DNA of 64,000 nucleotides. Origin: Streptomyces sp. HUAS 15-9. GTDB lineage: Bacteria > Actinomycetota > Actinomycetes > Streptomycetales > Streptomycetaceae. The notes under the pieces are model-generated. The model was not told the DNA's origin, did no database searches, and worked only from the letters and a program-made list of their open reading frames with translations. Location of the stretch: NCBI RefSeq assembly GCF_025642155.1, contig NZ_CP106798.1, positions 2,914,001 to 2,978,000 of the forward strand, read 5' to 3'. Positions 1 to 64,000 of the stretch are shown here, one piece after another. The position numbers and the translations under genes are program-made. Within the stretch, counting starts at the first letter, position 1, and every line of letters starts with the position of its first letter.

Positions 1-482
1 TCGAGGCCGACCCCGGTGATCCGGTCGAGGTAGGGCCAGGCCGCCTCCAGCGTCTCCAGCGCCGAGTCGGCGGACTCGTCCCGCAGGAAGCACATGATCA
101 GCCGGGTGGAGACGCCGTGGTTCTGCTCGCTGTTCCCGAGCGCCCGCCACAGCCCCTCGACGACCGTGCCCATCGGGACGCCGCGGGCGATGTGCGCCTG
201 CGGGTCGAAGAAGATCTCCGCGTGCCGCACGCCCTGCGCGGCGGCGCGGGCGAGGTATTCGTTCGCGAGGTCCTCGAAGTCCCGCTCGGTGCGCAGGACG
301 GCCATGAGCTCGTAGTACAGGTTCAGGAAGGACTGGAGGTCCTCGAACTGATACGCCTTGCGCAGCTCGTCCGTGTCCGCGTACGGCAACCGGACGCCGT
401 TGCGCCCGGCGAGCCGGAACGCCAGCTCGGGCTCCAGGGTGCCTTCGATGTGAAGGTGCAGTTCTGCTTTCGGGAGGGGCAT
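1..482 (-). CDS. add: Adenosine deaminase, N-terminal part (3' end beyond window)
   Basis: About 160 residues are visible and the reading frame runs off base 1, so the C-terminal half is missing. The protein opens with KAELHLHIEGT, the HxH metal-binding motif of the adenosine/adenine deaminase family (hydrolytic deamination in purine salvage, cytosolic, zinc-dependent). The start at 482 gives the canonical family N-terminus; no strong Shine-Dalgarno is visible, but it lies only 20 bp after the RNase Z stop on the same strand, so translation is probably coupled in an operon. The catalytic Glu and later His/Asp ligands are outside the window, so adenosine versus adenine specificity cannot be judged. 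Confidence 0.9.
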   Translation of the reverse strand, partial: MPLPKAELHLHIEGTLEPELAFRLAGRNGVRLPYADTDELRKAYQFEDLQSFLNLYYELMAVLRTERDFEDLANEYLARAAAQGVRHAEIFFDPQAHIARGVPMGTVVEGLWRALGNSEQNHGVSTRLIMCFLRDESADSALETLEAAWPYLDRITGVGL

Positions 483-502
483 CGAAGAATCGTAAGCGGA
501 AC

Positions 503-1408
503 CTACCGGCGCTTCGGGACCGGCACTCGCAGAAGATCGTGGGCCACCGTCAGCTCGCCCTCGAACCCGGCCGCCCGTGCCTGCCGCTCGAACTCCTCCG
601 GTTCGGAGTAGCGCTGGCTGAAGTGGGTGAGCACGAGGTGCCGCACCCCCGCGTCCCGGGCCGCTCCCGCCGCCTGGCCCGCCGTCAGATGGCCGTGCTC
701 GACGGCGAGTTCCAGGTCCTCGTCGAGGAAGGTGGACTCGATGACGAGCATGTCGCAGCCCTCGGCCAGCGCATGCACCCCGTCACACAGCCTCGTGTCC
801 ATGACGAACGCGAACCGCTGCCCGCGCCGCACCTCGCTGACGTCGTCGAGGCGCACACCCCTGAGGACTCCCTCGCGCTGGATCCGGCCGACGTCCGGCC
901 CCTTGATCCCGTGCTCGGCGAGCCGCTCGGGCAGCATGCGGCGACCGTCGGGCTCGATGAGCCGGTAGCCGTACGACTCGACGGGGTGGGACAGCTTCCG
1001 GGCCTCCAGTGTGTACGACGGAGTCACCGCGAGCCGCCCGTCGGTGTCCACCGGCGCCTCGGTGAGCTCCACCGTCTCCCGGTAGGCGGTCGCGTACCGC
1101 AGCCGGGCGAAGAAGCGCTGCCCGGAGCGGGGGTAGTGGGCGGTGACCGGATGCGGGACCTTGTCGAGGTTGATCCGCTGGATGACACCGGCCAGGCCCA
1201 GCGAATGGTCCCCGTGGAAGTGGGTGACGCAGATCCGGTTCAGGTCGTGCGCGGCGACCCCGGCACGCAGCATCTGGCGCTGCGTGCCCTCGCCGGGGTC
1301 GAACAGGATGCCCTCGCCGTCCCAGCGCAGCAGATAGCCGTTGTGGTTGCGGTGCCGGGTCGGGACCTGGCTGGCGGTGCCGAGGACCACCAGTTCACGT
1401 ACGGACAC
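503..1408 (-). CDS. rnz: Ribonuclease Z (tRNA 3' endonuclease)
   Basis: 301-residue metallo-beta-lactamase-fold protein, the usual length of short-form bacterial RNase Z, which trims tRNA 3' trailers. The metal site HFHGDH is at residues 63-68 and a late segment [10 protein letters not shown] carries the C-terminal histidine. GTG start at 1408 gives the normal N-terminus ([13 protein letters not shown]). It lies 6 bp after the HIT gene and 20 bp before the deaminase gene on the same strand. Many Streptomyces tRNA genes lack an encoded CCA, as do the two tRNA-Ala genes in this window, which fits a need for this enzyme. Confidence 0.93.
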
Positions 1409-1414
1409 GGTGAA

Positions 1415-1768
1415 TTATCCGGGGGGCCAGTGCATGCCGCGGCCGCCGAGGATGTGCGCGTGGGCGTGCCAGACGGTCTGCCCCGCGCCGCTGCCGGTGT
1501 TGAAGACGACGCGGTAGCTCTCCAGCTTTTCCTCGTCGGCGACCACCTGGGCCTCGCGCAGTATGTCCGCGGCGATGGCCGGTTCGGCCGCGGCGAGTTC
1601 GGCAGCGTTCTTGTAGTGCACCCTGGGGATCACCAGGACGTGGGTGGGTGCCTGGGGGTTGATGTCCCGGAAGGCGACGGTCGTCTCCGTCTCACGGACG
1701 ATCGTCGCCGGGATGTGCCCTTCGACGATCTTGCAGAACAGGCAGTCGTCCTGCGGCTCCCCTGCCAT
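1415..1768 (-). CDS. HIT (histidine triad) family nucleotide hydrolase
   Basis: 117-residue protein with the histidine triad HAHAH at residues 101-105 and a CLFC pair at residues 9-12, typical of the zinc-binding HinT/PKCI-like branch. Family members hydrolyse aminoacyl-AMP or phosphoramidate nucleotides in the cytosol. The ATG at 1768 is preceded at good spacing by GGAGGG. An N-terminally extended reading frame exists but has no ribosome site. Sits between RNase Z and the tricorn protease, all leftward. Physiological substrate not inferable. Confidence 0.9.
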   Translation of the reverse strand: MAGEPQDDCLFCKIVEGHIPATIVRETETTVAFRDINPQAPTHVLVIPRVHYKNAAELAAAEPAIAADILREAQVVADEEKLESYRVVFNTGSGAGQTVWHAHAHILGGRGMHWPPG

Positions 1769-1857
1769 TCGGTTCCCTCCGGGGTTCGGCGGTCGCGGTA
1801 CCGGGGGGCATCGTATCGTCGTCGGCCGACGGGCCGTCCGTGGCCTCGCGCGCGGCC

Positions 1858-4800
1858 TCAGCCGGGCAGGCCCGGCGGAGTCTTGGCGGGCCGCTCCTCC
1901 AGCGCCGCCAGCGCGAGCCTGATCGCCTCGTCCAGCTGAGGGTCCCTGCCCGCCGCCCAGTCCTGTGGCCGCTGGACCACCTCCACGTCCGGGTCCACCC
2001 CGTGGTTCTCCACTCCCCAGCCGTAACCCTCCAGCCAGAACGCGTACTTGGGCTGGGTGATCAGCGTGCCGTCGACCAGGTGGTAGCGGCTGTCGATGCC
2101 GATCACGCCGCCCCAGGTGCGGGTGCCGACCACCGGGCCGATGCCGAGGGCACGGATCGCCGCGTTGACGATGTCGCCGTCGGAGCCGGAGAACTCGTTG
2201 GCGACGGCGACGACGGGTCCCCGGGGCGCGTCCTGGGGGTAGCTGTAGGGCCGCATGCCGCGCGGCAGGACCCAGCCGACGATCCGCCGGGCCAGCTTCT
2301 CCACGACGAGCTGGGAGGTGTGGCCGCCCCGGTTCTCCCGGACGTCGACGACGAGTCCCTCGCGGGCCACCTCGACGCGCAGATCGCGGTGGATCTGGGC
2401 CCAGCCGGGGGCCTGCATGTCGGGCACGTGCAGATAGCCGAGCCGGCCCCCGGAGCGCTCGTGGACGTAGGCGCGCCGGCCGGTGACCCAGTCGTGGTAG
2501 CGCAGCGGCTCCTCGTCGGCGATGGGGACCACGGCCGCGTGCCGCAGATCGCCGCCGCCGGACGGCGAGATGGTGAGCTCGACCGGCTGTCCCGCCGTAC
2601 CGACCAGCAGCGGCCCCGGCCCGGTCACCGGGTCGACCGGGTGGCCGCCGACTGCGACGACCGCGTCCCCGGCGCGCACGGCGACGCCGGGCGCGGCGAG
2701 CGGGGAGTGGGCCTCGGGGTCGGAGGTCTCCGAGGGCAGGATCCGGTCGATGCGCCAACTGCCGTCCGGGTGCCGGGAGATGTCGGCGCCCAGCAGGCCC
2801 TGGCGGGCCCCGTCGCCGTATCCGCCGCGCGGCTGGACGTAGGCGTGCGAGGTGCCGAGTTCGCCCTGCACCTCCCACAGCAGGTCGACGAGGTCGTCAT
2901 GGGTGGCGACACGGCCGAGCAGCGGGCGGTAGCGGTCGAGGACGCCGTCCCAGTCGACCCCGCTCAGATCGGGCCGCCAGAAGTGATCGCGCATGATGCG
3001 CCCGGCCTCGTCGTACATCTGGCGCCACTCCGCGGCCGGGTCGACGCTCTGCCGTACCCGGGCGAGGTCGACGGTGACGCTGGTGTCGCCGTCGTCGTCG
3101 TGGGCGGCGCGCCGGTCGCTGGGTACGACCCGGAGCCGGCCGTCGCTCCACAGCAGGACGCGTTTGCCGTCGCCGCTCACCTCGAAGTGGTCGGCGTCGG
3201 CCGCGAGATGCTCGATGCGCCGCTGGGCGAGGTCGAAGCGCTCCAGCTCGGTCTTGGGCTCGGGGGCGTCGGGGGTGGCCCGGGAGGCGCCCAGGACGCC
3301 CTGCACCGGGTGGCGCAGCCACAGCACGCCGTCCTTGGCCGCGCGCAGATTGGAGTAGCGGGCGGCCTCGACCGGGAAGGGGACGACGCGTTCGGCGAGT
3401 CCTTCGAGGTCGACGCGGGTGGTCGGGGTGCCCTCGCTGTCGGGGGTCTCGTCCTTGTCCGGGGTCTCGAAGGGGCGGCCGTGGCGCTGCGGGCCGAACG
3501 GGGACGGTGTGGTCGCGGCGAGGGTGATCAGGTGGGGGCGGTCGCCGACGACGAAGGCCAGGTCGAAGACGTGCTCGTCGTAGACCGGGTCGAAGGAGCG
3601 GTTGGACAGGAAGGCGAGGTGCTTGCCGTCGAGGGTGAACGCGGGCGCGTAGTCCTGGAAGCGCAGCGGGGTCGCCTCGGTGACCGACAGGTCGGTGGTG
3701 CGGGCGAGCTTGAGCTGGGACAGGGGGCGCGGGCCGGGGTGCGACCAGGCGAGCCAGGCCGAGTCGGGCGAGAAGGCCAGCCCGGACGCCTCGCCGTCGG
3801 TGCTGCGGTCGACCTCGCGCACCTCGCCGGTCTCCCGCTCGACGAGCAGCAGCCGCCCGTCGTGCGCGGCGACGGCGGCCCGGCTGCCGTCGGGCGCCAT
3901 GGCCAGCTCCAGGACCCGGCCGAGCTGTCCCGCGGCGAGCCGTCTGGGGATCGCGCCGGGCGTGAGTCCGGTCGCCGGGGCGAACTCCAGGGCGTCGTCG
4001 CCCTCGGCGTCGGTCACCCACACCACCCATTCCTCGCCGTCGGCGCGGAAGGCGCGCGGCAGCCGGGCCCGTACGCCGGGCTTGGCCGCCAGCGCGCGGG
4101 CGGGGCCGGAGCGGTGGGTGATCCAGTGGATCGCGCCGCGCACCGAGACCGCGCTGCCGCGCGCGGCGTGGTCGGGGGACGCGGCGCCGAACCAGCGGGA
4201 CGCGTCCACCGGGTACGGCTGCAGGTCGACGCGCGGCCCGCCCAGCCGTACGTCCAGTCTGCGTGGCTCGGCGCTCTCCAGGTCGTCGAGCAGCCACAGT
4301 TCACCGGCGCTGGAGTAGACGACCCGGCTGCCGTCGGTGGCGGCGTGCCGGGCGTAGAAGCCTCCCCCACTCTCGGCTTCGCTCGAGCGGGAGGTGCCCC
4401 CAAGCGGGGTGTGCCGGCGCAGCCCGGAGCCGTCGGCGAGGGAGGAGTACAGCGCACCGGTGCCCTCGTGGTCGGACAGGAACGCGATCCGGTCCCCCAC
4501 CCACACCGGGTACTCCAGATTCCCGTCCAGCTCCTCGTGCAGCCGTACGAACTCCCCCGTGCCCTCCGCGTCGATCCACAACTTGCCCGCCGTACCGCCC
4601 CGGTACCGCTTCCACCAGGCGGCCTCGCGGCCCATCGGCGCGGACAGCAGCACGGTGCGCGGCCCGAAGGCGACGTCACCGACAGGGCCGTACGGCAGGG
4701 CGGTGGCCGGTCCGCCGTCGAGCGGGACGGCGTGCGCCCAGGAGCGGCGCAGGCTGGACTGACCGTGGGTGGTGAGCGCGAGGACCTGTCCGTCCGGGGT

Positions 4801-5148
4801 CCAGCCGCGCACCTGGGTCCGCCAACTGCCCCAGTGCGTGAGCCGCTTGGCGGGGCCGCCGGTGACCGGGGCGATGTGTGCCTCGGGGGCGCCGTCCCGG
4901 GTCGAGGTCCAGGCGAGGGTCGTACCGTCGGGCGAGATGCGCGGATGGGACACCGGCACGTTGTCGGCGCCGACGCGCCAGGCCCGGCCGCCGTCGAGGG
5001 GCGCGAGCCAGACGTCGTCCTCGGCGGTGAAGGCGACCAAGTCGCCGTGCAGGTGGGGGAATCGGAGATACGCGGTCGAACCTGCCGATCCCGGCGATCC
5101 GGCCGATCGTGTCGAACCCGCCGAACCCGTCGATGTGGACTCAGTCAC
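1858..5148 (-). CDS. Tricorn protease homologue (S41-type peptidase)
   Basis: 1096 residues, close to archaeal tricorn. The N-terminal two thirds is beta-propeller-like (repeated short segments such as RISPDGTTLAWTS and FSPDSAWLAWS); then a bridging helical part, a PDZ domain and a C-terminal S41 serine peptidase core. GTSHAY around residue 767 would supply the catalytic Ser-His pair and SGSDGD around residue 986 the nucleophile region. Tricorn degrades oligopeptides released by the proteasome, and actinobacteria have proteasomes, so a role in peptide turnover is likely. The first 25 residues are low-complexity S/G/T, so the exact start is uncertain. Confidence 0.9.
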   Translation of the reverse strand: MTESTSTGSAGSTRSAGSPGSAGSTAYLRFPHLHGDLVAFTAEDDVWLAPLDGGRAWRVGADNVPVSHPRISPDGTTLAWTSTRDGAPEAHIAPVTGGPAKRLTHWGSWRTQVRGWTPDGQVLALTTHGQSSLRRSWAHAVPLDGGPATALPYGPVGDVAFGPRTVLLSAPMGREAAWWKRYRGGTAGKLWIDAEGTGEFVRLHEELDGNLEYPVWVGDRIAFLSDHEGTGALYSSLADGSGLRRHTPLGGTSRSSEAESGGGFYARHAATDGSRVVYSSAGELWLLDDLESAEPRRLDVRLGGPRVDLQPYPVDASRWFGAASPDHAARGSAVSVRGAIHWITHRSGPARALAAKPGVRARLPRAFRADGEEWVVWVTDAEGDDALEFAPATGLTPGAIPRRLAAGQLGRVLELAMAPDGSRAAVAAHDGRLLLVERETGEVREVDRSTDGEASGLAFSPDSAWLAWSHPGPRPLSQLKLARTTDLSVTEATPLRFQDYAPAFTLDGKHLAFLSNRSFDPVYDEHVFDLAFVVGDRPHLITLAATTPSPFGPQRHGRPFETPDKDETPDSEGTPTTRVDLEGLAERVVPFPVEAARYSNLRAAKDGVLWLRHPVQGVLGASRATPDAPEPKTELERFDLAQRRIEHLAADADHFEVSGDGKRVLLWSDGRLRVVPSDRRAAHDDDGDTSVTVDLARVRQSVDPAAEWRQMYDEAGRIMRDHFWRPDLSGVDWDGVLDRYRPLLGRVATHDDLVDLLWEVQGELGTSHAYVQPRGGYGDGARQGLLGADISRHPDGSWRIDRILPSETSDPEAHSPLAAPGVAVRAGDAVVAVGGHPVDPVTGPGPLLVGTAGQPVELTISPSGGGDLRHAAVVPIADEEPLRYHDWVTGRRAYVHERSGGRLGYLHVPDMQAPGWAQIHRDLRVEVAREGLVVDVRENRGGHTSQLVVEKLARRIVGWVLPRGMRPYSYPQDAPRGPVVAVANEFSGSDGDIVNAAIRALGIGPVVGTRTWGGVIGIDSRYHLVDGTLITQPKYAFWLEGYGWGVENHGVDPDVEVVQRPQDWAAGRDPQLDEAIRLALAALEERPAKTPPGLPG

Positions 5149-5193
5149 CCGATCACCATAAGCAGAGCTCGGAGCCGGTGGATCCCTTTCCGA

Positions 5194-5757
5194 TCACTTG
5201 CCCTCGACGGGCCAGCAGGTCGGGTCGCCCTTGCACCAGATGGTCCGGGTGACGGTGACGGTGGGACCGGGCTGCTGTCCGCCCGGGGGCCGGTAGGTGA
5301 CGGGCGGGGTGTACGTCGGTCCGGGCCTGGCGTTGCAGTTGCCGAGGCCCTTGACGTGGAACCACTCCTTGCCGCCGACCTTGGCGACGAGGTCCCCGCG
5401 CACGCACGCGCCGTCGACGGCCTTGGTGACCTTGCCGGTGACGGTGATCTTCCGTCCGTCGTTCGTCTGTCCCTGGCAGTCGACGGAGACGACGGTGGAC
5501 TCGGTGGGCGAGGGCGTCTTCCCGGCCGTGTAGCCCTTGTTGCCGTAGTTGCCCGTGCAGGTGAGCCAGCGCACGTCGACGTGCTGGTACTCCAGCTCCG
5601 CGGTCGCGGTCTTGTCGGTGGTGTACGCCACCGACGCCGTGCTCAGGTCACCCGGCCGGCAGGCCACGGCCCCGCCCACGGCCACCACGGCGAGCCCTGC
5701 GACGGCCACCACCCGCGGCCCGCGCGGCCGATGCCGAATCGTCCTCAATGCCCCCAT
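5194..5757 (-). CDS. Putative lipoprotein / secreted protein of unknown function
   Basis: 187 residues. It starts with a basic region (RTIRHRPRGPR), then a hydrophobic stretch ending GGAVAC, a lipobox-like signal that would leave Cys about 33 as the mature N-terminus. The body holds four further cysteines likely to form disulfides and a Pro/Gly-rich C-terminal tail. Start chosen at 5757 because GGGAGG lies about 9 bp upstream and because it gives a proper signal peptide; an upstream ATG at 5799 lacks this. DUF-like; I do not recognise the family. It is leftward, 45 bp upstream of the tricorn gene start. Confidence 0.72.
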   Translation of the reverse strand: MGALRTIRHRPRGPRVVAVAGLAVVAVGGAVACRPGDLSTASVAYTTDKTATAELEYQHVDVRWLTCTGNYGNKGYTAGKTPSPTESTVVSVDCQGQTNDGRKITVTGKVTKAVDGACVRGDLVAKVGGKEWFHVKGLGNCNARPGPTYTPPVTYRPPGGQQPGPTVTVTRTIWCKGDPTCWPVEGK

Positions 5758-5889
5758 GGAAGGCAGCCTCCCACCGACTCCGGCGCCACGGAAGAGCACA
5801 TACGGCCACTCAAGTGTTCGCGCACGTCACCGTCGAGTGGCATGCGGCTCGCCTACGGGGACGGAGTCTCCACGCGGATCGTTCGGTGG

Positions 5890-6282
5890 TCAGCCGCGCA
5901 GCAGCAGCCACTCCTGGAGCTCCACCAGGTTGCCCTCCGGGTCCTTGAGGTGGGCGACGCGCATCCGGTCGGTCATCGGGGCCGGGCCGTGGACCAGGAC
6001 GGCTCCGCGGGAGGTGATCTCCGCGCAGTAGGCGTCGAGGTCGTCGACGCGCAGGACCACCAGGGAGCGGTGGCCGGTGGCCGTCTCGCCCAGTTCGCCC
6101 AGCACCGAGGCCATCATCGCGCGGTCCTGGAGCGCGATCCCGGCGGAGCCGGAGTGCGGGCTGAACTTCTCGTACGGGCCCCCGGTCGCGCCGGACTGCG
6201 GCTTGAGGCCGAGGACTTCGGCGTAGAAGCGGTAGCAGGCGGCGAAGTCGGTGACGAGCAGCCGGACCTGTGCGAGTTCCAC
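5890..6282 (-). CDS. VOC superfamily (glyoxalase/bleomycin-resistance fold) protein
   Basis: 130 residues with the paired beta-alpha-beta-beta-beta modules of vicinal-oxygen-chelate proteins: an N-terminal QVRLLVTDFAACYRFYAEVLGL and a C-terminal FKDPEGN-type segment (HLKDPEGNLVELQEW). Such proteins are single-domain metal-dependent lyases/dioxygenases or antibiotic-binding proteins; the substrate cannot be told from sequence. It ends the rsmE-led leftward group, 17 bp downstream of rsmE. Confidence 0.88.
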   Translation of the reverse strand: MELAQVRLLVTDFAACYRFYAEVLGLKPQSGATGGPYEKFSPHSGSAGIALQDRAMMASVLGELGETATGHRSLVVLRVDDLDAYCAEITSRGAVLVHGPAPMTDRMRVAHLKDPEGNLVELQEWLLLRG

Positions 6283-6299
6283 GGTGTCTCCCCCTGGTG

Positions 6300-7058
6300 T
6301 CAGGACCAGCGGCCGGTACGGCCCAGCAGGAGGGCCGCCGCGGCGGTCCCGGCGGTCGATGTACGCAGCACGCTACGCCCGAGGACGTACGCCTTGGCGC
6401 CCGCTTCCTCGAAGAGCGCCAGCTCCTCCTGGGAGACGCCCCCTTCGGGCCCCACGACCAGCACGATCTCGCCCTCGGCGGGGAGTTGGGCGGTGGCGAG
6501 CGGTGCACCGCGGTGCTCGAAGTCGGAGTGGAGCACGGCGGCGAAGTCGGCTTTGGCGAGAAGTGCGGCAACCTGCTTGGTCGTCGCCGCGTTGGCGACC
6601 TCGGGAAAACGGACCCGGCGGGACTGCTTGCCGGCCTCACGGGCGGTGGTCCGCCACTTGCCGAGCGCCTTGAGCCCGCGGTCGCCCTTCCACTGGGTGA
6701 TGCAGCGGGCGGCCTGCCAGGGCACGATCGCGTCGACGCCGACCTCGGTCATGGTCTCGACGGCGACTTCACCGCGGTCGCCCTTGGGGAGGGCCTGGAC
6801 GACGGTGATGCGGGGCTGCTGCTGGGGCTCCTCGAAGACGGACTCCAGGTCCATGATGACGAGGCGGTCCTTGCCCTCGGCGGCCTTGACGACGCCCTCC
6901 ATCCAGCGTCCGCGGCCGTCGGTGAGGATGACGTCCTCACCGGGCCGCAGCCGCTTGACGGACACCGCGTGGCGTCCCTCGGGGCCGTCGAGGACGAATT
7001 CCCCTCCACAGAAGTCCGGAAGCTCCAGGGGGTCGAGCACGAACACCGGAGCGGTCAT
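6300..7058 (-). CDS. rsmE: 16S rRNA (uracil-1498-N3)-methyltransferase
   Basis: 252 residues, usual length. The C-terminal SPOUT trefoil-knot signature is clear: GPEGGVSQEE near residue 203 followed by LGRSVLRTSTAG, the SAM-binding loop. The N-terminal PUA-like domain holds RHAVSVKRLRPGE. The enzyme methylates U1498 of the ribosomal decoding region. The start overlaps the stop of the nitronate monooxygenase gene by 4 bp (ATGA), indicating translational coupling. RsmE next to dnaJ/hrcA is common in bacteria. Confidence 0.93.
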   Translation of the reverse strand: MTAPVFVLDPLELPDFCGGEFVLDGPEGRHAVSVKRLRPGEDVILTDGRGRWMEGVVKAAEGKDRLVIMDLESVFEEPQQQPRITVVQALPKGDRGEVAVETMTEVGVDAIVPWQAARCITQWKGDRGLKALGKWRTTAREAGKQSRRVRFPEVANAATTKQVAALLAKADFAAVLHSDFEHRGAPLATAQLPAEGEIVLVVGPEGGVSQEELALFEEAGAKAYVLGRSVLRTSTAGTAAAALLLGRTGRWS

Positions 7059-8143
7059 CGGACGTCACCTCCAGCCTGCGAAAGAGCCGACAACGCTGTC
7101 CTGGCGTCGGCGAGTTCGGCCGCCAGGACCTCCACCAGCTGCCCGGCGGGCAGTTCCCGGGCCATCCGGTGTCCCTGGCCCGCCCAGAGCGCCATGCCCT
7201 GCGCGTCACCGGCCTTGGCGGCCGCCTTGCGCAGCGGCGAGGTCAGATGGTGGACCTCCGGGTAGGCGGCGGGGGCGTACGGTCCGTGCTCGCGCATGAA
7301 GCGGTTGACCAGGCCGCGGGCCGGTCTGCCGGAGAACGCGCGGGTGAGTTCCGTACGGGTGAAGAGCGGGTTGGTCAGCGCCCGCTTGTGCAGGGCGTTG
7401 GCGCCGGACTCGGCAGTGGCGAGGAACGCGGTGCCGAGCTGGGCCGCGCTCGCGCCCGCCGCGAGGGCGGCGGCGATCTGGCCGCCGCGCATGATGCCGC
7501 CCGCCGCGACGATCGGGAGGTCCACGGTCTCGCGGATCTGCGCGACGAGGGAGAGCAGTCCGATGCCGGAGCCGTCGTTCTCCGGGATGTCACGGTGGGT
7601 GCCCTGGTGTCCGCCGGCCTCCACGCCCTGCGCGATCACCGCGTCGGCACCGGCCCGCCGCACGGCGAGGGCCTCCTCGACGGTGGTCGCGGTGACCAGG
7701 GTGAGGGTGCCCGCGCGGCGGAAGGACTCCAGCACCTCACGGGCCGGGACGCCGAAGTGGAAGGAGACCACCGGCACCGGGTTGTCGAGGAGCACGGCGA
7801 GCTTGACGTCGTAGCCGTCGTCGCGGCCGCTGTCCGGGTCGCCGAGCTCGGTCTCGTACCAGGCGGCCTCGCCGGCCAGCTGGTGGGCGTAGACGTCCAC
7901 GGCCGACGGGTCGGCGTACTCGGGCTGCGGCATGAAGACGTTGACGCCGAAGGGTCGGTTGGTGAGTCCGCGCAGCTGCTTGATCTCCTGGTACAGGCCG
8001 TCGGCGGTCTTGTACCCGGCGGCGAGGAATCCGAGACCGCCCGCATCGGACACGGCAGCCGCGAGCTGCGGAACGGAGACACCGCCCGCCATGGGGGCCT
8101 GCACGATCGGATGTGGGAAGAGATCGGTCAGTGCGGAGGACAT
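7055..8143 (-). CDS. Nitronate monooxygenase (2-nitropropane dioxygenase-like flavoprotein)
   Basis: 362 residues. A TIM-barrel FMN enzyme: N-terminal PIVQAPMAGG, the phosphate-binding AAGGIM near the middle and EAGGHQGTH, characteristic of NMO/FabK-like flavoproteins. It likely oxidises alkyl nitronates or related toxins, although the FabK (enoyl-ACP reductase) relatives cannot be fully excluded. It lies between dnaJ and rsmE on the leftward strand and overlaps rsmE by 4 bp. Confidence 0.88.
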   Translation of the reverse strand: MSSALTDLFPHPIVQAPMAGGVSVPQLAAAVSDAGGLGFLAAGYKTADGLYQEIKQLRGLTNRPFGVNVFMPQPEYADPSAVDVYAHQLAGEAAWYETELGDPDSGRDDGYDVKLAVLLDNPVPVVSFHFGVPAREVLESFRRAGTLTLVTATTVEEALAVRRAGADAVIAQGVEAGGHQGTHRDIPENDGSGIGLLSLVAQIRETVDLPIVAAGGIMRGGQIAAALAAGASAAQLGTAFLATAESGANALHKRALTNPLFTRTELTRAFSGRPARGLVNRFMREHGPYAPAAYPEVHHLTSPLRKAAAKAGDAQGMALWAGQGHRMARELPAGQLVEVLAAELADARTALSALSQAGGDVR

Positions 8144-8242
8144 GACGGCATGTTGTCACGTCCTCCGATCAAGTCCGAATCCGGCCGCCCCTTGGCATAA
8201 GCCATTGGCATGCGGCCGGATCAGCGACCGTCGACCGACCCG

Positions 8243-9379
8243 TCAGCGACCGTTGAACGCATCCTTCAGCCTGGAGAACAGCCCCTGCTGACCGGGCTGG
8301 AACTGGCCCTGAGGCCGCTCCTCGCCGCGCAGCTTGGCCAGCTCGCGCAGCAGGCGCTCCTGCTCGGGGTCCAGCTTGGTCGGGGTCTGGACCTCGACGT
8401 GGACGATGAGGTCGCCGCGTCCGCCGCCGCGCAGATGCGTGACGCCCCGGCCGTGCAGCGGGATCGACTGGCCGGACTGGGTGCCCGGACGGATGTCGAC
8501 CTCTTCGAGGCCGTCCAGAGTCTCCAGCGGGACCTTGGTGCCGAGCGCCGCCGCCGTCATCGGGATCGTCACCGTGCAGTGCAGATCGTCGCCGCGCCGC
8601 TGGAACATGGCGTGCGGCAGCTCGTGGATCTCGACGTACAGGTCACCGGCGGGACCGCCGCCGGGGCCGACCTCGCCCTCACCGGCGAGCTGGATGCGCG
8701 TGCCGTTGTCGACACCGGCCGGGATCTTGACCGTGAGGGTGCGACGGGACCGCACGCGGCCGTCGCCGGCGCACTCCGGGCACGGGGTGGGCACCACGGT
8801 GCCGAAGCCCTGGCACTGGGGGCACGGGCGGGACGTCATGACCTGGCCCAGGAAGGACCGGGTCACCTGCGACACCTCACCGCGGCCGCGGCACATGTCA
8901 CACGTCTGGGCGGTGGTGCCCGGCGCGGCGCCCTCGCCGTTGCAGGTGTTGCAGACGACGGCCGTGTCGACCTGGATGTCCTTGGTCGTACCGAAGGCCG
9001 CCTCGTCCAGCTCGACCTCGATACGGATCATCGCGTCCTGGCCCCGGCGGGTACGCGAGCGCGGTCCGCGCTGCGACGCCGTACCGAAGAACGCGTCCAT
9101 GATGTCGGAGAAGTTGCCGAAGCCACCGGCCCCGAAGCCGCCCGCACCGGCCCCGCCGGCCTGCGAGAGCGGGTCGCCGCCGAGGTCGTAGACCTGCTTC
9201 TTCTGCGGGTCCGACAGCACCTCGTAAGCGGCGTTGATCTCCTTGAACCGCTCCTGGGTCTTCGGATCCGGGTTGACGTCCGGGTGCAGCTCGCGCGCGA
9301 GCCGGCGGAAGGCCTTCTTGATCTCTTCCTGCGACGCGTCGCGACGCACGCCGAGAACGGCGTAGTAGTCCGTGGCCAC
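8243..9379 (-). CDS. dnaJ: Molecular chaperone DnaJ (second copy type, HrcA-linked)
   Basis: 378 residues, complete type I Hsp40: J-domain with HPD at residues 32-34, a Gly/Phe-rich linker, four zinc-finger repeats ([32 protein letters not shown]) and the C-terminal substrate-binding region. Stimulates DnaK ATPase and delivers clients. The GTG start abuts the hrcA stop without a gap, so the pair forms one operon controlled from the CIRCE upstream of hrcA. Actinobacteria usually carry another dnaJ with dnaK-grpE; this corresponds to the hrcA-linked copy. Confidence 0.95.
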
Positions 9380-10396
9380 TTACGACTCCGCCAGGATCTG
9401 TCCGACGTAACGTGCCACTGCGCGTACCGCTCCCATCGTTCCCGGGTAATCCATGCGGGTCGGTCCGACCACGCCGAGCTTGGCCACTGCCTCGCCGCCC
9501 GAACCGTAACCGACCGACACGACGGACGTGGAGTTGAGTCCCTCATGGGCGATCTCGTGGCCGATGCGCACGGTCACACCCGGATCCTTCGCCTCGCCGA
9601 GGAGCTTGAGGAGCACGACCTGCTCCTCCAGTGCCTCCAGGACGGGGCGGATCGTGAGGGGAAAGTCATGTCCGAAGCGGGTGAGATTGGCGGTGCCGCC
9701 GATCATCAGCCGCTCCTCGTTCTCCTCGACGAGCGTCTCCAGCAGAGTGGAGAGCACCGTCGAGACCGTGCCGCGGTCCTCGACCTCGAAGGCCTCCGGC
9801 AGATCCTCGACCAGCTGGGGCACGTCCGTGAAACGACGGCCCGCGACCCGGCTGTTCAGCCGCGCCCGCAGATCCGCCAGGGACGATTCCCCGAAGGGTG
9901 CCGGGCAGTCGACCATCCGCTGCTCGACCCGGCCGGTGTCCGTGATCAGCACGAGCATCACCCGCGCGGGCGCGAGCGACAGCAGTTCCACGTGCCGCAC
10001 GGTCGAGCGGGTCAGGGAGGGGTACTGCACGACGGCGACCTGCCGGGTGAGCTGGGCGAGCAGCCGTACCGTGCGTGCCACGACGTCGTCGAGGTCGACG
10101 GCGCCGTCGAGGAAGTTCTGGATCGCCCGCCGTTCGGGGGCGCTCATCGGCTTGACGCCGGCGAGTTTGTCGACGAACAGCCGGTAGCCCTTGTCCGTCG
10201 GGATCCGCCCCGCGCTGGTGTGCGGCTGGGCGATGAAGCCCTCGTCCTCCAGGGCCGCCATGTCGTTGCGGACGGTCGCCGGGGACACGCCGAGGTTGTG
10301 CCGCTCGGTGAGCGCCTTGGAGCCGACCGGCTCCTCCGTGCCGACATAGTCCTGGACGATGGCGCGCAACACCTGGAGCCTGCGTTCGCTCAGCAT
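9380..10396 (-). CDS. hrcA: Heat-shock repressor HrcA
   Basis: 338 residues, family length. N-terminal winged helix ([16 protein letters not shown], then [14 protein letters not shown]) and the C-terminal GAF-like/dimerisation domain. HrcA binds CIRCE operators and represses groE-type chaperone genes. The ATG at 10396 is preceded by GGAGG at 8 bp. A much longer upstream reading frame is rejected because it runs back through the CIRCE and the divergent MBL gene. A near-perfect CIRCE lies 42 bp upstream, implying autoregulation. Confidence 0.96.
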
Positions 10397-10437
10397 CCGC
10401 GCACACCTCCAGAAATGTCGTGATCTTGACGCCCTGC

Positions 10438-10464
10438 CTGGCACTCTGCTCGTCCGAGTGCCAG
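10438..10464. promoter_or_regulatory. CIRCE operator for HrcA
   Basis: Perfect inverted repeat with arms CTGGCACTC and GAGTGCCAG separated by exactly nine bases; consensus CIRCE is TTAGCACTC-N9-GAGTGCTAA. It sits just upstream of hrcA, between hrcA and the divergent MBL gene, as expected for autoregulation of hrcA-dnaJ. Confidence 0.95.
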
Positions 10465-10561
10465 AGTTCCCCGGCCCAGTGTACGGCGGTGGGGTACGCC
10501 CCGGGCAAGGCCGGTCATGCGCCTTCGTGCCCGTGGTGGCCGTCACGGATAGCGTCGCCGT

Positions 10562-11284
10562 ATGACGGTGACTTGGGAAGAGCTGGGGTGGGAGCGGGTG
10601 GCCGCCGGGGTGGGCCGGTGCCGGCTGCCTGGCTGGGACTGCACGGCGGGGCTGGTTCTCGGGGAGGGTACGGCGCTGGTGGTGGACGCCGGGTCGAGCA
10701 TCGGGGAGGGCGCGTGGTTGCGCGAGCGGGCGCAGCAGCTCGCCGGTCACCGTGTGACCCATCTCGCGCTCACCCACCCGCACTTCGACCATGTCTTCGG
10801 CGCGGCGGCGTTCGCGGGCGCGGAGGTGTTCGCCGCGGTGGGCATGGACGCGGTGTTCGCGTACGAGCGGGAGGAACTCCGCCGGGACGCGATCCGCAAC
10901 GGGCTGCCCGCCCAGGAGGCGGAGGAGGCCGCCGACGCCCTCGTCCCGCCCCGTCATCTGGTCTCCGGCGAGTGGACGCTGGATCTGGGCGAGGGCCGCC
11001 AGGTGCTGCTGGCGAACGTCGGCCCGGGCCACACCGCCCATGACCTGGCGGTCCTGGTTCCGGGCGACCCCGAGGTGGTGTTCTGCGGCGACCTGGTCGA
11101 GGAGTCCGGCGAGCCCCAGGCCGGCCCCGACGCCGTACCGTCGCGGTGGCCCGCGGCCCTCGACCGGCTGCTCGCCCTGGGCGGCGAGGACGCGCTGTAC
11201 GTACCGGGTCACGGAGCGGTGGTCGACGCCGGTTTCGTACGACGGCAGCGCGACGAGCTGGCGGCGCGTTTCGGCGTGTCGTGA
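10562..11284 (+). CDS. MBL-fold metallo-hydrolase
   Basis: 240 residues. Metal site HPHFDH at residues 72-77, a further ligand in GPGHTAHD and a C-terminal VPGHGAVV, the classic glyoxalase II/beta-lactamase-like set. Substrate unknown. Divergent from hrcA, with the CIRCE between the two, and 34 bp upstream of the DUF3097 gene, with which it probably forms an operon. Confidence 0.88.
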
Positions 11285-11318
11285 GCGGGGGTACGGCGGT
11301 TCTCCTATCGTCATCCGA

Positions 11319-12128
11319 ATGCGCCAGTACTCGCCGGACCTGACCCCGCCCTGGAAGAAGCCCGAGCCGGTCCCGGAGGTCCCGGCGGACCCCGGTCTGG
11401 TGGTGGAGGAGCCCGGCACCGGCTTCTGCGGCGCGGTGATCCGCTGCGAGGCGGGCACGGTGACGCTGGAGGACCGCTTCGGCAAGCACCGGGTGTTCCC
11501 GCTGGAGCCGCGCGGCTTCCTGCTGGAGGGCAGGGTGGTGACACTGGTGAGGCCTTCGACAGCGCCGGTACGTCCCACCCGTACCGCTTCCGGCTCGGTC
11601 GCCGTCCCCGGCGCACGCGCGCGTGTCGCCCGCGCCGGCCGCATCTACGTCGAGGGCCGCCACGACGCGGAGCTGGTCGAGAAGGTGTGGGGCGACGACC
11701 TGCGCATCGAGGGCGTGGTCGTGGAGTACCTGGAGGGTGTGGACGACCTGCTGTCGATCGTGGCGGAGTTCGGGCCAGGGCCGGACGCGCGACTGGGTGT
11801 CCTGGTGGACCACCTGGTGCCGGGTACGAAGGAGTGGCGGCTCGCCGAGTCGGTGACGAGCGAGCACGCGCTGGTGGTGGGCCACCCGTACATCGACATC
11901 TGGGAGGCGGTGAAGCCGGCGTCCCTGGGGATCACGGGCTGGCCGCGCGTCCCGCACGGCCAGGACTGGAAGACGGGGGTGTGCCGGGCGCTGGGCTGGC
12001 CGGAGAACACGGGGGCGGCTTGGCAGGGGATTCTGTCTCGGGTGCGGTCCTACAAGGACCTGGAGCCGGAGTTGCTGGGGAGGGTGGAGGAACTGATCGA
12101 CTTCGTCACGGGTAGCGGTGGGGCCTGA
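11319..12128 (+). CDS. DUF3097 family protein
   Basis: 269 residues of an actinobacteria-restricted family I recognise from its layout after hrcA. Visible features: an N-terminal beta-rich domain, a TOPRIM-like core with [23 protein letters not shown] and [12 protein letters not shown], and a helical C-terminus. The TOPRIM-like acidic residues (E, D..D) suggest nucleic-acid or metal binding, but no activity is known to me. Start at 11319 follows the MBL stop closely. The 3' end overlaps the convergent Uma2 gene by 23 bp. Confidence 0.85.
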
Positions 12129-12684
12129 CGTCCGGGAAGGTTCCGAATTCGCTGGTGTCCAGTTCGAGCCCCAGAGCCTCCAACGGGACTTGATCGCCGA
12201 ACTTGATGATCTCCTGGCTGAGGTAGTCGGCGTCCTCACCCTGGCCCGCAGGTTTCGTCAGCAAGACACAGTGCGCCATGATCGGGTCGAGGATGAGGTA
12301 GGCGGGGATCCTCCCGGCGGCGTAGATCGAGCGTTTGACCACGTAGTCCTGATGGACGCTGGACTTGGAGACGACCTCCACGACCATCGTGATCAGCTGA
12401 CACGGCAGCCCTCGTCCCGAAGAGGGTAGGAGGTCGCGCGCCACGACGACCAGATCCGGTACCGGCTCACTTGTCTCATCGAGGATGTCGACATCCTGGG
12501 TCTGAAGGCGAGACCAACGCAGCCGCGGGATCTGGTCCTGCACCTCGGCAACGATCATGTTGTGCACGATGTCAGGGCTGGCCATCATCACGATCACTCC
12601 GCGGAGAAGCTCAGCCTTGACACCCTCGGGAGGCTCGAACTGTTCGATGTACTTGGCCATTCCACGTTCGTCCACAGCGGTCAT
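12106..12684 (-). CDS. Uma2 family (PD-(D/E)XK-like) putative endonuclease
   Basis: 192 residues. Typical Uma2 pattern: E-LLRGVIVMMASP, H-N-IV, then PVPDLVVVARD, MVVEVVSKSSVHQDYVVKRSIYAAGRIPAYLILDP, which supplies the D..E.K nuclease-like residues. Uma2 proteins are very abundant in Streptomyces; their biological role is not settled. The start at 12684 is chosen because the upstream extension lacks a ribosome site. Codon bias is slightly weaker than in neighbours. The end overlaps the convergent DUF3097 gene. Confidence 0.83.
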   Translation of the reverse strand: MTAVDERGMAKYIEQFEPPEGVKAELLRGVIVMMASPDIVHNMIVAEVQDQIPRLRWSRLQTQDVDILDETSEPVPDLVVVARDLLPSSGRGLPCQLITMVVEVVSKSSVHQDYVVKRSIYAAGRIPAYLILDPIMAHCVLLTKPAGQGEDADYLSQEIIKFGDQVPLEALGLELDTSEFGTFPDVRPHRYP

Positions 12685-12782
12685 CTCCGTGGCCTCCACA
12701 TCCGCCGCGTCCTTTTGGCGGCAGCCTACGAACCAGGTTAAGGACCGAACCGGCGTTCCGGGGGATTCACTCACCCGAGTGA

Positions 12783-14015
12783 TCAATCCACCAGGTCCCT
12801 GACCACCGCATCCGCCAGCAGCCTCCCCCGCAACGTCAGCACCGCCCGCCCCTCCCCGTACGGCCCTTCCTGCAGCAGCCCGTCCCCCAGTGCCCGGCGC
12901 GAAGCCGCGAGCCCCTCCTCGCGCAGCAGCGTCAGCGGTGCCCCCTCCCGCAGCCGCAGCTCCAGCAGGATCCGCTCCACCCGGCGGTCCTCGTCCGACA
13001 GCAGCTCGCGGCCCGCTCCCGGCGTCCGCCCCGACGCCAGGGCCGCCGCGTACGCCCCCGGGTGCTTCACGTTCCACCAGCGGACGCCTCCGACGTGGCT
13101 GTGGGCGCCCGGACCCGCGCCCCACCAGTCGGCCCCGCGCCAGTACAGCTCGTTGTGCAGGCAGCGGCCCGATTCCGAGGTGGCCCAGTTGGACACCTCG
13201 TACCAGTCGAAGCCCGCCGCCGACAGGGCCTCCTCGGCAATCAGATAGCGGTCCGCGTGGACGTCGTCGTCCGTCATCGGGACCTCGCCCCGGCGGATGC
13301 GACGGGCCAGCTGCGTGCCCTCCTCGACGATCAGGGCGTAGGCGCTGACGTGGTCCGGCCCGGCGCCGATCGCCGCGTCCAGCGACGCCCGCCAGTCGTC
13401 GTCCGACTCGCCGGGTGTGCCGTAGATCAGGTCCAGGTTCACATGCTCGAAGCCCACGGCCCTCGCCTCCGCCACGCAGGCTTCGGGGCGCCCGGGGGTG
13501 TGCGTCCGGTCGAGCACGCGCAGCACATGCTGCTTCGCGCTCTGCATGCCGAAGGAGACGCGGTTGAAGCCGCCCGCGCGGAGCGCGGCCAGATAGGCCG
13601 GGTCGACCGACTCCGGGTTCGCCTCCGTCGTGACCTCCGCGTCGGCCGCCAGAGAGAACTCGTCGCGGATCGCCCCCAGCATCCGTACGAGATCGTCCGC
13701 GGCCAACAGCGTCGGCGTACCGCCCCCGACGAACACCGTGCGGACCGCGCGCGGGTCGTCGCCCAGCACCTTGCGGGCCAGGCGGATCTCGTCGATCAGC
13801 GTGTCCGCGTAGTTGTCGCGGGAGGCGAGGACACCGCCCGTGCCGCGCAGCTCGGTCGCGGTGTAGGTGTTGAAGTCGCAGTAGCCGCAGCGGGTCGCGC
13901 AGTACGGAACGTGCAGGTAGAAACCGAGGGGCCGGTCGGCGGCCCCGGCGAGCGCGGACGCGGGCAGCGCACCGTCGGCGGGGACGGGCTCGCCGTCGGG
14001 GAGTGCGGAAGGCAT
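12783..14015 (-). CDS. hemW: Radical SAM coproporphyrinogen III oxidase-like heme chaperone HemW
   Basis: 410 residues. CATRCGYC at residues 39-46 is the CX3CX2C radical-SAM cluster site, followed by CDFNTYT; GGGTPTLL and the HemW C-terminal domain are present. HemW-type proteins bind heme and pass it to acceptors; they were formerly annotated as HemN. The ATG at 14015 gives the usual Streptomyces N-terminus; GGAGG lies only 2 bp upstream, and an ATG at 14024 is an alternative. Located 41 bp from the SpoIIE-type gene on the same strand. Confidence 0.9.
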   Translation of the reverse strand: MPSALPDGEPVPADGALPASALAGAADRPLGFYLHVPYCATRCGYCDFNTYTATELRGTGGVLASRDNYADTLIDEIRLARKVLGDDPRAVRTVFVGGGTPTLLAADDLVRMLGAIRDEFSLAADAEVTTEANPESVDPAYLAALRAGGFNRVSFGMQSAKQHVLRVLDRTHTPGRPEACVAEARAVGFEHVNLDLIYGTPGESDDDWRASLDAAIGAGPDHVSAYALIVEEGTQLARRIRRGEVPMTDDDVHADRYLIAEEALSAAGFDWYEVSNWATSESGRCLHNELYWRGADWWGAGPGAHSHVGGVRWWNVKHPGAYAAALASGRTPGAGRELLSDEDRRVERILLELRLREGAPLTLLREEGLAASRRALGDGLLQEGPYGEGRAVLTLRGRLLADAVVRDLVD

Positions 14016-14056
14016 GTCCTCCATTGTCCCGTACGGCCACGGCTGCTCCGCAACGG

Positions 14057-16045
14057 TCACTCCGCCTGGAGCACCAGCAGCGCCAGGTCGTCCTCCGGCG
14101 CCCCGCCGCCGAACTCGTGCACCAGCCGTCTGATCCGCTCCGCGATCAGCTCGGCGCTCAGCCCCACGCAACCGGACAGCGCCTGCGCGAGTCCGTCACC
14201 GTCGTCGAACTGGTGCGTGCCGGAGCGTCGCTCGGTCACCCCGTCGGTGACGCACAGCAGGCTGTCGCCGGAGCGCAGTTCGATGGTCTCGCTGGTGTAC
14301 GTGGCGTCCTCGACGACCCCGAGGAGGGTCTGCGGCTGTGCGGCCGTACGGACCTCCCCGTCCGGCCCGAGGTGCAACGGCAGCGGGTGTCCGGCGGAGG
14401 CGAGGGTGCAGCGGACACCGCCGGCGAAGGGGACGAGTTCGCCGTAGAGGAGGGAGAGGAAGCGGGTCTGCGGGCCGTCCCCGGGAGCCATGGGACGGCC
14501 CCCGGCGGCCGCCAGCGCGCGGGCGGCCGCGTCGGCGGCCTCCGTGGCGTCGTCCAGGAGGAGCTGGTTGAGGCGGTCGAGGACGTCGGCGACCCGGTAG
14601 CCCTCGCGGGCGAGGAGCCGCAGCCAGGGGCGGGCCAGCCCGATCACGACCGCGGCCTCGGGGCCCTTGCCCTGCACATCGCCGACGGCGAAGCACCAGC
14701 GGCCGTCGCCCGCCGGGAACAGGTCGTAGAAGTCGCCGCTCGGGCCGCCCTTGTCGCACGGCTCGTAGACCAGCGCGCTGCGCAGCCCCGGGATCTCGGC
14801 GACCGCGCCCGGCAGCAGCCCGCGCTGCAGGACGGCGCTGATGTTGGCCTGACGGGCGTACTGGCGGGCCGCGCCGATGGCGAGGGCCACCCGGCGGCCG
14901 AGGTCCTCGACGAGCCCGGTGATCTCGTCCGGGAAGCGCGGCAGCCCGCATCGCCCGATGACCAGCGTGCCCAGCGGGCGGCCGCCCGCGATCAGCCGGT
15001 AGGCGAGCGCCGTGCCGTCGATGCCCTGCGGGCCGAGCGCGTCGCCGGGCCAGGGGTACGGCTCGGGCCCGGACCGCAGCCCGTCACGGGGGCGTGGCGG
15101 GTCCTTGTCCAGTGCCCGGCGCAGCTCCTCGATGCGGTTCTCGCTGCTGTGCCAGACCCGGGCGAGGCGCGGTCCCGCGGCGCCGGTGCCGTCCGCCCAG
15201 CCTGCCCCGCTTCCGGCTCCGCTCCAGCTGGGGGATCCCCATCGCCCGGTCGACTCGTCCTCCAGCCACACCGCGCACCAGTCGGCGAGCCGCGGCACGA
15301 TCAGCTGTCCGGTGAGCGCGGCGACCAGGGTCTCGTCGAGCTGTCCGGCGAGCAGGTCGGAGGCCTCGGCGAGGAAGGACAGGGCGCCGCGGCCGAGCCA
15401 GTCCCGGTCCCGCTCGGCCCGCTGCGGTTCGGGCGCCAGGATCTCGGCGACCTTCAGCCCGCGTTCCAGGGCGCGCTCCCCGGCGTAGGCCTCGATCTCG
15501 TCGGCGGCCGCGCTCCCCTCGGCGGGCAGCCGCGCCCACACCGTCTTGGCGCCGGTGCGATAGCTGACACCCCAGGACTCGGCGAGGGTGGCGACGAGGC
15601 GCAGGCCGCGGCCGTACTCCGGTGTCTCGTACGGCGAGTCGCCGCCGTGCTCGCGGGGCGCGCGCGAGGGGTGGTGGTCGCAGACCTCGATGACGAGTGC
15701 CCCGGTGTCGTCCAGCCGGCAGGTGAGTTCGACGTCGGTGCCCGCGTGGACGACGGCGTTGGTGACGAGTTCGCTGACCGCGACCATGGCGTCGTCGGCG
15801 AGCCGCTCGCAGCGCACGAGCCCCAGCTCGGTCCACTCGGTGAGGGCCGAGCGCATCAGTTGGCGGGCGGTGGCCGGGGCGAGGGGGCTTCCGGGCAGGG
15901 TCGTACGCACCTCCGTACCCACCTCTGTACGCACCTCCGTGCACTCCCCCGCGCTACCCACCTCTGTGCACTCCCCCACGCTCGGATGCACAGGCGCACC
16001 ACGGCCACGGGCAATGGTCTCCCGTTGCGTCGGTATGGGCCCCAT
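14057..16045 (-). CDS. SpoIIE-type PP2C phosphatase with HATPase (anti-sigma kinase-like) and GAF domains
   Basis: 662 residues. Order: a low-complexity N-terminus; an RsbW-like ATPase ([12 protein letters not shown] near residue 90, then [15 protein letters not shown]); a central GAF-like part; and a C-terminal SpoIIE phosphatase ([39 protein letters not shown]). Such fusions act as both kinase and phosphatase of anti-sigma-factor antagonists in stress and development. ATG at 16045 has GGGAG 7 bp upstream. Divergent from the HAMP-repeat hybrid kinase, sharing a 102-bp promoter region, so a joint regulatory role is plausible. The N-terminus is encoded by a 12-bp tandem repeat. Confidence 0.9.
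15903..15977. repeat. 12-bp degenerate tandem repeat in the SpoIIE-gene 5' end
   Basis: Unit close to GTACGCACCTCC, occurring as three head-to-tail copies and then alternating with GTGCACTCCCCC. It encodes the TEV-R/G-TEV stretch ahead of the ATPase domain. All units keep the frame, so copy-number change would only alter linker length. Confidence 0.7.
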
Positions 16046-16147
16046 CTACGGCTCCCGGAGCAGTTCGGACGAATACGCCTCGGTCGATGCCGACAGAGTG
16101 ACAGACTGACTGCGCCCATAAGCGCCGAGTTACCGAAGTGGGCCGCC

Positions 16148-20310
<4,163 letters not shown>

Positions 20311-20314
<4 letters not shown>

Positions 20315-20901
20315 GCGCTGAGGCAACGACCGGCGAGCGGGCCGGGATCCTCCTCGTGGACGACATGGAGGACAACCTGATCGCGCTGGAGGCCGTCCTG
20401 GGCTCCCTCAACCAGCCGCTCGTGCGGGCACGGTCGGGCGAGGAGGCGATGAAGGCGCTGCTGCGCAGGCAGTTCGCCCTGGTCCTCATGGACATCCGGA
20501 TGCCGGGCATGGACGGCTTCGAGACGGCCGCGAACATCAAGCGGCTCGATCAGACCAAGGACATCCCGATCATCTTCCTGACCGGCGCGGACGACGACGC
20601 GGGCTACGCCTTCCGCGGCTACGCCACGGGCGCCGCCGACTACCTGACGAAGCCCTTCGACCCCTGGGTACTGCGCGCCAAGGTCTCCGTCTTCCTGGAC
20701 CTCCACCGCAAGAACCGTCAGCTGGAACACCTGCTCAGCCAGGAACAGTCCCACTGCGCCCAGGTGACCACCCATCTGAACACCCTGGAAAAGCTGTTGG
20801 CGGCCGACCCGGTGAACCTTACGGAGGCCCGGGCGCAGGTGCAGCAGGTGCAGCAGCTGGTGGAGTCGATCCGCCGACGGGGGCAGGGGCAGGCCCGTTA
20901 G
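20311..20901 (+). CDS. Response regulator (receiver domain with coiled-coil tail)
   Basis: 196 residues. Receiver domain with acidic pocket DDMEDN (near 17), phospho-acceptor in VLMDIRMPG and the conserved Lys in YLTKPFDP. No DNA-binding domain; the C-terminal 70 residues are helical and Gln-rich (QVQQVQQLVESIRRR). It overlaps the kinase stop (ATGA) and is the likely phosphotransfer partner. A single-domain regulator of this kind probably acts by protein contact. Confidence 0.9.
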
Positions 20902-20933
20902 GTCCCTGCCCCTGCCCCACCGCCGGGGAACGG

Positions 20934-22808
<1,875 letters not shown>

Positions 22809-22890
22809 GACATCCTCCGGGGCCCGCGACGGTGCGGCTGGCTCAGTGCGGCTGGGTCAACTCACGGGTATGGTTCAGCGCCGTTGTTTA

Positions 22891-22900
22891 ACTCGCGAGT
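22891..22900. promoter_or_regulatory. Palindrome ACTCGCGAGT upstream of the acyl-CoA ligase
   Basis: Perfect 10-bp palindrome flanked by TTTA and AACT, 83 bp before the ligase start; a degraded copy (ACTCACGGGT) lies at about 22860-22869. The spacing and position suit a TetR-type operator, but no regulator gene for it is nearby. Confidence 0.45.
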
Positions 22901-22996
22901 AACTATCGAGCAGAGATCAGAGTAGAGCCCGACCGGCCGGTTCGTAAGAGGCGGCGGCCTGTCACTTCCTCCAGAGAGTGACCACTCACATGCGAA

Positions 22997-23028
22997 GGGG
23001 TCCGCCGCGCTTTCGCACGACGGACCCC
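22997..23028 (-). terminator. Hairpin downstream of lepA
   Basis: Perfect 8-bp arms GGGGTCCG and CGGACCCC with a 16-base loop, 51 bp beyond the lepA stop. It lacks a T run, as is common for Streptomyces terminators. Confidence 0.6.
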
Positions 23029-23079
23029 CCTTGCGCCCCATTTGGCCGGGCGACCGGCGCTTACTGCCGGTAACCGCGA

Positions 23080-24954
23080 CTACTTCCTGCCCTTGGCCGA
23101 CCCCGCGCTGTCATCGCTGGAGAGGACGGCGATGAAGGCCTCCTGCGGAACCTCCACGGAACCCACCATCTTCATCCGCTTCTTTCCTTCCTTCTGCTTC
23201 TCCAGCAGCTTCCGCTTACGGGAGATGTCACCGCCGTAGCACTTGGCGAGGACGTCCTTGCGGATGGCGCGGATGGTCTCGCGGGCGATGACCCGGGAGC
23301 CGATGGCGGCCTGGATGGGCACCTCGAAGGCCTGCCGCGGGATGAGCTCGCGCAGCTTGGCGACGAGCCGTACGCCGTACGCGTACGCGGCGTCCTTGTG
23401 GGTGATCGCCGAGAAGGCGTCCACCTTGTCGCCGTGCAGCAGGATGTCGACCTTGACCAGGCTGGAGGTCTGCTCGCCGGTGGGCTCGTAGTCCAGCGAC
23501 GCGTAGCCACGCGTCTTCGACTTCAGCTGGTCGAAGAAGTCGAAGACGATCTCGGCGAGCGGGAGGGTGTACCGGATCTCGACCCGGTCCTCGGAGAGGT
23601 AGTCCATGCCGAGCAGGGTGCCGCGCCTGGTCTGGCACAGCTCCATGATCGAGCCGATGAACTCGGACGGCGCCAGGATCGTGGCCCGCACGACCGGCTC
23701 GTACACCTCGCCGATCTTGCCTTCGGGGAATTCGCTCGGGTTGGTGACGACGTGCTCGCTGCGGTCCTCCATGACCACGCGGTAGACCACGTTGGGCGCG
23801 GTGGCGATCAGGTCGAGGCCGAACTCGCGCTCCAGCCGCTCGCGCACCACGTCGAGGTGGAGCAGCCCGAGGAAGCCGACGCGGAAGCCGAAGCCGAGGG
23901 CCGCGGAGGTCTCCGGCTCGTACACCAGCGCGGCGTCGTTCAGCTGGAGCTTGTCCAGGGCCTCGCGCAGCTCGGGGTAGTCCGAGCCGTCCAGCGGATA
24001 CAGACCCGAGAAGACCATCGGCTTCGGGTCCTTGTAACCGCCGAGGGCCTCGGTGGCACCCTTGACCTGGCTGGTGACGGTGTCACCGACCTTGGACTGG
24101 CGGACGTCCTTCACACCGGTGATCAGATAGCCCACCTCGCCGACGCCCAGGCCGTCGGCCGGGAGCATCTCGGGCGAGTTGGTGCCGATCTCCAGCAGCT
24201 CGTGGGTGGCGCCCGTCGACATCATCTTGATGCGCTCGCGTTTGTTGAGCTGACCGTCGATGACACGGACATACGTGACCACGCCGCGGTACGAGTCGTA
24301 CACCGAGTCGAAGATCATCGCGCGGGCGGGCGCGTCCTCGACGCCGACCGGCGCGGGGATGTCCCGGACCACCCTGTCGAGCAGCGCGTCCACGCCGACA
24401 CCGGTCTTCGCGGACACCCGCAGCACGTCGTCGGGGTCGCAGCCGACCAGGTTGGCGAGCTCCTCGGCGAACTTCTCGGGCTGCGCGGCCGGCAGGTCGA
24501 TCTTGTTCAGTACGGGGATGATCGTGAGGTCGTTCTCCATCGCCAGGTAGAGGTTGGCGAGGGTCTGCGCCTCGATGCCCTGGGCGGCGTCGACGAGGAG
24601 GATGGTCCCCTCGCAGGCGGCGAGCGACCGCGAGACCTCGTAGGTGAAGTCGACGTGCCCCGGGGTGTCGATCATGTTGAGGATGTGGGTCGTGCCCTGG
24701 TCGGGGCCCTCGGTCGGGGCCCAGGGCAGACGCACGGCCTGGGACTTGATCGTGATGCCGCGCTCGCGCTCGATGTCCATCCGGTCGAGGTACTGAGCAC
24801 GCATCTGCCGCTGCTCGACCACACCGGTCAGCTGGAGCATCCTGTCGGCGAGCGTGGACTTGCCGTGGTCGATGTGCGCGATGATGCAGAAATTGCGGAT
24901 CAGAGCCGGGTCGGTACGGCTCGGCTCGGGCACATTCTTAGGGGTCGCGGGCAC
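23080..24954 (-). CDS. lepA: Elongation factor 4 (back-translocating ribosomal GTPase)
   Basis: 624 residues from the GTG at 24954. G1 motif AHIDHGKST, switch region [20 protein letters not shown] and the lepA-specific C-terminal domain. The enzyme remobilises stalled ribosomes. The GTG start gives the actinobacterial N-terminus ([21 protein letters not shown]) and has AGGA upstream; an ATG at 25014 would add 20 residues not expected in the family. Divergent from rpsT, a pairing conserved in actinobacteria. Confidence 0.95.
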
Positions 24955-25174
24955 GCAGGGTCCTGTCTCTTGAGGCGCCTTATGCCTCGGGTCGGATCGA
25001 TACGTAGTCTCCATGGTCCCACGGGCGCGGACCGGCGACCGGTTTGGGCCGCTCGGGGAGCCGCTGGTAACGTGGGTGGCTGTGCCTCATGCCCTCTCAG
25101 CGCGAGGCGCATCTTCAAGAAATCATCGGTGCGGGACCCGTGCGGCCCGTGCCAGAACCTGAAAAGGCTCATTC

Positions 25175-25441
25175 GTGGCGAACATCAAGTCCCAGATCAA
25201 GCGGATCAAGACCAACGAGAAGGCCCGGCTGCGCAACAAGGCCGTCAAGTCCTCCCTGAAGACCGCGATCCGCAAGGCCCGCGAGGCCGCTGCCGCGGGT
25301 GACGTCGAGAAGGCCACCGAGTACCAGCGCGCTGCCGCGCGTCAGCTCGACAAGGCCGTCTCGAAGGGCGTCATCCACAAGAACCAGGCCGCCAACAAGA
25401 AGTCGGCGCTGGCTTCGAAGGTCGCTTCCCTCAAGGGCTGA
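25175..25441 (+). CDS. rpsT: 30S ribosomal protein S20
   Basis: 88 residues, lysine/arginine-rich, opening [25 protein letters not shown], the canonical S20 N-terminus. Binds the 5' domain of 16S rRNA. GTG start at 25175 with AAAAGG 7 bp upstream. Divergent from lepA; the 160-bp interval should hold promoters for both. Confidence 0.97.
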
Positions 25442-25511
25442 GTCAACTCCGACTTGACCGCCGGACGGACCCAGAGCGGGCCCTCTCTCATCCGCTCCCG
25501 ACCGGCAGCCC

Positions 25512-25553
25512 GAGCTCATACGCGGCCTGCGTTCGCCACGCGGGTATGAGCTC
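25512..25553. repeat. Inverted repeat downstream of rpsT
   Basis: Perfect 10-bp arms GAGCTCATAC and GTATGAGCTC around a 22-base loop, about 70 bp after the rpsT stop. It could act as a terminator-like RNA hairpin. The rest of 25442-25759 shows no convincing gene; leftward open frames there are Arg/Pro/Gly-rich and look like composition artefacts. Confidence 0.55.
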
Positions 25554-25759
25554 ACCAGCTTGATCCCAAGGCCCTGCCACCTCACCCTTCCCCGGGGCGG
25601 ACGGCGGGGCCTTCGGCATGCGCGGGTGCCTCCGGCGGGGGCGGTGACTCGGGAGTGGTCGGGGGGACAGTGTGCCCCCGCCGGGGGATCTCCGGACGTC
25701 TCCCCCGGCGCCTCGTGAACGGGCACGGCGAGTGGGCCGGAGGGACACCGCGTGCCGAA

Positions 25760-25975
25760 GCAGCGCGTGGCCCCGCCGTCAGCGGCCCCGGGAGGCGGGT
25801 ACGGCGACCGGAACGGAGAAGCACCGCGTGCGCGATCGACACGAGCACCGCGAGCCAAGACAGCGCGTGCCCCCGCTCATCAGCGTCGCCTGGGAGCGGG
25901 TACGGCAACCGGAGCGGAGAAGCACCGCCTGCCAAGGCAGCACCTGCCCCCGCCGTCAGCGGCCCCGGGAGCGGG
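25760..25975. repeat. Degenerate tandem repeat containing copies of the holA 3' end
   Basis: Three related blocks start at about 25760, 25861 and 25938. The first two share CAGCGCGTG, CCCCG, GGGTACGGC and AGCGGAGAAGCACCG/ACGGAGAAGCACCG segments. The block at 25760 and the one overlapping the holA stop share CCGCCGTCAGCGGCCCCGGG. So the end of holA, including its stop codon, has been duplicated downstream. No gene is seen in this stretch. Confidence 0.6.
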
Positions 25976-26942
25976 CTGCCCTCGCGATCGTCACGACCGC
26001 CTTCTCCAGCGCGTACTCGGGGTCGTCACCGCCGCCCTTCACGCCCGCGTCGGCCTCGGCCACCGCTCGTAGCGCGAGCGCGACACCGTCCGGTGTCCAG
26101 CCCCGCATCTGCTGCCGCACCCGGTCGATCTTCCACGGCGGCATCCCCAGCTCCCGCGCGAGATCGGCGGGCCGGCCGCCACGCGCGGAGGACAGCTTCC
26201 CGATCGCCCGCACGCCCTGGGCCAGCGCGCTGGTGATCAGCACCGGCGCGACCCCGGTGGCCAGCGACCAGCGCAGCGCCTCCAGCGCCTCCGCCGTACG
26301 CCCCTCGACCGCCCGGTCGGCGACCGTGAAGCTGGAGGCCTCGGCACGCCCGGTGTAGTACCGCCCGACGACGGCCTCGTCGATCGTCCCCTCGACATCG
26401 GCGACGAGCTGAGTCACCGCGGACGCCAGCTCCCGCAGATCGCTCCCGATCGCGTCGACGAGCGCCTGGCACGCCTCGGGCGTGGCCGACCGGCCGAGCC
26501 CGCGGAACTCGCTCCGCACGAAGGCGAGACGGTCCGCCGGCTTGGTCATCTTCGGGCAGGCCACCTCCCGCGCGCCCGCCTTGCGCGCCGCGTCGAGCAG
26601 CCCCTTGCCCTTGGCTCCGCCCGCGTGCAGCAGCACGAGGGTGATCTCCTCCGCGGGCGCCCCGAGATACGCCTTCACGTCCTTGACCGTGTCGGCCGAC
26701 AGGTCCTGCGCATTGCGTACGACCACGACCTTGCGCTCCGCGAAGAGCGACGGGCTGGTCAGTTCGGCGAGCGTGCCGGGCTGCAGCTGGTCCGGGGTCA
26801 GATCACGTACGTCCGTGTCGGCGTCGGCGGCCCTGGCGGCGGCCACCACTTCCTGCACGGCACGGTCGAGCAGGAGGTCCTCCTGGCCCACGGCGAGCGT
26901 CACCGGGGCGAGAGGGTCGTCATTCGCAGTCTTCCTGGCCAT
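25956..26942 (-). CDS. holA: DNA polymerase III delta subunit
   Basis: 328 residues. Clamp-loader delta layout: LAPVTLAVGQEDLLLDRAVQEVV at the N-terminus, then FAERKVVVVRNAQDL, with no Walker motifs as expected for delta. It opens the beta sliding clamp. The ATG at 26942 (MARKTAND) is preferred to upstream candidates at 26972. Its last codons belong to a repeat family that continues past the stop. Convergent with rpsT. Confidence 0.9.
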   Translation of the reverse strand: MARKTANDDPLAPVTLAVGQEDLLLDRAVQEVVAAARAADADTDVRDLTPDQLQPGTLAELTSPSLFAERKVVVVRNAQDLSADTVKDVKAYLGAPAEEITLVLLHAGGAKGKGLLDAARKAGAREVACPKMTKPADRLAFVRSEFRGLGRSATPEACQALVDAIGSDLRELASAVTQLVADVEGTIDEAVVGRYYTGRAEASSFTVADRAVEGRTAEALEALRWSLATGVAPVLITSALAQGVRAIGKLSSARGGRPADLARELGMPPWKIDRVRQQMRGWTPDGVALALRAVAEADAGVKGGGDDPEYALEKAVVTIARAARSRGR

Positions 26943-27008
26943 CGCGACAAGCATCCCACGCGCCACTGACAACGGACCCCGCCACCGACGCGCGGGCGCC
27001 TACCCGGC

Positions 27009-27254
27009 CTACGGCTCCTCGCGCCAGCCGTCCCACTCCCCCGCGAACGCGTTCAGCTCCTCGGGGTCCAGCCGCTCGCCCTCGTCCCGCAGGACCACGA
27101 GCCACTGCGCGTCCTCGGCGTCGTCCTCACCGGCCAGCGCATCGCGGACGAGGTGCGGTTCCTCATCGACCCCGAAGCGCTCCACGAGTGCCTCCACGGC
27201 TTCCTCGGCCGCGTCGCGGTCGGGCAGCACCAGTACGTGTCTCACATCGCTCAC
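27009..27254 (-). CDS. Small acidic protein of unknown function
   Basis: 81 residues, strongly acidic and without membrane segments: starts SDVRHVLVLPDRDAAEEAVEAL and ends EWDGWREEP. The GTG at 27254 has GGAG about 9 bp upstream; a longer frame lacks one. I recognise it only as a conserved Streptomyces protein next to holA and the acetyltransferase gene; no function is known to me. Confidence 0.72.
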   Translation of the reverse strand: MSDVRHVLVLPDRDAAEEAVEALVERFGVDEEPHLVRDALAGEDDAEDAQWLVVLRDEGERLDPEELNAFAGEWDGWREEP

Positions 27255-27288
27255 GGAGTCATTCTCCGGCACCCGAACCGTGCCCGAA

Positions 27289-28128
27289 TCAGTCGTCCCG
27301 ACCCCGCTTCCGCACCGTCGGCACCGAGTCGAGTCCGATCCCGAACCGCTCCCGGTACACCCCGAGGACCTCCTCGTCCGTGCCCAGTTCACGCACCTCC
27401 TTCGTCCCGTCGGCCCCCGTCACCGTCAGCGCCCGCCCGCTGATCGTGATCCTCCCTCCGTCCTCCGTCACCCGCGAACAGACCAGCGACCGTGTGAAGT
27501 GCGACACCGGCGAAGTGCTGTGCCACCACGCCCCCGCCGCGAAGTCGCCGAGCACCCGGGGCCTGGTCTCCAGGCGGTACTGGGGCTTCCCGTCACGCAT
27601 CACGTCCAGGTCCCCGGCACCGGCCGCCCCTGCCCCGCCGTCCACCCCCGCGGCGTCCGGCCCGGCCTCGGCGATCCGGAACGTCCCGCCGGGATCCAGC
27701 TGCTCCCCGCGCTCCGCGAAGGCCAGCGGACCATGGCTGTGCGCCCCGAACCCCACATCGGCGAGCCACTCGCTCCCGTCCACCGCCCGCACCCGCAGCG
27801 CGAGATGGTCGTACGGAATCCCCAGCCGCCCCTCGTCCCCGTACACCCGCCCCGCGAGCAGGACGACGTCGAAGCCCAGCGCGGCGAGCAACGCCCCGAA
27901 GGAGCCGTTCAGTTCGTAGCAGAACCCGCCCCTTCGCGCCCCCAGCAGCTTGTCCAGCAGCCGCTTCTCCTCCAGCACGATCTCCTCGCCGAGGTGGATC
28001 GACAGGTTCTCGAAGGGCACGGCCCGCAGATGACGCACATGCAGGTCCCGCAGAACCTCGACGGTGGGCCGCTTTGGACGCTCGGCACCCAGACGGCGGA
28101 GATAGGCATCGACCTGTGCTCTCTTCAT
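27289..28128 (-). CDS. Arylamine N-acetyltransferase
   Basis: 279 residues. NAT catalytic triad visible: Cys in RRGGFCYELNG, His in YDHLALRV and Asp in LADVGFG. Transfers acetyl from acetyl-CoA to arylamines and hydrazines. The ATG at 28128 lies 4 bp after the natural stop of comEC, so in the uninterrupted chromosome the gene was the last of a comEA-comEC-nat run. The integrated island now cuts that transcript. Confidence 0.92.
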   Translation of the reverse strand: MKRAQVDAYLRRLGAERPKRPTVEVLRDLHVRHLRAVPFENLSIHLGEEIVLEEKRLLDKLLGARRGGFCYELNGSFGALLAALGFDVVLLAGRVYGDEGRLGIPYDHLALRVRAVDGSEWLADVGFGAHSHGPLAFAERGEQLDPGGTFRIAEAGPDAAGVDGGAGAAGAGDLDVMRDGKPQYRLETRPRVLGDFAAGAWWHSTSPVSHFTRSLVCSRVTEDGGRITISGRALTVTGADGTKEVRELGTDEEVLGVYRERFGIGLDSVPTVRKRGRDD

Positions 28129-28132
28129 GCAC

Positions 28133-28276
28133 TCAGTCTCTCGCCACCCGCAGCCCTCCGTCCGCCCCGCCCGCCCCGACGACCGCGAGCGCCCCGTCCC
28201 GGTCCGTACGCAGCACCACCGCCCCTCCGGCACGCAGCGCCGCCACGGTGCCGGGCGCCGGGTGGCCGTACGGGTT
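28133..28276 (-). pseudogene. comEC: comEC, 3' remnant (last 47 codons)
   Basis: Reads NPYGHPAPGTVAALRAGGAVVLRTDRDG, the typical C-terminal end of the ComEC metallo-beta-lactamase domain, up to the TGA at 28133. The upstream part of the gene continues 9.1 kb away at 37378, where the sequence stops at CGADNP. Joining the two restores CGADNPYGHPAP in frame. The frame is cut at GGGTT (28272-28276), the left boundary of the island. Confidence 0.9.
28272..28276. other. attL core (GGGTT)
   Basis: Left junction. comEC sequence lies to the left (CCGTAC) and element sequence to the right, beginning TCCGAAGGGTC. GGGTT is the only run shared in phase with the right junction, so crossover occurred within it, most likely at TT (28275-28276). 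Confidence 0.8.
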
Positions 28277-28317
28277 TCCGAAGGGTCTTCGACTAGTAGT
28301 TCTAGGAGAGACCCAGC

Positions 28318-30045
28318 ATGGGGGCACCACCGCAGGTCAGAGGGGCCGCGCGTTCGACTCGCTCAACACCGCACGTGAACACTCAACTCAGGGGCGTGTC
28401 TGCGCTCCGGCTGTCCGTACTGACTGATGAGACCACTAGCCCCGAGCGCCAGCGGGAAGCCAACAGGGGTGCAGCCGCAGCGCTGGGAATCGACCTTGCT
28501 GACCGGGAAGCCGTAGACCTCGGAGTTAGTGCCAGCAAGACCACGCCCTTTGAGCGCCCGGAATTGGGCTCTTGGCTCCGGCGGCCGAATGACTTTGACG
28601 CACTGGTCTTCTGGCGATTCGATCGCGCCGTTCGGTCCATGGAAGACATGCACAACCTGGCTGCGTGGGCGCGCGAGCACCGCAAAATGATCGCATTCGC
28701 CGAGGGGCCGGGCGGTCGGCTGGTGCTCGACTTTCGTAACCCGCTCGACCCCATGGCTCAGCTCATGGTCACGCTATTCGCGTTCGCCGCGCAGATGGAG
28801 GCTCAGTCCATTCGCGAGCGTGTCACCGGCGCGCAGGCAGCAATGCGCGTCATGCCGCTTCGCTGGAGGGGTTCCCGCCCGCCTTATGGCTACGAGCCTG
28901 CGCCGCTCGACGGTGGCGGACACACGCTGGTGCAGGACCCGGAAGCCGTTGCAGTCCTGGAGCGCATCATCCGGGAACTCATGGGCGACCCCAGCAACGG
29001 CGTTCCCGGCAAGAGCCTTGCAGCCATAGCACGGGGCTTGAACGAGGACGGGATTCCGTCATCCCGCGACCATTGGAGCCTCAAGAAGGGACGGGAAACC
29101 GGCGGAAAGACAGGTGGCAAAGCCGGTGAGACGGTGGTTCGTGGGCGCTTCACATGGCGACACGGCGCCATCAAAGAACTGTTGACCTCTGAGCGCCTGT
29201 TGGGCTGGAAGGTCACCGACAGCAGGCCCGTACGGGACAGCGAAGGTACGCCCATCATGGCCACCACTGAGCCGATTCTCACCCGCGAGGAGTTCGACGC
29301 TATCGGCGCCGTTCTCGCCGAGCGCTCCGTGGATAACAAGCCAGCGGATCGTGTTGACACCGTCGCGCTCTTGCTCCGGGTCATTCACTGCGAAAGCTGC
29401 GGGGAGCGCATGTATCTGCACCGTCCGTCGGCCTCCAGCAAGAGCACCAGCAAGACGGAAACCTATAAGTGCGGCGCACATACCAGGGGTGGCAAGTGCG
29501 ATGCGCCGGCCATCATCAAACGCGAATGGGCCGAGGAGTACGCGGAGCGCGAGTTTCTGCGGATGCTCGGGGCACTTGAAGTCACGCAGACGCGCACCAT
29601 TCCCGGGTACGACCCTCAGCCGGAGATTGACGCCACCCTCGCTGAGTTCGAAGAGCACCAGGCGCAACAGGGGCGGCACAAGTCGAATGCAGCTAAGGCA
29701 GCGTGGCAGCGTCACGCAGATGCCCTTGACGCACGCCTCGCTGATCTGGAAGCGCGTGAGCGCGTGGAGCCCCGTACCGAGGAGATTCGGACTGGCAAGA
29801 CCTACGCAACGCTTTGGGCGAAAGCCGACACGGCAGGCAGGCGCCAACTAATGCAGGACGCTGGGGCGCACCTGAGCGTTAGCCGGGGTACGCGCGGCGG
29901 GTGGCGCAAGTTGGATGAGCGGCGCGTTGACTTCAGCGTTCGAGACCCGTTCTTTGCTGGGGCAGCGGGCGACATTGCGGCCGATTCCATCGAGCTTGCA
30001 GAGCTACTCGGCGACGCTGACGCAGGGCGGCAGGTGAACGCGTGA
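28318..30045 (+). CDS. int: Large serine recombinase (phage integrase)
   Basis: 575 residues. N-terminal resolvase domain with nucleophile Ser in ALRLSVLTDE (residue 33) and FWRFDRAVRS; a recombinase domain with PPYGYEPAP; a zinc ribbon CESCGERM...CGAHTRGGKC; a coiled coil; and a variable C-terminus. Such enzymes integrate at attB alone and need a directionality factor to excise. ATG at 28318 has AGGAGA 8 bp upstream; GTG codons at 28375 and 28396 are alternatives. Only about 40 bp separate the core from the start, so the integrated gene may have lost its own promoter, which could lie at the opposite end. Confidence 0.95.
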   Translation: MGAPPQVRGAARSTRSTPHVNTQLRGVSALRLSVLTDETTSPERQREANRGAAAALGIDLADREAVDLGVSASKTTPFERPELGSWLRRPNDFDALVFWRFDRAVRSMEDMHNLAAWAREHRKMIAFAEGPGGRLVLDFRNPLDPMAQLMVTLFAFAAQMEAQSIRERVTGAQAAMRVMPLRWRGSRPPYGYEPAPLDGGGHTLVQDPEAVAVLERIIRELMGDPSNGVPGKSLAAIARGLNEDGIPSSRDHWSLKKGRETGGKTGGKAGETVVRGRFTWRHGAIKELLTSERLLGWKVTDSRPVRDSEGTPIMATTEPILTREEFDAIGAVLAERSVDNKPADRVDTVALLLRVIHCESCGERMYLHRPSASSKSTSKTETYKCGAHTRGGKCDAPAIIKREWAEEYAEREFLRMLGALEVTQTRTIPGYDPQPEIDATLAEFEEHQAQQGRHKSNAAKAAWQRHADALDARLADLEARERVEPRTEEIRTGKTYATLWAKADTAGRRQLMQDAGAHLSVSRGTRGGWRKLDERRVDFSVRDPFFAGAAGDIAADSIELAELLGDADAGRQVNA

Positions 30046-30224
30046 ATACTTTCGATGCAGAGACGGAACGCGCCCTCGAATGGCGCCGGATCACACGCAC
30101 GCTCGGCGCTCTGTATGCCGCTCAGACGGCCGGAGATGACTCGGTCTACACCCGCCAGCGCATAGACCGGTTGGAGCGGCTGCAAGCGGCGCTGTGTGGC
30201 TTCCCCGAGGCGCTGGCCGGGTAG
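30042..30224 (+). CDS. Small protein coupled to the integrase (candidate directionality factor)
   Basis: 60 residues, GTG start overlapping the int stop by 4 bp (GTGA), so translationally coupled. Charged, helical, no cysteines: TERALEWRRITRTLGALYAAQ, ending CGFPEALAG. Followed at once by a GGCGC/GCGCC hairpin (30224-30237) that may end the transcript. Serine-integrase directionality factors are small, diverse and often nearby, but there is no homology evidence here. Confidence 0.6.
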   Translation: MNTFDAETERALEWRRITRTLGALYAAQTAGDDSVYTRQRIDRLERLQAALCGFPEALAG

Positions 30225-30587
30225 GCGCCTGAGCGCCGTTCTGCGCCCCGCTCGCTGGGTCCCTGGTGGATCTGGCGGGTGGGGCTCTCTGCTGTCCTCA
30301 CACGGGCGCTGAGCGGACAGGTAGGGCCGCGCGTTCGACCCGCTCAGGACCCATTGAGAGAGACACGTTCGCCGGAATGACCCACATGGTAAAGCATTGG
30401 CAAAGTCTGAAAATGCCGCAAAAGGTATGCGTGCAGGTCAGCGGGTTTTAGCCTTCCAGCGGTGTGCGTTCGACTCCCTCTCAGATAGGTAGAGACCCAC
30501 CTTGGCCGGTGGTCAGAGCAGAGCCTCAGTCATTGCGATTGGGGCTCTTGCTTTGCCCTGGCTCAGTAAGCAGAAGGAGGTAACACC
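30225..30587. other. 363-bp intergenic region with repeated GCGTTCGAC motifs
   Basis: No convincing gene; an open frame at 30266-30451 lacks a ribosome site. It holds two copies of a motif whose third copy is inside the 5' end of int: 28350-28364, 30331-30345 and 30466-30480, consensus GCGTTCGACYCSCTC. Copies one and two also share the preceding GGGCCGC. A/T-rich segments near 30380-30430 could carry promoters for the HTH gene. Confidence 0.55.
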
Positions 30588-30776
30588 ATGGACGAAATCA
30601 CAGAGCGCGTAAGGGCAGTTGGCGCCCGTCGAATGCGACTGCGCGACGAACTAGCGGCGGCTGAGGCTGAGTTGCACGAACTGATGCCCAGCGCAAAGGC
30701 ACGGATGACCCAAGAGGAAATCCGGCGCGTTACGGGGCTCAGCTTCCCAACCATCCGGCGCTACGCCACCCCCTGA
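30588..30776 (+). CDS. Small helix-turn-helix protein (possible excisionase/regulator)
   Basis: 62 residues: an N-terminal coiled coil (RVRAVGARRMRLRDELAAAEAELHELM) then a helix-turn-helix TQEEIRRVTGLSFPTIRRYA near the C-terminus. Very strong ribosome site GAAGGAGGT 6 bp before ATG. HTH-only proteins next to the integrase usually act as AlpA/Xis-type factors or early-gene activators. It heads the rightward primase operon. Confidence 0.75.
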   Translation: MDEITERVRAVGARRMRLRDELAAAEAELHELMPSAKARMTQEEIRRVTGLSFPTIRRYATP

Positions 30777-30817
30777 ACTACCGGCCAAGGTAGGAACCAA
30801 TGAAAGAGGAAACAGGC

Positions 30818-31078
30818 ATGAGCCACCAAATCCCAGACGTCCCCGCACGCCTAGTGAGCCCAGCGCACAAGGATGAGCACTGGACCTTCCGCATCAAGTG
30901 CCCCTACTGCCAGCGCACCCACATTCACGGCGCAGGACCTTCCGCCGCTGACGCTCACACGGCCTACGGTCACCGCGTAGCACACTGCGTAGATGTCTGG
31001 CGCAATGGGCGCCTGATCTACGATGCCAGCGCCAATCCGGGCCGCGTGTACAACCTCGTCCCGGCGGTGCAGCGATGA
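30818..31078 (+). CDS. Small zinc-binding-like protein of the mobile element
   Basis: 86 residues. CPYCQRTHIHGAG gives a Cys2/His2-type metal site, followed by AAHTAYGHRVAHC-like His/Cys residues. ATG at 30818 has GAGGAA upstream; ATG at 30800 also has a fair site (TAGGAA). The stop overlaps the primase start (ATGA). Similar small zinc proteins precede primases in actinobacterial elements; no function assigned. Confidence 0.72.
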   Translation: MSHQIPDVPARLVSPAHKDEHWTFRIKCPYCQRTHIHGAGPSAADAHTAYGHRVAHCVDVWRNGRLIYDASANPGRVYNLVPAVQR

Positions 31079-32715
31079 GCGAGCTTCACAACCTGGGCGA
31101 ATTCTTCCTGAGCGATGAGGGGAAGCTGTTCTATCCCGCCGAACCTGTTTCTGACATACTGTCAGGTACTGAGGTGCCCGAGCACAGCGAGGGCTACCGG
31201 GACAGCGACCTATCTGAGATCCACCTCGGCGAGCGCATTGCGCGTGAGTACCTCAGCGGAGAGTTCATCGCATGGGGTCGCAACGCGTGGTCCCGCTGGG
31301 ATGGCCGACGCTGGGCACGCTGCTCTGACTCCGCTGTGTTCGACGCTGTGAGGCGCGCAGTACTGCGCCTGTACGTCAGCGAGATAACGGCAACGAACGA
31401 GCGGCACAGCAAGGCTACGGCGGATGCTGCCAAACTCTCTGAAACGAGGGAGGAGGAGGGTAAGGCGGCACTATCAGCAGCGAATGCCATGCGGGACAGG
31501 CGCGTGAAGGAACTCAACGCCCTCCGTTTCGCTGGCAAGGTGGCGAGTCTTCAACGGGTAGCGCGCGGCGTACTGGAGCGTGACCAGGCTGATTTCGACG
31601 GACATCCCGACCTGTTGAACGTAGGCAATGGTGTGGTCAATCTCCGCACTGGGGAACTAGGCCCGCATGATCCGGCACTGCTGTTCACCAAGGTTACGGA
31701 AGTGGACTACAAGCCGGGATACACGCACCCTGACTGGGAAACCGCCCTCACTGCGCTGCCCGTTGAGGTGGCCGACTGGATGCAAATCCGTTTTGGCCAG
31801 GCAGCGACCGGATACGCCACTCAGGATGCTGTAGTTCCCTTCCTGCGGGGTGGCGGAGCCAACGGCAAGTCCACCATCCTCGATGGGGTGACCAACGCGC
31901 TGGGCGACTTCAGCGTGATGGTGCCAGACAAGGTGCTGCTGGCTTCCCCCAGCGATCACCCAACAGAGATGATGACGCTGTTCGGCGCGCGGTTCGCATA
32001 CATCGAGGAACTGCCCGAGGGTGACTACCTGAATGCCCAGCGGCTCAAGAAAGCTGCGGGAACCAGCAACATGACGGCCCGCTTCATCGGTCAGGACAAC
32101 GTCACTTGGGACGCCACGCATTCGCTGTTCGTCACCACGAACTACGAGGTGCAGGTAGACGCTGTGGACTACGGAACATGGCGCCGCCTTGCGCTGGTCA
32201 TGTTTCCGTTCACATTCGATGGCAGCGACCCGGAGCACCCCCGGGACCCAACCCTAAAGGAACGCATTCTTGCGGGTAAGGACGGACAGCATGAGGCCGC
32301 ATTGTCCTGGATCATCGATGGCGCGATTGCTTGGTACGACAGCGGAGAGGTAATCCCCCCGGCACCCGACAGCGTCAAGGCAGACACCACGCGCTGGAGG
32401 TATGAGGCCAATCACGCTGCGCGATTCCTGGACGAACACTATGAGCTTGACCAGGAAACGGCCGTGCGGTCCACCGATGTGTACACCCACTTTGCTCGCT
32501 GGGCTGAAGAGCGAGGTATCCGTAAGTGGGGAGAGCGACTGTTCTGGACACGAGCCCGGCAGCATGAGTGGTTCATCACCGGTGAGGTCGAGAAACAGGA
32601 CAGCAGCGTGCGCACCAGCGGATGGGACGTGCAATGCCCGGACGGTGTACTCACTGAGCACCAGGTGAAGAGCCGTGAGCGACTCGTAACCGGGCTACGC
32701 CCCACAGCGGGGTAG
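31075..32715 (+). CDS. P4/D5-type primase-helicase (SF3 helicase)
   Basis: 546 residues. The C-terminal half is an SF3 helicase: Walker A GGGANGKST near residue 260, Walker B-like FAYIEELPEGD, sensor FVTTNYEVQVDAVDYGTWRRL. The N-terminal part has the D5_N-type helical region (DLLNVGNGVVNLRTGELGPHDP). Phage satellites and small phages use this enzyme for their own theta replication. The start overlaps the preceding gene; a large inverted repeat follows the stop, a likely replication origin. Confidence 0.93.
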   Translation: MSELHNLGEFFLSDEGKLFYPAEPVSDILSGTEVPEHSEGYRDSDLSEIHLGERIAREYLSGEFIAWGRNAWSRWDGRRWARCSDSAVFDAVRRAVLRLYVSEITATNERHSKATADAAKLSETREEEGKAALSAANAMRDRRVKELNALRFAGKVASLQRVARGVLERDQADFDGHPDLLNVGNGVVNLRTGELGPHDPALLFTKVTEVDYKPGYTHPDWETALTALPVEVADWMQIRFGQAATGYATQDAVVPFLRGGGANGKSTILDGVTNALGDFSVMVPDKVLLASPSDHPTEMMTLFGARFAYIEELPEGDYLNAQRLKKAAGTSNMTARFIGQDNVTWDATHSLFVTTNYEVQVDAVDYGTWRRLALVMFPFTFDGSDPEHPRDPTLKERILAGKDGQHEAALSWIIDGAIAWYDSGEVIPPAPDSVKADTTRWRYEANHAARFLDEHYELDQETAVRSTDVYTHFARWAEERGIRKWGERLFWTRARQHEWFITGEVEKQDSSVRTSGWDVQCPDGVLTEHQVKSRERLVTGLRPTAG

Positions 32716-32738
32716 GTCGATTCGTCATGCGTCCCCTT

Positions 32739-32810
32739 GTCCCGGGGTGTTGAGGTCGTTCTAGGGATTTTTTTTCAATCCCTATAGGAACGGCCTAGGT
32801 ACCCCGGGAC
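32739..32810. repeat. Nested inverted repeat after the primase gene (candidate origin or terminator)
   Basis: Outer arms GTCCCGGGGT and ACCCCGGGAC are perfect 10-mers. Inside them CGTTCTAGGGATT (32757-32769) pairs with AATCCCTATAGGAACG (32777-32792) with a small bulge, around an AT-rich loop TTTTTTC. The whole folds into one long hairpin with an A/T-rich tip. Its position directly after the helicase suggests an origin; as RNA it could also terminate the primase transcript. Apart from this and the nearby palindrome, 32716-33009 shows no gene. Confidence 0.7.
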
Positions 32811-32869
32811 ACCCGAACAGCTACCCACCCATCCGCCGTCTCCTTTGCCTGATCAACCCGCACACCACC

Positions 32870-32883
32870 TACGAACTTTCGTA
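32870..32883. promoter_or_regulatory. Palindrome TACGAACTTTCGTA, copy 1
   Basis: Perfect dyad TACGAA-CT-TTCGTA upstream of the small-gene operon beginning at 33010. An identical copy precedes the TerS-like operon at 34858, and the following bases are also alike (GTGGTTCC versus GTGCTTCC). A shared operator for an element-encoded repressor is likely. Confidence 0.65.
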
Positions 32884-33009
32884 TGTGGTTCCTGCCCGCT
32901 CGACCAGCGCACATGCGAACCGCCACCCCTCGCCGGCCCGGATATACCCGCTGGTCACGGCCCTGCGCCCCGTTCCTGCCACCCATCCCGCTCTGCAAAC
33001 GGAGTACAC

Positions 33010-33084
33010 ATGCTGCTCGCCATCCTCAACACGTTCGCGCTGTTCTGCGCACTGGCCAGCGTCGCTATTTACACCACCCGATAG
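33010..33084 (+). CDS. 24-residue single-span membrane peptide
   Basis: MLLAILNTFALFCALASVAIYTTR: one transmembrane segment with a short positive tail. GGAG lies 5 bp before the ATG. Despite its size the frame, ribosome site and tight spacing to the next gene (9 bp) support expression. Function unknown; such peptides occur in phage and plasmid regions as membrane modulators. Confidence 0.5.
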   Translation: MLLAILNTFALFCALASVAIYTTR

Positions 33085-33093
33085 GAACCCACC

Positions 33094-33300
33094 ATGACCG
33101 AGATTGCACCGCCCCCGCGCCCTGTCCGCGAACGGCACCTGATTTCGGACCTGATCGAAAAGGTGGGGCGTGATCTGCTCGCGCAGGACAACCCGAGTAA
33201 CGAGGCAATCGGCGTTTTCGCCGACCTGATACAGGCGCACGCTGACCTGCTCGCGGCCCGTACTGGCTCCCTGGCGAACTTTTACGCCAGCCGGGGGTAA
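33094..33300 (+). CDS. Small hypothetical protein
   Basis: 68 residues, helical, no membrane segment: RHLISDLIEKVGRDLLAQ and DLIQAHADLLAARTG. ATAGGAA precedes the ATG. It is part of the close-packed rightward run after the first TACGAACTTTCGTA site. Family not recognised. Confidence 0.65.
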   Translation: MTEIAPPPRPVRERHLISDLIEKVGRDLLAQDNPSNEAIGVFADLIQAHADLLAARTGSLANFYASRG

Positions 33301-33304
33301 TCCC

Positions 33305-33562
33305 GTGCTCTACGCCCTATCGCTGGCTCACGCTGCCATTTACAGCGCCGACGATGCACCGACCAATGGCGCCCCGTTTATGTGCCCGCGCTGCCTGTCC
33401 CGTGTGACCCTGCGTCATACCCCGCACCAGCGGCCGCACTGGACTCACGGACCGACTCATACCGGCGCTTGTGCCCTGCGCCGAGATGCTGTTTCGGGCC
33501 CCGGCTACGTCAAGCGCACTGCCCACGAGATTGACATCTATGCGCCGACCGGCGCCAACTGA
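33305..33562 (+). CDS. Small zinc-finger protein resembling the CoiA N-terminus
   Basis: 85 residues from a GTG. FMCPRCLSRVTLR followed by HWTHGPTHTGACAL forms a Cys2-His2/Cys site. The pattern CPxC, about 20 residues, then HxxH is reminiscent of the CoiA-family N-terminal zinc domain, although the nuclease part of CoiA is absent. The start is weak (no clear SD) but only 4 bp separate it from the preceding stop, which suggests coupling. Confidence 0.6.
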   Translation: MLYALSLAHAAIYSADDAPTNGAPFMCPRCLSRVTLRHTPHQRPHWTHGPTHTGACALRRDAVSGPGYVKRTAHEIDIYAPTGAN

Positions 33563-33576
33563 AAAGGAAGCTGCAC

Positions 33577-34398
33577 ATGTCTGATCCCATCCTTAGCCTG
33601 CCGCCGAATAGCTACCTGCCCAAGTCCGTTCACGCTGAGGCGGATACCTGGCGCGCTGCAAACGACAACGTGATCCGTCTTCAGCGCGAGGGGCGTGAAC
33701 TTGCGGGCGCGCTCCACGCTGCCAAGCTGCGCGACGCTGAGGAGTTCAAGGCTGCTGTCCTGGCTGGCAAGACCCCCGGCAGTGCGGATGCGCATGAGCG
33801 GGAAATTCTCGCGAAGCTGCACAGCGTCGAGCAGGCTCTACTCATCGCCAAGGATGCCCGCTATCGGGCCGGTACTGCGCTGACTGTGGCGCTGCGCTCT
33901 GAGGCGGTACGCCGCCACCTGTACGGCGCTGTGAAGGCCGCATTCGATCCTGCCTACGCCGACTACCTGGCAGCGCTCAGCGAGGCTGAGACGGCAGTCA
34001 ATGCCGCCCATAAGCGTCTGGTCGATTCGACGGCTGCTGTCAGCGTGCTGAAGGCTCTGACCACAGGCACTCCGGTTGCCGTGCTTCCGCTTGCTGCCGG
34101 TTCTCCCCCGGCGTTCGGTGCTGCTCGTGCTGCTGTTGCGGACATTCCCGCCGTGCTTGATTCGCTGGGCGCGTGGGATCTCCCGGACAGGGAGACGGTC
34201 AGGTACGGCGGTGACCCGGCCAAGGATGGCGTGCCCCCATTGCAGCGTCGTGTGAAGCTGCGCAATGGGCGGGTGGTGTCCGTCACGCGAGATTTTGCTG
34301 CCGGTCTTGTCAAGGCTGACGAAATCGCGGAGTACCTCGATGGCTACCCGGCCGAGGAGCCAGCGGAATACCCGATTTCGCTGCCTGACGCCCTGTAG
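33577..34398 (+). CDS. Alanine-rich helical protein of unknown function
   Basis: 273 residues. Long helical/coiled-coil N-terminal two thirds (AEADTWRAANDNVIRLQREGRELAGALHAAK and a second helix pair around 110-160), then a Pro-rich hinge and a charged C-terminal domain. GGAAG precedes the ATG. Elongated helical proteins occupy scaffold or tape positions in phages, but no motif proves this. A GC-rich hairpin follows the stop, separating it from the duplicated-motif gene. Confidence 0.68.
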   Translation: MSDPILSLPPNSYLPKSVHAEADTWRAANDNVIRLQREGRELAGALHAAKLRDAEEFKAAVLAGKTPGSADAHEREILAKLHSVEQALLIAKDARYRAGTALTVALRSEAVRRHLYGAVKAAFDPAYADYLAALSEAETAVNAAHKRLVDSTAAVSVLKALTTGTPVAVLPLAAGSPPAFGAARAAVADIPAVLDSLGAWDLPDRETVRYGGDPAKDGVPPLQRRVKLRNGRVVSVTRDFAAGLVKADEIAEYLDGYPAEEPAEYPISLPDAL

Positions 34399-34411
34399 TA
34401 CGCGCTGAACT

Positions 34412-34442
34412 GGGGTCACCTGGCTGCGCGCCGGGTGGCCCC
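34412..34442 (+). terminator. GC-rich hairpin between two element genes
   Basis: GGGGTCACCTGG can pair with CCGGGTGGCCCC (G-U pairs allowed) around CTGCGCG. No T run. It may attenuate transcription or protect the upstream mRNA end. Confidence 0.45.
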
Positions 34443-34468
34443 CGTACGTGCCTGACCCTGGAGATCAC

Positions 34469-34798
34469 ATGCCTGACCCACACGAGCAGATCAGCCGCAA
34501 TGAACTAGCGCAGCTTTCGCCTGCTGAGATTGTGGCAGCGAAGCGAGAGGGGCGCCTGAATGCCCTTATGGGCGTCCCTGGTGCTGCCTTTGAGGACCCT
34601 GTCATGCGCCGGCCGGACGGGCGAGAAATGGCCCCGGAAGCGGCAGATGCCATCCGGCGTAAGGCTGCCCGCGATGCTGCCGAACGGCTCACAGACGGCA
34701 CGCGACAGCTAACGCGCGAGGAACTCGACGGCATGGTGCCCGAGGAAATCGTCAAGGCCAAGCAGGAGGGGCGCCTAGACGCTCTCCTGGCCGTCTGA
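34469..34798 (+). CDS. Protein with duplicated EL-(M/L)-P-EIV-AK-EGRL motif
   Basis: 109 residues. Two copies of one motif: ELAQLSPAEIVAAKREGRL (near residues 11-29) and ELDGMVPEEIVKAKQEGRL at the C-terminus, followed by DALLAV. ATG at 34469 has GGAG 6 bp upstream, preferred to a GTG at 34448. From memory, this C-terminal motif recurs in actinophage proteins encoded near the capsid gene, so it may be a capsid- or scaffold-binding tag; that link is unverified. Followed by a strong terminator. Confidence 0.72.
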   Translation: MPDPHEQISRNELAQLSPAEIVAAKREGRLNALMGVPGAAFEDPVMRRPDGREMAPEAADAIRRKAARDAAERLTDGTRQLTREELDGMVPEEIVKAKQEGRLDALLAV

Positions 34799-34825
34799 GC
34801 GCCGAGTAGCGCACCCCCTGAATGT

Positions 34826-34850
34826 GGGCCCTGAGCGATTCTCAGGGCCC
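34826..34850 (+). terminator. Strong hairpin terminator
   Basis: Perfect arms GGGCCCTGAG and CTCAGGGCCC around a 5-base loop, 28 bp after the stop of the duplicated-motif gene and followed by CTTGCCTT. It ends the middle operon of the element. Confidence 0.75.
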
Positions 34851-34857
34851 CTTGCCT

Positions 34858-34871
34858 TACGAACTTTCGTA
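34858..34871. promoter_or_regulatory. Palindrome TACGAACTTTCGTA, copy 2
   Basis: Identical to copy 1 and placed just after the terminator, at the start of the 338-bp leader of the TerS-like operon. Two identical sites ahead of two operons point to co-regulation. Confidence 0.65.
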
Positions 34872-35004
34872 CGTGCTTCCGCCCACCACTCACGCGAGAC
34901 GGCACGCAACCAGCCTGGTGGTTGGAACGATCGCGGAGTGTAACCGCCGGCTGTGTCACCTTGCGTAGTGTCCCGCATGTCCGATTCGGGCGGTACGGGT
35001 GGGG

Positions 35005-35062
35005 GTGCACCCTTTGACCCCTAACCCCTCTTGAACGCCTCGGAGGGCGGTCAGGGGTGCAC
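35005..35062. repeat. Inverted repeat in the leader of the TerS-like operon
   Basis: GTGCACCCTTTGACC pairs with the complement of GGTCAGGGGTGCAC, leaving one mismatch/bulge and a loop of about 29 bases. It precedes an A-rich segment and two GTGTTC copies, then a strong ribosome site (GGAGGT) for the TerS-like gene. It may be an operator, an attenuator or a pac-like site. No gene is seen in 34799-35136. Confidence 0.5.
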
Positions 35063-35136
35063 TCGGGGAAAAATACGCAGCGTGTTCAAAAACCCGTGTT
35101 CGCAATGAATCCGTAATCGATAGGAGGTAACTCACC

Positions 35137-35481
35137 GTGGCCAATTCTGAGAACCTGCGTCGTGGCCGTTCTGCCCCTGGCCAGCGACGCACAACCCTAC
35201 CCGCTGAGTGCACCCTGCCCGTTCCCCTGCCACCTGCCCGCGCGGAATCCTGGACCGATGACCAGATAGCCCGGTGGGCCGAATTGTGGCGTGGCCCGTC
35301 AGCGACGCTATGGGACGACGCTTGCCGGGGAATGGTCGCGCTGCTCGTAGAGCTAGAGGCACTGGGAACCAGCGTGAATGCCGCCCAGCTAACCGAGGTG
35401 CGCCGCATTTCCGAGACTCTCCTACTCACCCCCGGTTCGCTTGCTGCCGCCGGTTACGCGCTGGAAGGGTGGCCCGCCTAA
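35137..35481 (+). CDS. Phage terminase small-subunit-like protein
   Basis: 114 residues. The pattern QRRTTLPAE at the N-terminus, then WAELWRGPSATLWDD, and finally EVRRISETLLLTPGSL is that of actinophage TerS proteins as I remember them (LPAEG ... LW-PQA-W ... E-R---LGLTP). GTG start with GGAGGT 8 bp upstream. TerS recognises phage pac/cos DNA; satellites carry their own to redirect the helper's large terminase. No large subunit is present. Alternative: a unique small DNA-binding protein. Identification needs a profile search. Confidence 0.6.
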   Translation: MANSENLRRGRSAPGQRRTTLPAECTLPVPLPPARAESWTDDQIARWAELWRGPSATLWDDACRGMVALLVELEALGTSVNAAQLTEVRRISETLLLTPGSLAAAGYALEGWPA

Positions 35482-35663
35482 TGAGCCAGTCACGACGTCG
35501 AGCAGCCTCAGCGCAGCAGAGTGCGCCGCAATCCGCCGAGAATCGCCCTGCTTTCGGCCCGTGGCCCGAGGGTGATGTGTCCGGCTGGTCTATCTGTGAG
35601 CGTCACGATTTCGGCGTGCAGCCTGATACGTCCTGCCTGCGCTGCCGAGTGGAGGGTTCCTGA
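35481..35663 (+). CDS. Small Cys-rich protein of the mobile element
   Basis: 60 residues; the ATG overlaps the TerS-like stop by 1 base (TAATG). N-terminal half basic and Gln/Ser-rich; C-terminal ICERHDFGVQPDTSCLRCRV holds a C-x2-H...C-x2-C putative zinc site. The next gene starts on its stop codon, so it is cotranslated. No family recognised. Confidence 0.65.
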   Translation: MSQSRRRAASAQQSAPQSAENRPAFGPWPEGDVSGWSICERHDFGVQPDTSCLRCRVEGS

Positions 35664-35920
35664 TGACCCGTCAGGTGACGCTCAGACTCAGCGACGAACA
35701 CGCCGAGATTCTCGACCGGCTAGCTCACGGCGGACGCAACGCGAATGAGACTCTGCGCGCTGCCCTGGTGGCCTATGACGCCCTCTGCCGTGATGCTCAC
35801 GCACTGCGCGCTGTGGGGGCCCCTGGTGGCCTGATTCAGGTTGAGACTCACCTCAGCGCCGAGGGATTCACGTTCGAGCACAAGAGGCCGCTTGTCGGCC
35901 GGAAGGATGAGACAGCGTGA
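35663..35920 (+). CDS. Ribbon-helix-helix-like DNA-binding protein
   Basis: 85 residues. TRQVTLRLSDEHAEILDRLAHGGRNANETLRAAL fits the beta-strand/two-helix RHH fold (CopG/Arc type), with an extra C-terminal part of about 40 residues. Overlaps the previous stop (TGATG) and the next GTG start. Could bind one of the palindromes in the element; target unknown. Confidence 0.68.
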   Translation: MTRQVTLRLSDEHAEILDRLAHGGRNANETLRAALVAYDALCRDAHALRAVGAPGGLIQVETHLSAEGFTFEHKRPLVGRKDETA

Positions 35921-36069
35921 CAAGAGTCCGAGTGAGACTCACGGATGAAGAGTTGGCGGAGATGCTGACTCTGGCCAGCGAAATGGAACTGAGCCCAAAC
36001 CTCGTTATGAAGACTGCACTTGCGCTGCTTGCTGCCGACTGGTGTGCATCGCGCTGTGCACCTGCCTGA
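35917..36069 (+). CDS. Second small ribbon-helix-helix-like protein
   Basis: 50 residues from a GTG overlapping the preceding stop by 4 bp: TRVRVRLTDEELAEMLTLAS then LSPNLVMKTALALLA. Same strand-helix-helix arrangement as its neighbour, suggesting an ancient duplication. The overlapping start makes expression credible despite its length. Confidence 0.6.
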   Translation: MTRVRVRLTDEELAEMLTLASEMELSPNLVMKTALALLAADWCASRCAPA

Positions 36070-36150
36070 GGGCGCGTAACGGCCCCCGTGGCCGCCGACT
36101 ACCCGAGTTGGGTGTTCAGCGGCTACAGGGGCCGTTCTGGCGTTTCTGGG

Positions 36151-36480
36151 CTACGCCCTCATGTCTCGCATCGTTGCGCCAATGTCTCGCCCTGCCTCGC
36201 CGTACGCCAGGAGATCAGGGGCCGGGTTGTTGGCAACGCCCCGCGCAGCAACCTGGATCACCTCACCGAGGGACTCAACTACCCGCGTGAGTACGAAGGT
36301 TGCTTCATCAGCGCTGAGGGTTCCTCCGTCCACCATGGCGGAAGCAAGGCTGTGCCATGCCGTGGCCGACTCCAGCGCGAACACGTCGGCTGCTTTCTCC
36401 AGCGCCCCGCCTGGTTCCGTGAGGGCGTACGCCGTCTTCCCCGTCGCTGGGTCGCTGCCCAAGGGCCGTAGTCTCTCCAT
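36151..36480 (-). CDS. Small leftward protein A of the element's right end
   Basis: 109 residues: RLRPLGSDPATGKTAYALTEPGGALEKAADVFALES, helical with no membrane segment; ends GRDIGATMRDMRA. Start 36480 chosen because the hairpin/SD block just upstream is identical to that of gene B. Divergent from the GntR gene across an array of CCACGG repeats. PICI-like islands often carry accessory or defence genes at this end; nothing specific is recognisable here. Confidence 0.65.
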   Translation of the reverse strand: MERLRPLGSDPATGKTAYALTEPGGALEKAADVFALESATAWHSLASAMVDGGTLSADEATFVLTRVVESLGEVIQVAARGVANNPAPDLLAYGEAGRDIGATMRDMRA

Positions 36481-36481
36481 G

Positions 36482-36500
36482 CCGACTCCAATCCAGTCGG
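36482..36500 (-). promoter_or_regulatory. RBS-sequestering hairpin, copy 1 (leader of gene A)
   Basis: On the mRNA, CCGACT-GGATTGG-AGTCGG forms a 6-bp stem; the SD (GGAG) spans loop and 3' stem, and the AUG follows one base after the hairpin. The same sequence stands before gene B. A candidate translational operator or thermosensor. Confidence 0.6.
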
Positions 36501-36562
36501 TAGGCCCCTGCCTCGCTGTTCTCGCCAGTCCAGCGGAGCGGGGGCCGCTTTCTGTTGCGGAT

Positions 36563-36622
36563 ACACCACGGTACGCCACGGATAACCACGCTGGGCCATG
36601 GTCTGCAAATGCGCGCCACGGT
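36563..36622. repeat. 10-bp-phased CCACGG array between gene A and GntR
   Basis: CCACGG-like hexamers start at 36566, 36576, 36586 (CCACGC), 36596 (CCATGG) and 36616; the slot at 36606 is not conserved. Exactly one helical turn apart, so all face one side of the DNA. The location between divergent genes suggests cooperative repressor binding, most simply by the adjacent GntR protein. Confidence 0.75.
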
Positions 36623-36643
36623 GGACCGGGCGAACCTGGTCGT

Positions 36644-36862
36644 ATGGCTGAGTACGAATGGCAGCGAGTAGCCCGAGCGATCTCCGCTGATATTGAGTCG
36701 GGACGCATCCCCCCTGGCGCTGCCCTGCCGTCGATCCTGCGTCTTGCCCAGCAATACGGCGTGGCTGATCACACAGTGCGGCGTGCGCTGAGGGAGCTGC
36801 GGGAACAGGGGCGTATCGAGACCCTGCCGCACAAGGGGTCGTTTGTGGTCGAGCAGCAGTAA
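36644..36862 (+). CDS. GntR-family winged-helix regulator (DNA-binding domain only)
   Basis: 72 residues: complete GntR winged helix (ARAISADIESGRIPPGAALPS, AQQYGVADHTVRRALRELREQGRIETLPHKGSFVV) with no effector domain. KorSA-type stand-alone GntR repressors regulate actinobacterial integrative elements. ATG at 36644 lies 22 bp from the CCACGG array, predicting autoregulation and control of gene A. Upstream in-frame extension back to 36161 is rejected because it overlaps gene A and the operator array. Confidence 0.82.
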   Translation: MAEYEWQRVARAISADIESGRIPPGAALPSILRLAQQYGVADHTVRRALRELREQGRIETLPHKGSFVVEQQ

Positions 36863-36912
36863 GGCCCAACCCCTGCCGCCTGGCGAGAATCGGGCCCCTG
36901 TGTGACTTCTGG

Positions 36913-37176
36913 TCAGCGCTGGCTCAGAGCCGCGCGCAAGGCTTCTTCCAGTGCCCTTGCCACCGGAGCGTTGAGCCGTTCCCCGCGCATTTCCGCCACG
37001 CCGACAACGTCCTGTACGGCACCGGCCAACTTGCGGACCAGGAGGCAGAGATCATCGCGTGAGACTTCCGGGCGCAGCGCCATGGTCAGTGCGTAGGCGG
37101 CATCGTTGCGCGCCGCTCGGATGATGTGGGTTTCCGCGTACTCCGGTGTCTCGTCCGTGACGCTAGGCTCCGTCAT
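36913..37176 (-). CDS. Small leftward protein B of the element's right end
   Basis: 87 residues: TEPSVTDETPEYAETHIIRAARNDAAYALTMALRP, then helical to LEEALRAALSQR. It shares with protein A the same 25-bp leader and a vague helical pattern (V-R-L-G-V-VVGVAE versus V-SLGEVIQVAA), so they may be distant paralogues. Convergent with GntR. Function unknown. Confidence 0.65.
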   Translation of the reverse strand: MTEPSVTDETPEYAETHIIRAARNDAAYALTMALRPEVSRDDLCLLVRKLAGAVQDVVGVAEMRGERLNAPVARALEEALRAALSQR

Positions 37177-37177
37177 G

Positions 37178-37196
37178 CCGACTCCAATCCAGTCGG
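37178..37196 (-). promoter_or_regulatory. RBS-sequestering hairpin, copy 2 (leader of gene B)
   Basis: Identical to the gene A copy through start codon, stem, loop and a few bases beyond (GTCGGTA on the plus strand), although the coding sequences themselves differ. Conservation of leader but not of gene argues for function as an RNA or DNA site. Confidence 0.6.
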
Positions 37197-37353
37197 TAAG
37201 CCCCGGTGCGGAAGCCTTCACCCTTCCCGCCGGGGCACTGCTTTTCTGGCCTGTTCAGGCTATGCCGGTAACTGCCCGCTCGGGCGCGCGAGTTCGGGCG
37301 CTGACGACACCCTTCCCGACGTCGATTCGCCGCTCTGACCAGGGACTTTGTGG

Positions 37354-37359
37354 TATAAC
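37354..37359 (+). promoter_or_regulatory. -10-like box TATAAC reading out of the right end
   Basis: TGGTATAAC is preceded by TTTG and lies 19 bp inside the right core. No good -35 is visible. In the integrated form it points into comEC; in the circle it would face the integrase start about 60 bp away. Confidence 0.4.
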
Positions 37360-37377
37360 TGGAAGTCACGACCCTTT

Positions 37378-37382
37378 GGGTT
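37378..37382. other. attR core (GGGTT)
   Basis: Right junction. Element sequence ends AGTCACGACCCTTT before the core; comEC resumes with GTCCGCACC. Together with attL the reconstructed attP has arms GACCCTT and AAGGGTC equally spaced around a central TT, the symmetry expected for serine-integrase sites. Confidence 0.8.
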
Positions 37383-39858
37383 GTCCGCACCGCACGAGAT
37401 CAGCGCCAGCCGCGGGGCCGCCAGACGTATCAGGTCCGGATCCTGGTAGGCCGAACCGTGATGGGCGACCTTGAGCACATCCACACCGCCCAGCTCGGCT
37501 GCCGTCGGCGATCTCAACAGCGCCTGCTGGGACGGGGGTTCGAGGTCCCCGAGAAGGAGCATCCGCAGCCCGGCCGAGCGCACGAGCATCGCCACGCTCG
37601 CGTCGTTGGGGCCGTCCGGATCAGGGACCGCCGAGCTCGGCGGCGGCCACAGCACCTGCCAGGACAGCCCACCGGTGCGCCCCTCCTCCCCGGCGACGGC
37701 ATGGGTGAGCCGAATGTGCCGCCGCGCCGCCTCCCTGCGTACGAACTCGGCCTGGTCCGCGGGCTCCTCGAAGCCGGTCGTCTCGATCGCGCCCACCGCA
37801 CGCCCCCGCAGCACACCGGGCAGTCCCGTGACGTGATCCGCGTGGAAGTGGGTCAGCACCACGAGCGGGATCCGGGTGATGCCGAGCTCCCGCAGACAGT
37901 CGTCGACCAGCGCCGGATCGGGTCCGGCGTCCACGACCACCCCCGTGCCCTCCCCCGCCGCCAGCACCGTCGCGTCCCCCTGTCCCACGTCGCACATCGC
38001 GAACCGCCAGCCCGGTGGCGGCCAGCCCGTGATCACCCGGGTCAGCGGTGCCGGCCGCACCACCACGAGCAGAAGCAGAGCCCCGCACACGGCGCACCAC
38101 CACAGGTGCCGCAGCAGCCGTCGGCCGACACACACCAGGACCACCGTGGCCACGGCGAGCATCAGCGCCCCCGGCCAGCTGCCCGGCCAGTCCACTCCCG
38201 CGCCCGGCAGCGCGGCCCCGGCCCGGGCCACCCCGGCGATCCATCCGGCAGGCCAACTCGCGCACCACGCCAGCGCCTTGGCCACCGGTATCGCCACCGG
38301 TGCCGACCCGAGCGCCGCGAACCCGAGCACCGTGGCCGGTGCGACCGCCGCCTCGGCGAGCAGATTGCAGGGCACCGCCACCAGGCTCACCCGCGCCGAC
38401 AGCACGGCGACCACCGGCGCGCACACGGCCTGCGCCGCGGCGGCCGCCGCCAGCGCCTCGGCCAACTCCCGGGCACCCGGCGCCGCCGCAGCGCCGCGCT
38501 CCAGCCCGGCGCGAGCACCAGCAGCGAGCCGGTGGCCAGCACCGAGAGCAGGAACCCGTAACTACGGGCCAGCCACGGGTCGTACAGCACCAGCAGCAGG
38601 ATGGCCGTCGCCAGCGCCGGGACCAGCGATCTGCGGCGTCCCGTCGCCAGGGCGAGCAGCGCCACCGATCCGCAGGCCGCGGCCCGCAGCACGCTCGGGT
38701 CCGGCCGGCACACGACGACGAACCCGGTCGTGAGCGCCGCCGCGAGGAGCGCGGTGGCCCGCAGCGAGATGCCGAGGCGCGGGGCGATCCCGCGGCGCTC
38801 CACGCGCTGGGCCAGGCCGGGCGGTCCGAGGAGCAGGGCGAGCAGGATCGTGAGGTTGCTGCCGGAGACAGCGAGCGTGTGCGCCAGGTCCGTCTCCTTG
38901 AACGCCTCGTCCAGCTCGGGCGTGATCCGTGAGGTGTCCCCGACGACCAGCCCCGGAAGCAGCGCACGGGCATCCGCCGACAGCCCGTCGGTGGCCTCGC
39001 GCAGCCCGGCCCGCAACCGTCCCGCCAGCCGCTGCGGCCCGCTCGGCCCCGCCACGATCTCCGGCACCTGCCGCGCTGTGACCCGCAGCACGGCCGCGGT
39101 CCGGTCCCCGCTCGTCATCACGGGCGCCAGCCGCGCGCTCACCCGCAGCCGGGTCGTGGGCAACAGCCCGAGCCAGGCCGAACGCCCCTGGGGCCGGGCC
39201 GAGGCGGTTCGGGCCGCCGACTCCGGTGGGGGGACATCGCCGTCGACGATCATCAGCACCGGTGTCCGCGTCGTCACGGCCGTCCCGTCGGTCTCCTCGA
39301 CGCTCCGCACCTCCGCGTGGATCAGGACGGCAAGCGGAGCCACGTGATCCCCTCTCACCCGGGGCCTGCTCAGCCAGGGATCGGAGCCGAGTTCGACCTC
39401 GGCGGTCACAGTGGCGTACTGCCGGGCCAGCACGGGCACGGGCCCGCGACGCAGATCCGCTCCATGCAGCCCAGCGGAGACGGCGGCCGCAGCGACGCAG
39501 AGCAATACGGCGGCCGACGCGGTACGCGACAGGGGCCGCACCCAGGCGGACCATGCCCTCGTCGGTGCGGGCAGGGGAGCCGCCCGGTCGTCCGTGTGGC
39601 GTCGTCCGCCCGGTCGTCCGCGTCTTCCCGACGCCAGGAGGAGGCACGCTGTGATCAGGCATGCGGCCACGAGGGCGGCGATCCGGGCGGGCGGCGTGTC
39701 GAGCGTCAGCGCCGCCGTCGCCCAGGCCGCGAGCGCGGGCGGTACCAGGCGCAGGTCCGTCGGGCCTTCCTGCCGCGGGTGCGCGGCGCCCAGCCGTTTT
39801 CCTGAGGCGGCGTGCACATCCACCCGGCCGGTACTGCTGCGGTCGCCGGACACCTGGC

Positions 39859-39862
<4 letters not shown>
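37378..39862 (-). pseudogene. comEC: comEC, 5' part, disrupted by island and by a frameshift
   Basis: Competence/DNA-uptake channel ComEC/Rec2. From ATG 39862 (overlapping the comEA stop by 4 bp) the frame runs through the membrane competence domain (VSGSNLTILLALL, TGFVVVC) but at about 38470-38495 the coding frame shifts: the upstream frame ends in Arg-rich junk while the next frame continues APGARELAEALAAA and the MBL domain (DVGQGDATVL, THFHADHVTG, VAHHGSAYQ). The shift lies in a GCG/CGG run, so an assembly error is possible. The island then removes the last 47 codons, which lie at 28133-28276. Intact length would be about 875 residues. Confidence 0.88.
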
Positions 39863-41067
<1,205 letters not shown>

Positions 41068-41155
41068 CCCGCCGATTCGCGATGATCTTGCTCAATTTCC
41101 GTGGATCAGCGACCGGTTGTGGAAAACTCCGGCACTCGCACGGGTGCGGCAGCTG

Positions 41156-42001
41156 TCATCGCGGGGAGACGACGGCGCCCAGCAGTCCGGGGCCCGTGTG
41201 CGCCCCGATCACCGCCCCGACCTCGCTCACATGCAGGTCGGCCAGTCCGGACACCCGGGTCCGCAGCCGGTCGGCGAGGGCCGACGCCCGGTCGGGGGCG
41301 GCGAGATGATGGACGGCGATGTCGACCTCGGCGGTGCCGGCCCGGTCGGCCACGATCTCCTCCAGCCGGGCGATCGCCTTCGATGCCGTACGCACCTTTT
41401 CGAGGAGTTCGATGCGGCCGCCGTCCAGTTGCAGCAGTGGTTTCACGGCGAGCGCGGAGCCCAGCAGGGCCTGGGCGGCGCCGATGCGGCCGCCGCGGCG
41501 CAGATAGTCGAGCGTGTCGACGTAGAAGTACGCGGAGGTACCTGCGGCCCGCTTCTCCGCGGCCGTGACAGCCTCGTCCACGGTGCCGCCCGCCTCGGCC
41601 GCCTCGGCGGCGGCGAGCGCGCAGAAGCCGAGCGCCATCGCGACCATCCCGGTGTCCACCACCCGCACCGGCACCGGTGCCTCGCGCGCGGCGACGACCG
41701 CCGCGTCGTAGGTGCCCGACAACTCGGCGGAGAGGTGGAGCGAGACGATGCCACTGGCCCCGGACTCGGCGACGCTGCGGTAGGTCTCCGCGAACACCTG
41801 TGGGCCGGGGCGGGAGGTGGTGACCGGGCGCCTCTTCTGCAGTGCCTGGGCGAGGGAGCGGGTCGAGATCTCGGTGCCCTCTTCGAGCGCCTGGTCACCG
41901 ATGACCACCGTCAGGGGCACCGCGGTGATGCCGTGGCGCTCCATCGTCCGCGGCGGCAGGTAGGCCGTTGAATCGGTGACGATCGCGACATGGCGGGACA
42001 T
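41156..42001 (-). CDS. DegV family fatty-acid-binding protein
   Basis: 281 residues. Opens VAIVTDSTAYLP; TSRPGPQVF and the central HLSAELSGTYD are standard DegV motifs, ending with GAVIGAHTGPGLLG. DegV/FakB proteins hold a fatty acid for phosphorylation by the FakA kinase; no fakA is nearby. Same strand as comEA, with an 88-bp gap. Confidence 0.9.
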   Translation of the reverse strand: MSRHVAIVTDSTAYLPPRTMERHGITAVPLTVVIGDQALEEGTEISTRSLAQALQKRRPVTTSRPGPQVFAETYRSVAESGASGIVSLHLSAELSGTYDAAVVAAREAPVPVRVVDTGMVAMALGFCALAAAEAAEAGGTVDEAVTAAEKRAAGTSAYFYVDTLDYLRRGGRIGAAQALLGSALAVKPLLQLDGGRIELLEKVRTASKAIARLEEIVADRAGTAEVDIAVHHLAAPDRASALADRLRTRVSGLADLHVSEVGAVIGAHTGPGLLGAVVSPR

Positions 42002-42073
42002 GAGCTGGAGGTTACCTGGCGTGCTGGCCGAACGGCAGCCCGACCCCTCTCACCTGGGCCGGGACCGGCCGGA

Positions 42074-42817
42074 TCAAGTCGTGCTCTCGGGGCGGGGCTT
42101 CTTCTGCCACGGATAGGAAGGGCGTGCGCCGGGCGGGGTGATGGCGGTCCGGGTCGACTCGTCGGCGGTGCCGGACCCCGGGGTCCCGGGCCAGGTCTGC
42201 TGTGCGGTGCGGGCGTCGGCGTCGGCGTCGGTCGGAGCCTCGGGCCACGGAGTGGGCGTGTCCTCGGTGTCCGAGCGGGTCCAGTGCCGCAGCGCGCCGG
42301 TCTCGACGTCGATCTGGGCGCTGAGCGCGTCCAGATCGTCGTCGGCGAAGCGCTGGGCCCGGTCGCGGACCGCCCAGCGCAGCGAGTCGGCGGACCGGGT
42401 GATGCGCTCGGTGCGCTTGCGCAGCTCGGGCAGCCGGGCCGCGAGCGTGGCACGGTCCGGCTCGGACTCCATGCGCTTGAGCTCTTCGTCCAGTTCGTGT
42501 CCGTGCACGCTCAGCCGCTGGAAGAGGCCGAGGGACTCCCTGAGCGACTCGTCCTCGGCGACGCCCGAGTGCAGCGCGTCCTGGGTGGCGCGCATCGAGG
42601 TGCGCAGGGTGAGCCGGAGCTGGGCGATCTCGGCCGCCGGGCCGATCTGGGTGAAGGACTTGGCGCGCAGGGTGTGGTCCTCGACCGTGCGGCGCGCCTG
42701 CGTGATCGTGCGGTCGACGCCTCGCTTGGCCGCGCCGATCGCCTTGACCACCGCATAGGTGCCCAGGACCACGAAGAGCAGGAAGAGCAGGGCGAAGACG
42801 GTGAAGAATGCTTCCAC
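42074..42817 (-). CDS. Membrane-anchored coiled-coil protein of unknown function
   Basis: 247 residues. N-terminal transmembrane segment FFTVFALLFLLFVVLGTYAVV, then a long helical region (QARRTVEDHTLRAKSF; SLGLFQRLSVHGHELDEELKRM; RTERITRSADSLRWAV) and a disordered C-terminus rich in D/T/P. Conserved position between leuS and degV in Streptomyces as far as I recall; no known role. Confidence 0.8.
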   Translation of the reverse strand: MEAFFTVFALLFLLFVVLGTYAVVKAIGAAKRGVDRTITQARRTVEDHTLRAKSFTQIGPAAEIAQLRLTLRTSMRATQDALHSGVAEDESLRESLGLFQRLSVHGHELDEELKRMESEPDRATLAARLPELRKRTERITRSADSLRWAVRDRAQRFADDDLDALSAQIDVETGALRHWTRSDTEDTPTPWPEAPTDADADARTAQQTWPGTPGSGTADESTRTAITPPGARPSYPWQKKPRPESTT

Positions 42818-42955
42818 GACGCTCCTCCTCAGACCCCTCGCGGCACGCGCCGCGCCGCTCTTCGTGCTTCTCCACGGTAAACGCAGCAGGCAGGTCCGGA
42901 GTTCCGGAAGAACCCCGAACCTGCCCGTAGGGGACTACCCCGAGGCGCCGACCGC

Positions 42956-45841
42956 TCAGGCCGGGACGATGTTCACCAGCTTCGGTGCCCGCACGATCAC
43001 CTTGCGGATCCCCGCGCCGCCCAGCGCCCGTACGACGTTCTCGTCGGCCAGCGCCACCTTCTCCAGTTCCTCGTCGGAGATGGCCGGCGGGACCTCCAGG
43101 CGGGCCTTGACCTTGCCCTTGATCTGCACGACGCAGGTCACGGTCTCGTCCACGACGTACCGCGGGTCGGCGACCGGGAAGTCCTGGTGGACGACCGAGT
43201 CGGTGTGGCCCAGCCGGCGCCACAGCTCCTCGGCGATGTGCGGGGCCAGCGGCGCGACCATCAGCACCAGGGACTCGGCGACCGGGCGCGGCAGGGCTCC
43301 GCCCGCCTTGGTCAGGTGGTTGTTCAGCTCGGTGACCTTGGCAATGGCGGTGTTGAAGCGCAGGCCCTCCAGGTCCTTGCGAACGCCGTCGATCGCCTTG
43401 TGCAGGGCGCGCAGCGTCTCCTCGTCGGGCTCGGCGCCGGAGACGGTGACCTCGCCGGTCGCCTCGTCGACGATGTTGCGCCACAGCCGCTGCAGCAGCC
43501 GGAACTGGCCCACCACCGCGCGCGTGTCCCACGGCCGGGAGACGTCCAGCGGGCCCATCGCCATCTCGTACAGGCGCAGCGTGTCGGCGCCGTACTCGGC
43601 GGCGATCTCGTCCGGAGTCACCGCGTTCTTCAGGGACTTGCCCATCTTGCCCAGCAGGCAGGAGACCTTCTCGCCCGCGTAGTAGTAGGCGCCGTCGCGC
43701 TCCTCCACCTCGGCGGCGGGCACCGCGATGCCGCGGCTGTCGCGGTAGACGTAGGCCTGGATCATGCCCTGGTTGAACAGCTTGTGGAACGGCTCGGCGG
43801 AGGAGACGTGCCCCAGGTCGTACAGGACCTTGGACCAGAAGCGGGCGTACAGCAGGTGCAGCACGGCGTGCTCGGCACCGCCGACGTACAGGTCGACGCC
43901 GCCGTGCGGCTGGCCCGCGCGCGGGCCCATCCAGTACTGCTCGATCTCCGGGTCGACCAGCTTCTCGCTGTTGTGCGGGTCCAGGTAGCGCAGCTCGTAC
44001 CAGCAGGAACCGGCCCAGTTGGGCATGGTGTTGGTCTCGCGGCGGTACTTCTTCGGTCCGTCGCCCAGGTCCAGGGTGACGTTGACCCAGTCCGCGTTGC
44101 GGGACAGCGGGGTCTCGGGCTGGGTGTCGGCGTCGTCCGGGTCGAAGGTGCGCGGCGAGTAGTCCTCAACCTCGGGCAGCTCCAAGGGCAGCATCGACTC
44201 GGGCAGCGAGTGGGCGATGCCGTCCTCGTCGTAGACGATCGGGAAGGGCTCGCCCCAGTAGCGCTGGCGGCTGAACAGCCAGTCGCGCAGACGGAAGTTG
44301 ACGGTGCCCTGGCCGATGCCCTTGCGCTCCAGCCACTCCGTGATGCGCGCCTTGGCGTCGGCGACGCCCAGGCCGTCCAGCTTGATGTCGTCGTTGGAGG
44401 AGTTGATGATCTTCGCGTCGTACGACGAGAAGGCGTCCTCCCACGTCGACGTGTCGGTGCCGCGGCCGTCGGTCGGCTCGACGATGCAGTGGATCGGCAG
44501 TTCGAAGGCGCGTGCGAACGCGAAGTCGCGCTGGTCGCCCGCAGGGACGGCCATGATCGCGCCGGTGCCGTAGCCCATCAGCACGTAGTCGGCGATGAAG
44601 ACGGGGATCCGCTCGCCGTTGACCGGGTTGGTGGCGTACGCGCCGGTGAAGACGCCGGTCTTGTCCTTGGCCTCGGCCTGCCGCTCCACGTCGGACTTGG
44701 CACCGGCCTGTGCGCGGTACGCGGCGACGGCCTCGGCCGGGGTCGCGTGGCCGCCGGTCCACACCGCGTGGGTGCCCTCAGGCCAGGCCTGAGGCGTGAA
44801 CTTCTCGACCAGCGGGTGCTCGGGGGCCAGCACCATGTAGGTCGCGCCGAACAGGGTGTCGGGGCGCGTGGTGAAGACCGTGATGTGCTCGCCGTCGATC
44901 GGGAAGTCGACGCGGGCGCCCTCGGAGCGGCCGATCCAGTTGCGCTGCTGCAGCTTGATGGCCTCGGGCCAGTCCAGCTCCGCCAGGTCCGCCAGCAGCC
45001 GGTCGGCGTAGGCGGTGATGCGCATGTTCCACTGGCGCAGCTTGGCCTTGAAGACCGGGAAGTTGCCGCGCTCGGAGCGGCCGTCGGCGGTGACCTCCTC
45101 GTTGGCCAGCACGGTGCCCAGGCCGGGGCACCAGTTGACCGGGGCGTCGGAGGCGTAGGCCAGCCGGTACTCGCCCAGGACGTCGGCGCGCTCGGTGGCG
45201 GTCAGCTGGTTCCAGGCGCGCCCGTGGTCACCGGGTACGGCGCGCTCGCCGCTCTCGAACTGGGCGATCAGCCCGGAGATCGGACGGGCCTTGTTCGCCT
45301 CGTCGTCGTACCAGGAGTTGAAGATCTGCAGGAAGATCCACTGGGTCCACTTGTAGTAGTCCGGGTCGATCGTCGCGAACGACCGGCGCTTGTCGTGGCC
45401 CAGGCCCAGCCGGCGCAGCTGGGACTTCATGTTCTCGATGTTGGCCTCGGTGGACACGCGCGGGTGCGTGCCGGTCTGCACGGCGTACTGCTCGGCGGGC
45501 AGGCCGAAGGCGTCGAAGCCCAGGGTGTGCAGGACGTTGTGGCCGGTCATGCGCTGGAAGCGGGCGTAGACATCGGTGGCGATGTAGCCCAGGGGGTGAC
45601 CGACGTGCAGGCCCGCACCCGAGGGGTACGGGAACATGTCCATGATGAACTTCTTGGGCCTGGCGACCAGCTCGGGGTCGCCGGCCAGGTCGCCCTTCGG
45701 GTTCGGAGCGGCGTAGGTGCCGTCGGCGTCCCAGAAGTCCTGCCAGCGTGCCTCGATCTCGGCCGCCATGGCAGCCGTGTAGCGGTGCGGCGCCGCCTCC
45801 GCTGATGTAGCAGCGGCGGCAGCGGGGTTCGTCTCGCTCAT
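42956..45841 (-). CDS. leuS: Leucine-tRNA ligase
   Basis: 961 residues. Class I signatures: [17 protein letters not shown] (HIGH variant) near residue 70 and KMGKSLKN (KMSKS variant; Met-Gly instead of Met-Ser). CP1 editing domain present. The ATG at 45841 has GAGG upstream; a TTG 9 bp earlier is disregarded. Upstream lies a leader peptide with three Leu codons followed by a terminator, so attenuation in response to Leu-tRNA charging is expected. Confidence 0.96.
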
Positions 45842-45894
45842 GATCCTCAAAGCTCCATCGGTCGTCTCTGCCTGCGGCGTGTCGTCCTAGAAAC

Positions 45895-45921
45895 GAAAAA
45901 TCCCCTCACGCAGGAGGGGAT
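45895..45921 (-). terminator. Attenuator terminator in the leuS leader
   Basis: Perfect 8-bp arms ATCCCCTC and GAGGGGAT with a 6-base loop, followed on the minus strand by a T run (ATTTTTCG). True intrinsic terminators with a T run are uncommon in Streptomyces. It stands 47 bp downstream of the leader peptide stop; a second, upstream GC-rich hairpin around 45938-45962 could be the competing antiterminator or pause structure. Confidence 0.8.
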
Positions 45922-45967
45922 GCCGCGCCGATGCCGGCCGCCCGGTTCACCCGGCGGTCGGGACTGA

Positions 45968-46006
45968 TCAGCGCGGCCCGCTAAGCAGAAGGCGTACGGC
46001 ACGCAT
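45968..46006 (-). CDS. leuS leader peptide (Leu attenuator)
   Basis: MRAVRLLLSGPR, 12 residues, with codons CTT CTG CTT in a row followed by TGA. A run of Leu codons between a short ORF start and a terminator ahead of leuS is the classic ribosome-mediated attenuation layout, as in leu biosynthetic operons. No strong SD is visible. Confidence 0.78.
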   Translation of the reverse strand: MRAVRLLLSGPR

Positions 46007-46257
46007 GGCGTCAGGGTACCGCAGGCGTTGAGCAAGTCGCGACGCGCTTCCGTATGCCTGGCTGACACAACAAAAACGCAAGCAAGGTCTGAACCAAGGT
46101 CAGAGCTTACTTCGCGTAACACCGCACTAGGGGACATCGCATCAACAGCATTGTCCTTTGATAACAACGCAATAACTCAAACCTCGTACTGATCGGTATG
46201 GCGCCGCTTAGAGTTCGGCAGCGGGACCGCTTTCCCGAACTGCTCGGAGTTGCCCCC

Positions 46258-47550
46258 ATGAACCCTCGTCGTAGTAACAGCTCGCTCCCCAAACCCGGCC
46301 GGTCGGCCTATGGGGTGGCGACGGCTGTCGTCCTGCTGCTCATACCCGTGGTGGTACTGAACGGAGGCAGTTGGCTCCAGGACTTCCTCAACTTCGGTGC
46401 GGGCGTCCTGTCGCTCGTCTGCCTCACCTGCTCGGTGATCTGGGGCCTGATCGCCCAGGACCGGCTCATCCTCGACATCCGCCAGCGGATCATTGCCCAA
46501 GGCATCCACCGGGTGACCGCGGTCGCCTCGATCGCGTTCCTCCTGGTGCACATCGCGATCAAGCTGGCGATCGAGCACACCGTCCTGATCGCCGCGCTGA
46601 TCCCCTTCAGCCTCGGCTTCTCGGGCAGCGGCGGGCTCATCGGCCTCGGCTCCCTGGCCGGTCTGCTCATGATCTTCGTCGGTGTCACCGGCGCGCTGCG
46701 CAACCAGTTCGCGTCCCCGGCACCGGTGGCCGCACGCTGGCGCGCGATGCACATGCTGGCCTACCCGGCCCTGTGCGCGGCCATCATCCACGGCCTGTTC
46801 GCGGGACGTCCGGCGAAGACGTTCTTCATGGTGTCGTACGAGCTGTCCCTGGTCGGAGTGATGGCGGCCCTCGCCCTGCGCGCCGCGCCGCGCAGCTTCA
46901 AGCGCAAGGTCGCCGACCGGATCGTCGCGATCATCGGCAGCGAGGAGCGCTCCGGCCTCGAGGGTATTGACGCGAGCCGGGCCCGGACGGCGGAGGCCCC
47001 GTCCGGACTGCCGGGCTACGAGAACGAGCGCCCGGCCAGGCCGTCGTTTACGGACACGGCGGCATCTCCCATGGCAGCCGCCTACGGCACCGCGGCGACC
47101 CCCGAGCCCGCGTCCGGCTTCGCGGCCGCCTACCGGGCCGTGAAGACGCCCTCACGCCCCGAGCAGGGCTTCGCCGCCGACCAGACCGCACGCATGGATC
47201 TGCCGCTGGACATGCAGGCCACGGCGGCGATGCCGCGCATGGACGGCCCCTCCAGCACGTCGGGCAGTTGGCCGGTCCCCTCTCCCCCGCCGGTGGGCGA
47301 GGCGCCGCCGTCGGCGTACGACCCGCTCCAGGACACCGGATACAACATTCCGGTCTATGGCAATTCGGGCGGTGCCGGGTATCGCGGAAGTGATGTGTAC
47401 GACACCGGTGAGACGAACAACCTCTACGGCACGTACAACTCGAACGACACGTACAACAGCGGTCCCGCCAATGAACCATCCCCCGGCACGTCGTACGACA
47501 CGCCGGGTTCGGGCGAACCTTGGAACACGCCTTCCGGAGGCTATAGGTGA
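46258..47550 (+). CDS. Cytochrome b-like/ferric-reductase-like membrane protein
   Basis: 430 residues. Six or so transmembrane segments in residues 15-210, with His84-x13-His98 and His165-x12-His178 pairs suited to bis-heme ligation, as in ferric reductase-like transmembrane proteins. C-terminal 210 residues are a disordered cytoplasmic tail rich in P/S/G/Y/N. ATG at 46258 has GGAG upstream. The stop overlaps the NuoF-like gene (ATGA); together they form a predicted NAD(P)H-to-heme electron chain. Confidence 0.78.
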   Translation: MNPRRSNSSLPKPGRSAYGVATAVVLLLIPVVVLNGGSWLQDFLNFGAGVLSLVCLTCSVIWGLIAQDRLILDIRQRIIAQGIHRVTAVASIAFLLVHIAIKLAIEHTVLIAALIPFSLGFSGSGGLIGLGSLAGLLMIFVGVTGALRNQFASPAPVAARWRAMHMLAYPALCAAIIHGLFAGRPAKTFFMVSYELSLVGVMAALALRAAPRSFKRKVADRIVAIIGSEERSGLEGIDASRARTAEAPSGLPGYENERPARPSFTDTAASPMAAAYGTAATPEPASGFAAAYRAVKTPSRPEQGFAADQTARMDLPLDMQATAAMPRMDGPSSTSGSWPVPSPPPVGEAPPSAYDPLQDTGYNIPVYGNSGGAGYRGSDVYDTGETNNLYGTYNSNDTYNSGPANEPSPGTSYDTPGSGEPWNTPSGGYR

Positions 47551-49157
47551 ACGAGGCCCTGCCCGACGTTCCAGAAGTCCGCGTGGTCGGGCTTCCTCAG
47601 CTCACGTCGGGCTTCGACCTTGTCGAAAGGCTCGATCTGCCCATGCACCTGAAGGTGCACGGGCCGCTTGAACCCCTGGGCGGCGAACAGCTCGCGCAGC
47701 TGTCCGAACGGATCAACCTCAAGGGCCGCGGCGGCGCGGGCTTCCCCTTCCACAAGAAGCTGCGCTCGGTCGCCGAAGCGGCGATCAAGCGCGGCGTACG
47801 GCCGGTCGTCGTCGTCAACGGAAGCGAGGACGAACCGGCCTGCCGCAAGGACACGGTGCTGATCAACCGTGCCCCGCACCTGATCCTGGACGGCGCGCTG
47901 CTGTGCGCCGAGGCCCTGGGTGCCCGCACGCTCGTGGTGGGGGTCACCCGTGAGTCGACCCAGCGTTCCATGGAGGCCGCGCTCGCCGAACGCGGCCTGT
48001 CCAACGGCCGTCGGTCGGCGCTCAAGGCGTTCGTCCAGCGCAACCCGGTCCGCATGGTCACCGGCGCCGCCTCGTCGCTGGTCCGCTCGATCGACGGCGG
48101 CCCGGCGATCCCGCCCGGCCGCAAGTCCAGCGCCTCGCAGAACGGCGTAGGCGGCGCGCCCACGTTGCTGTCGAACGCCGAGACGTTCGCGCAGCTGGCG
48201 ATCGCTGCCCGCATCGGCCCGGAGCGCTACGGCAACACCGGCCTGTACGACGAGCCGGGCACCGTCATGCTGACGGTCTCCGGCGCGGTCGCCCGCCCGA
48301 TGGTGATCGAGGTCCCCACCGGCGTGCCGCTGCGCTACGTCCTCCAGCTGGCCGGCGCCCCGCCGGTGCCGCAGGGCGTGCTGACCGGCGGCTACCACGG
48401 CAAGTGGATCGACGCGGCGACGGTCAACGAGGCGATCGTCTCCCGCAACTCCCTGGACGCGGTGGGCGGCGCGCTCGGGGCCGGCGCCATTCTGCCGATC
48501 ACTCAGGAGACGTGCCCGCTGGGCGAGTCGCTGCGGGTGGCCCAGTGGCTGGCCGAGGAGAGCGCGGGCCAGTGCGGTCCCTGCTACCTCGGGCTGCCCG
48601 CCGCCGCGCGCGGCATGGAGGACATCCTCAACGGCGGCGGACCGGCCGCCCTGGAGGCCCTCAAGCAGGTCGCCAAGAACGTGAAGCGGCGCGGCGCGTG
48701 CTCGCACCCGGACGGCTCGGCGATGTTCCTGGAATCGACCATCAAGGCGTTCACCGACGACCTCGCCGCCCATGTCCTCGGAAACGGCTGTGGAAGGCCC
48801 GTGGAGGGCGTTCTGCCGCTCTTCGAGGGGGGCAGGACCCCGTCGGGCATCCCGGGCGGCGCAGAGCCGGAGGAGACCGGAGGCAGCCGCCAGAAGATCT
48901 ACGTGGACTGGACGCTGTGCCGGGGTCACGGCCTGTGCGCGGACATCCTCCCGGAGGTCTTCCAGCTCGGCGCCGACGGCTTCCCGACCGTCGCCCAGGC
49001 GAAGGTGCCGCAGTACGCGGAGGCGAAGGCGCTGCGCGCGGTGCGCCGCTGCCCGGCTCTGGCGCTGCGCATCGAGGAGGACACGCGCTCGCAGGCGCCG
49101 TCCCGCAACCTTCCGGTCCTCTCCCAGGGCCGCGGCCGCCGCGCCCTCGGCCGCTGA
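47547..49157 (+). CDS. NuoF-like NADH dehydrogenase subunit fused to a C-terminal ferredoxin
   Basis: 536 residues. NuoF/HoxF-type flavoprotein: GRGGAGFPFHKK (FMN/NADH loop), NGSEDEPACRKDT, and a 4Fe-4S site SAGQCGPC followed by a later CSHP. The C-terminal extension contains CRGHGLC and RRCPA, the CxxHxxC...CP pattern of actinobacterial 3Fe-4S/4Fe-4S ferredoxins that feed P450s. Unlike complex I NuoF it is not in a nuo cluster. Likely passes electrons to the membrane cytochrome encoded just upstream. Confidence 0.85.
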   Translation: MNEALPDVPEVRVVGLPQLTSGFDLVERLDLPMHLKVHGPLEPLGGEQLAQLSERINLKGRGGAGFPFHKKLRSVAEAAIKRGVRPVVVVNGSEDEPACRKDTVLINRAPHLILDGALLCAEALGARTLVVGVTRESTQRSMEAALAERGLSNGRRSALKAFVQRNPVRMVTGAASSLVRSIDGGPAIPPGRKSSASQNGVGGAPTLLSNAETFAQLAIAARIGPERYGNTGLYDEPGTVMLTVSGAVARPMVIEVPTGVPLRYVLQLAGAPPVPQGVLTGGYHGKWIDAATVNEAIVSRNSLDAVGGALGAGAILPITQETCPLGESLRVAQWLAEESAGQCGPCYLGLPAAARGMEDILNGGGPAALEALKQVAKNVKRRGACSHPDGSAMFLESTIKAFTDDLAAHVLGNGCGRPVEGVLPLFEGGRTPSGIPGGAEPEETGGSRQKIYVDWTLCRGHGLCADILPEVFQLGADGFPTVAQAKVPQYAEAKALRAVRRCPALALRIEEDTRSQAPSRNLPVLSQGRGRRALGR

Positions 49158-49168
49158 GCACAAGAACG

Positions 49169-49195
49169 GCGGGTCACCCGGCTCGGGTGGCCCGC
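49169..49195 (+). terminator. Terminator hairpin after the NuoF-like gene
   Basis: GCGGGTCACCCG and CGGGTGGCCCGC pair (one G-U) around a 3-base loop, 12 bp past the stop codon. Confidence 0.7.
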
Positions 49196-49224
49196 CCGCG
49201 TCGTACCCGGACCGCCCCGTACAC

Positions 49225-49264
49225 GTCGAGGGCGGGTCATCCGATCGGATGACCCGCCCTCGAC
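49225..49264 (-). terminator. 40-bp perfect palindrome, terminator of tRNA-Ala (copy 1)
   Basis: The half-site runs from GTCGAGGGCG through GGTCATCCGA and is mirrored without mismatch and with no loop. It ends 5 bp from the 3' end of the leftward tRNA and could serve both directions. Confidence 0.7.
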
Positions 49265-49269
49265 TTCTG

Positions 49270-49342
49270 TGGAGCTAAGGAGAATTGAACTCCTGACCTC
49301 CTGCATGCCATGCAGGCGCTCTACCAACTGAGCTATAGCCCC
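49270..49342 (-). tRNA. tRNA-Ala (anticodon GGC), copy 1
   Basis: 73 nt. Acceptor GGGGCTA/TAGCTCC (one G-U), D arm AGCTCAGTTGGTAGAGC, anticodon stem CCTGC/GCAGG with loop ATGGCAT (GGC), T arm GGAGTTCAATTCTCC. No CCA encoded. Confidence 0.95.
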
Positions 49343-49480
49343 GTGCGGCCATGCGATGGACTCGCATGTTCACCGTATCGCCCGGTTTCCCCGGCGACGA
49401 CGCCAACATTACACGGTCGAAGGGGTGCACCACCAAATCGTTTCCGGTCTGTACGGATTCGAGCGCTAGTGTCGTGCTTC

Positions 49481-50680
49481 GTGTCCGTGATCGCGATCCC
49501 CGGAGCCCACCGCAGCACATCGGTCGCCCTGGGGGCGTGCCTCTTCTCGTTCACCGCGTTCTGGTTCGCTCAGCGGGCCGCGCACGTGTCGATGATCGAC
49601 CTGATGGTGTACCGGGCCGAGGGCGCGGCCGTCCGCGCGGGCGGCGACCTGTACGCGCTGCGGGCGACCCCCGAGCATCTGCCCACGACGTACCCGCCGT
49701 TCGCGGCCCTGCTGTTCACTCCGCTGACGCTCCTGGACACCCCGCTCCTGCGCGCGACGGCGACGGCCGCGAACCTCGCCCTGCTGGTGGCGTTCGTGCG
49801 GCTGTCGCTGAATCTCGTGGGGCACGCGCGCGTGGAGAGCGTCTGGTGGGTCGCGGCGGCGGCGGTGTGGTGCGAGCCGGTGTGGACGACGCTGCGCTAC
49901 GGACAGGTCAATCTGTTGCTCGCCGTCCTGGTGCTGTGGGATCTGTCTCGCCGTCCGGGCGACGGCCCGGCCCGCTGGGCCGGAGCCGGCCTGGGGCTCG
50001 CCGCGGCGGTCAAGCTGACGCCTGCGCTGTTCGCGGTGTTCCTGCTCGCCACCGGCTGCGTGGCGCACCTCAGGGGCGGCGACGGACGGCCCTGGCTGCG
50101 GCACGCGCGCGGGGCGGCCGCCGCGTTCGCCGGGGCGACGCTGCTCGCGGCGGCCGTCCTGCCGCACGACTCGTGGCGGTTCTGGACCCGCATGCTCTTC
50201 CGCGCGAACCGGGTGGGGCATGCCGAGGAAACCGCCAACCAGGCCCTGCGCGGCGTTCTGGCGCGTCTGCTGCACGCGCCGGCCCCGGGAGCCCTCTGGG
50301 CCGCCCTCGCGGCTCTGGTGGCCGTGACAGGGCTGTCGGTGGCGGTCCTGGCGGAGCTGCGGGACCGGCGGGCGTGGGCGGTGGCGGCCTGCGCGGTGAC
50401 GGCGCTGCTGATCAGCCCGGTTTCGTGGTCGCACCACTGGGTGTGGTGTGTGCCACTGGTACTGCTGCTGTGGACGCACGGGCACCGGGCGGCCGCCCTG
50501 GGCACCGGGCTGGTCTTCTGCTCGTACGCCCTGTGGTGGGTGCCCCACGGTCCGGGGCGGCCCGAACTGCACCAGGGGGGCGTCGCGTTGGCGCTGTCCG
50601 GGCTCTACGCGGGGGCCGGACTGGTCTTCCTGGCGCTGGCCGGACATCGTTGCCGAGGCCCGGCCGGGGTCAGGCCGTGA
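49481..50680 (+). CDS. GT87-type membrane glycosyltransferase (polyprenol-phosphate mannosyltransferase-like)
   Basis: About 399 residues with 9-10 transmembrane segments; YRAEGAAVRAGGDLYAL and TYPPFAALLFTP near the start are characteristic of the DUF2029/GT87 family, which transfers mannose or arabinose from polyprenol phosphate. Start uncertain: GTG at 49481 follows TAGTGT by 8 bp, compatible with a leaderless transcript; GTG at 49487 is possible. The 3' end overlaps the convergent small gene by 11 bp. Confidence 0.82.
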   Translation: MSVIAIPGAHRSTSVALGACLFSFTAFWFAQRAAHVSMIDLMVYRAEGAAVRAGGDLYALRATPEHLPTTYPPFAALLFTPLTLLDTPLLRATATAANLALLVAFVRLSLNLVGHARVESVWWVAAAAVWCEPVWTTLRYGQVNLLLAVLVLWDLSRRPGDGPARWAGAGLGLAAAVKLTPALFAVFLLATGCVAHLRGGDGRPWLRHARGAAAAFAGATLLAAAVLPHDSWRFWTRMLFRANRVGHAEETANQALRGVLARLLHAPAPGALWAALAALVAVTGLSVAVLAELRDRRAWAVAACAVTALLISPVSWSHHWVWCVPLVLLLWTHGHRAAALGTGLVFCSYALWWVPHGPGRPELHQGGVALALSGLYAGAGLVFLALAGHRCRGPAGVRP

Positions 50681-50903
50681 CGAACGAGTAGAACCGCTTG
50701 AGCGTGCAGTGCTCCTCGAGGAGTCGGCCGTAGATCGGCTCGCCCTCAAGCTCGCGGTACGTCTCGATCGGGTCGCCTTTTATGATCAGCGCCCGCGCGC
50801 ATTCCTCGCACCAGTACTGGTAGTCGGGGTTGATCGGCTCCATGTCCCGGACGATCGGCGTTCCGCTCCCGCACCAGTCGCACTTTCGCCTGTGCGCACC
50901 CAT
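50670..50903 (-). CDS. Small zinc-ribbon-like protein
   Basis: 77 residues. CDWCGSG near the N-terminus and WCEECARALIIKGD form a four-Cys zinc site; the rest is charged. It starts 3 bp after the stop of the 57-residue zinc-ribbon gene, so the two are cotranscribed. Conserved in Streptomyces to my recollection; function unknown. Confidence 0.75.
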   Translation of the reverse strand: MGAHRRKCDWCGSGTPIVRDMEPINPDYQYWCEECARALIIKGDPIETYRELEGEPIYGRLLEEHCTLKRFYSFVTA

Positions 50904-50906
50904 CGA

Positions 50907-51080
50907 TCAGCTCCAGCTGTGGCCGCAGGCCGTGCACACGTAGGAGATCCCGCCGTTGTCGCCGAGCACTTGGGCCACATGGCCGGAACCGCAGGAAGGG
51001 CAGCTGAGACGGGTGGCCGTGTCCCGTATCAACGTCGCAGCGGGGAGGTGGCCCACCTCCCCGAGGATGCTCGCAGGCAT
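50907..51080 (-). CDS. 57-residue zinc-ribbon protein
   Basis: Starts PASILGEVGHL, with CPSCGSGH and CTACGHSWS as the two zinc knuckles. Too short for most gene finders but the frame, both knuckles and tight linkage to the next gene support it. Codons 7-13 form a perfect hairpin GGGGAGGTGG-C-CCACCTCCCC in DNA (51042-51062) that may affect translation. Confidence 0.75.
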   Translation of the reverse strand: MPASILGEVGHLPAATLIRDTATRLSCPSCGSGHVAQVLGDNGGISYVCTACGHSWS

Positions 51081-51149
51081 CGCTACTCCCTCCCGTCGGG
51101 CGGCGCCCCCTTCCGGCCGTTTGATTCTGCCACGGCCGGGCCAATACGG

Positions 51150-52619
51150 TCAGCGACGCCTCAGTACCAGTCCGGACACGGCACCCGCCGAGGCGGTGCC
51201 GGCCAGTGCCCACATGCACGCGGAAAGCGCCTCCGCAGAGGTATACGCCGCTGGGGCCCCAAGTGACTCAAGGCGGTTCAGGAACAGTGTGCCGAACGCC
51301 GCCACGCCGATCAGCTGACCGAGCTGGGTGACCGTCGCGAGCAGCCCGCTGGCGTCCGCCGCGTCCTGCGGCCGCACCGCCGCCAGCGCCCCGGTGAGGG
51401 TCGGGCCGAAGGCGAGCGCGAGCCCGGCGCCCAGGGCGACGAACGCGGCGTACAGCCCGGCTCCGCCGTCGCCACCGCCGCGAAGCGCTAGACCGACGCC
51501 GGCCACCGACACGGCGGTGAGCGCGAAGCCGGCCGGGGCCAGCGCCCGCTGCCAGGAGGCGGGCCAGTGCCGCCAGGTCAGCCCGACCACGCCGAAGACC
51601 ACCGCGGTCGGCGCGAAGCCGAGACCGGCGCGCAGCGCGCTGTACCCGAGGCCGCCCTGGAGGTGCAGCGTGAGCGCGAACAGGAATCCGGCGTTGACCG
51701 CCATGACGGCCAGGATGCGGAACACGGCAAGTCCCATCCCGGGGTGCCGCAGCACCCGGGGCGCGATCAGCGGGGCGCCGCCGCGCCGGGCCAGCCGGGC
51801 CTCGTAGCCGCAGAACAGCGCGAAGAGGACCACGGCGGCCGCCAGCGACAGCCAGGTCCACAGCGGCCAGTCCTCCTCCTGCCCGAGCACCAGCGGCACC
51901 GTGAGCAGCGAGACGGAGGCACCGAGCAGCACCAGCCCCGGCAGGTCCAGGCCCCGCGCCGCGCCGGGCCCGGACGCGCCGCCCCTGGGCAGGACACGCC
52001 TGCCGAGCAGCAGCAGTACGGCGCCCACCGGCACATTCACCAGGAAGACCGGCCGCCAGCCGGTGCCGAGGAGGTCGGCGCTGACCAGCAGCCCGCCGAT
52101 GGTCTGCCCGGCCGCGGCGCCCACGGCGAGGACCGCCGAGTACGCGCCGAGCGCCCGGACCCGGGCCTCGCCGGTGAAGGTGCGCTGGATCAGGCTGAGC
52201 ACCTGCGGGATCATCACCGCCGAGCCGGCGCCCTGCACCAGCCGGAACACGATCAGTTCGGTGGAGCCCTCGGCCAGGCCGCAGGCGAGCGAGGCGGCGG
52301 TGAACAGGGCGAGGCCGAAGAGGTGGACGCGGCCGTGGCCGAACCGGTCGCCGAGTCGTGCGCCGGTGATCAGCAGCACGGAGTAGGTGATGGTGTATCC
52401 GGCGATCACCAGTTGCAGGTCGGCGCCGGAGGCGTGGAGTTCGGAACTGATGGTGGGGGCCGCGACGTTCACGATGAAGACGTCGAGGACCGCCATGAAC
52501 TGTGCGGTGAGCACGAGCGTGAGCAGCAGCCGGGGCCGGTTGTCAGTGCCGGGTGCTTCACTGATCGCAGGGCCCGGAGCGGGCGTGGGACCCGGTTCCG
52601 TTCGGATGGTCGTCGTCAT
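51150..52619 (-). CDS. MFS exporter (DHA2/14-TMS drug efflux type)
   Basis: 489 residues with about 14 transmembrane segments. Motif A GARLGDRFGHGRV and the motif-C region AVGAAAGQTIGGLL are visible; start sequence LTLVLTAQFMAVLDVFIVNVAAPTI is typical for DHA2 exporters. Start at 52619 (MTTTIRT) rather than further upstream. Divergent from an XRE/MmyB-type regulator that probably controls it. Confidence 0.9.
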   Translation of the reverse strand: MTTTIRTEPGPTPAPGPAISEAPGTDNRPRLLLTLVLTAQFMAVLDVFIVNVAAPTISSELHASGADLQLVIAGYTITYSVLLITGARLGDRFGHGRVHLFGLALFTAASLACGLAEGSTELIVFRLVQGAGSAVMIPQVLSLIQRTFTGEARVRALGAYSAVLAVGAAAGQTIGGLLVSADLLGTGWRPVFLVNVPVGAVLLLLGRRVLPRGGASGPGAARGLDLPGLVLLGASVSLLTVPLVLGQEEDWPLWTWLSLAAAVVLFALFCGYEARLARRGGAPLIAPRVLRHPGMGLAVFRILAVMAVNAGFLFALTLHLQGGLGYSALRAGLGFAPTAVVFGVVGLTWRHWPASWQRALAPAGFALTAVSVAGVGLALRGGGDGGAGLYAAFVALGAGLALAFGPTLTGALAAVRPQDAADASGLLATVTQLGQLIGVAAFGTLFLNRLESLGAPAAYTSAEALSACMWALAGTASAGAVSGLVLRRR

Positions 52620-52742
52620 GCGGTCGAGCCTGGCGACGCGGCGGTACGGGTGCCGAGAGCCCGCCGATGCTGGTACTGACAGCACCTGGCAGGGGACGGA
52701 CCGGGCGCCGACGATGAAAACGTGACGACGGGGGACGTGACG

Positions 52743-53651
52743 ATGAGGACGACACAGCGCCGCAGGCCGGAGCTGGCCGCTTTCCTGCGCGGCAGGCGCG
52801 CCCGGGTGACACCGGCCGACGTCGGCATGCCACCGGGGCTGCGCAGGCGCACACCGGGACTGCGCAGGGAAGAGGTCGCCCAGCTCTCGGGCGTGGGCGT
52901 GACCTGGTACACATGGCTGGAGCAGGGCCGCCCGATCAACGCGTCCGCGCAAGTGCTGGACGCCGTCGCGCGCACCCTGGGGCTGGATCCGCCGGAGCGG
53001 GAACATCTGTACCGCCTGGCGGAGGTGCCCTTCGACGCGGCCCCGGAGAGTCCGACGCGGACGGTCGGACCGGAGGTGCAGGGCATCATCGACGCCCTCG
53101 ACCCGCTCCTGGCGGTGGTCTACAACGCGCGGTACGACATCCTCGCCGCCAACCCGCCCTACCGGGATCTGTTCGCGGTGCCGGCGACCCTCAGGAGCGG
53201 TGTGCCGAACGTGCTGTGGTCGCTGTGCACGGTGCCCGAGGAGGCCTGCCCGGTGGTGCACCTCGAGCGCGAACTGCCGGTCATGGTGGCCACTCTGCGG
53301 TCCTCGTACGGCAGACATGTCGGCGAGCCCGCCTGGGAGAACCACATACGCGCGCTGGCGGCGGCCAGCCCGTACTTCGCCGAGCTGTGGGCGAGCGGTG
53401 CGGTGGCGCAACCGGGGCCACGGGTGAAGACATTCCGTCACGAAGCGGTGGGGGAACTGCGGATGACCTCGCAGTCGCTGTCGGTGGACGGGATGCCGGA
53501 GTGCCGGATCGTGGTCTACACACCGGAGGGCGAAGAGGCCCGCGAGAAGCTCGTGTTGCTCCGGGAGCGCAGACAGCGGCTGTGGCCGCCGCGGGACGGC
53601 AAAGCTGCCGGGTTCATCCGTAGGTGGAACGCAGAAGATCCCGCCCCCTGA
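52743..53651 (+). CDS. XRE-family regulator with MmyB-like ligand domain
   Basis: 302 residues. N-terminal HTH (LRREEVAQLSGVGVTWYTWLEQGR) and C-terminal MmyB-type PAS-like domain (LLAVVYNARYDILAANPPYRDLF). MmyB proteins bind fatty acids and often repress adjacent transporters. ATG at 52743 has GGGGG 8 bp upstream; GTG at 52722 and 52737 are alternatives. The divergent 120-bp interval contains TGCTG/CAGCA arms (around 52667-52685) as possible operator. Confidence 0.88.
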   Translation: MRTTQRRRPELAAFLRGRRARVTPADVGMPPGLRRRTPGLRREEVAQLSGVGVTWYTWLEQGRPINASAQVLDAVARTLGLDPPEREHLYRLAEVPFDAAPESPTRTVGPEVQGIIDALDPLLAVVYNARYDILAANPPYRDLFAVPATLRSGVPNVLWSLCTVPEEACPVVHLERELPVMVATLRSSYGRHVGEPAWENHIRALAAASPYFAELWASGAVAQPGPRVKTFRHEAVGELRMTSQSLSVDGMPECRIVVYTPEGEEAREKLVLLRERRQRLWPPRDGKAAGFIRRWNAEDPAP

Positions 53652-53704
53652 GGGGACGGGATCCTCATCACCGATCTTTGACAACTCAAGAGAGTGTCGA
53701 TCCG

Positions 53705-53777
53705 TGGAGCTAAGGAGAATTGAACTCCTGACCTCCTGCATGCCATGCAGGCGCTCTACCAACTGAGCTATAGCCCC
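53705..53777 (-). tRNA. tRNA-Ala (anticodon GGC), copy 2
   Basis: Identical to copy 1 over all 73 nt plus a few flanking bases; flanks then diverge. The pair forms a direct repeat 4.4 kb apart. Confidence 0.95.
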
Positions 53778-53868
53778 GTACGTTCCTCCCGCTCGGCGGG
53801 CGAACAAGAAGAACTTTAGCCTGCGACCTGCCGGAAAGCGAAATCCGGGGTCCGGGCGCGAAGGACGC

Positions 53869-54537
53869 TCAGTCGTCGTCGCCGAGGACGGGCTCGGGGA
53901 GGGTGCCCGCGTTGTGCTCCAGCAGGCGCCAGCCGCGTACGCCCTCGCCGAGGACGGACCAGCAGCAGTTGGAGAGGCCGCCGAGACTCTCCCAGTGGTT
54001 GGCCTCCAGGCCGAGCAGACGCCCGAGGGTCGTGCGAATGGTGCCGCCGTGGCTGACCACCACGAGGGTGCCGTCCTCAGGCAGCTTCTCGGCGTGCCGC
54101 AGCACGACGGGGGCCGCGCGGTCGGCGACCTCGGTCTCCAGTTCGCCGCCGCCGCGGCGGACGGGCTCGCCGCGCTTCCACGCGGCGTACTCCTTGCCGT
54201 ACCGGGCGATGATCTCCTCGTGCGTCAGGCCCTGCCAGACGCCCGCGTAGGTCTCGCGCAGGGCCTCGTCACGGGCGACCTCCAGACCGGTGAGCTCCGC
54301 GAGCTCGGCGGCCGTGTTCATGGCGCGCTGGAGGTCCGAGGAGACGATCACGTCGGGTTTCAGGGAGGCGAGCAGCCGCGCCGCGCGCCGGGCCTGGCCG
54401 ACACCGGTCTCGGTGAGCTCGACGTCCGTGGAGCCCTGGAAGCGGCGCTCCACGTTCCAGGCGGTCTGCCCGTGCCGCCACAGGATGATCCGGCGGCCCC
54501 GGTCCTTCCTGTCGGTCACCTCACCCGTGGGGCTCAT
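53869..54537 (-). CDS. Histidine phosphatase family protein (phosphoglycerate-mutase-like)
   Basis: 222 residues. RHG catalytic motif at residues 21-23 (LWRHGQTAWN) and SHGGTIR late. Acts on phosphorylated metabolites; in actinobacteria this neighbour of rsfS has been proposed as glucosyl-3-phosphoglycerate phosphatase, but the substrate cannot be read from sequence. ATG 54537 overlaps the rsfS stop (TGATG), with GGGGAG upstream. Confidence 0.88.
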   Translation of the reverse strand: MSPTGEVTDRKDRGRRIILWRHGQTAWNVERRFQGSTDVELTETGVGQARRAARLLASLKPDVIVSSDLQRAMNTAAELAELTGLEVARDEALRETYAGVWQGLTHEEIIARYGKEYAAWKRGEPVRRGGGELETEVADRAAPVVLRHAEKLPEDGTLVVVSHGGTIRTTLGRLLGLEANHWESLGGLSNCCWSVLGEGVRGWRLLEHNAGTLPEPVLGDDD

Positions 54538-54980
54538 CACCACTCCCCGTCCAGTTCGGCCGCGTCCTCGGCGGCCTGCAGCTTGGCGTGCTCCTCGGCC
54601 TTGCCACGGGTGGCCTTGGCGTCGGCGGGCAGCTCGAGCTCGGGGCAGTCCTTCCACAGCCGCTCCAGGGCGTAGAAGACGCGCTCCTCGCTGTGCTGCA
54701 CGTGGACGACGATGTCGACGTAGTCGAGCAGGACCCAACGGGCCTCGCGGTCGCCCTCACGGCGCACCGGCTTGGCGCCGAGCTCCTTCAGGAGCCGCTC
54801 CTCGATCTCGTCGACGATCGACTTGACCTGGCGGTCGTTGGGGGCGGACGCCAGCAGGAAGGCATCCGTGATCGAGAGCACATCGCTGACGTCGTAGGCG
54901 ATGACGTCATGGGCGAGCTTGTCGGCGGCCGCCTGGGCGGCGGTGTTGATGAGGTCGATGGAACGGTCGGTGGCGGTCAC
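54537..54980 (-). CDS. rsfS: Ribosome silencing factor
   Basis: 147 residues. DUF143 core: YDVSDVLSITDAFLLAS, DRQVKSIVDEIEERL, WVLLDYVDIVVHVQ and ERVFYALERLW. Binds L14 and blocks subunit joining in starvation. Starts a coupled pair with the phosphatase gene and belongs to the nadD-LCP-rsfS neighbourhood common in Gram-positives. Extra C-terminal acidic tail of about 30 residues. Confidence 0.94.
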   Translation of the reverse strand: MTATDRSIDLINTAAQAAADKLAHDVIAYDVSDVLSITDAFLLASAPNDRQVKSIVDEIEERLLKELGAKPVRREGDREARWVLLDYVDIVVHVQHSEERVFYALERLWKDCPELELPADAKATRGKAEEHAKLQAAEDAAELDGEW

Positions 54981-55083
54981 TGCGTGGCTTTCCGTCGGCG
55001 GTCACTTGACATCAAGGGTCTCACGGACCGCCGAGGGCACCCCACGTGATTATCGGATCACGAGGGGTGCCCCGGAGCCTTCC

Positions 55084-56766
55084 TCAGGAGGAGGACGGCG
55101 TGTAGTTCTGGCCGAGAACCACCGAAACGCTGGCGTTGGAGCTGACCTTGCCCTTGGTGACGGAGCTGGTCGGCAGCCCCAGGGTCTTGGCGACCTCGGT
55201 GGCGTTCTCCTTGTCGGCGGCGGAGGAGTAGATCACCTTCGAGGCCGCCTGGGTGGTGGACGCCGTACCGGCCTCCAGGAAGGTGAAGCCGCCGTTGAGG
55301 AGGACCACGCGGGCCTTCTCGGTGTTGTCCTTGACGCCGGTGGCGTTCTGCACGGAGACCCGGACCGCGGAGCCGGCGTCGGGGCTCTTGGCGGTGCCGC
55401 CGAGGACGTCCTTGACCACGCTGGAGCTGGTCTGGGCGCTCAGCGTGCCGTCGGTCTGGACGGGCAGCAGGGCCGTCTTGTAGTCGCCGCCCTTGGCGAG
55501 GTCGGCAAGCTTGGCGAGGAAGGTGCCCAGGTCCTTGTCGGTCAGGGAGGGGTCGAGGATCTGCGCGAGGGTCTGCACCGTGATCGTGGCCGCCGAGGCG
55601 TCGGAGGACAACTTGCGCAGCACACCCTGCATGACCTGGCCGAACCGCTCCAGCTGGGCGTTCTGGGCCTCGCCGGAGGCTCGGTAGGTGGCGTAGGCGA
55701 CGGCCATCTTGCCGCTGAGGGTCTGGTCCTTGCCCCTGTGGACGAGGGGCCCGCTGCCCTTCTTCTTCGTGGCCGGGTCGGGCACGTCGGCGTTGGTGTC
55801 GACGTCGATGTTGCCGACCAGCTCGACGAGATTCTGCAGATAGGGGGTGTCCAGGCGCCAGGTGCCCTCGATGTTGGTGCCGAGGACGGTGTCGAGCTGG
55901 TCCCGGGTCCCGGAGGAGCCGTCGTCGTCGACCGACTTGGCGAGGGTCGTGGTGCCGCCGGCGTCGTCGGTCAGGGCGAGGGAGTTGGGCAGCAGGACGG
56001 TCGTGCCCTGTTTGGTGGTGGTGTTGTCGACCAGCAGCGCGGTGGAGGTGCCGCCTTTGCCGGTGTTGTGCAGATGGACGACGATCACGTCGCGGTTCTG
56101 GGCGGCCGCGGACGTCGTCGTGCCGGACTTGGAGCCGGAGGAGGGCAGACCGGGCAGCTTCCCGGCGTACCAGAGGTAGCCGACACCGCCGACGGCGACC
56201 AGCGCAAGGACGACGGCGAGGGCGACGACCCGGCTGCGGGCGCGGCGGCGGGCCTCCTCGCGGCGCTCGGTGCGGTTCTCCGTGAACTTCAGCCAGTCGA
56301 TGACGTCCTCGGAGTTGCCGTCCGGCTCCTCGACGAACGCGAACTGCTCGGTGCGGTAGTCGCGTCCACGGGCGGCCGGGGCCTGCGGTTCCGGCTCCTC
56401 GTCGGGTCCGGGCTGCTGCGGGATGTGGGCGGTCTGCCCGCCCGCCCGGGGCTGCCGGCCGGCCGCCGCGGTCTGCCCGTAGGGGTCGTACGGGGGTGCC
56501 TGGCCGGCGTCGGGGGCGCCCGTGCCGTACGGGTCGTAGGACACCGTCGGCCGCTGTCCGGTGTCGTAGGCGTCGTACGGCGGCACGGGCTGCTGCTGCC
56601 CGGTGGCGTACGGGTCGTACCCGTAGCCCTGCTGCGCGTACGTGTCGTACGTCTGCCGCGGAGCCTGCTGCGCCGGGATCTGGCGGTAGACCGGCTGCCC
56701 GTACTCGTCGTAGCCGACGAGTTCGTACTGATCGCCGCCGTATCCCGCGTCGTATCGGTCGTTCAC
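55084..56766 (-). CDS. pdtA: LCP (LytR-CpsA-Psr) family cell-wall glycopolymer transferase, PdtA-like
   Basis: 560 residues from GTG 56766 (AGGGG upstream). N-terminal 150 residues low-complexity Y/G/Q/P/D; transmembrane segment RVVALAVVLALVAVGGVGYLWYAG; LCP domain with LLVDNTTTKQGTTVLLPNSLAL, TVLGTNIEGTWRLDTPYLQ and DQTLSGKMAVAYATYR; C-terminal LytR_C domain (AVRVSVQNATGVKDNTEKARVVLLNGGF). The position between nadD and rsfS matches S. coelicolor SCO2578, reported as polydiglycosylphosphate transferase PdtA (spore wall). Assignment by synteny, so symbol tentative. Confidence 0.8.
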   Translation of the reverse strand: MNDRYDAGYGGDQYELVGYDEYGQPVYRQIPAQQAPRQTYDTYAQQGYGYDPYATGQQQPVPPYDAYDTGQRPTVSYDPYGTGAPDAGQAPPYDPYGQTAAAGRQPRAGGQTAHIPQQPGPDEEPEPQAPAARGRDYRTEQFAFVEEPDGNSEDVIDWLKFTENRTERREEARRRARSRVVALAVVLALVAVGGVGYLWYAGKLPGLPSSGSKSGTTTSAAAQNRDVIVVHLHNTGKGGTSTALLVDNTTTKQGTTVLLPNSLALTDDAGGTTTLAKSVDDDGSSGTRDQLDTVLGTNIEGTWRLDTPYLQNLVELVGNIDVDTNADVPDPATKKKGSGPLVHRGKDQTLSGKMAVAYATYRASGEAQNAQLERFGQVMQGVLRKLSSDASAATITVQTLAQILDPSLTDKDLGTFLAKLADLAKGGDYKTALLPVQTDGTLSAQTSSSVVKDVLGGTAKSPDAGSAVRVSVQNATGVKDNTEKARVVLLNGGFTFLEAGTASTTQAASKVIYSSAADKENATEVAKTLGLPTSSVTKGKVSSNASVSVVLGQNYTPSSS

Positions 56767-56782
56767 CGGTGCCCCTCTCGGT

Positions 56783-57469
56783 TCACTCGCCGCGGTACAG
56801 CTCGCGCTTGTCGATATAACGCACGACCCCGTCCGGCACCATGTACCAGATGGGGTCGCCCTTGGCGACTCTCGCACGGCAGTCTGTGGAAGAGATGGCC
56901 AGCGCGGGAACCTCCACGAGCGAGACCCCGCCCTCCGGGAGTCCGGCGTCGGAGAGGTGATGCCCCGGACGGGTGACCCCGATGAAGTGCGCCAGGGAGA
57001 ACAGCTCCTCGGTGTCGCGCCAGGTCAGGAGCTGTGCGAGGGCGTCCGCACCGGTGATGAAGAAGAGGTCGGTGTCGGGGTTGAGCGCACGCAGGTCGCG
57101 CAGGGTGTCCACGGTGTAGGTGGGGCCGCCCCGGTCGATGTCGATGCGGCTCACCGAGAACTGCGGGTTCTCGGCGGTCGCGATGACCGTCATCAGGTAG
57201 CGATCCTCGGCCGGGGAGACCTTGCGGTGGGTCTTCTGCCAGGGCTGGCCCGTGGGCACGAACACGACCTCGTCCAGGTGGAACTGTGCGGCGACCTCGC
57301 TGGCCGCCACGAGGTGCCCGTGGTGGATCGGGTCGAACGTACCGCCCATGACGCCGAGACGGCGCTTGCCCGTGTTCACGGAGCCGTCGCCGGGCCTGTC
57401 ATCGGAGCCGTTCACCATGTCGTTCGCCATGTCGTTCGCCGGACCGGTAGGCATGTCCTGCTCTTCCAT
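56783..57469 (-). CDS. nadD: Nicotinate-nucleotide adenylyltransferase
   Basis: 228 residues. [12 protein letters not shown] (HxGH motif) and the late ISSTDCR motif. Makes deamido-NAD in NAD synthesis. The first 37 residues are an extension ([17 protein letters not shown]...) with small repeats (AND-MAND-MV); the enzyme core begins at KRRLGVMGG, so a later start is possible but no better ribosome site is seen. 16 bp upstream of the LCP gene. Confidence 0.92.
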
Positions 57470-57547
57470 GCGTGCAGACCCTACCGGCCCGGCCCACGGG
57501 CCTCGTCCGTCAGACCCCGGGGGCGGCCCGGTGACGGGCGTCCGCGC

Positions 57548-57709
57548 TCAGCGGTCGCGGTTGAAGCGGGTGGTGATCCACAGCAGGAGCAGGAGGACGA
57601 CGAAGGCGCCTCCGCCGGTGACGAGGGGGTTGAGGCTGTCGTGGTTGCCGCCCTCCTCGCCCTGGGCGGCGAGGGTGACCAACTGGGCAGCGGTGCTGTG
57701 GAAGCTCAT
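57548..57709 (-). CDS. 53-residue membrane protein
   Basis: Starts SFHSTAAQLVTLAAQGEEGG, followed by one transmembrane segment GGGAFVVLLLLLWITTRF and a basic end NRDR. Conserved in this position in Streptomyces as I recall. Expressed from its own ATG; the SD is weak. Confidence 0.72.
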   Translation of the reverse strand: MSFHSTAAQLVTLAAQGEEGGNHDSLNPLVTGGGAFVVLLLLLWITTRFNRDR

Positions 57710-57829
57710 CTTCGGCAGGACCTATCCGGTGTGGGCGGGATAAAGATGTCGGCTCATCGTAAGCGGGCGGCTCCACGCCCCTCGCGCCGACTCCGCCGTT
57801 GGGGACGAGCGGGGAACGTTACCCGCGGC

Positions 57830-57991
57830 TCAGTCGTCCTTCTGTTTGTACCCGCGCAGCAGGAACCAGGCGGTCAGTGCACAACCGAAGAACATCACGA
57901 TCAGGACGATCCTGAGCAGATCGCCTGCCCCGTGCTGCTGGGCGGCGCTCGCGGCCTCGGTCAGCCAGGCGGCTGCGGGGTGGTGGTCCAT
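57830..57991 (-). CDS. 53-residue membrane protein (second)
   Basis: DHHPAAAWLTEAASAAQQHGAGD then a single span LLRIVLIVMFFGCALTAWFLL and a basic tail. AAGGAG lies 8 bp before the ATG. Unrelated in sequence to the preceding 53-residue protein but of the same design. Divergent from the M48 protease gene, with only 102 bp between. Confidence 0.75.
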   Translation of the reverse strand: MDHHPAAAWLTEAASAAQQHGAGDLLRIVLIVMFFGCALTAWFLLRGYKQKDD

Positions 57992-58093
57992 GACGTGGCT
58001 CCTTCGGCTGTACTGCCCGTCCACGGTATCTCCGCCTAGGCTGGTCCCTGCCTTGGGGGCACATAGGGCACACAGACGCACATGGGGGATGAC

Positions 58094-59173
58094 ATGTCCA
58101 GCGACGGTCACGAGCAGAACGGGAACGAGCGCGTACCGAGCAGGCAGCGCCGACGCTTCCAGGGGATCTCCTCGCGTGCCTACGAGCACCCGGCCGACCG
58201 CTCCGCGCTGGTGGCGCTGAGGAAGCTGAGCGGCTTCGACACCGTCTTCAAGGCGCTCAGCGGGCTGCTGCCGGAGCGGAGCCTGCGGCTGCTGTTCCTG
58301 TCCGACTCGGTACGCGTGTCGGACCAGCAGTTCTCGCATCTGAACGACATGCTGCGGGACGCCTGTTACATCCTGGACCTGGAGAAGGTCCCGCCGATGT
58401 ACGTCACGCAGGACCCGCAGCCGAACGCGATGTGCATCGGCCTGGACGAGCCGATCATCGTCGTCAGCACGGGCCTCGTCGAGCTGCTCGACGAGGAGGA
58501 GATGCGGGCGGTCGTCGGCCACGAGGTGGGGCACGCGCTGTCCGGTCACGCGGTGTACCGCACGATCCTGCTGTTCCTGACGAACCTCGCGCTCAGGATC
58601 GCCTGGATACCGATGGGCAACCTCGCGATCATGGCGATCGTGACGGCGCTGCGGGAGTGGTTCCGCAAGTCGGAGCTGTCCGCCGACCGGGCGGGGCTGC
58701 TCGTCGGCCAGGATCTGCAGGCCGCGATGCGCGGTCTGATGAAGATCGCGGGCGGCAACCATCTGCACGAGATGAACGTGGACGCATTTCTGCAGCAGGC
58801 CGAGGAGTACGAGGCGGGGGGCGACCTGCGCGACTCCGTACTGAAGATCCTCAACGTGCTGCCGCGCTCCCACCCCTTCACCGCGGTGCGGGCGGCCGAG
58901 CTGAAGAAGTGGTCCGAGACCCGCGACTACCAGCGGATCCTGGACGGGCACTACCCGCGGCGCAGCGAGGACAAGGACACCTCGGTCAGCGACTCGTTCC
59001 GTGAGTCGGCGGCGAGCTACGCCAGTGATGTGAAGAGCTCCAAGGACCCGCTGATGAAGCTGGTCAGCGATCTCGCCGGCGGGGCCGGGAACCTGGGCGG
59101 CCGGGTCAAGCGGGGCTTCGACGGCTTCTCGAGCCCGCCCCCGCCGAAGGCTCCGCCGCAGGACGAGGAGTAA
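58094..59173 (+). CDS. M48 family zinc metalloprotease
   Basis: 359 residues. HEVGH at residues 143-147 with the downstream ELSADRAG supplying the third ligand; the segment LNDMLRDACYILDLEKVPPMY is typical of the HtpX/M48 intracellular branch. One hydrophobic stretch follows the HExxH. ATG 58094 has GGGGG upstream; ATG 58082 is four codons earlier. C-terminal Pro-rich tail. Confidence 0.9.
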   Translation: MSSDGHEQNGNERVPSRQRRRFQGISSRAYEHPADRSALVALRKLSGFDTVFKALSGLLPERSLRLLFLSDSVRVSDQQFSHLNDMLRDACYILDLEKVPPMYVTQDPQPNAMCIGLDEPIIVVSTGLVELLDEEEMRAVVGHEVGHALSGHAVYRTILLFLTNLALRIAWIPMGNLAIMAIVTALREWFRKSELSADRAGLLVGQDLQAAMRGLMKIAGGNHLHEMNVDAFLQQAEEYEAGGDLRDSVLKILNVLPRSHPFTAVRAAELKKWSETRDYQRILDGHYPRRSEDKDTSVSDSFRESAASYASDVKSSKDPLMKLVSDLAGGAGNLGGRVKRGFDGFSSPPPPKAPPQDEE

Positions 59174-59470
59174 CCGCGGGGTCAGCCGGCCCCGGGCCGC
59201 GAAGCGCCGGCGCGCCAGGGAGGCCGACACCGCAGGGCGGGGAGGGCCCGCGACATGGGCGGGGCCGGCGCGGCCAGGACGGCTGGGCCTGGGGCAGGGT
59301 TACGGCCCCGGGACGGGTGCGGGCCTGGGGCAGAACTACGGCCGCGAGCTCAGCCGTCGGCTGACGCAGGACCCTGCACGGGCACCGGCACCCGCTCCGA
59401 CACGGCCACCGCCACGACCTGGCACGGCACCGGCTTCGACCAGCCCAGCCCAGCCCAGCCCACGAGATCG
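59174..59470. other. Gene-poor interval with AGCCC microsatellite
   Basis: No gene found between the convergent M48 and membrane-protein genes. Contains four AGCCC units at 59441-59462 and GC-rich palindromic segments likely to terminate both transcripts. Confidence 0.6.
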
Positions 59471-60541
59471 TCACGTCGTCGGTTCGGCCCCCGTGGCCAG
59501 GGTTCCGCAGAGGGCCGTTGCGCTGCCCGTGGCGTAGGGGTTGGTGCCCGCCGGGCCGCCTGCCTTGGCGGTCTGGCCGGCCAGGAGCGGGTGGAGGTAC
59601 TTGGTGGAGTCCCCGGCGCAGGAGAGTGGGCCCGCCTGCACATAGGAGACGACCAGCTGGGTCTGGTGCGTGCGCAGGTCGTCCCGGTCGAAGCGGAACG
59701 TCAGCTCGCGGCGGACGGTGAACAGGGACGCCAGGGCCTTGTCGTCGGCGCCGGTCGGCCGGAGCGCGTACACGAAGGTGTGGTCCGCGGTGACCTCGAG
59801 CGTGGACGAGTTGGTCTCGGCGGCCTGCAGCGTGCCCTGGACACGGATCTTGCGTGCGGCCAGCTGTGCGTGGGTGGGGTCGAAGCGAACCAGCCAGCCG
59901 GTGGGCGCGTGCCGGCCGTCCGCGGCGGGGTGTTCGAAACTCTGGTCGAACTGGTCGAGTTGGTCGGGGTCGACCAGGACGCGCGCGGGGTGGAACTGGC
60001 TGCTGTTGAGCACCTCGGGGTAGAGCGAGGAGCGGACTATGTAGTCCTTCGCCGTGCTCAGGGCGGTCACGACGTCGCTGTCCGAGAAGTGGGCGGTGCG
60101 CAGGGAGGCGGGCAGCGGAATCCCCTCGGCGCCGACGGCGTACTGCGCGGCGGGGCTGTGGCGGTACAGGTACTCGACATCGGCCGAGCCGGGCACCTTG
60201 CCCTGGGGGGACAGCGGGATGACGGTCATCCGCAGGGGCTCGACGGGCTGCCGGGCCTGCGGGGAGCTGTACGGGTGACGTACGCCCATGTAGATCGCGG
60301 TGCCGAAGGCGATGGCGATCAGCATGACGAGGATCAGCGCCTGCCGGGTCAGCCCCCGGTGCAGGGGTGGGCGACGGCGTACGGCGGGCGCGTGGTCGGC
60401 CATGCGCTCCTGCGCGGAGTACTCCTGAAGCCGGGCAGCGCGGACGAACGACTCGTCGAAGACGACGGATCGGTACTCGTCCTCGCCACCCACGGGGCCG
60501 CCCTCGGGTGTCCCCTCAGGTGGGTCTCCAGGCCCGCCCAT
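59471..60541 (-). CDS. Membrane protein, SCO2583-like
   Basis: 356 residues. N-terminal cytoplasmic SVVFDESFVRAARLQEYSAQERM, transmembrane segment ALILVMLIAIAFGTAIYMGV, and a 260-residue extracytoplasmic domain ending CGTLATGAEPTT; two cysteines (LSCAG, ALCGT) may bond. Shares the N-terminal motif with the next gene. Neighbourhood of spore-wall genes (LCP gene) suggests an envelope role; not proven. Confidence 0.75.
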   Translation of the reverse strand: MGGPGDPPEGTPEGGPVGGEDEYRSVVFDESFVRAARLQEYSAQERMADHAPAVRRRPPLHRGLTRQALILVMLIAIAFGTAIYMGVRHPYSSPQARQPVEPLRMTVIPLSPQGKVPGSADVEYLYRHSPAAQYAVGAEGIPLPASLRTAHFSDSDVVTALSTAKDYIVRSSLYPEVLNSSQFHPARVLVDPDQLDQFDQSFEHPAADGRHAPTGWLVRFDPTHAQLAARKIRVQGTLQAAETNSSTLEVTADHTFVYALRPTGADDKALASLFTVRRELTFRFDRDDLRTHQTQLVVSYVQAGPLSCAGDSTKYLHPLLAGQTAKAGGPAGTNPYATGSATALCGTLATGAEPTT

Positions 60542-60630
60542 ACTTTCAGAGTAGGTCTGGAGGGGCTCGGGTAAACGCCCTGGTACACGACAAGTTCTGA
60601 CAGGTTCTCACCAGGAGGACGACAGGCAGC

Positions 60631-61221
60631 TCAGGGCGAGCGCGGGATCGCCGAGACGGCCGGCTGGGAGGTGTCGGCGGACACGGAGGGAGCCGCCGCA
60701 CTGCCTTGTTCCAGGCCGGTCGAGGCGGGGGGCGGGACCCGGTCCCGGTCGCCCGAGGAGGCGCTGCGGTAGACGGCGGCGAAGGCCAGCGCGACCATGC
60801 CGATGCCCATCACGAGGGCGAGCACCCAGGCGACGGGGCGGTGCCAGCGGACCTGCCTGCCGTACGTCCCGGGGGCGCCGTAGCCGTCGTCGAGGACCCC
60901 GGTGTCGTCCAGGTCGTCGAGGTCGCGGTCGCGGCCGAAATCGTGCGCGTCGGGGCCGTACCCGTCGTCGAAGCGTTCGCCGGCGGCGTGCGCCCGGCGG
61001 GCCTCGGCCTCGGCTCTTGCCTGGGCGGCGGCCAGGAGGCGCTCGACGGCGGTCGGCTCGTGCACCACGGCCGCGCGTACGAAGGCCTCGTCGAAGACCA
61101 CGGAGGCGAACTCTTCGTCCGACACCCCGTGGTCGTGGTCGTCGTCGGGCTCCCAGCCGTCAGGGAACGGCGTGCCCCCCACGTCCTCCGGCACGGATCC
61201 AGAGTAGACCTGGGGGGTCAA
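60631..61221 (-). CDS. Membrane protein, SCO2584-like
   Basis: 196 residues. Acidic N-terminus with ASVVFDEAFVRAAVVHEPTAVERLLAA, then an Asp/Arg-rich linker, a transmembrane segment PVAWVLALVMGIGMVALAFAAVY and a short outer tail. A homologue in S. coelicolor (SCO2584) has, as I recall, been linked to the spore wall synthesising complex; by context only here. Paralogous to its downstream neighbour at the SVVFDE-FVRAA motif. Confidence 0.72.
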   Translation of the reverse strand: MTPQVYSGSVPEDVGGTPFPDGWEPDDDHDHGVSDEEFASVVFDEAFVRAAVVHEPTAVERLLAAAQARAEAEARRAHAAGERFDDGYGPDAHDFGRDRDLDDLDDTGVLDDGYGAPGTYGRQVRWHRPVAWVLALVMGIGMVALAFAAVYRSASSGDRDRVPPPASTGLEQGSAAAPSVSADTSQPAVSAIPRSP

Positions 61222-61292
61222 TTTGGGCAGACGGTATGGAAATTCATCCGTCTGGTGAGACGCCTCTCACGTGCCCGCGAGGGCGGCCTCCG

Positions 61293-62579
61293 TCAGCGGC
61301 GGATGTGGCCGTCGCCGGTGACGATGTACTTGGTGCTGGTCAGCTCCGGCAGGCCCATCGGGCCACGGGCGTGCAGCTTCTGCGTGGAGATGCCGATCTC
61401 CGCGCCGAAGCCGAACTGGCCTCCGTCGGTGAAGCGGGTGGAGGCGTTCACGGCCACCGTCGTGGAGTCGACCAGCTGGGTGAAGCGGCGGGCGGCCTGC
61501 TGGGAGGTGGTGACGATCGCCTCGGTGTGGCCGGAGGTCCACAGCCGGATGTGCTCGACGGCCTTGTCGAGGGAGTCGACGACGGCGGCGGCGATGTCGT
61601 ACGAGAGGTACTCGGTCTCCCAGTCCTCCGGGGTCGCCTCGACCACGGTCGCCTTGGAGTCCTTGGCATACGCCAGGACGCGTTCGTCGGCGTGCACGGT
61701 CACCCCGGCCTCGGCGAGGGCGTCCAGGGCGCGCGGCAGGAACTCGGCGGCGATGTCCTGGTGGACCAGGAGGGTCTCGGCGGCGTTGCAGACGCTGACC
61801 CGCTGGGCCTTGGAGTTGATCAGGATCTCGACGGCCATGTCGATGTCGGCCTGGGCGTCGACGTAGACGTGGCAGTTGCCGGTGCCGGTCTCGATCACCG
61901 GGACGACGGACTCGGAGACGACCGTCTGGATCAGCGAGGCGCCACCGCGCGGGATCAGCACGTCGACGAGGCCGCGGGCGCGCATCAGCTCGCGCACGCT
62001 CTCGCGGCTCTCCCCCGGCACGAGCTGGACGGCGTCGGCGGGCAGCCCGGCGCCGCCCACGGCATCGCGGATCACCCGGACGAGGGCGGTGTTCGACTCG
62101 TAGGCGGAGGCCGAGCCGCGCAGCAGGACGGCGTTGCCGGACTTCAGGCACAGGGCGGCGGCGTCGACGGTGACGTTCGGTCGGGCCTCGTAGATGATGC
62201 CGACGACGCCGAGCGGGACGCGGACCTGGCGCAGGTCGATGCCGTTGGGGAGGGTGGAGCCGCGGACGACCTCGCCGACCGGGTCGGGCAGTCCCGCGAC
62301 GTCCCGCACGTCGGAGGCGATGGCGCGGACCCGCTCGGGCGTGAGGGTGAGCCGGTCGACGATGGCCTCGCTGGTGCCGGCCTCCCGGGCCTTGGCGATG
62401 TCCTTGGCGTTGGCCTCGACGATCTCGCTCGTACGGACCTCCAGGGCGTCCGCGATGGCGAGCAGCGCGTCGTCCTTCACGGCACGCGGCAGCGGCGCGA
62501 GGTCGGCGGCGGCGGCCTTGGCGCGGTAGGCGGCCTGGGTGACCGGGGACATGGCGTCGTACGGCGAGAGCGTGGTCAT
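61293..62579 (-). CDS. proA: Glutamate-5-semialdehyde dehydrogenase
   Basis: 428 residues. Aldehyde-dehydrogenase fold: [22 protein letters not shown], catalytic Cys in [13 protein letters not shown], and [11 protein letters not shown] near the end. Second step of proline synthesis. ATG 62579 ([12 protein letters not shown]). Separated from proB by the conserved small gene, as in S. coelicolor. Confidence 0.95.
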
Positions 62580-62728
62580 GAGGGAAGGGTAGTGCGCCCG
62601 CCGGGGCCTGACGTCGGTTGTTCCACACCGCGAGACGGGATGAAGGGGGCAAAACGCTCGTAAGGATGCAAGACGCCCATAACGGCATGGAATGGGCACT
62701 CAAGTGAGCGAAGGGTACGCGTAAGGGA

Positions 62729-63157
62729 TCAGAAGGGGTGAATCCCCACCGGGGTCGCGGGCGGCGGGCCGTAGCCCTCGGCGACGCGCTGGTGGTAGGT
62801 CTCGCGGTCGATGACCTCCAGGCCGACGATCTCCCAGGCGGGGAGCCCGGCGGTCTGGCGGTGCTCGCCCCACAGGCGCAGCGCGACGGCGGCCGCGTCG
62901 TGCAGGTCGCGTGCCTCTTCCCAGTAGCGGATCTCCGCGTGGTCGTTGGCGTACCGGCTGGTCAGCAGGAAGGGGTGGTCATGAGCGAGCTGTTCCAGGG
63001 CGCGCCGCAGGTCCTTCAGGGGGACTTCCTCCCCGGAGACGCTGAGGGTGACATGCCACAAGCGCGGCAGGTCCTTGGGCTCCTCGTAGGTGTCCCCGGC
63101 CGCGACGCTCGTCAGAGCACCACGGGACGCCGCCGCCCCAGGGCGCACTCGTCTCAC
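62729..63157 (-). CDS. Conserved hypothetical protein between proA and proB
   Basis: 142 residues. LWHVTLSVSGEEVPLKDLRRALEQLAHDHPFLLTSRYANDHAEIRYWEEARDLHDAAAVALRLWGEH: an alpha/beta sandwich-like protein. GTG 63157 has AAGGAGG 5 bp upstream. Function unknown to me. Confidence 0.8.
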   Translation of the reverse strand: MRRVRPGAAASRGALTSVAAGDTYEEPKDLPRLWHVTLSVSGEEVPLKDLRRALEQLAHDHPFLLTSRYANDHAEIRYWEEARDLHDAAAVALRLWGEHRQTAGLPAWEIVGLEVIDRETYHQRVAEGYGPPPATPVGIHPF

Positions 63158-63279
63158 GACGGCCTCCTTCACGCAGCGACTCGGGAACGTGTTCCTGAGA
63201 GAAAGTTGAGCAGGCCGCACGGCTCCGCGGGGCGGTTTTACGGAACGTCCCCCACCGGGGGCGGTCGTTACGCCCCGGT

Positions 63280-64000
63280 TTACGGGTGGAGGATCACCAG
63301 GTCGTCCCTGTGTACGACCTCGCGTTCGTACGCCGGACCCAGTTCCCGGGCCAGTTCCCGTGTCGAACGTCCGATCAGCTGGGGGATCTCCTTGGCGTCG
63401 AAGTTGACGAGCCCGCGCGCCACCGCGTGCCCTTCGGCGTCGCGCAGCTCGACCGGGTCACCGGCGCCGAACTCGCCCTCGACGGCGGCGATTCCGGCCG
63501 GCAGCAGCGACTTGCGACCCTTCACGACCGCGCGCACCGCGCCGTCGTCGAGGGTGAGGTGGCCCTGTGGGGTGGAGGCGTGCTGCAGCCACAGCAGGCG
63601 GTCGGCGGAGCGCTTGCCGGTGGGGTGGAAGCAGGTGCCGGTGTCCCCGCCGGCAAGGGCGTCGGCCGCGTGGATCGCGCTCGTGAGCACCACGGGGATG
63701 CCGGCGGCGGCCGCGATCCGGGCGGCCTCGACCTTGGTGACCATGCCGCCGGTGCCGACGCCTGCCTTGCCGGCGCTGCCGATCTCGACGTGGGCGAGGT
63801 CCTCGGGCCCCCGTACTTCCGCTATCCGAGAGGTCCCGGGCCTGCTGGGGTCGCCGTCGTACACGCCGTCGACGTCCGAGAGCAGGACCAGCAGGTCGGC
63901 GTGGACGAGGTGGGCCACGAGGGCGGCGAGGCGGTCGTTGTCGCCGAAGCGGATCTCGTCGGTGGCGACGGTGTCGTTCTCGTTCACGATCGGGAACGCG
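63280..64000 (-). CDS. proB: Glutamate 5-kinase, C-terminal part (5' end beyond window)
   Basis: The visible 240 residues include the end of the kinase domain (NENDTVATDEIRFGDND, LLSDVDGVYDGDP, GTGGMVTKVEAARIA) and the C-terminal PUA domain (LPAGIAAVEGEFGAGDPVEL). Catalyses ATP-dependent phosphorylation of glutamate, first step of proline synthesis. The start codon is outside the window. Confidence 0.94.
   Translation of the reverse strand, partial: AFPIVNENDTVATDEIRFGDNDRLAALVAHLVHADLLVLLSDVDGVYDGDPSRPGTSRIAEVRGPEDLAHVEIGSAGKAGVGTGGMVTKVEAARIAAAAGIPVVLTSAIHAADALAGGDTGTCFHPTGKRSADRLLWLQHASTPQGHLTLDDGAVRAVVKGRKSLLPAGIAAVEGEFGAGDPVELRDAEGHAVARGLVNFDAKEIPQLIGRSTRELARELGPAYEREVVHRDDLVILHP

Follow-up and report, generated by a model that had tools for sequence, protein, structure and literature searches.

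A 9.1-kb island in comEC of Streptomyces sp. HUAS 15-9 is probably a phage satellite with a cos-like site, its own TerS-like gene and a doubled scaffold tail

Results and Discussion

We analyzed a 64,000-nucleotide stretch of the Streptomyces sp. HUAS 15-9 genome, hereafter the window, and found an intact island of 9,106 bp that interrupted comEC. Judged from its sequence, the island is probably (roughly 80%) an integrated phage satellite that parasitizes phages of the Dubu/phiSASD1 kind through cos/TerS packaging and through competition in capsid assembly by the small protein o10. A phage satellite was the best reading because of the scaffold tail of o10, the cos-like region, and the pattern of TerS and its putative binding sequence (cosB) across related islands.

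Overall architecture of the island

The limits that a sequence-only reading had given, 28272 and 37382, proved to be the outer edges of two GGGTT repeats. Read across these repeats, attP had inverted arms (GACCCTT/AAGGGTC), and joining both flanks restored the comEC reading frame (...LISCGADNPYGHPAPGTVAALR). Of 26 related genomes, 9 had an empty comEC-type site when up to 2 mismatches were allowed, and six of the nine sites translated as the same ComEC stretch. The GC content of the island was 63.5%, compared with 70-71% in the 20-kb flanks. The called genes were open, with the exception of an HNH gene remnant, and the ends were clean. All of the parts that the sequence-only reading had listed (integrase, HTH factor, primase-helicase, candidate origin, TerS-like protein, small proteins and GntR module) were present in the sequence. 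That account did not include the HNH remnant, the cos-like region or o10 with its scaffold tail. The features are as follows; percentages are identities to counterparts in related loci (L numbers).

28272..28276, attL core GGGTT, left junction in comEC, repeated at 37378-37382
28318..30045, plus strand, large serine integrase, 575 aa (Resolvase PF00239, E 9.7e-18; Recombinase PF07508, 3.7e-13; PF13408; phrog_95 integrase, 5.3e-83)
30042..30224, plus strand, o2, 60 aa, no assigned function, no PHROG match; a relative comes after the integrase in each of L121 (63% over 54 aa) and L002 (38% over 45 aa)
30588..30776, plus strand, o3, 62 aa, HTH protein (phrog_686 HTH DNA-binding, 5.6e-6); 64% L120, 54% L002, 49% L033
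30800..31078, plus strand, o4, 92 aa, no assigned function, adjoining the primase upstream; 83% L033, 73% L002
31075..32715, plus strand, P4/D5-type primase-helicase, 546 aa (D5_N PF08706, 1.1e-21; phrog_1156 DNA primase, 6.7e-74); 83% L033, 81% L002
32738..32811, candidate replication origin, imperfect 24-nt inverted repeat with an A/T-rich center
33094..33300, plus strand, o7, 68 aa, no assigned function; 75% over 59 aa in L120
33305..33562, plus strand, o8, 85 aa, CoiA N-terminal-like zinc protein (PF25164, 4.4e-6)
33577..34398, plus strand, o9, 273 aa, long-helix protein, its place kept in related islands; 40% L126, 21-26% in L178, L120 and L121
34469..34798, plus strand, o10, 109 aa, stand-alone, bearing a scaffold C-terminal tail twice (phrog_2592)
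34884..34943, plus strand, HNH gene remnant, last 19 codons and stop (HHSRETARNQPGGWNDRGV*), matching the end of Dubu
35033..35048, plus strand, cosN-like core GAACGCCTCGGAGGGC, aligning to the phage junction GAACGCGGGGGAGGGC (13/16)
35049..35136, plus strand, island-type cosB candidate (putative TerS site), common to L120, L121 and L122 and unlike the phages
35137..35481, plus strand, o11, 114 aa, terminase small subunit-like (Terminase_7, homologues, family HMM)
35481..35663, plus strand, o12, 60 aa, small CxxH/CxxC protein after TerS, by sequence; no PHROG match
35663..35920, plus strand, o13, 85 aa, weakly ribbon-helix-helix-like (RHH_1 at 0.059 only); 43% over 81 aa in L002
35917..36069, plus strand, o14, 50 aa, RHH-like by eye, neither Pfam nor PHROG match; 41% over 39 aa in L120
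36151..36480, minus strand, o15, 109 aa, no assigned function; 37% over 79 aa in L033
36644..36862, plus strand, o16, 72 aa, GntR winged-HTH (PF00392, 1.2e-16), candidate master regulator of the island
36913..37176, minus strand, o17, 87 aa, no assigned function; 44% over 50 aa in L033
37378..37382, attR core GGGTT, right junction in comEC

In L033 and L002, too, the palindrome of the candidate origin followed the primase gene at the same place, an anatomy in line with the primase and adjacent conserved origin described for phage-inducible chromosomal islands (PICIs; PMC6092414). The same source describes PICIs as typically ~15 kb, a size that the island did not reach, and as occupying unique attachment sites that prophages never use. 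Its further PICI traits are genes that only the islands have, induction that depends on a phage, and specific packaging into phage-like particles with transfer at high frequency. An identical hairpin (CCGACT..AGTCGG) preceded o15, where it lay at 36482 immediately before the start, and o17, where it lay at 37178. The AF2 model of o9 (mean pLDDT 69.5) contained helices at residues 16-62, 72-106 and 109-163, and Pfam/PHROG-type profile searches placed o9 in no family above cut-off.

o10 carries two copies of a phage scaffold tail

The o10 protein, which may instead begin at a GTG farther upstream (34448), matched the head scaffolding family phrog_2592 in two stretches (6.5e-13). The motif, of about 30 residues, is the C-terminal tail that closes actinophage head scaffolds, and in the host genome the motif model scored the two o10 copies at 3.1e-17 and 3.0e-16. 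Among 28 IMG/VR loci found with the motif, many of them near-identical, it closed an ORF of 180-343 aa in 27, the last (L095) being truncated by the contig end; the following gene was a major head protein in all six loci scanned.

We classified 26 Streptomyces motif loci and found two groups. Eighteen were scaffolds adjoining a capsid gene: their frames were 185-533 aa long, a capsid match started at most ~80 nt away, and the flanks of ~1.5 kb contained no o11-type TerS. The other eight, o10 included, were stand-alone frames of 41-172 aa without a capsid match, and six of these had an o11-type TerS within ~0.9 kb, although L151, L153 and L160 among the six were close kin islands; no such gene was near the stand-alone tails L164 and L173. 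The tail was also doubled in L126, L178, P0001, P0003 and P0004, and weakly in L034, and the gene order o9-o10-TerS recurred in L126. Neither o10 nor o11 had a match in the phage collection (tblastn).

In Staphylococcus aureus, SaPI1 CpmB and the 80alpha scaffold have a common C-terminal RIIK motif, and CpmB competes for the capsid protein (PMC5644958). We propose that o10 may likewise be a competitor in capsid assembly.

The cos-like region lies between o10 and TerS

At positions 34881-34930, 44 of 50 bases agreed with the right end of the Dubu phage genome, which codes for the same HNH tail as the remnant. Phage HNH nucleases reportedly have a role in cos SaPI packaging, according to the title of a paper. 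That the HNH gene of the window survives only as a remnant was counted against the satellite reading.

Further downstream, the cosN-like core aligned to GAACGCGGGGGAGGGC, the joined genome ends of the Streptomyces phages Dubu and phiSASD1. When the element was scanned with an 18-base core, this site was the best match with 4 mismatches, the runner-up having 5, and no dinucleotide shuffle of the window cos stretch scored as well (0/500 against Dubu, 0/500 against phiSASD1). Since 3 of the 16 core positions differed from the phage core, and only 16 of 23 bases matched with the flanks included, the cosN of the window may be weak or retuned. Judged by the termini of their records, Dubu and phiSASD1 may have cohesive ends; a point against this is P1312, which is reported as a headful phage (PMC4569894) and whose portal matched phiSASD1 at 24%.

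A cos match was found in 10 of 15 island stretches tested, namely the window and nine related Streptomyces islands; for one of these, L002, five of 500 shuffles equaled the match to Dubu and none of 500 that to phiSASD1. The other five stretches had no cos match, and thus the scheme is not universal among TerS-bearing islands. We then compared the sequence strictly behind the core, using 1000 shuffles per pair. The cosB of L120, L121 and L122 matched the window island (0/1000 each) and not the phages, and the cosB of L178 and L002 matched both phages (0/1000 each) and not the window island. L178 and L002 were the two cos-bearing islands without a recognized TerS, and they kept phage-type sequence beside cos; in the eight cos-bearing islands with TerS, window included, this sequence was not phage-type.

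o11 is probably a distant relative of phage TerS

The match of o11 to Terminase_7 (0.0096) was under the curated cut-off; PF25673 was present in 2 of 25 database homologues, and the relatives L123 and L126 exceeded the curated Pfam cut-off. The family HMM located the gene directly upstream of TerL in Dubu (18.8 bits) and phiSASD1 (18.0 bits), which suggests that o11 and phage TerS are distantly alike (18-19 bits). The predicted o11 model matched no solved TerS structure significantly, with HK97 TerS ranking 15 and 29 (E 2.9 and 5.1). o11-type TerS occurred at 23 places in 21 of 392 Streptomyces genomes, and at the 17 places examined tblastn found no TerL or portal of the Dubu/phiSASD1 type. 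These results also suggest that terminase small subunits are among the members of phrog_226, a family that bears the label minor tail protein.

The phage ancestry of cos, TerS and the HNH remnant, the broken HNH gene, and the derivation of the scaffold tail from a phage gene would also suit a decayed prophage, that is, an integrated Dubu-like phage that lost most structural genes and left an integrase, a primase, a scaffold end, cos and TerS. We consider this improbable: islands that use other integrases and occupy other sites have the same gene order and size, the tail is a small double-copy gene in several other islands, and the reading frames and ends show the integrity described above. Moreover, 18 of the 25 database homologues of o11 were 82-91% identical to it, whereas phage TerS was only distantly alike.

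Phage and transfer genes not found in the island

Besides the integrase and the primase, the largest ORF in any frame was 273 aa, and therefore no ORF could hold an FtsK, a tape measure, a portal or a TerL of the usual length. No TerL or portal was matched in any of 21 loci (the window and 20 relatives or candidates) with Dubu and phiSASD1 protein queries, a search that a diverged TerL in the 20 other loci could escape. The sequence-only reading had inferred a PICI-like, apparently helper-dependent design, to be refuted by an overlooked Tra/FtsK or capsid module or by homologues occurring only in complete prophages; profile scans matched no such module, the ORFs were too short for a normal FtsK, and homologues confined to complete prophages were not seen. 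The PICI-like design and the apparent helper dependence are thus supported. The island also resembles PICIs in its lack of structural and lytic phage genes (PMC6092414), as o10 holds only the scaffold tail; the capsid, portal and TerL that define capsid-forming PICIs (PMC10690885) were not among the island's genes.

Actinomycete integrative elements have integrases, replication genes and GntR-type regulators, and the conjugative ones (AICEs) are defined by an FtsK-like Tra protein. The island shares the former set of genes, but a conjugative or mobilizable element of the AICE/IME type is very improbable, because no FtsK/Tra or relaxase family was matched among the island proteins scanned (Pfam, PHROG) and cos, TerS and the scaffold tail would be left unexplained. 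P4-like satellites have a P4-type primase-helicase and core genes such as psu, delta and sid. The island matched D5_N and phage primase families, and among the proteins run through a general PHROG scan no match was named psu, delta or sid.

Regarding the helper, Dubu and phiSASD1 both encode a TerS relative adjoining TerL and a scaffold with an o10-type tail. A protein of island L122 was 84% identical over 302 aa to the Dubu head maturation protease, and the Streptomyces loci L128, L131 and L135 carried a capsid homologue. Searches of the host genome, run without a positive control, found no Dubu-type capsid or TerL gene.

Proposed satellite cycle

When a helper phage enters, the island regulator (the GntR protein or the HTH proteins) would give way. 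The serine integrase would then excise a circle through attP, and the primase-helicase, by the anatomy of the region, would replicate it from the palindrome behind its own gene. The helper large terminase, assisted by the helper HNH nuclease, may cut the island at the helper-type cosN. The covariation of TerS with cosB suggests that the sequence next to cosN in the island is bound by the island TerS; such binding would thereby turn the helper packaging motor to island DNA. With two scaffold tails and no scaffold body, o10 would compete with the scaffold for capsid protein; the homology of the tail is consistent with either small shells, as with SaPI1 CpmB, or poisoned helper assembly. Tails and lysis would be supplied by the helper.

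A satellite in which o10 is purely an inhibitory decoy, the island traveling in full-size shells as multimers, is possible but the less favored version. Two tails without a body do resemble a competitor, four copies of 9.1 kb amount to 36.4 kb, close to the genome lengths of the two phages (37.1-39.5 kb), and the packaged DNA of the cos-type PICI EcCICFT073 was reported as all phage-sized (PMC6092414). However, the SaPI1 mimic of the same kind is described as redirecting size rather than merely blocking (PMC5644958).

Comparison with known satellites

SaPI1 and the pac SaPIs resemble the island in their integrase, replication module and own TerS (PMC5644958, PMC5052747), and SaPI1 also in a small protein with the scaffold's C-terminal capsid-binding motif (PMC5644958). 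In contrast, the island has a serine integrase, a cos-like site in place of pac and a length of 9.1 kb; o10 also differs from CpmB in bearing the tail twice per chain, and the likeness proposed here is one of design. The cos SaPIs SaPIbov4 and SaPIbov5 have a helper-type cos, are packaged by cos phages and are described as retaining only the 3' part of terS (PMC5052747), and SaPIbov5 remodels shells through the capsid-protein homologue Ccm (PMC8569155). Unlike them, the island combines cos, its own TerS and a scaffold mimic.

Among actinobacterial elements, the Mycobacterium candidate PICIs and phiRv1/phiRv2 also bear integrases, although these candidates were defined by a major capsid gene (PMC10654092), which the island lacks. 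One of four such candidates is drawn with a serine integrase in the same source, so a serine-integrase satellite in an actinomycete is not as new as the sequence-only reading had supposed. Its novelty is further reduced by the suggestion that actinobacterial prophage-like elements <15 kb include PICIs (PMC10023795) and by the satellites MulchRoom and MiniFlayer, of another type, which share the Streptomyces host (PMC10690885). Unlike the island, these two encode capsid, portal and both terminase subunits but lack a primase, and MulchRoom has a tyrosine integrase (PMC10690885). Dubu and phiSASD1 share with the island cos-like ends, a TerS relative and a scaffold with the same tail, but they are complete phages of 39.5 kb and 37.1 kb; beyond packaging and assembly, only distant integrase (Dubu) and primase similarity was found.

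Taken together, the chances are about even that cos-type phage satellites form a broad family in Streptomyces, in which serine integrases are common, with all of the following traits: the Dubu/phiSASD1 cutting site would be kept while TerS is swapped together with its adjacent binding sequence; borrowed head parts would act against capsid assembly as single or covalently doubled scaffold tails, as in o10; and other borrowed parts with this role would be the maturation protease of the helper itself or a homologue of the capsid protein. Capsid-less (classical) satellites of actinobacterial phages were hardly described in the literature searched. As a likely helper group, a packaging site, a TerS/cosB switch and a capsid factor can be read from the sequence, the whole proposed piracy cycle becomes testable in common laboratory Streptomyces. 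Staphylococcal islands are known to hijack capsids by mimicking the scaffold, and the findings suggest that the same strategy, here with the tail doubled, exists in a second phylum of bacteria; if so, a single chain with two scaffold tails would be a novel means of doing the job of the CpmB dimer.

Architecture and insertion site of the island

The island was 9,106 bp in length, with GGGTT repeats at its ends (window 28272-28276 and 37378-37382). It was carried by comEC, whose Competence and metallo-beta-lactamase domains lie on the right side, and joining of the two flanks gave a single reading frame, ...LISCGADNPYGHPAPGTVAALR. The uninterrupted site of this joined-flank form was present, with at most two mismatches, in 9 of 26 related genomes and was not found in genome G013; in six of the nine site-bearing genomes, translation read the same ComEC stretch. 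The GC content was 63.5% inside the island versus 70-71% outside. The left part was composed of a serine integrase, an HTH protein, a small protein, a primase-helicase, a palindrome, small genes, the long-helix protein o9 and the stand-alone double scaffold tail o10, and the right part of an HNH remnant, a cos-like site, the terminase small subunit (TerS)-like o11 and small DNA-binding-like genes, followed by a right end with a GntR protein and two leftward genes. Readings of the element as an AICE/IME or a decayed prophage were considered and dropped.

We also observed that comEC (window 37260-40576) occupied two overlapping frames that divided the Competence domain (38387-40576 and 37260-38465); this double frame is a frameshift or sequencing error and is separate from the island insertion. 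Two identical 19-nt hairpins, CCGACTCCAATCCAGTCGG (window 36482-36500 and 37178-37196), were located directly upstream of o15 and o17, the two leftward genes, and a dyad, ACGAACTTTCGT, at window 32871 and 34859 bracketed the o7-o10 segment. Neither the hairpin nor the dyad was present in the seven related loci searched.

The primase had matches in 126 of 392 Streptomyces genomes, with approximately 30% identity for most matches listed, and only the best matches were taken further. The palindrome behind it (window 32738-32811) is a candidate origin of replication. It was kept directly behind the primase in the related islands L033 (primase identity of 83%) and L002 from Streptomyces sp. ISL-1 (81%), and the DNA beyond it was unconserved in both. 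Among the 7,995 scored candidates of the protein database, which were those sharing the most words, o9 matched only itself, and no family was found; its long helices led us to consider a Sid-like or scaffold-like protein, which was unsupported. Eight island proteins gave no matches to defence-system families.

A terminase small subunit-like protein in the island

The match of o11 to Pfam was weak (0.0096). Its family is nevertheless coherent: the 25 homologues showed identities of 56-91%, with 18 in the 82-91% range, and two of the 25 carried a precomputed PF25673 assignment; the members from loci L123 and L126 were above the Pfam cut-off. The o11-family model matched gp1 of the Streptomyces phage Dubu (18.8 bits, E 3.2e-7) and gp21 of phiSASD1 (18.0 bits, E 6e-7), with E-values that refer to a search over six phage proteins, and the large terminase subunit (TerL) gene was directly downstream of both. 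Additionally, o11 matched phrog_226 (4.4e-8), which is labelled 'minor tail protein'. The same annotation is borne by Dubu gp1 (L146 90-557) despite its adjoining TerL and its match to the TerS-family model, and phrog_226 seems to be misnamed. In a comparison with viral models, the two best ranks were unnamed or uncharacterised, and ranks 3-7 were all named terminase small subunit or like it (E 0.039-0.29); none was below E 0.001. The AF2 model of o11 had a mean pLDDT of 85.7, and its search against the PDB returned nothing at E 0.001. A search of viral contigs with the alignment of the TerS family as query returned 67 pattern matches, none of them a relative.

A cos-like site shared with Dubu and phiSASD1

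The phage records open the same junction nine bases apart (Dubu, start GGGCTCTGCCC and end CGCGGGGGA; phiSASD1, start CGCGGGGGAGGGCTCTGCCC), from which we infer that the ends of both phages are cohesive. The o10-o11 intergenic stretch aligned to the joined phage ends, with 44 of 50 bases identical to Dubu, and the HNH-like protein tail encoded by this 50-base piece was the same as in Dubu; the complete HNH relative in L002 matched the HNH family phrog_144 at 4.1e-17. Behind the HNH piece, the island read GAACGCCTCGGAGGGC and the phage GAACGCGGGGGAGGGC, followed by TerS at a similar distance. The alignment scored 70 against Dubu and 53 against phiSASD1, and none of 500 dinucleotide shuffles did as well.

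We found a cos match in 10 of 15 island stretches (the window, L120, L121, L122, L126, L178, L127, L136, L033 and L002), with 0/500 shuffles as good in every comparison with the two phages but one, that of L002 with Dubu (5/500), and the best core match across these ten islands covered 14 to 21 of 23 bases. The match was absent in L123 (43 and 173/500 shuffles as good), L128, L129, L130 and L132. Loci L123-L125 have TerS and the scaffold tail in common, and the cos comparison among them covered L123.

Upon comparison of cosB, the candidate TerS site, taken strictly behind the 23-base core and scored against 1000 dinucleotide shuffles, L120, L121 and L122, which have an o11-type TerS, matched the window (scores of 111, 105 and 35; 0/1000 shuffles each). 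These three and the window showed no match to the phage cosB (24 to 378/1000 shuffles as good); L120 was slightly above the shuffle maximum against the phages when the core end was included, and this excess was gone strictly behind the core (80 and 24/1000). In contrast, the cosB of L178 (39 and 67) and L002 (26 and 35) matched both phages (0/1000 each) and not the window; neither island had an o11-type TerS, and no TerS was recognised among the downstream proteins scanned. The cosB of L033, whose TerS belonged to another family (phrog_1496, 1.4e-13), and of L126, L127 and L136, whose TerS had diverged, resembled neither type. A phage-type cosB was thus found in 2/2 islands without a recognised TerS versus 0/8 with one (Fisher's exact, 1 in 45, for a pattern noticed after the fact), which fits TerS binding next to cosN.

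A stand-alone scaffold tail

The o10 protein matched the head scaffolding family phrog_2592 in two stretches, the best of which covered the final ~35 positions of the 209-position profile. The unit was also doubled in the homologues P0001, P0003 and P0004 (P0002 is o10 itself in a shorter call). The alignment of o10 and its homologues led to 28 IMG/VR loci, several of them near-identical copies, and in 27 of these the unit ended an ORF of 180-343 aa; the remaining one, L095, was truncated by the contig end. The next gene encoded a major head protein (phrog_267) in all six loci scanned.

A 25-row model of the unit had matches in 34 of 392 Streptomyces genomes (E 0.01), from which 26 loci (L148-L173) were classified; matches L174-L177 and those at places lacking a locus fell outside this set. 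Eighteen loci had a scaffold-type frame followed by a capsid match, and none of these had an o11-type TerS in the covered flanks. The other eight had a stand-alone frame with no capsid match, and six of them carried an o11-type TerS at most ~0.9 kb away, three of which (L151, L153 and L160) are closely related islands. Phage tblastn searches with o10 and o11 gave no match, and the phage link was obtained instead through profiles and the relative L123.

Related islands and neighbouring phage-like loci

Islands of this family were found at other sites. Their gene order ran approximately integrase, HTH, primase, o9-like, TerS, RHH-like and GntR, with some members missing, and the o9-o10-TerS order recurred in L126. 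The L120 island (2039-12809) divided a Mg-chelatase-like gene, which we take to be of the YifB/ComM type, with the halves on either side; this target and the comEC of the window are two genes with names linked to DNA uptake. L002 adjoined a DsbA-like gene. The neighbour of L033 was a short fragment of a type II/IV secretion ATPase. Loci L123-L125 contained a single-tail protein, TerS and an integrase of a different type (391 aa), judged by eye to be a tyrosine integrase.

Some loci carried phage genes near TerS. In L122, a protein behind the island TerS (10471-11379) shared 84% identity with the Dubu head maturation protease over 302 aa. A capsid homologue like that of phiSASD1 was found near TerS in L128, L131 and L135 (phrog_267 in L128), and in L128 a 116-aa protein directly before the capsid gene matched part of a scaffold (phrog_4708). 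The TerL and portal proteins of Dubu and phiSASD1, which do find prophage L180 by blastp, had tblastn matches in none of 20 loci and the window; a diverged TerL could escape this search in the other loci, and is excluded in the island of the window, where no ORF is large enough. A 52-residue match between the Dubu portal and a 72-residue excisionase-like ORF in L124 was taken as chance.

L129 (3838-17427) and L134 (11331-15761) each had a serine-type integrase match, TerS and a tape-measure protein (1,582 or 1,476 aa), with no TerL match to the Dubu and phiSASD1 queries; L129 additionally encoded a capsid protein assigned to phrog_29, together with an M23 peptidase domain. Each may be a satellite that brings its own gene for tail length, or a small prophage.

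Proposed mechanism and relation to known satellites

The established part of the mechanism comprises the anatomy, integration site, homologies, cos-like site and covariation. The island would be induced, excise and replicate, its TerS would bind the DNA, and the helper TerL would cut it. Since the host genome held no scaffold of the o10-tail kind apart from o10 and, in a search run with no positive control, no Dubu-type capsid or TerL gene, the helper would be external. As described in PMC5052747, TerS is present in pac SaPIs, and cos SaPIs have a helper cos with no more of terS than its 3' part.

The sequence-only reading had regarded a serine integrase in an actinomycete satellite as new; novelty on this ground alone was dropped, as PMC10654092 describes serine-integrase candidate PICIs in Mycobacterium. 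In the portions of the open-licence literature covered, we came across no description of the island family of the window or of any Streptomyces satellite whose scaffold tail stands alone.

On the helper, o10 could act by shrinking the shell or by merely blocking the phage, both of which fit. In SaPI1, as described in PMC5644958, CpmB binds the capsid protein through the C-terminal RIIK motif of the scaffold and outcompetes the scaffold. In the CpmB dimer, each chain has one tail, whereas a single o10 chain has two, which could stand in for dimerisation. The island would be PICI-like in its way of working, rather than by demonstrated descent.
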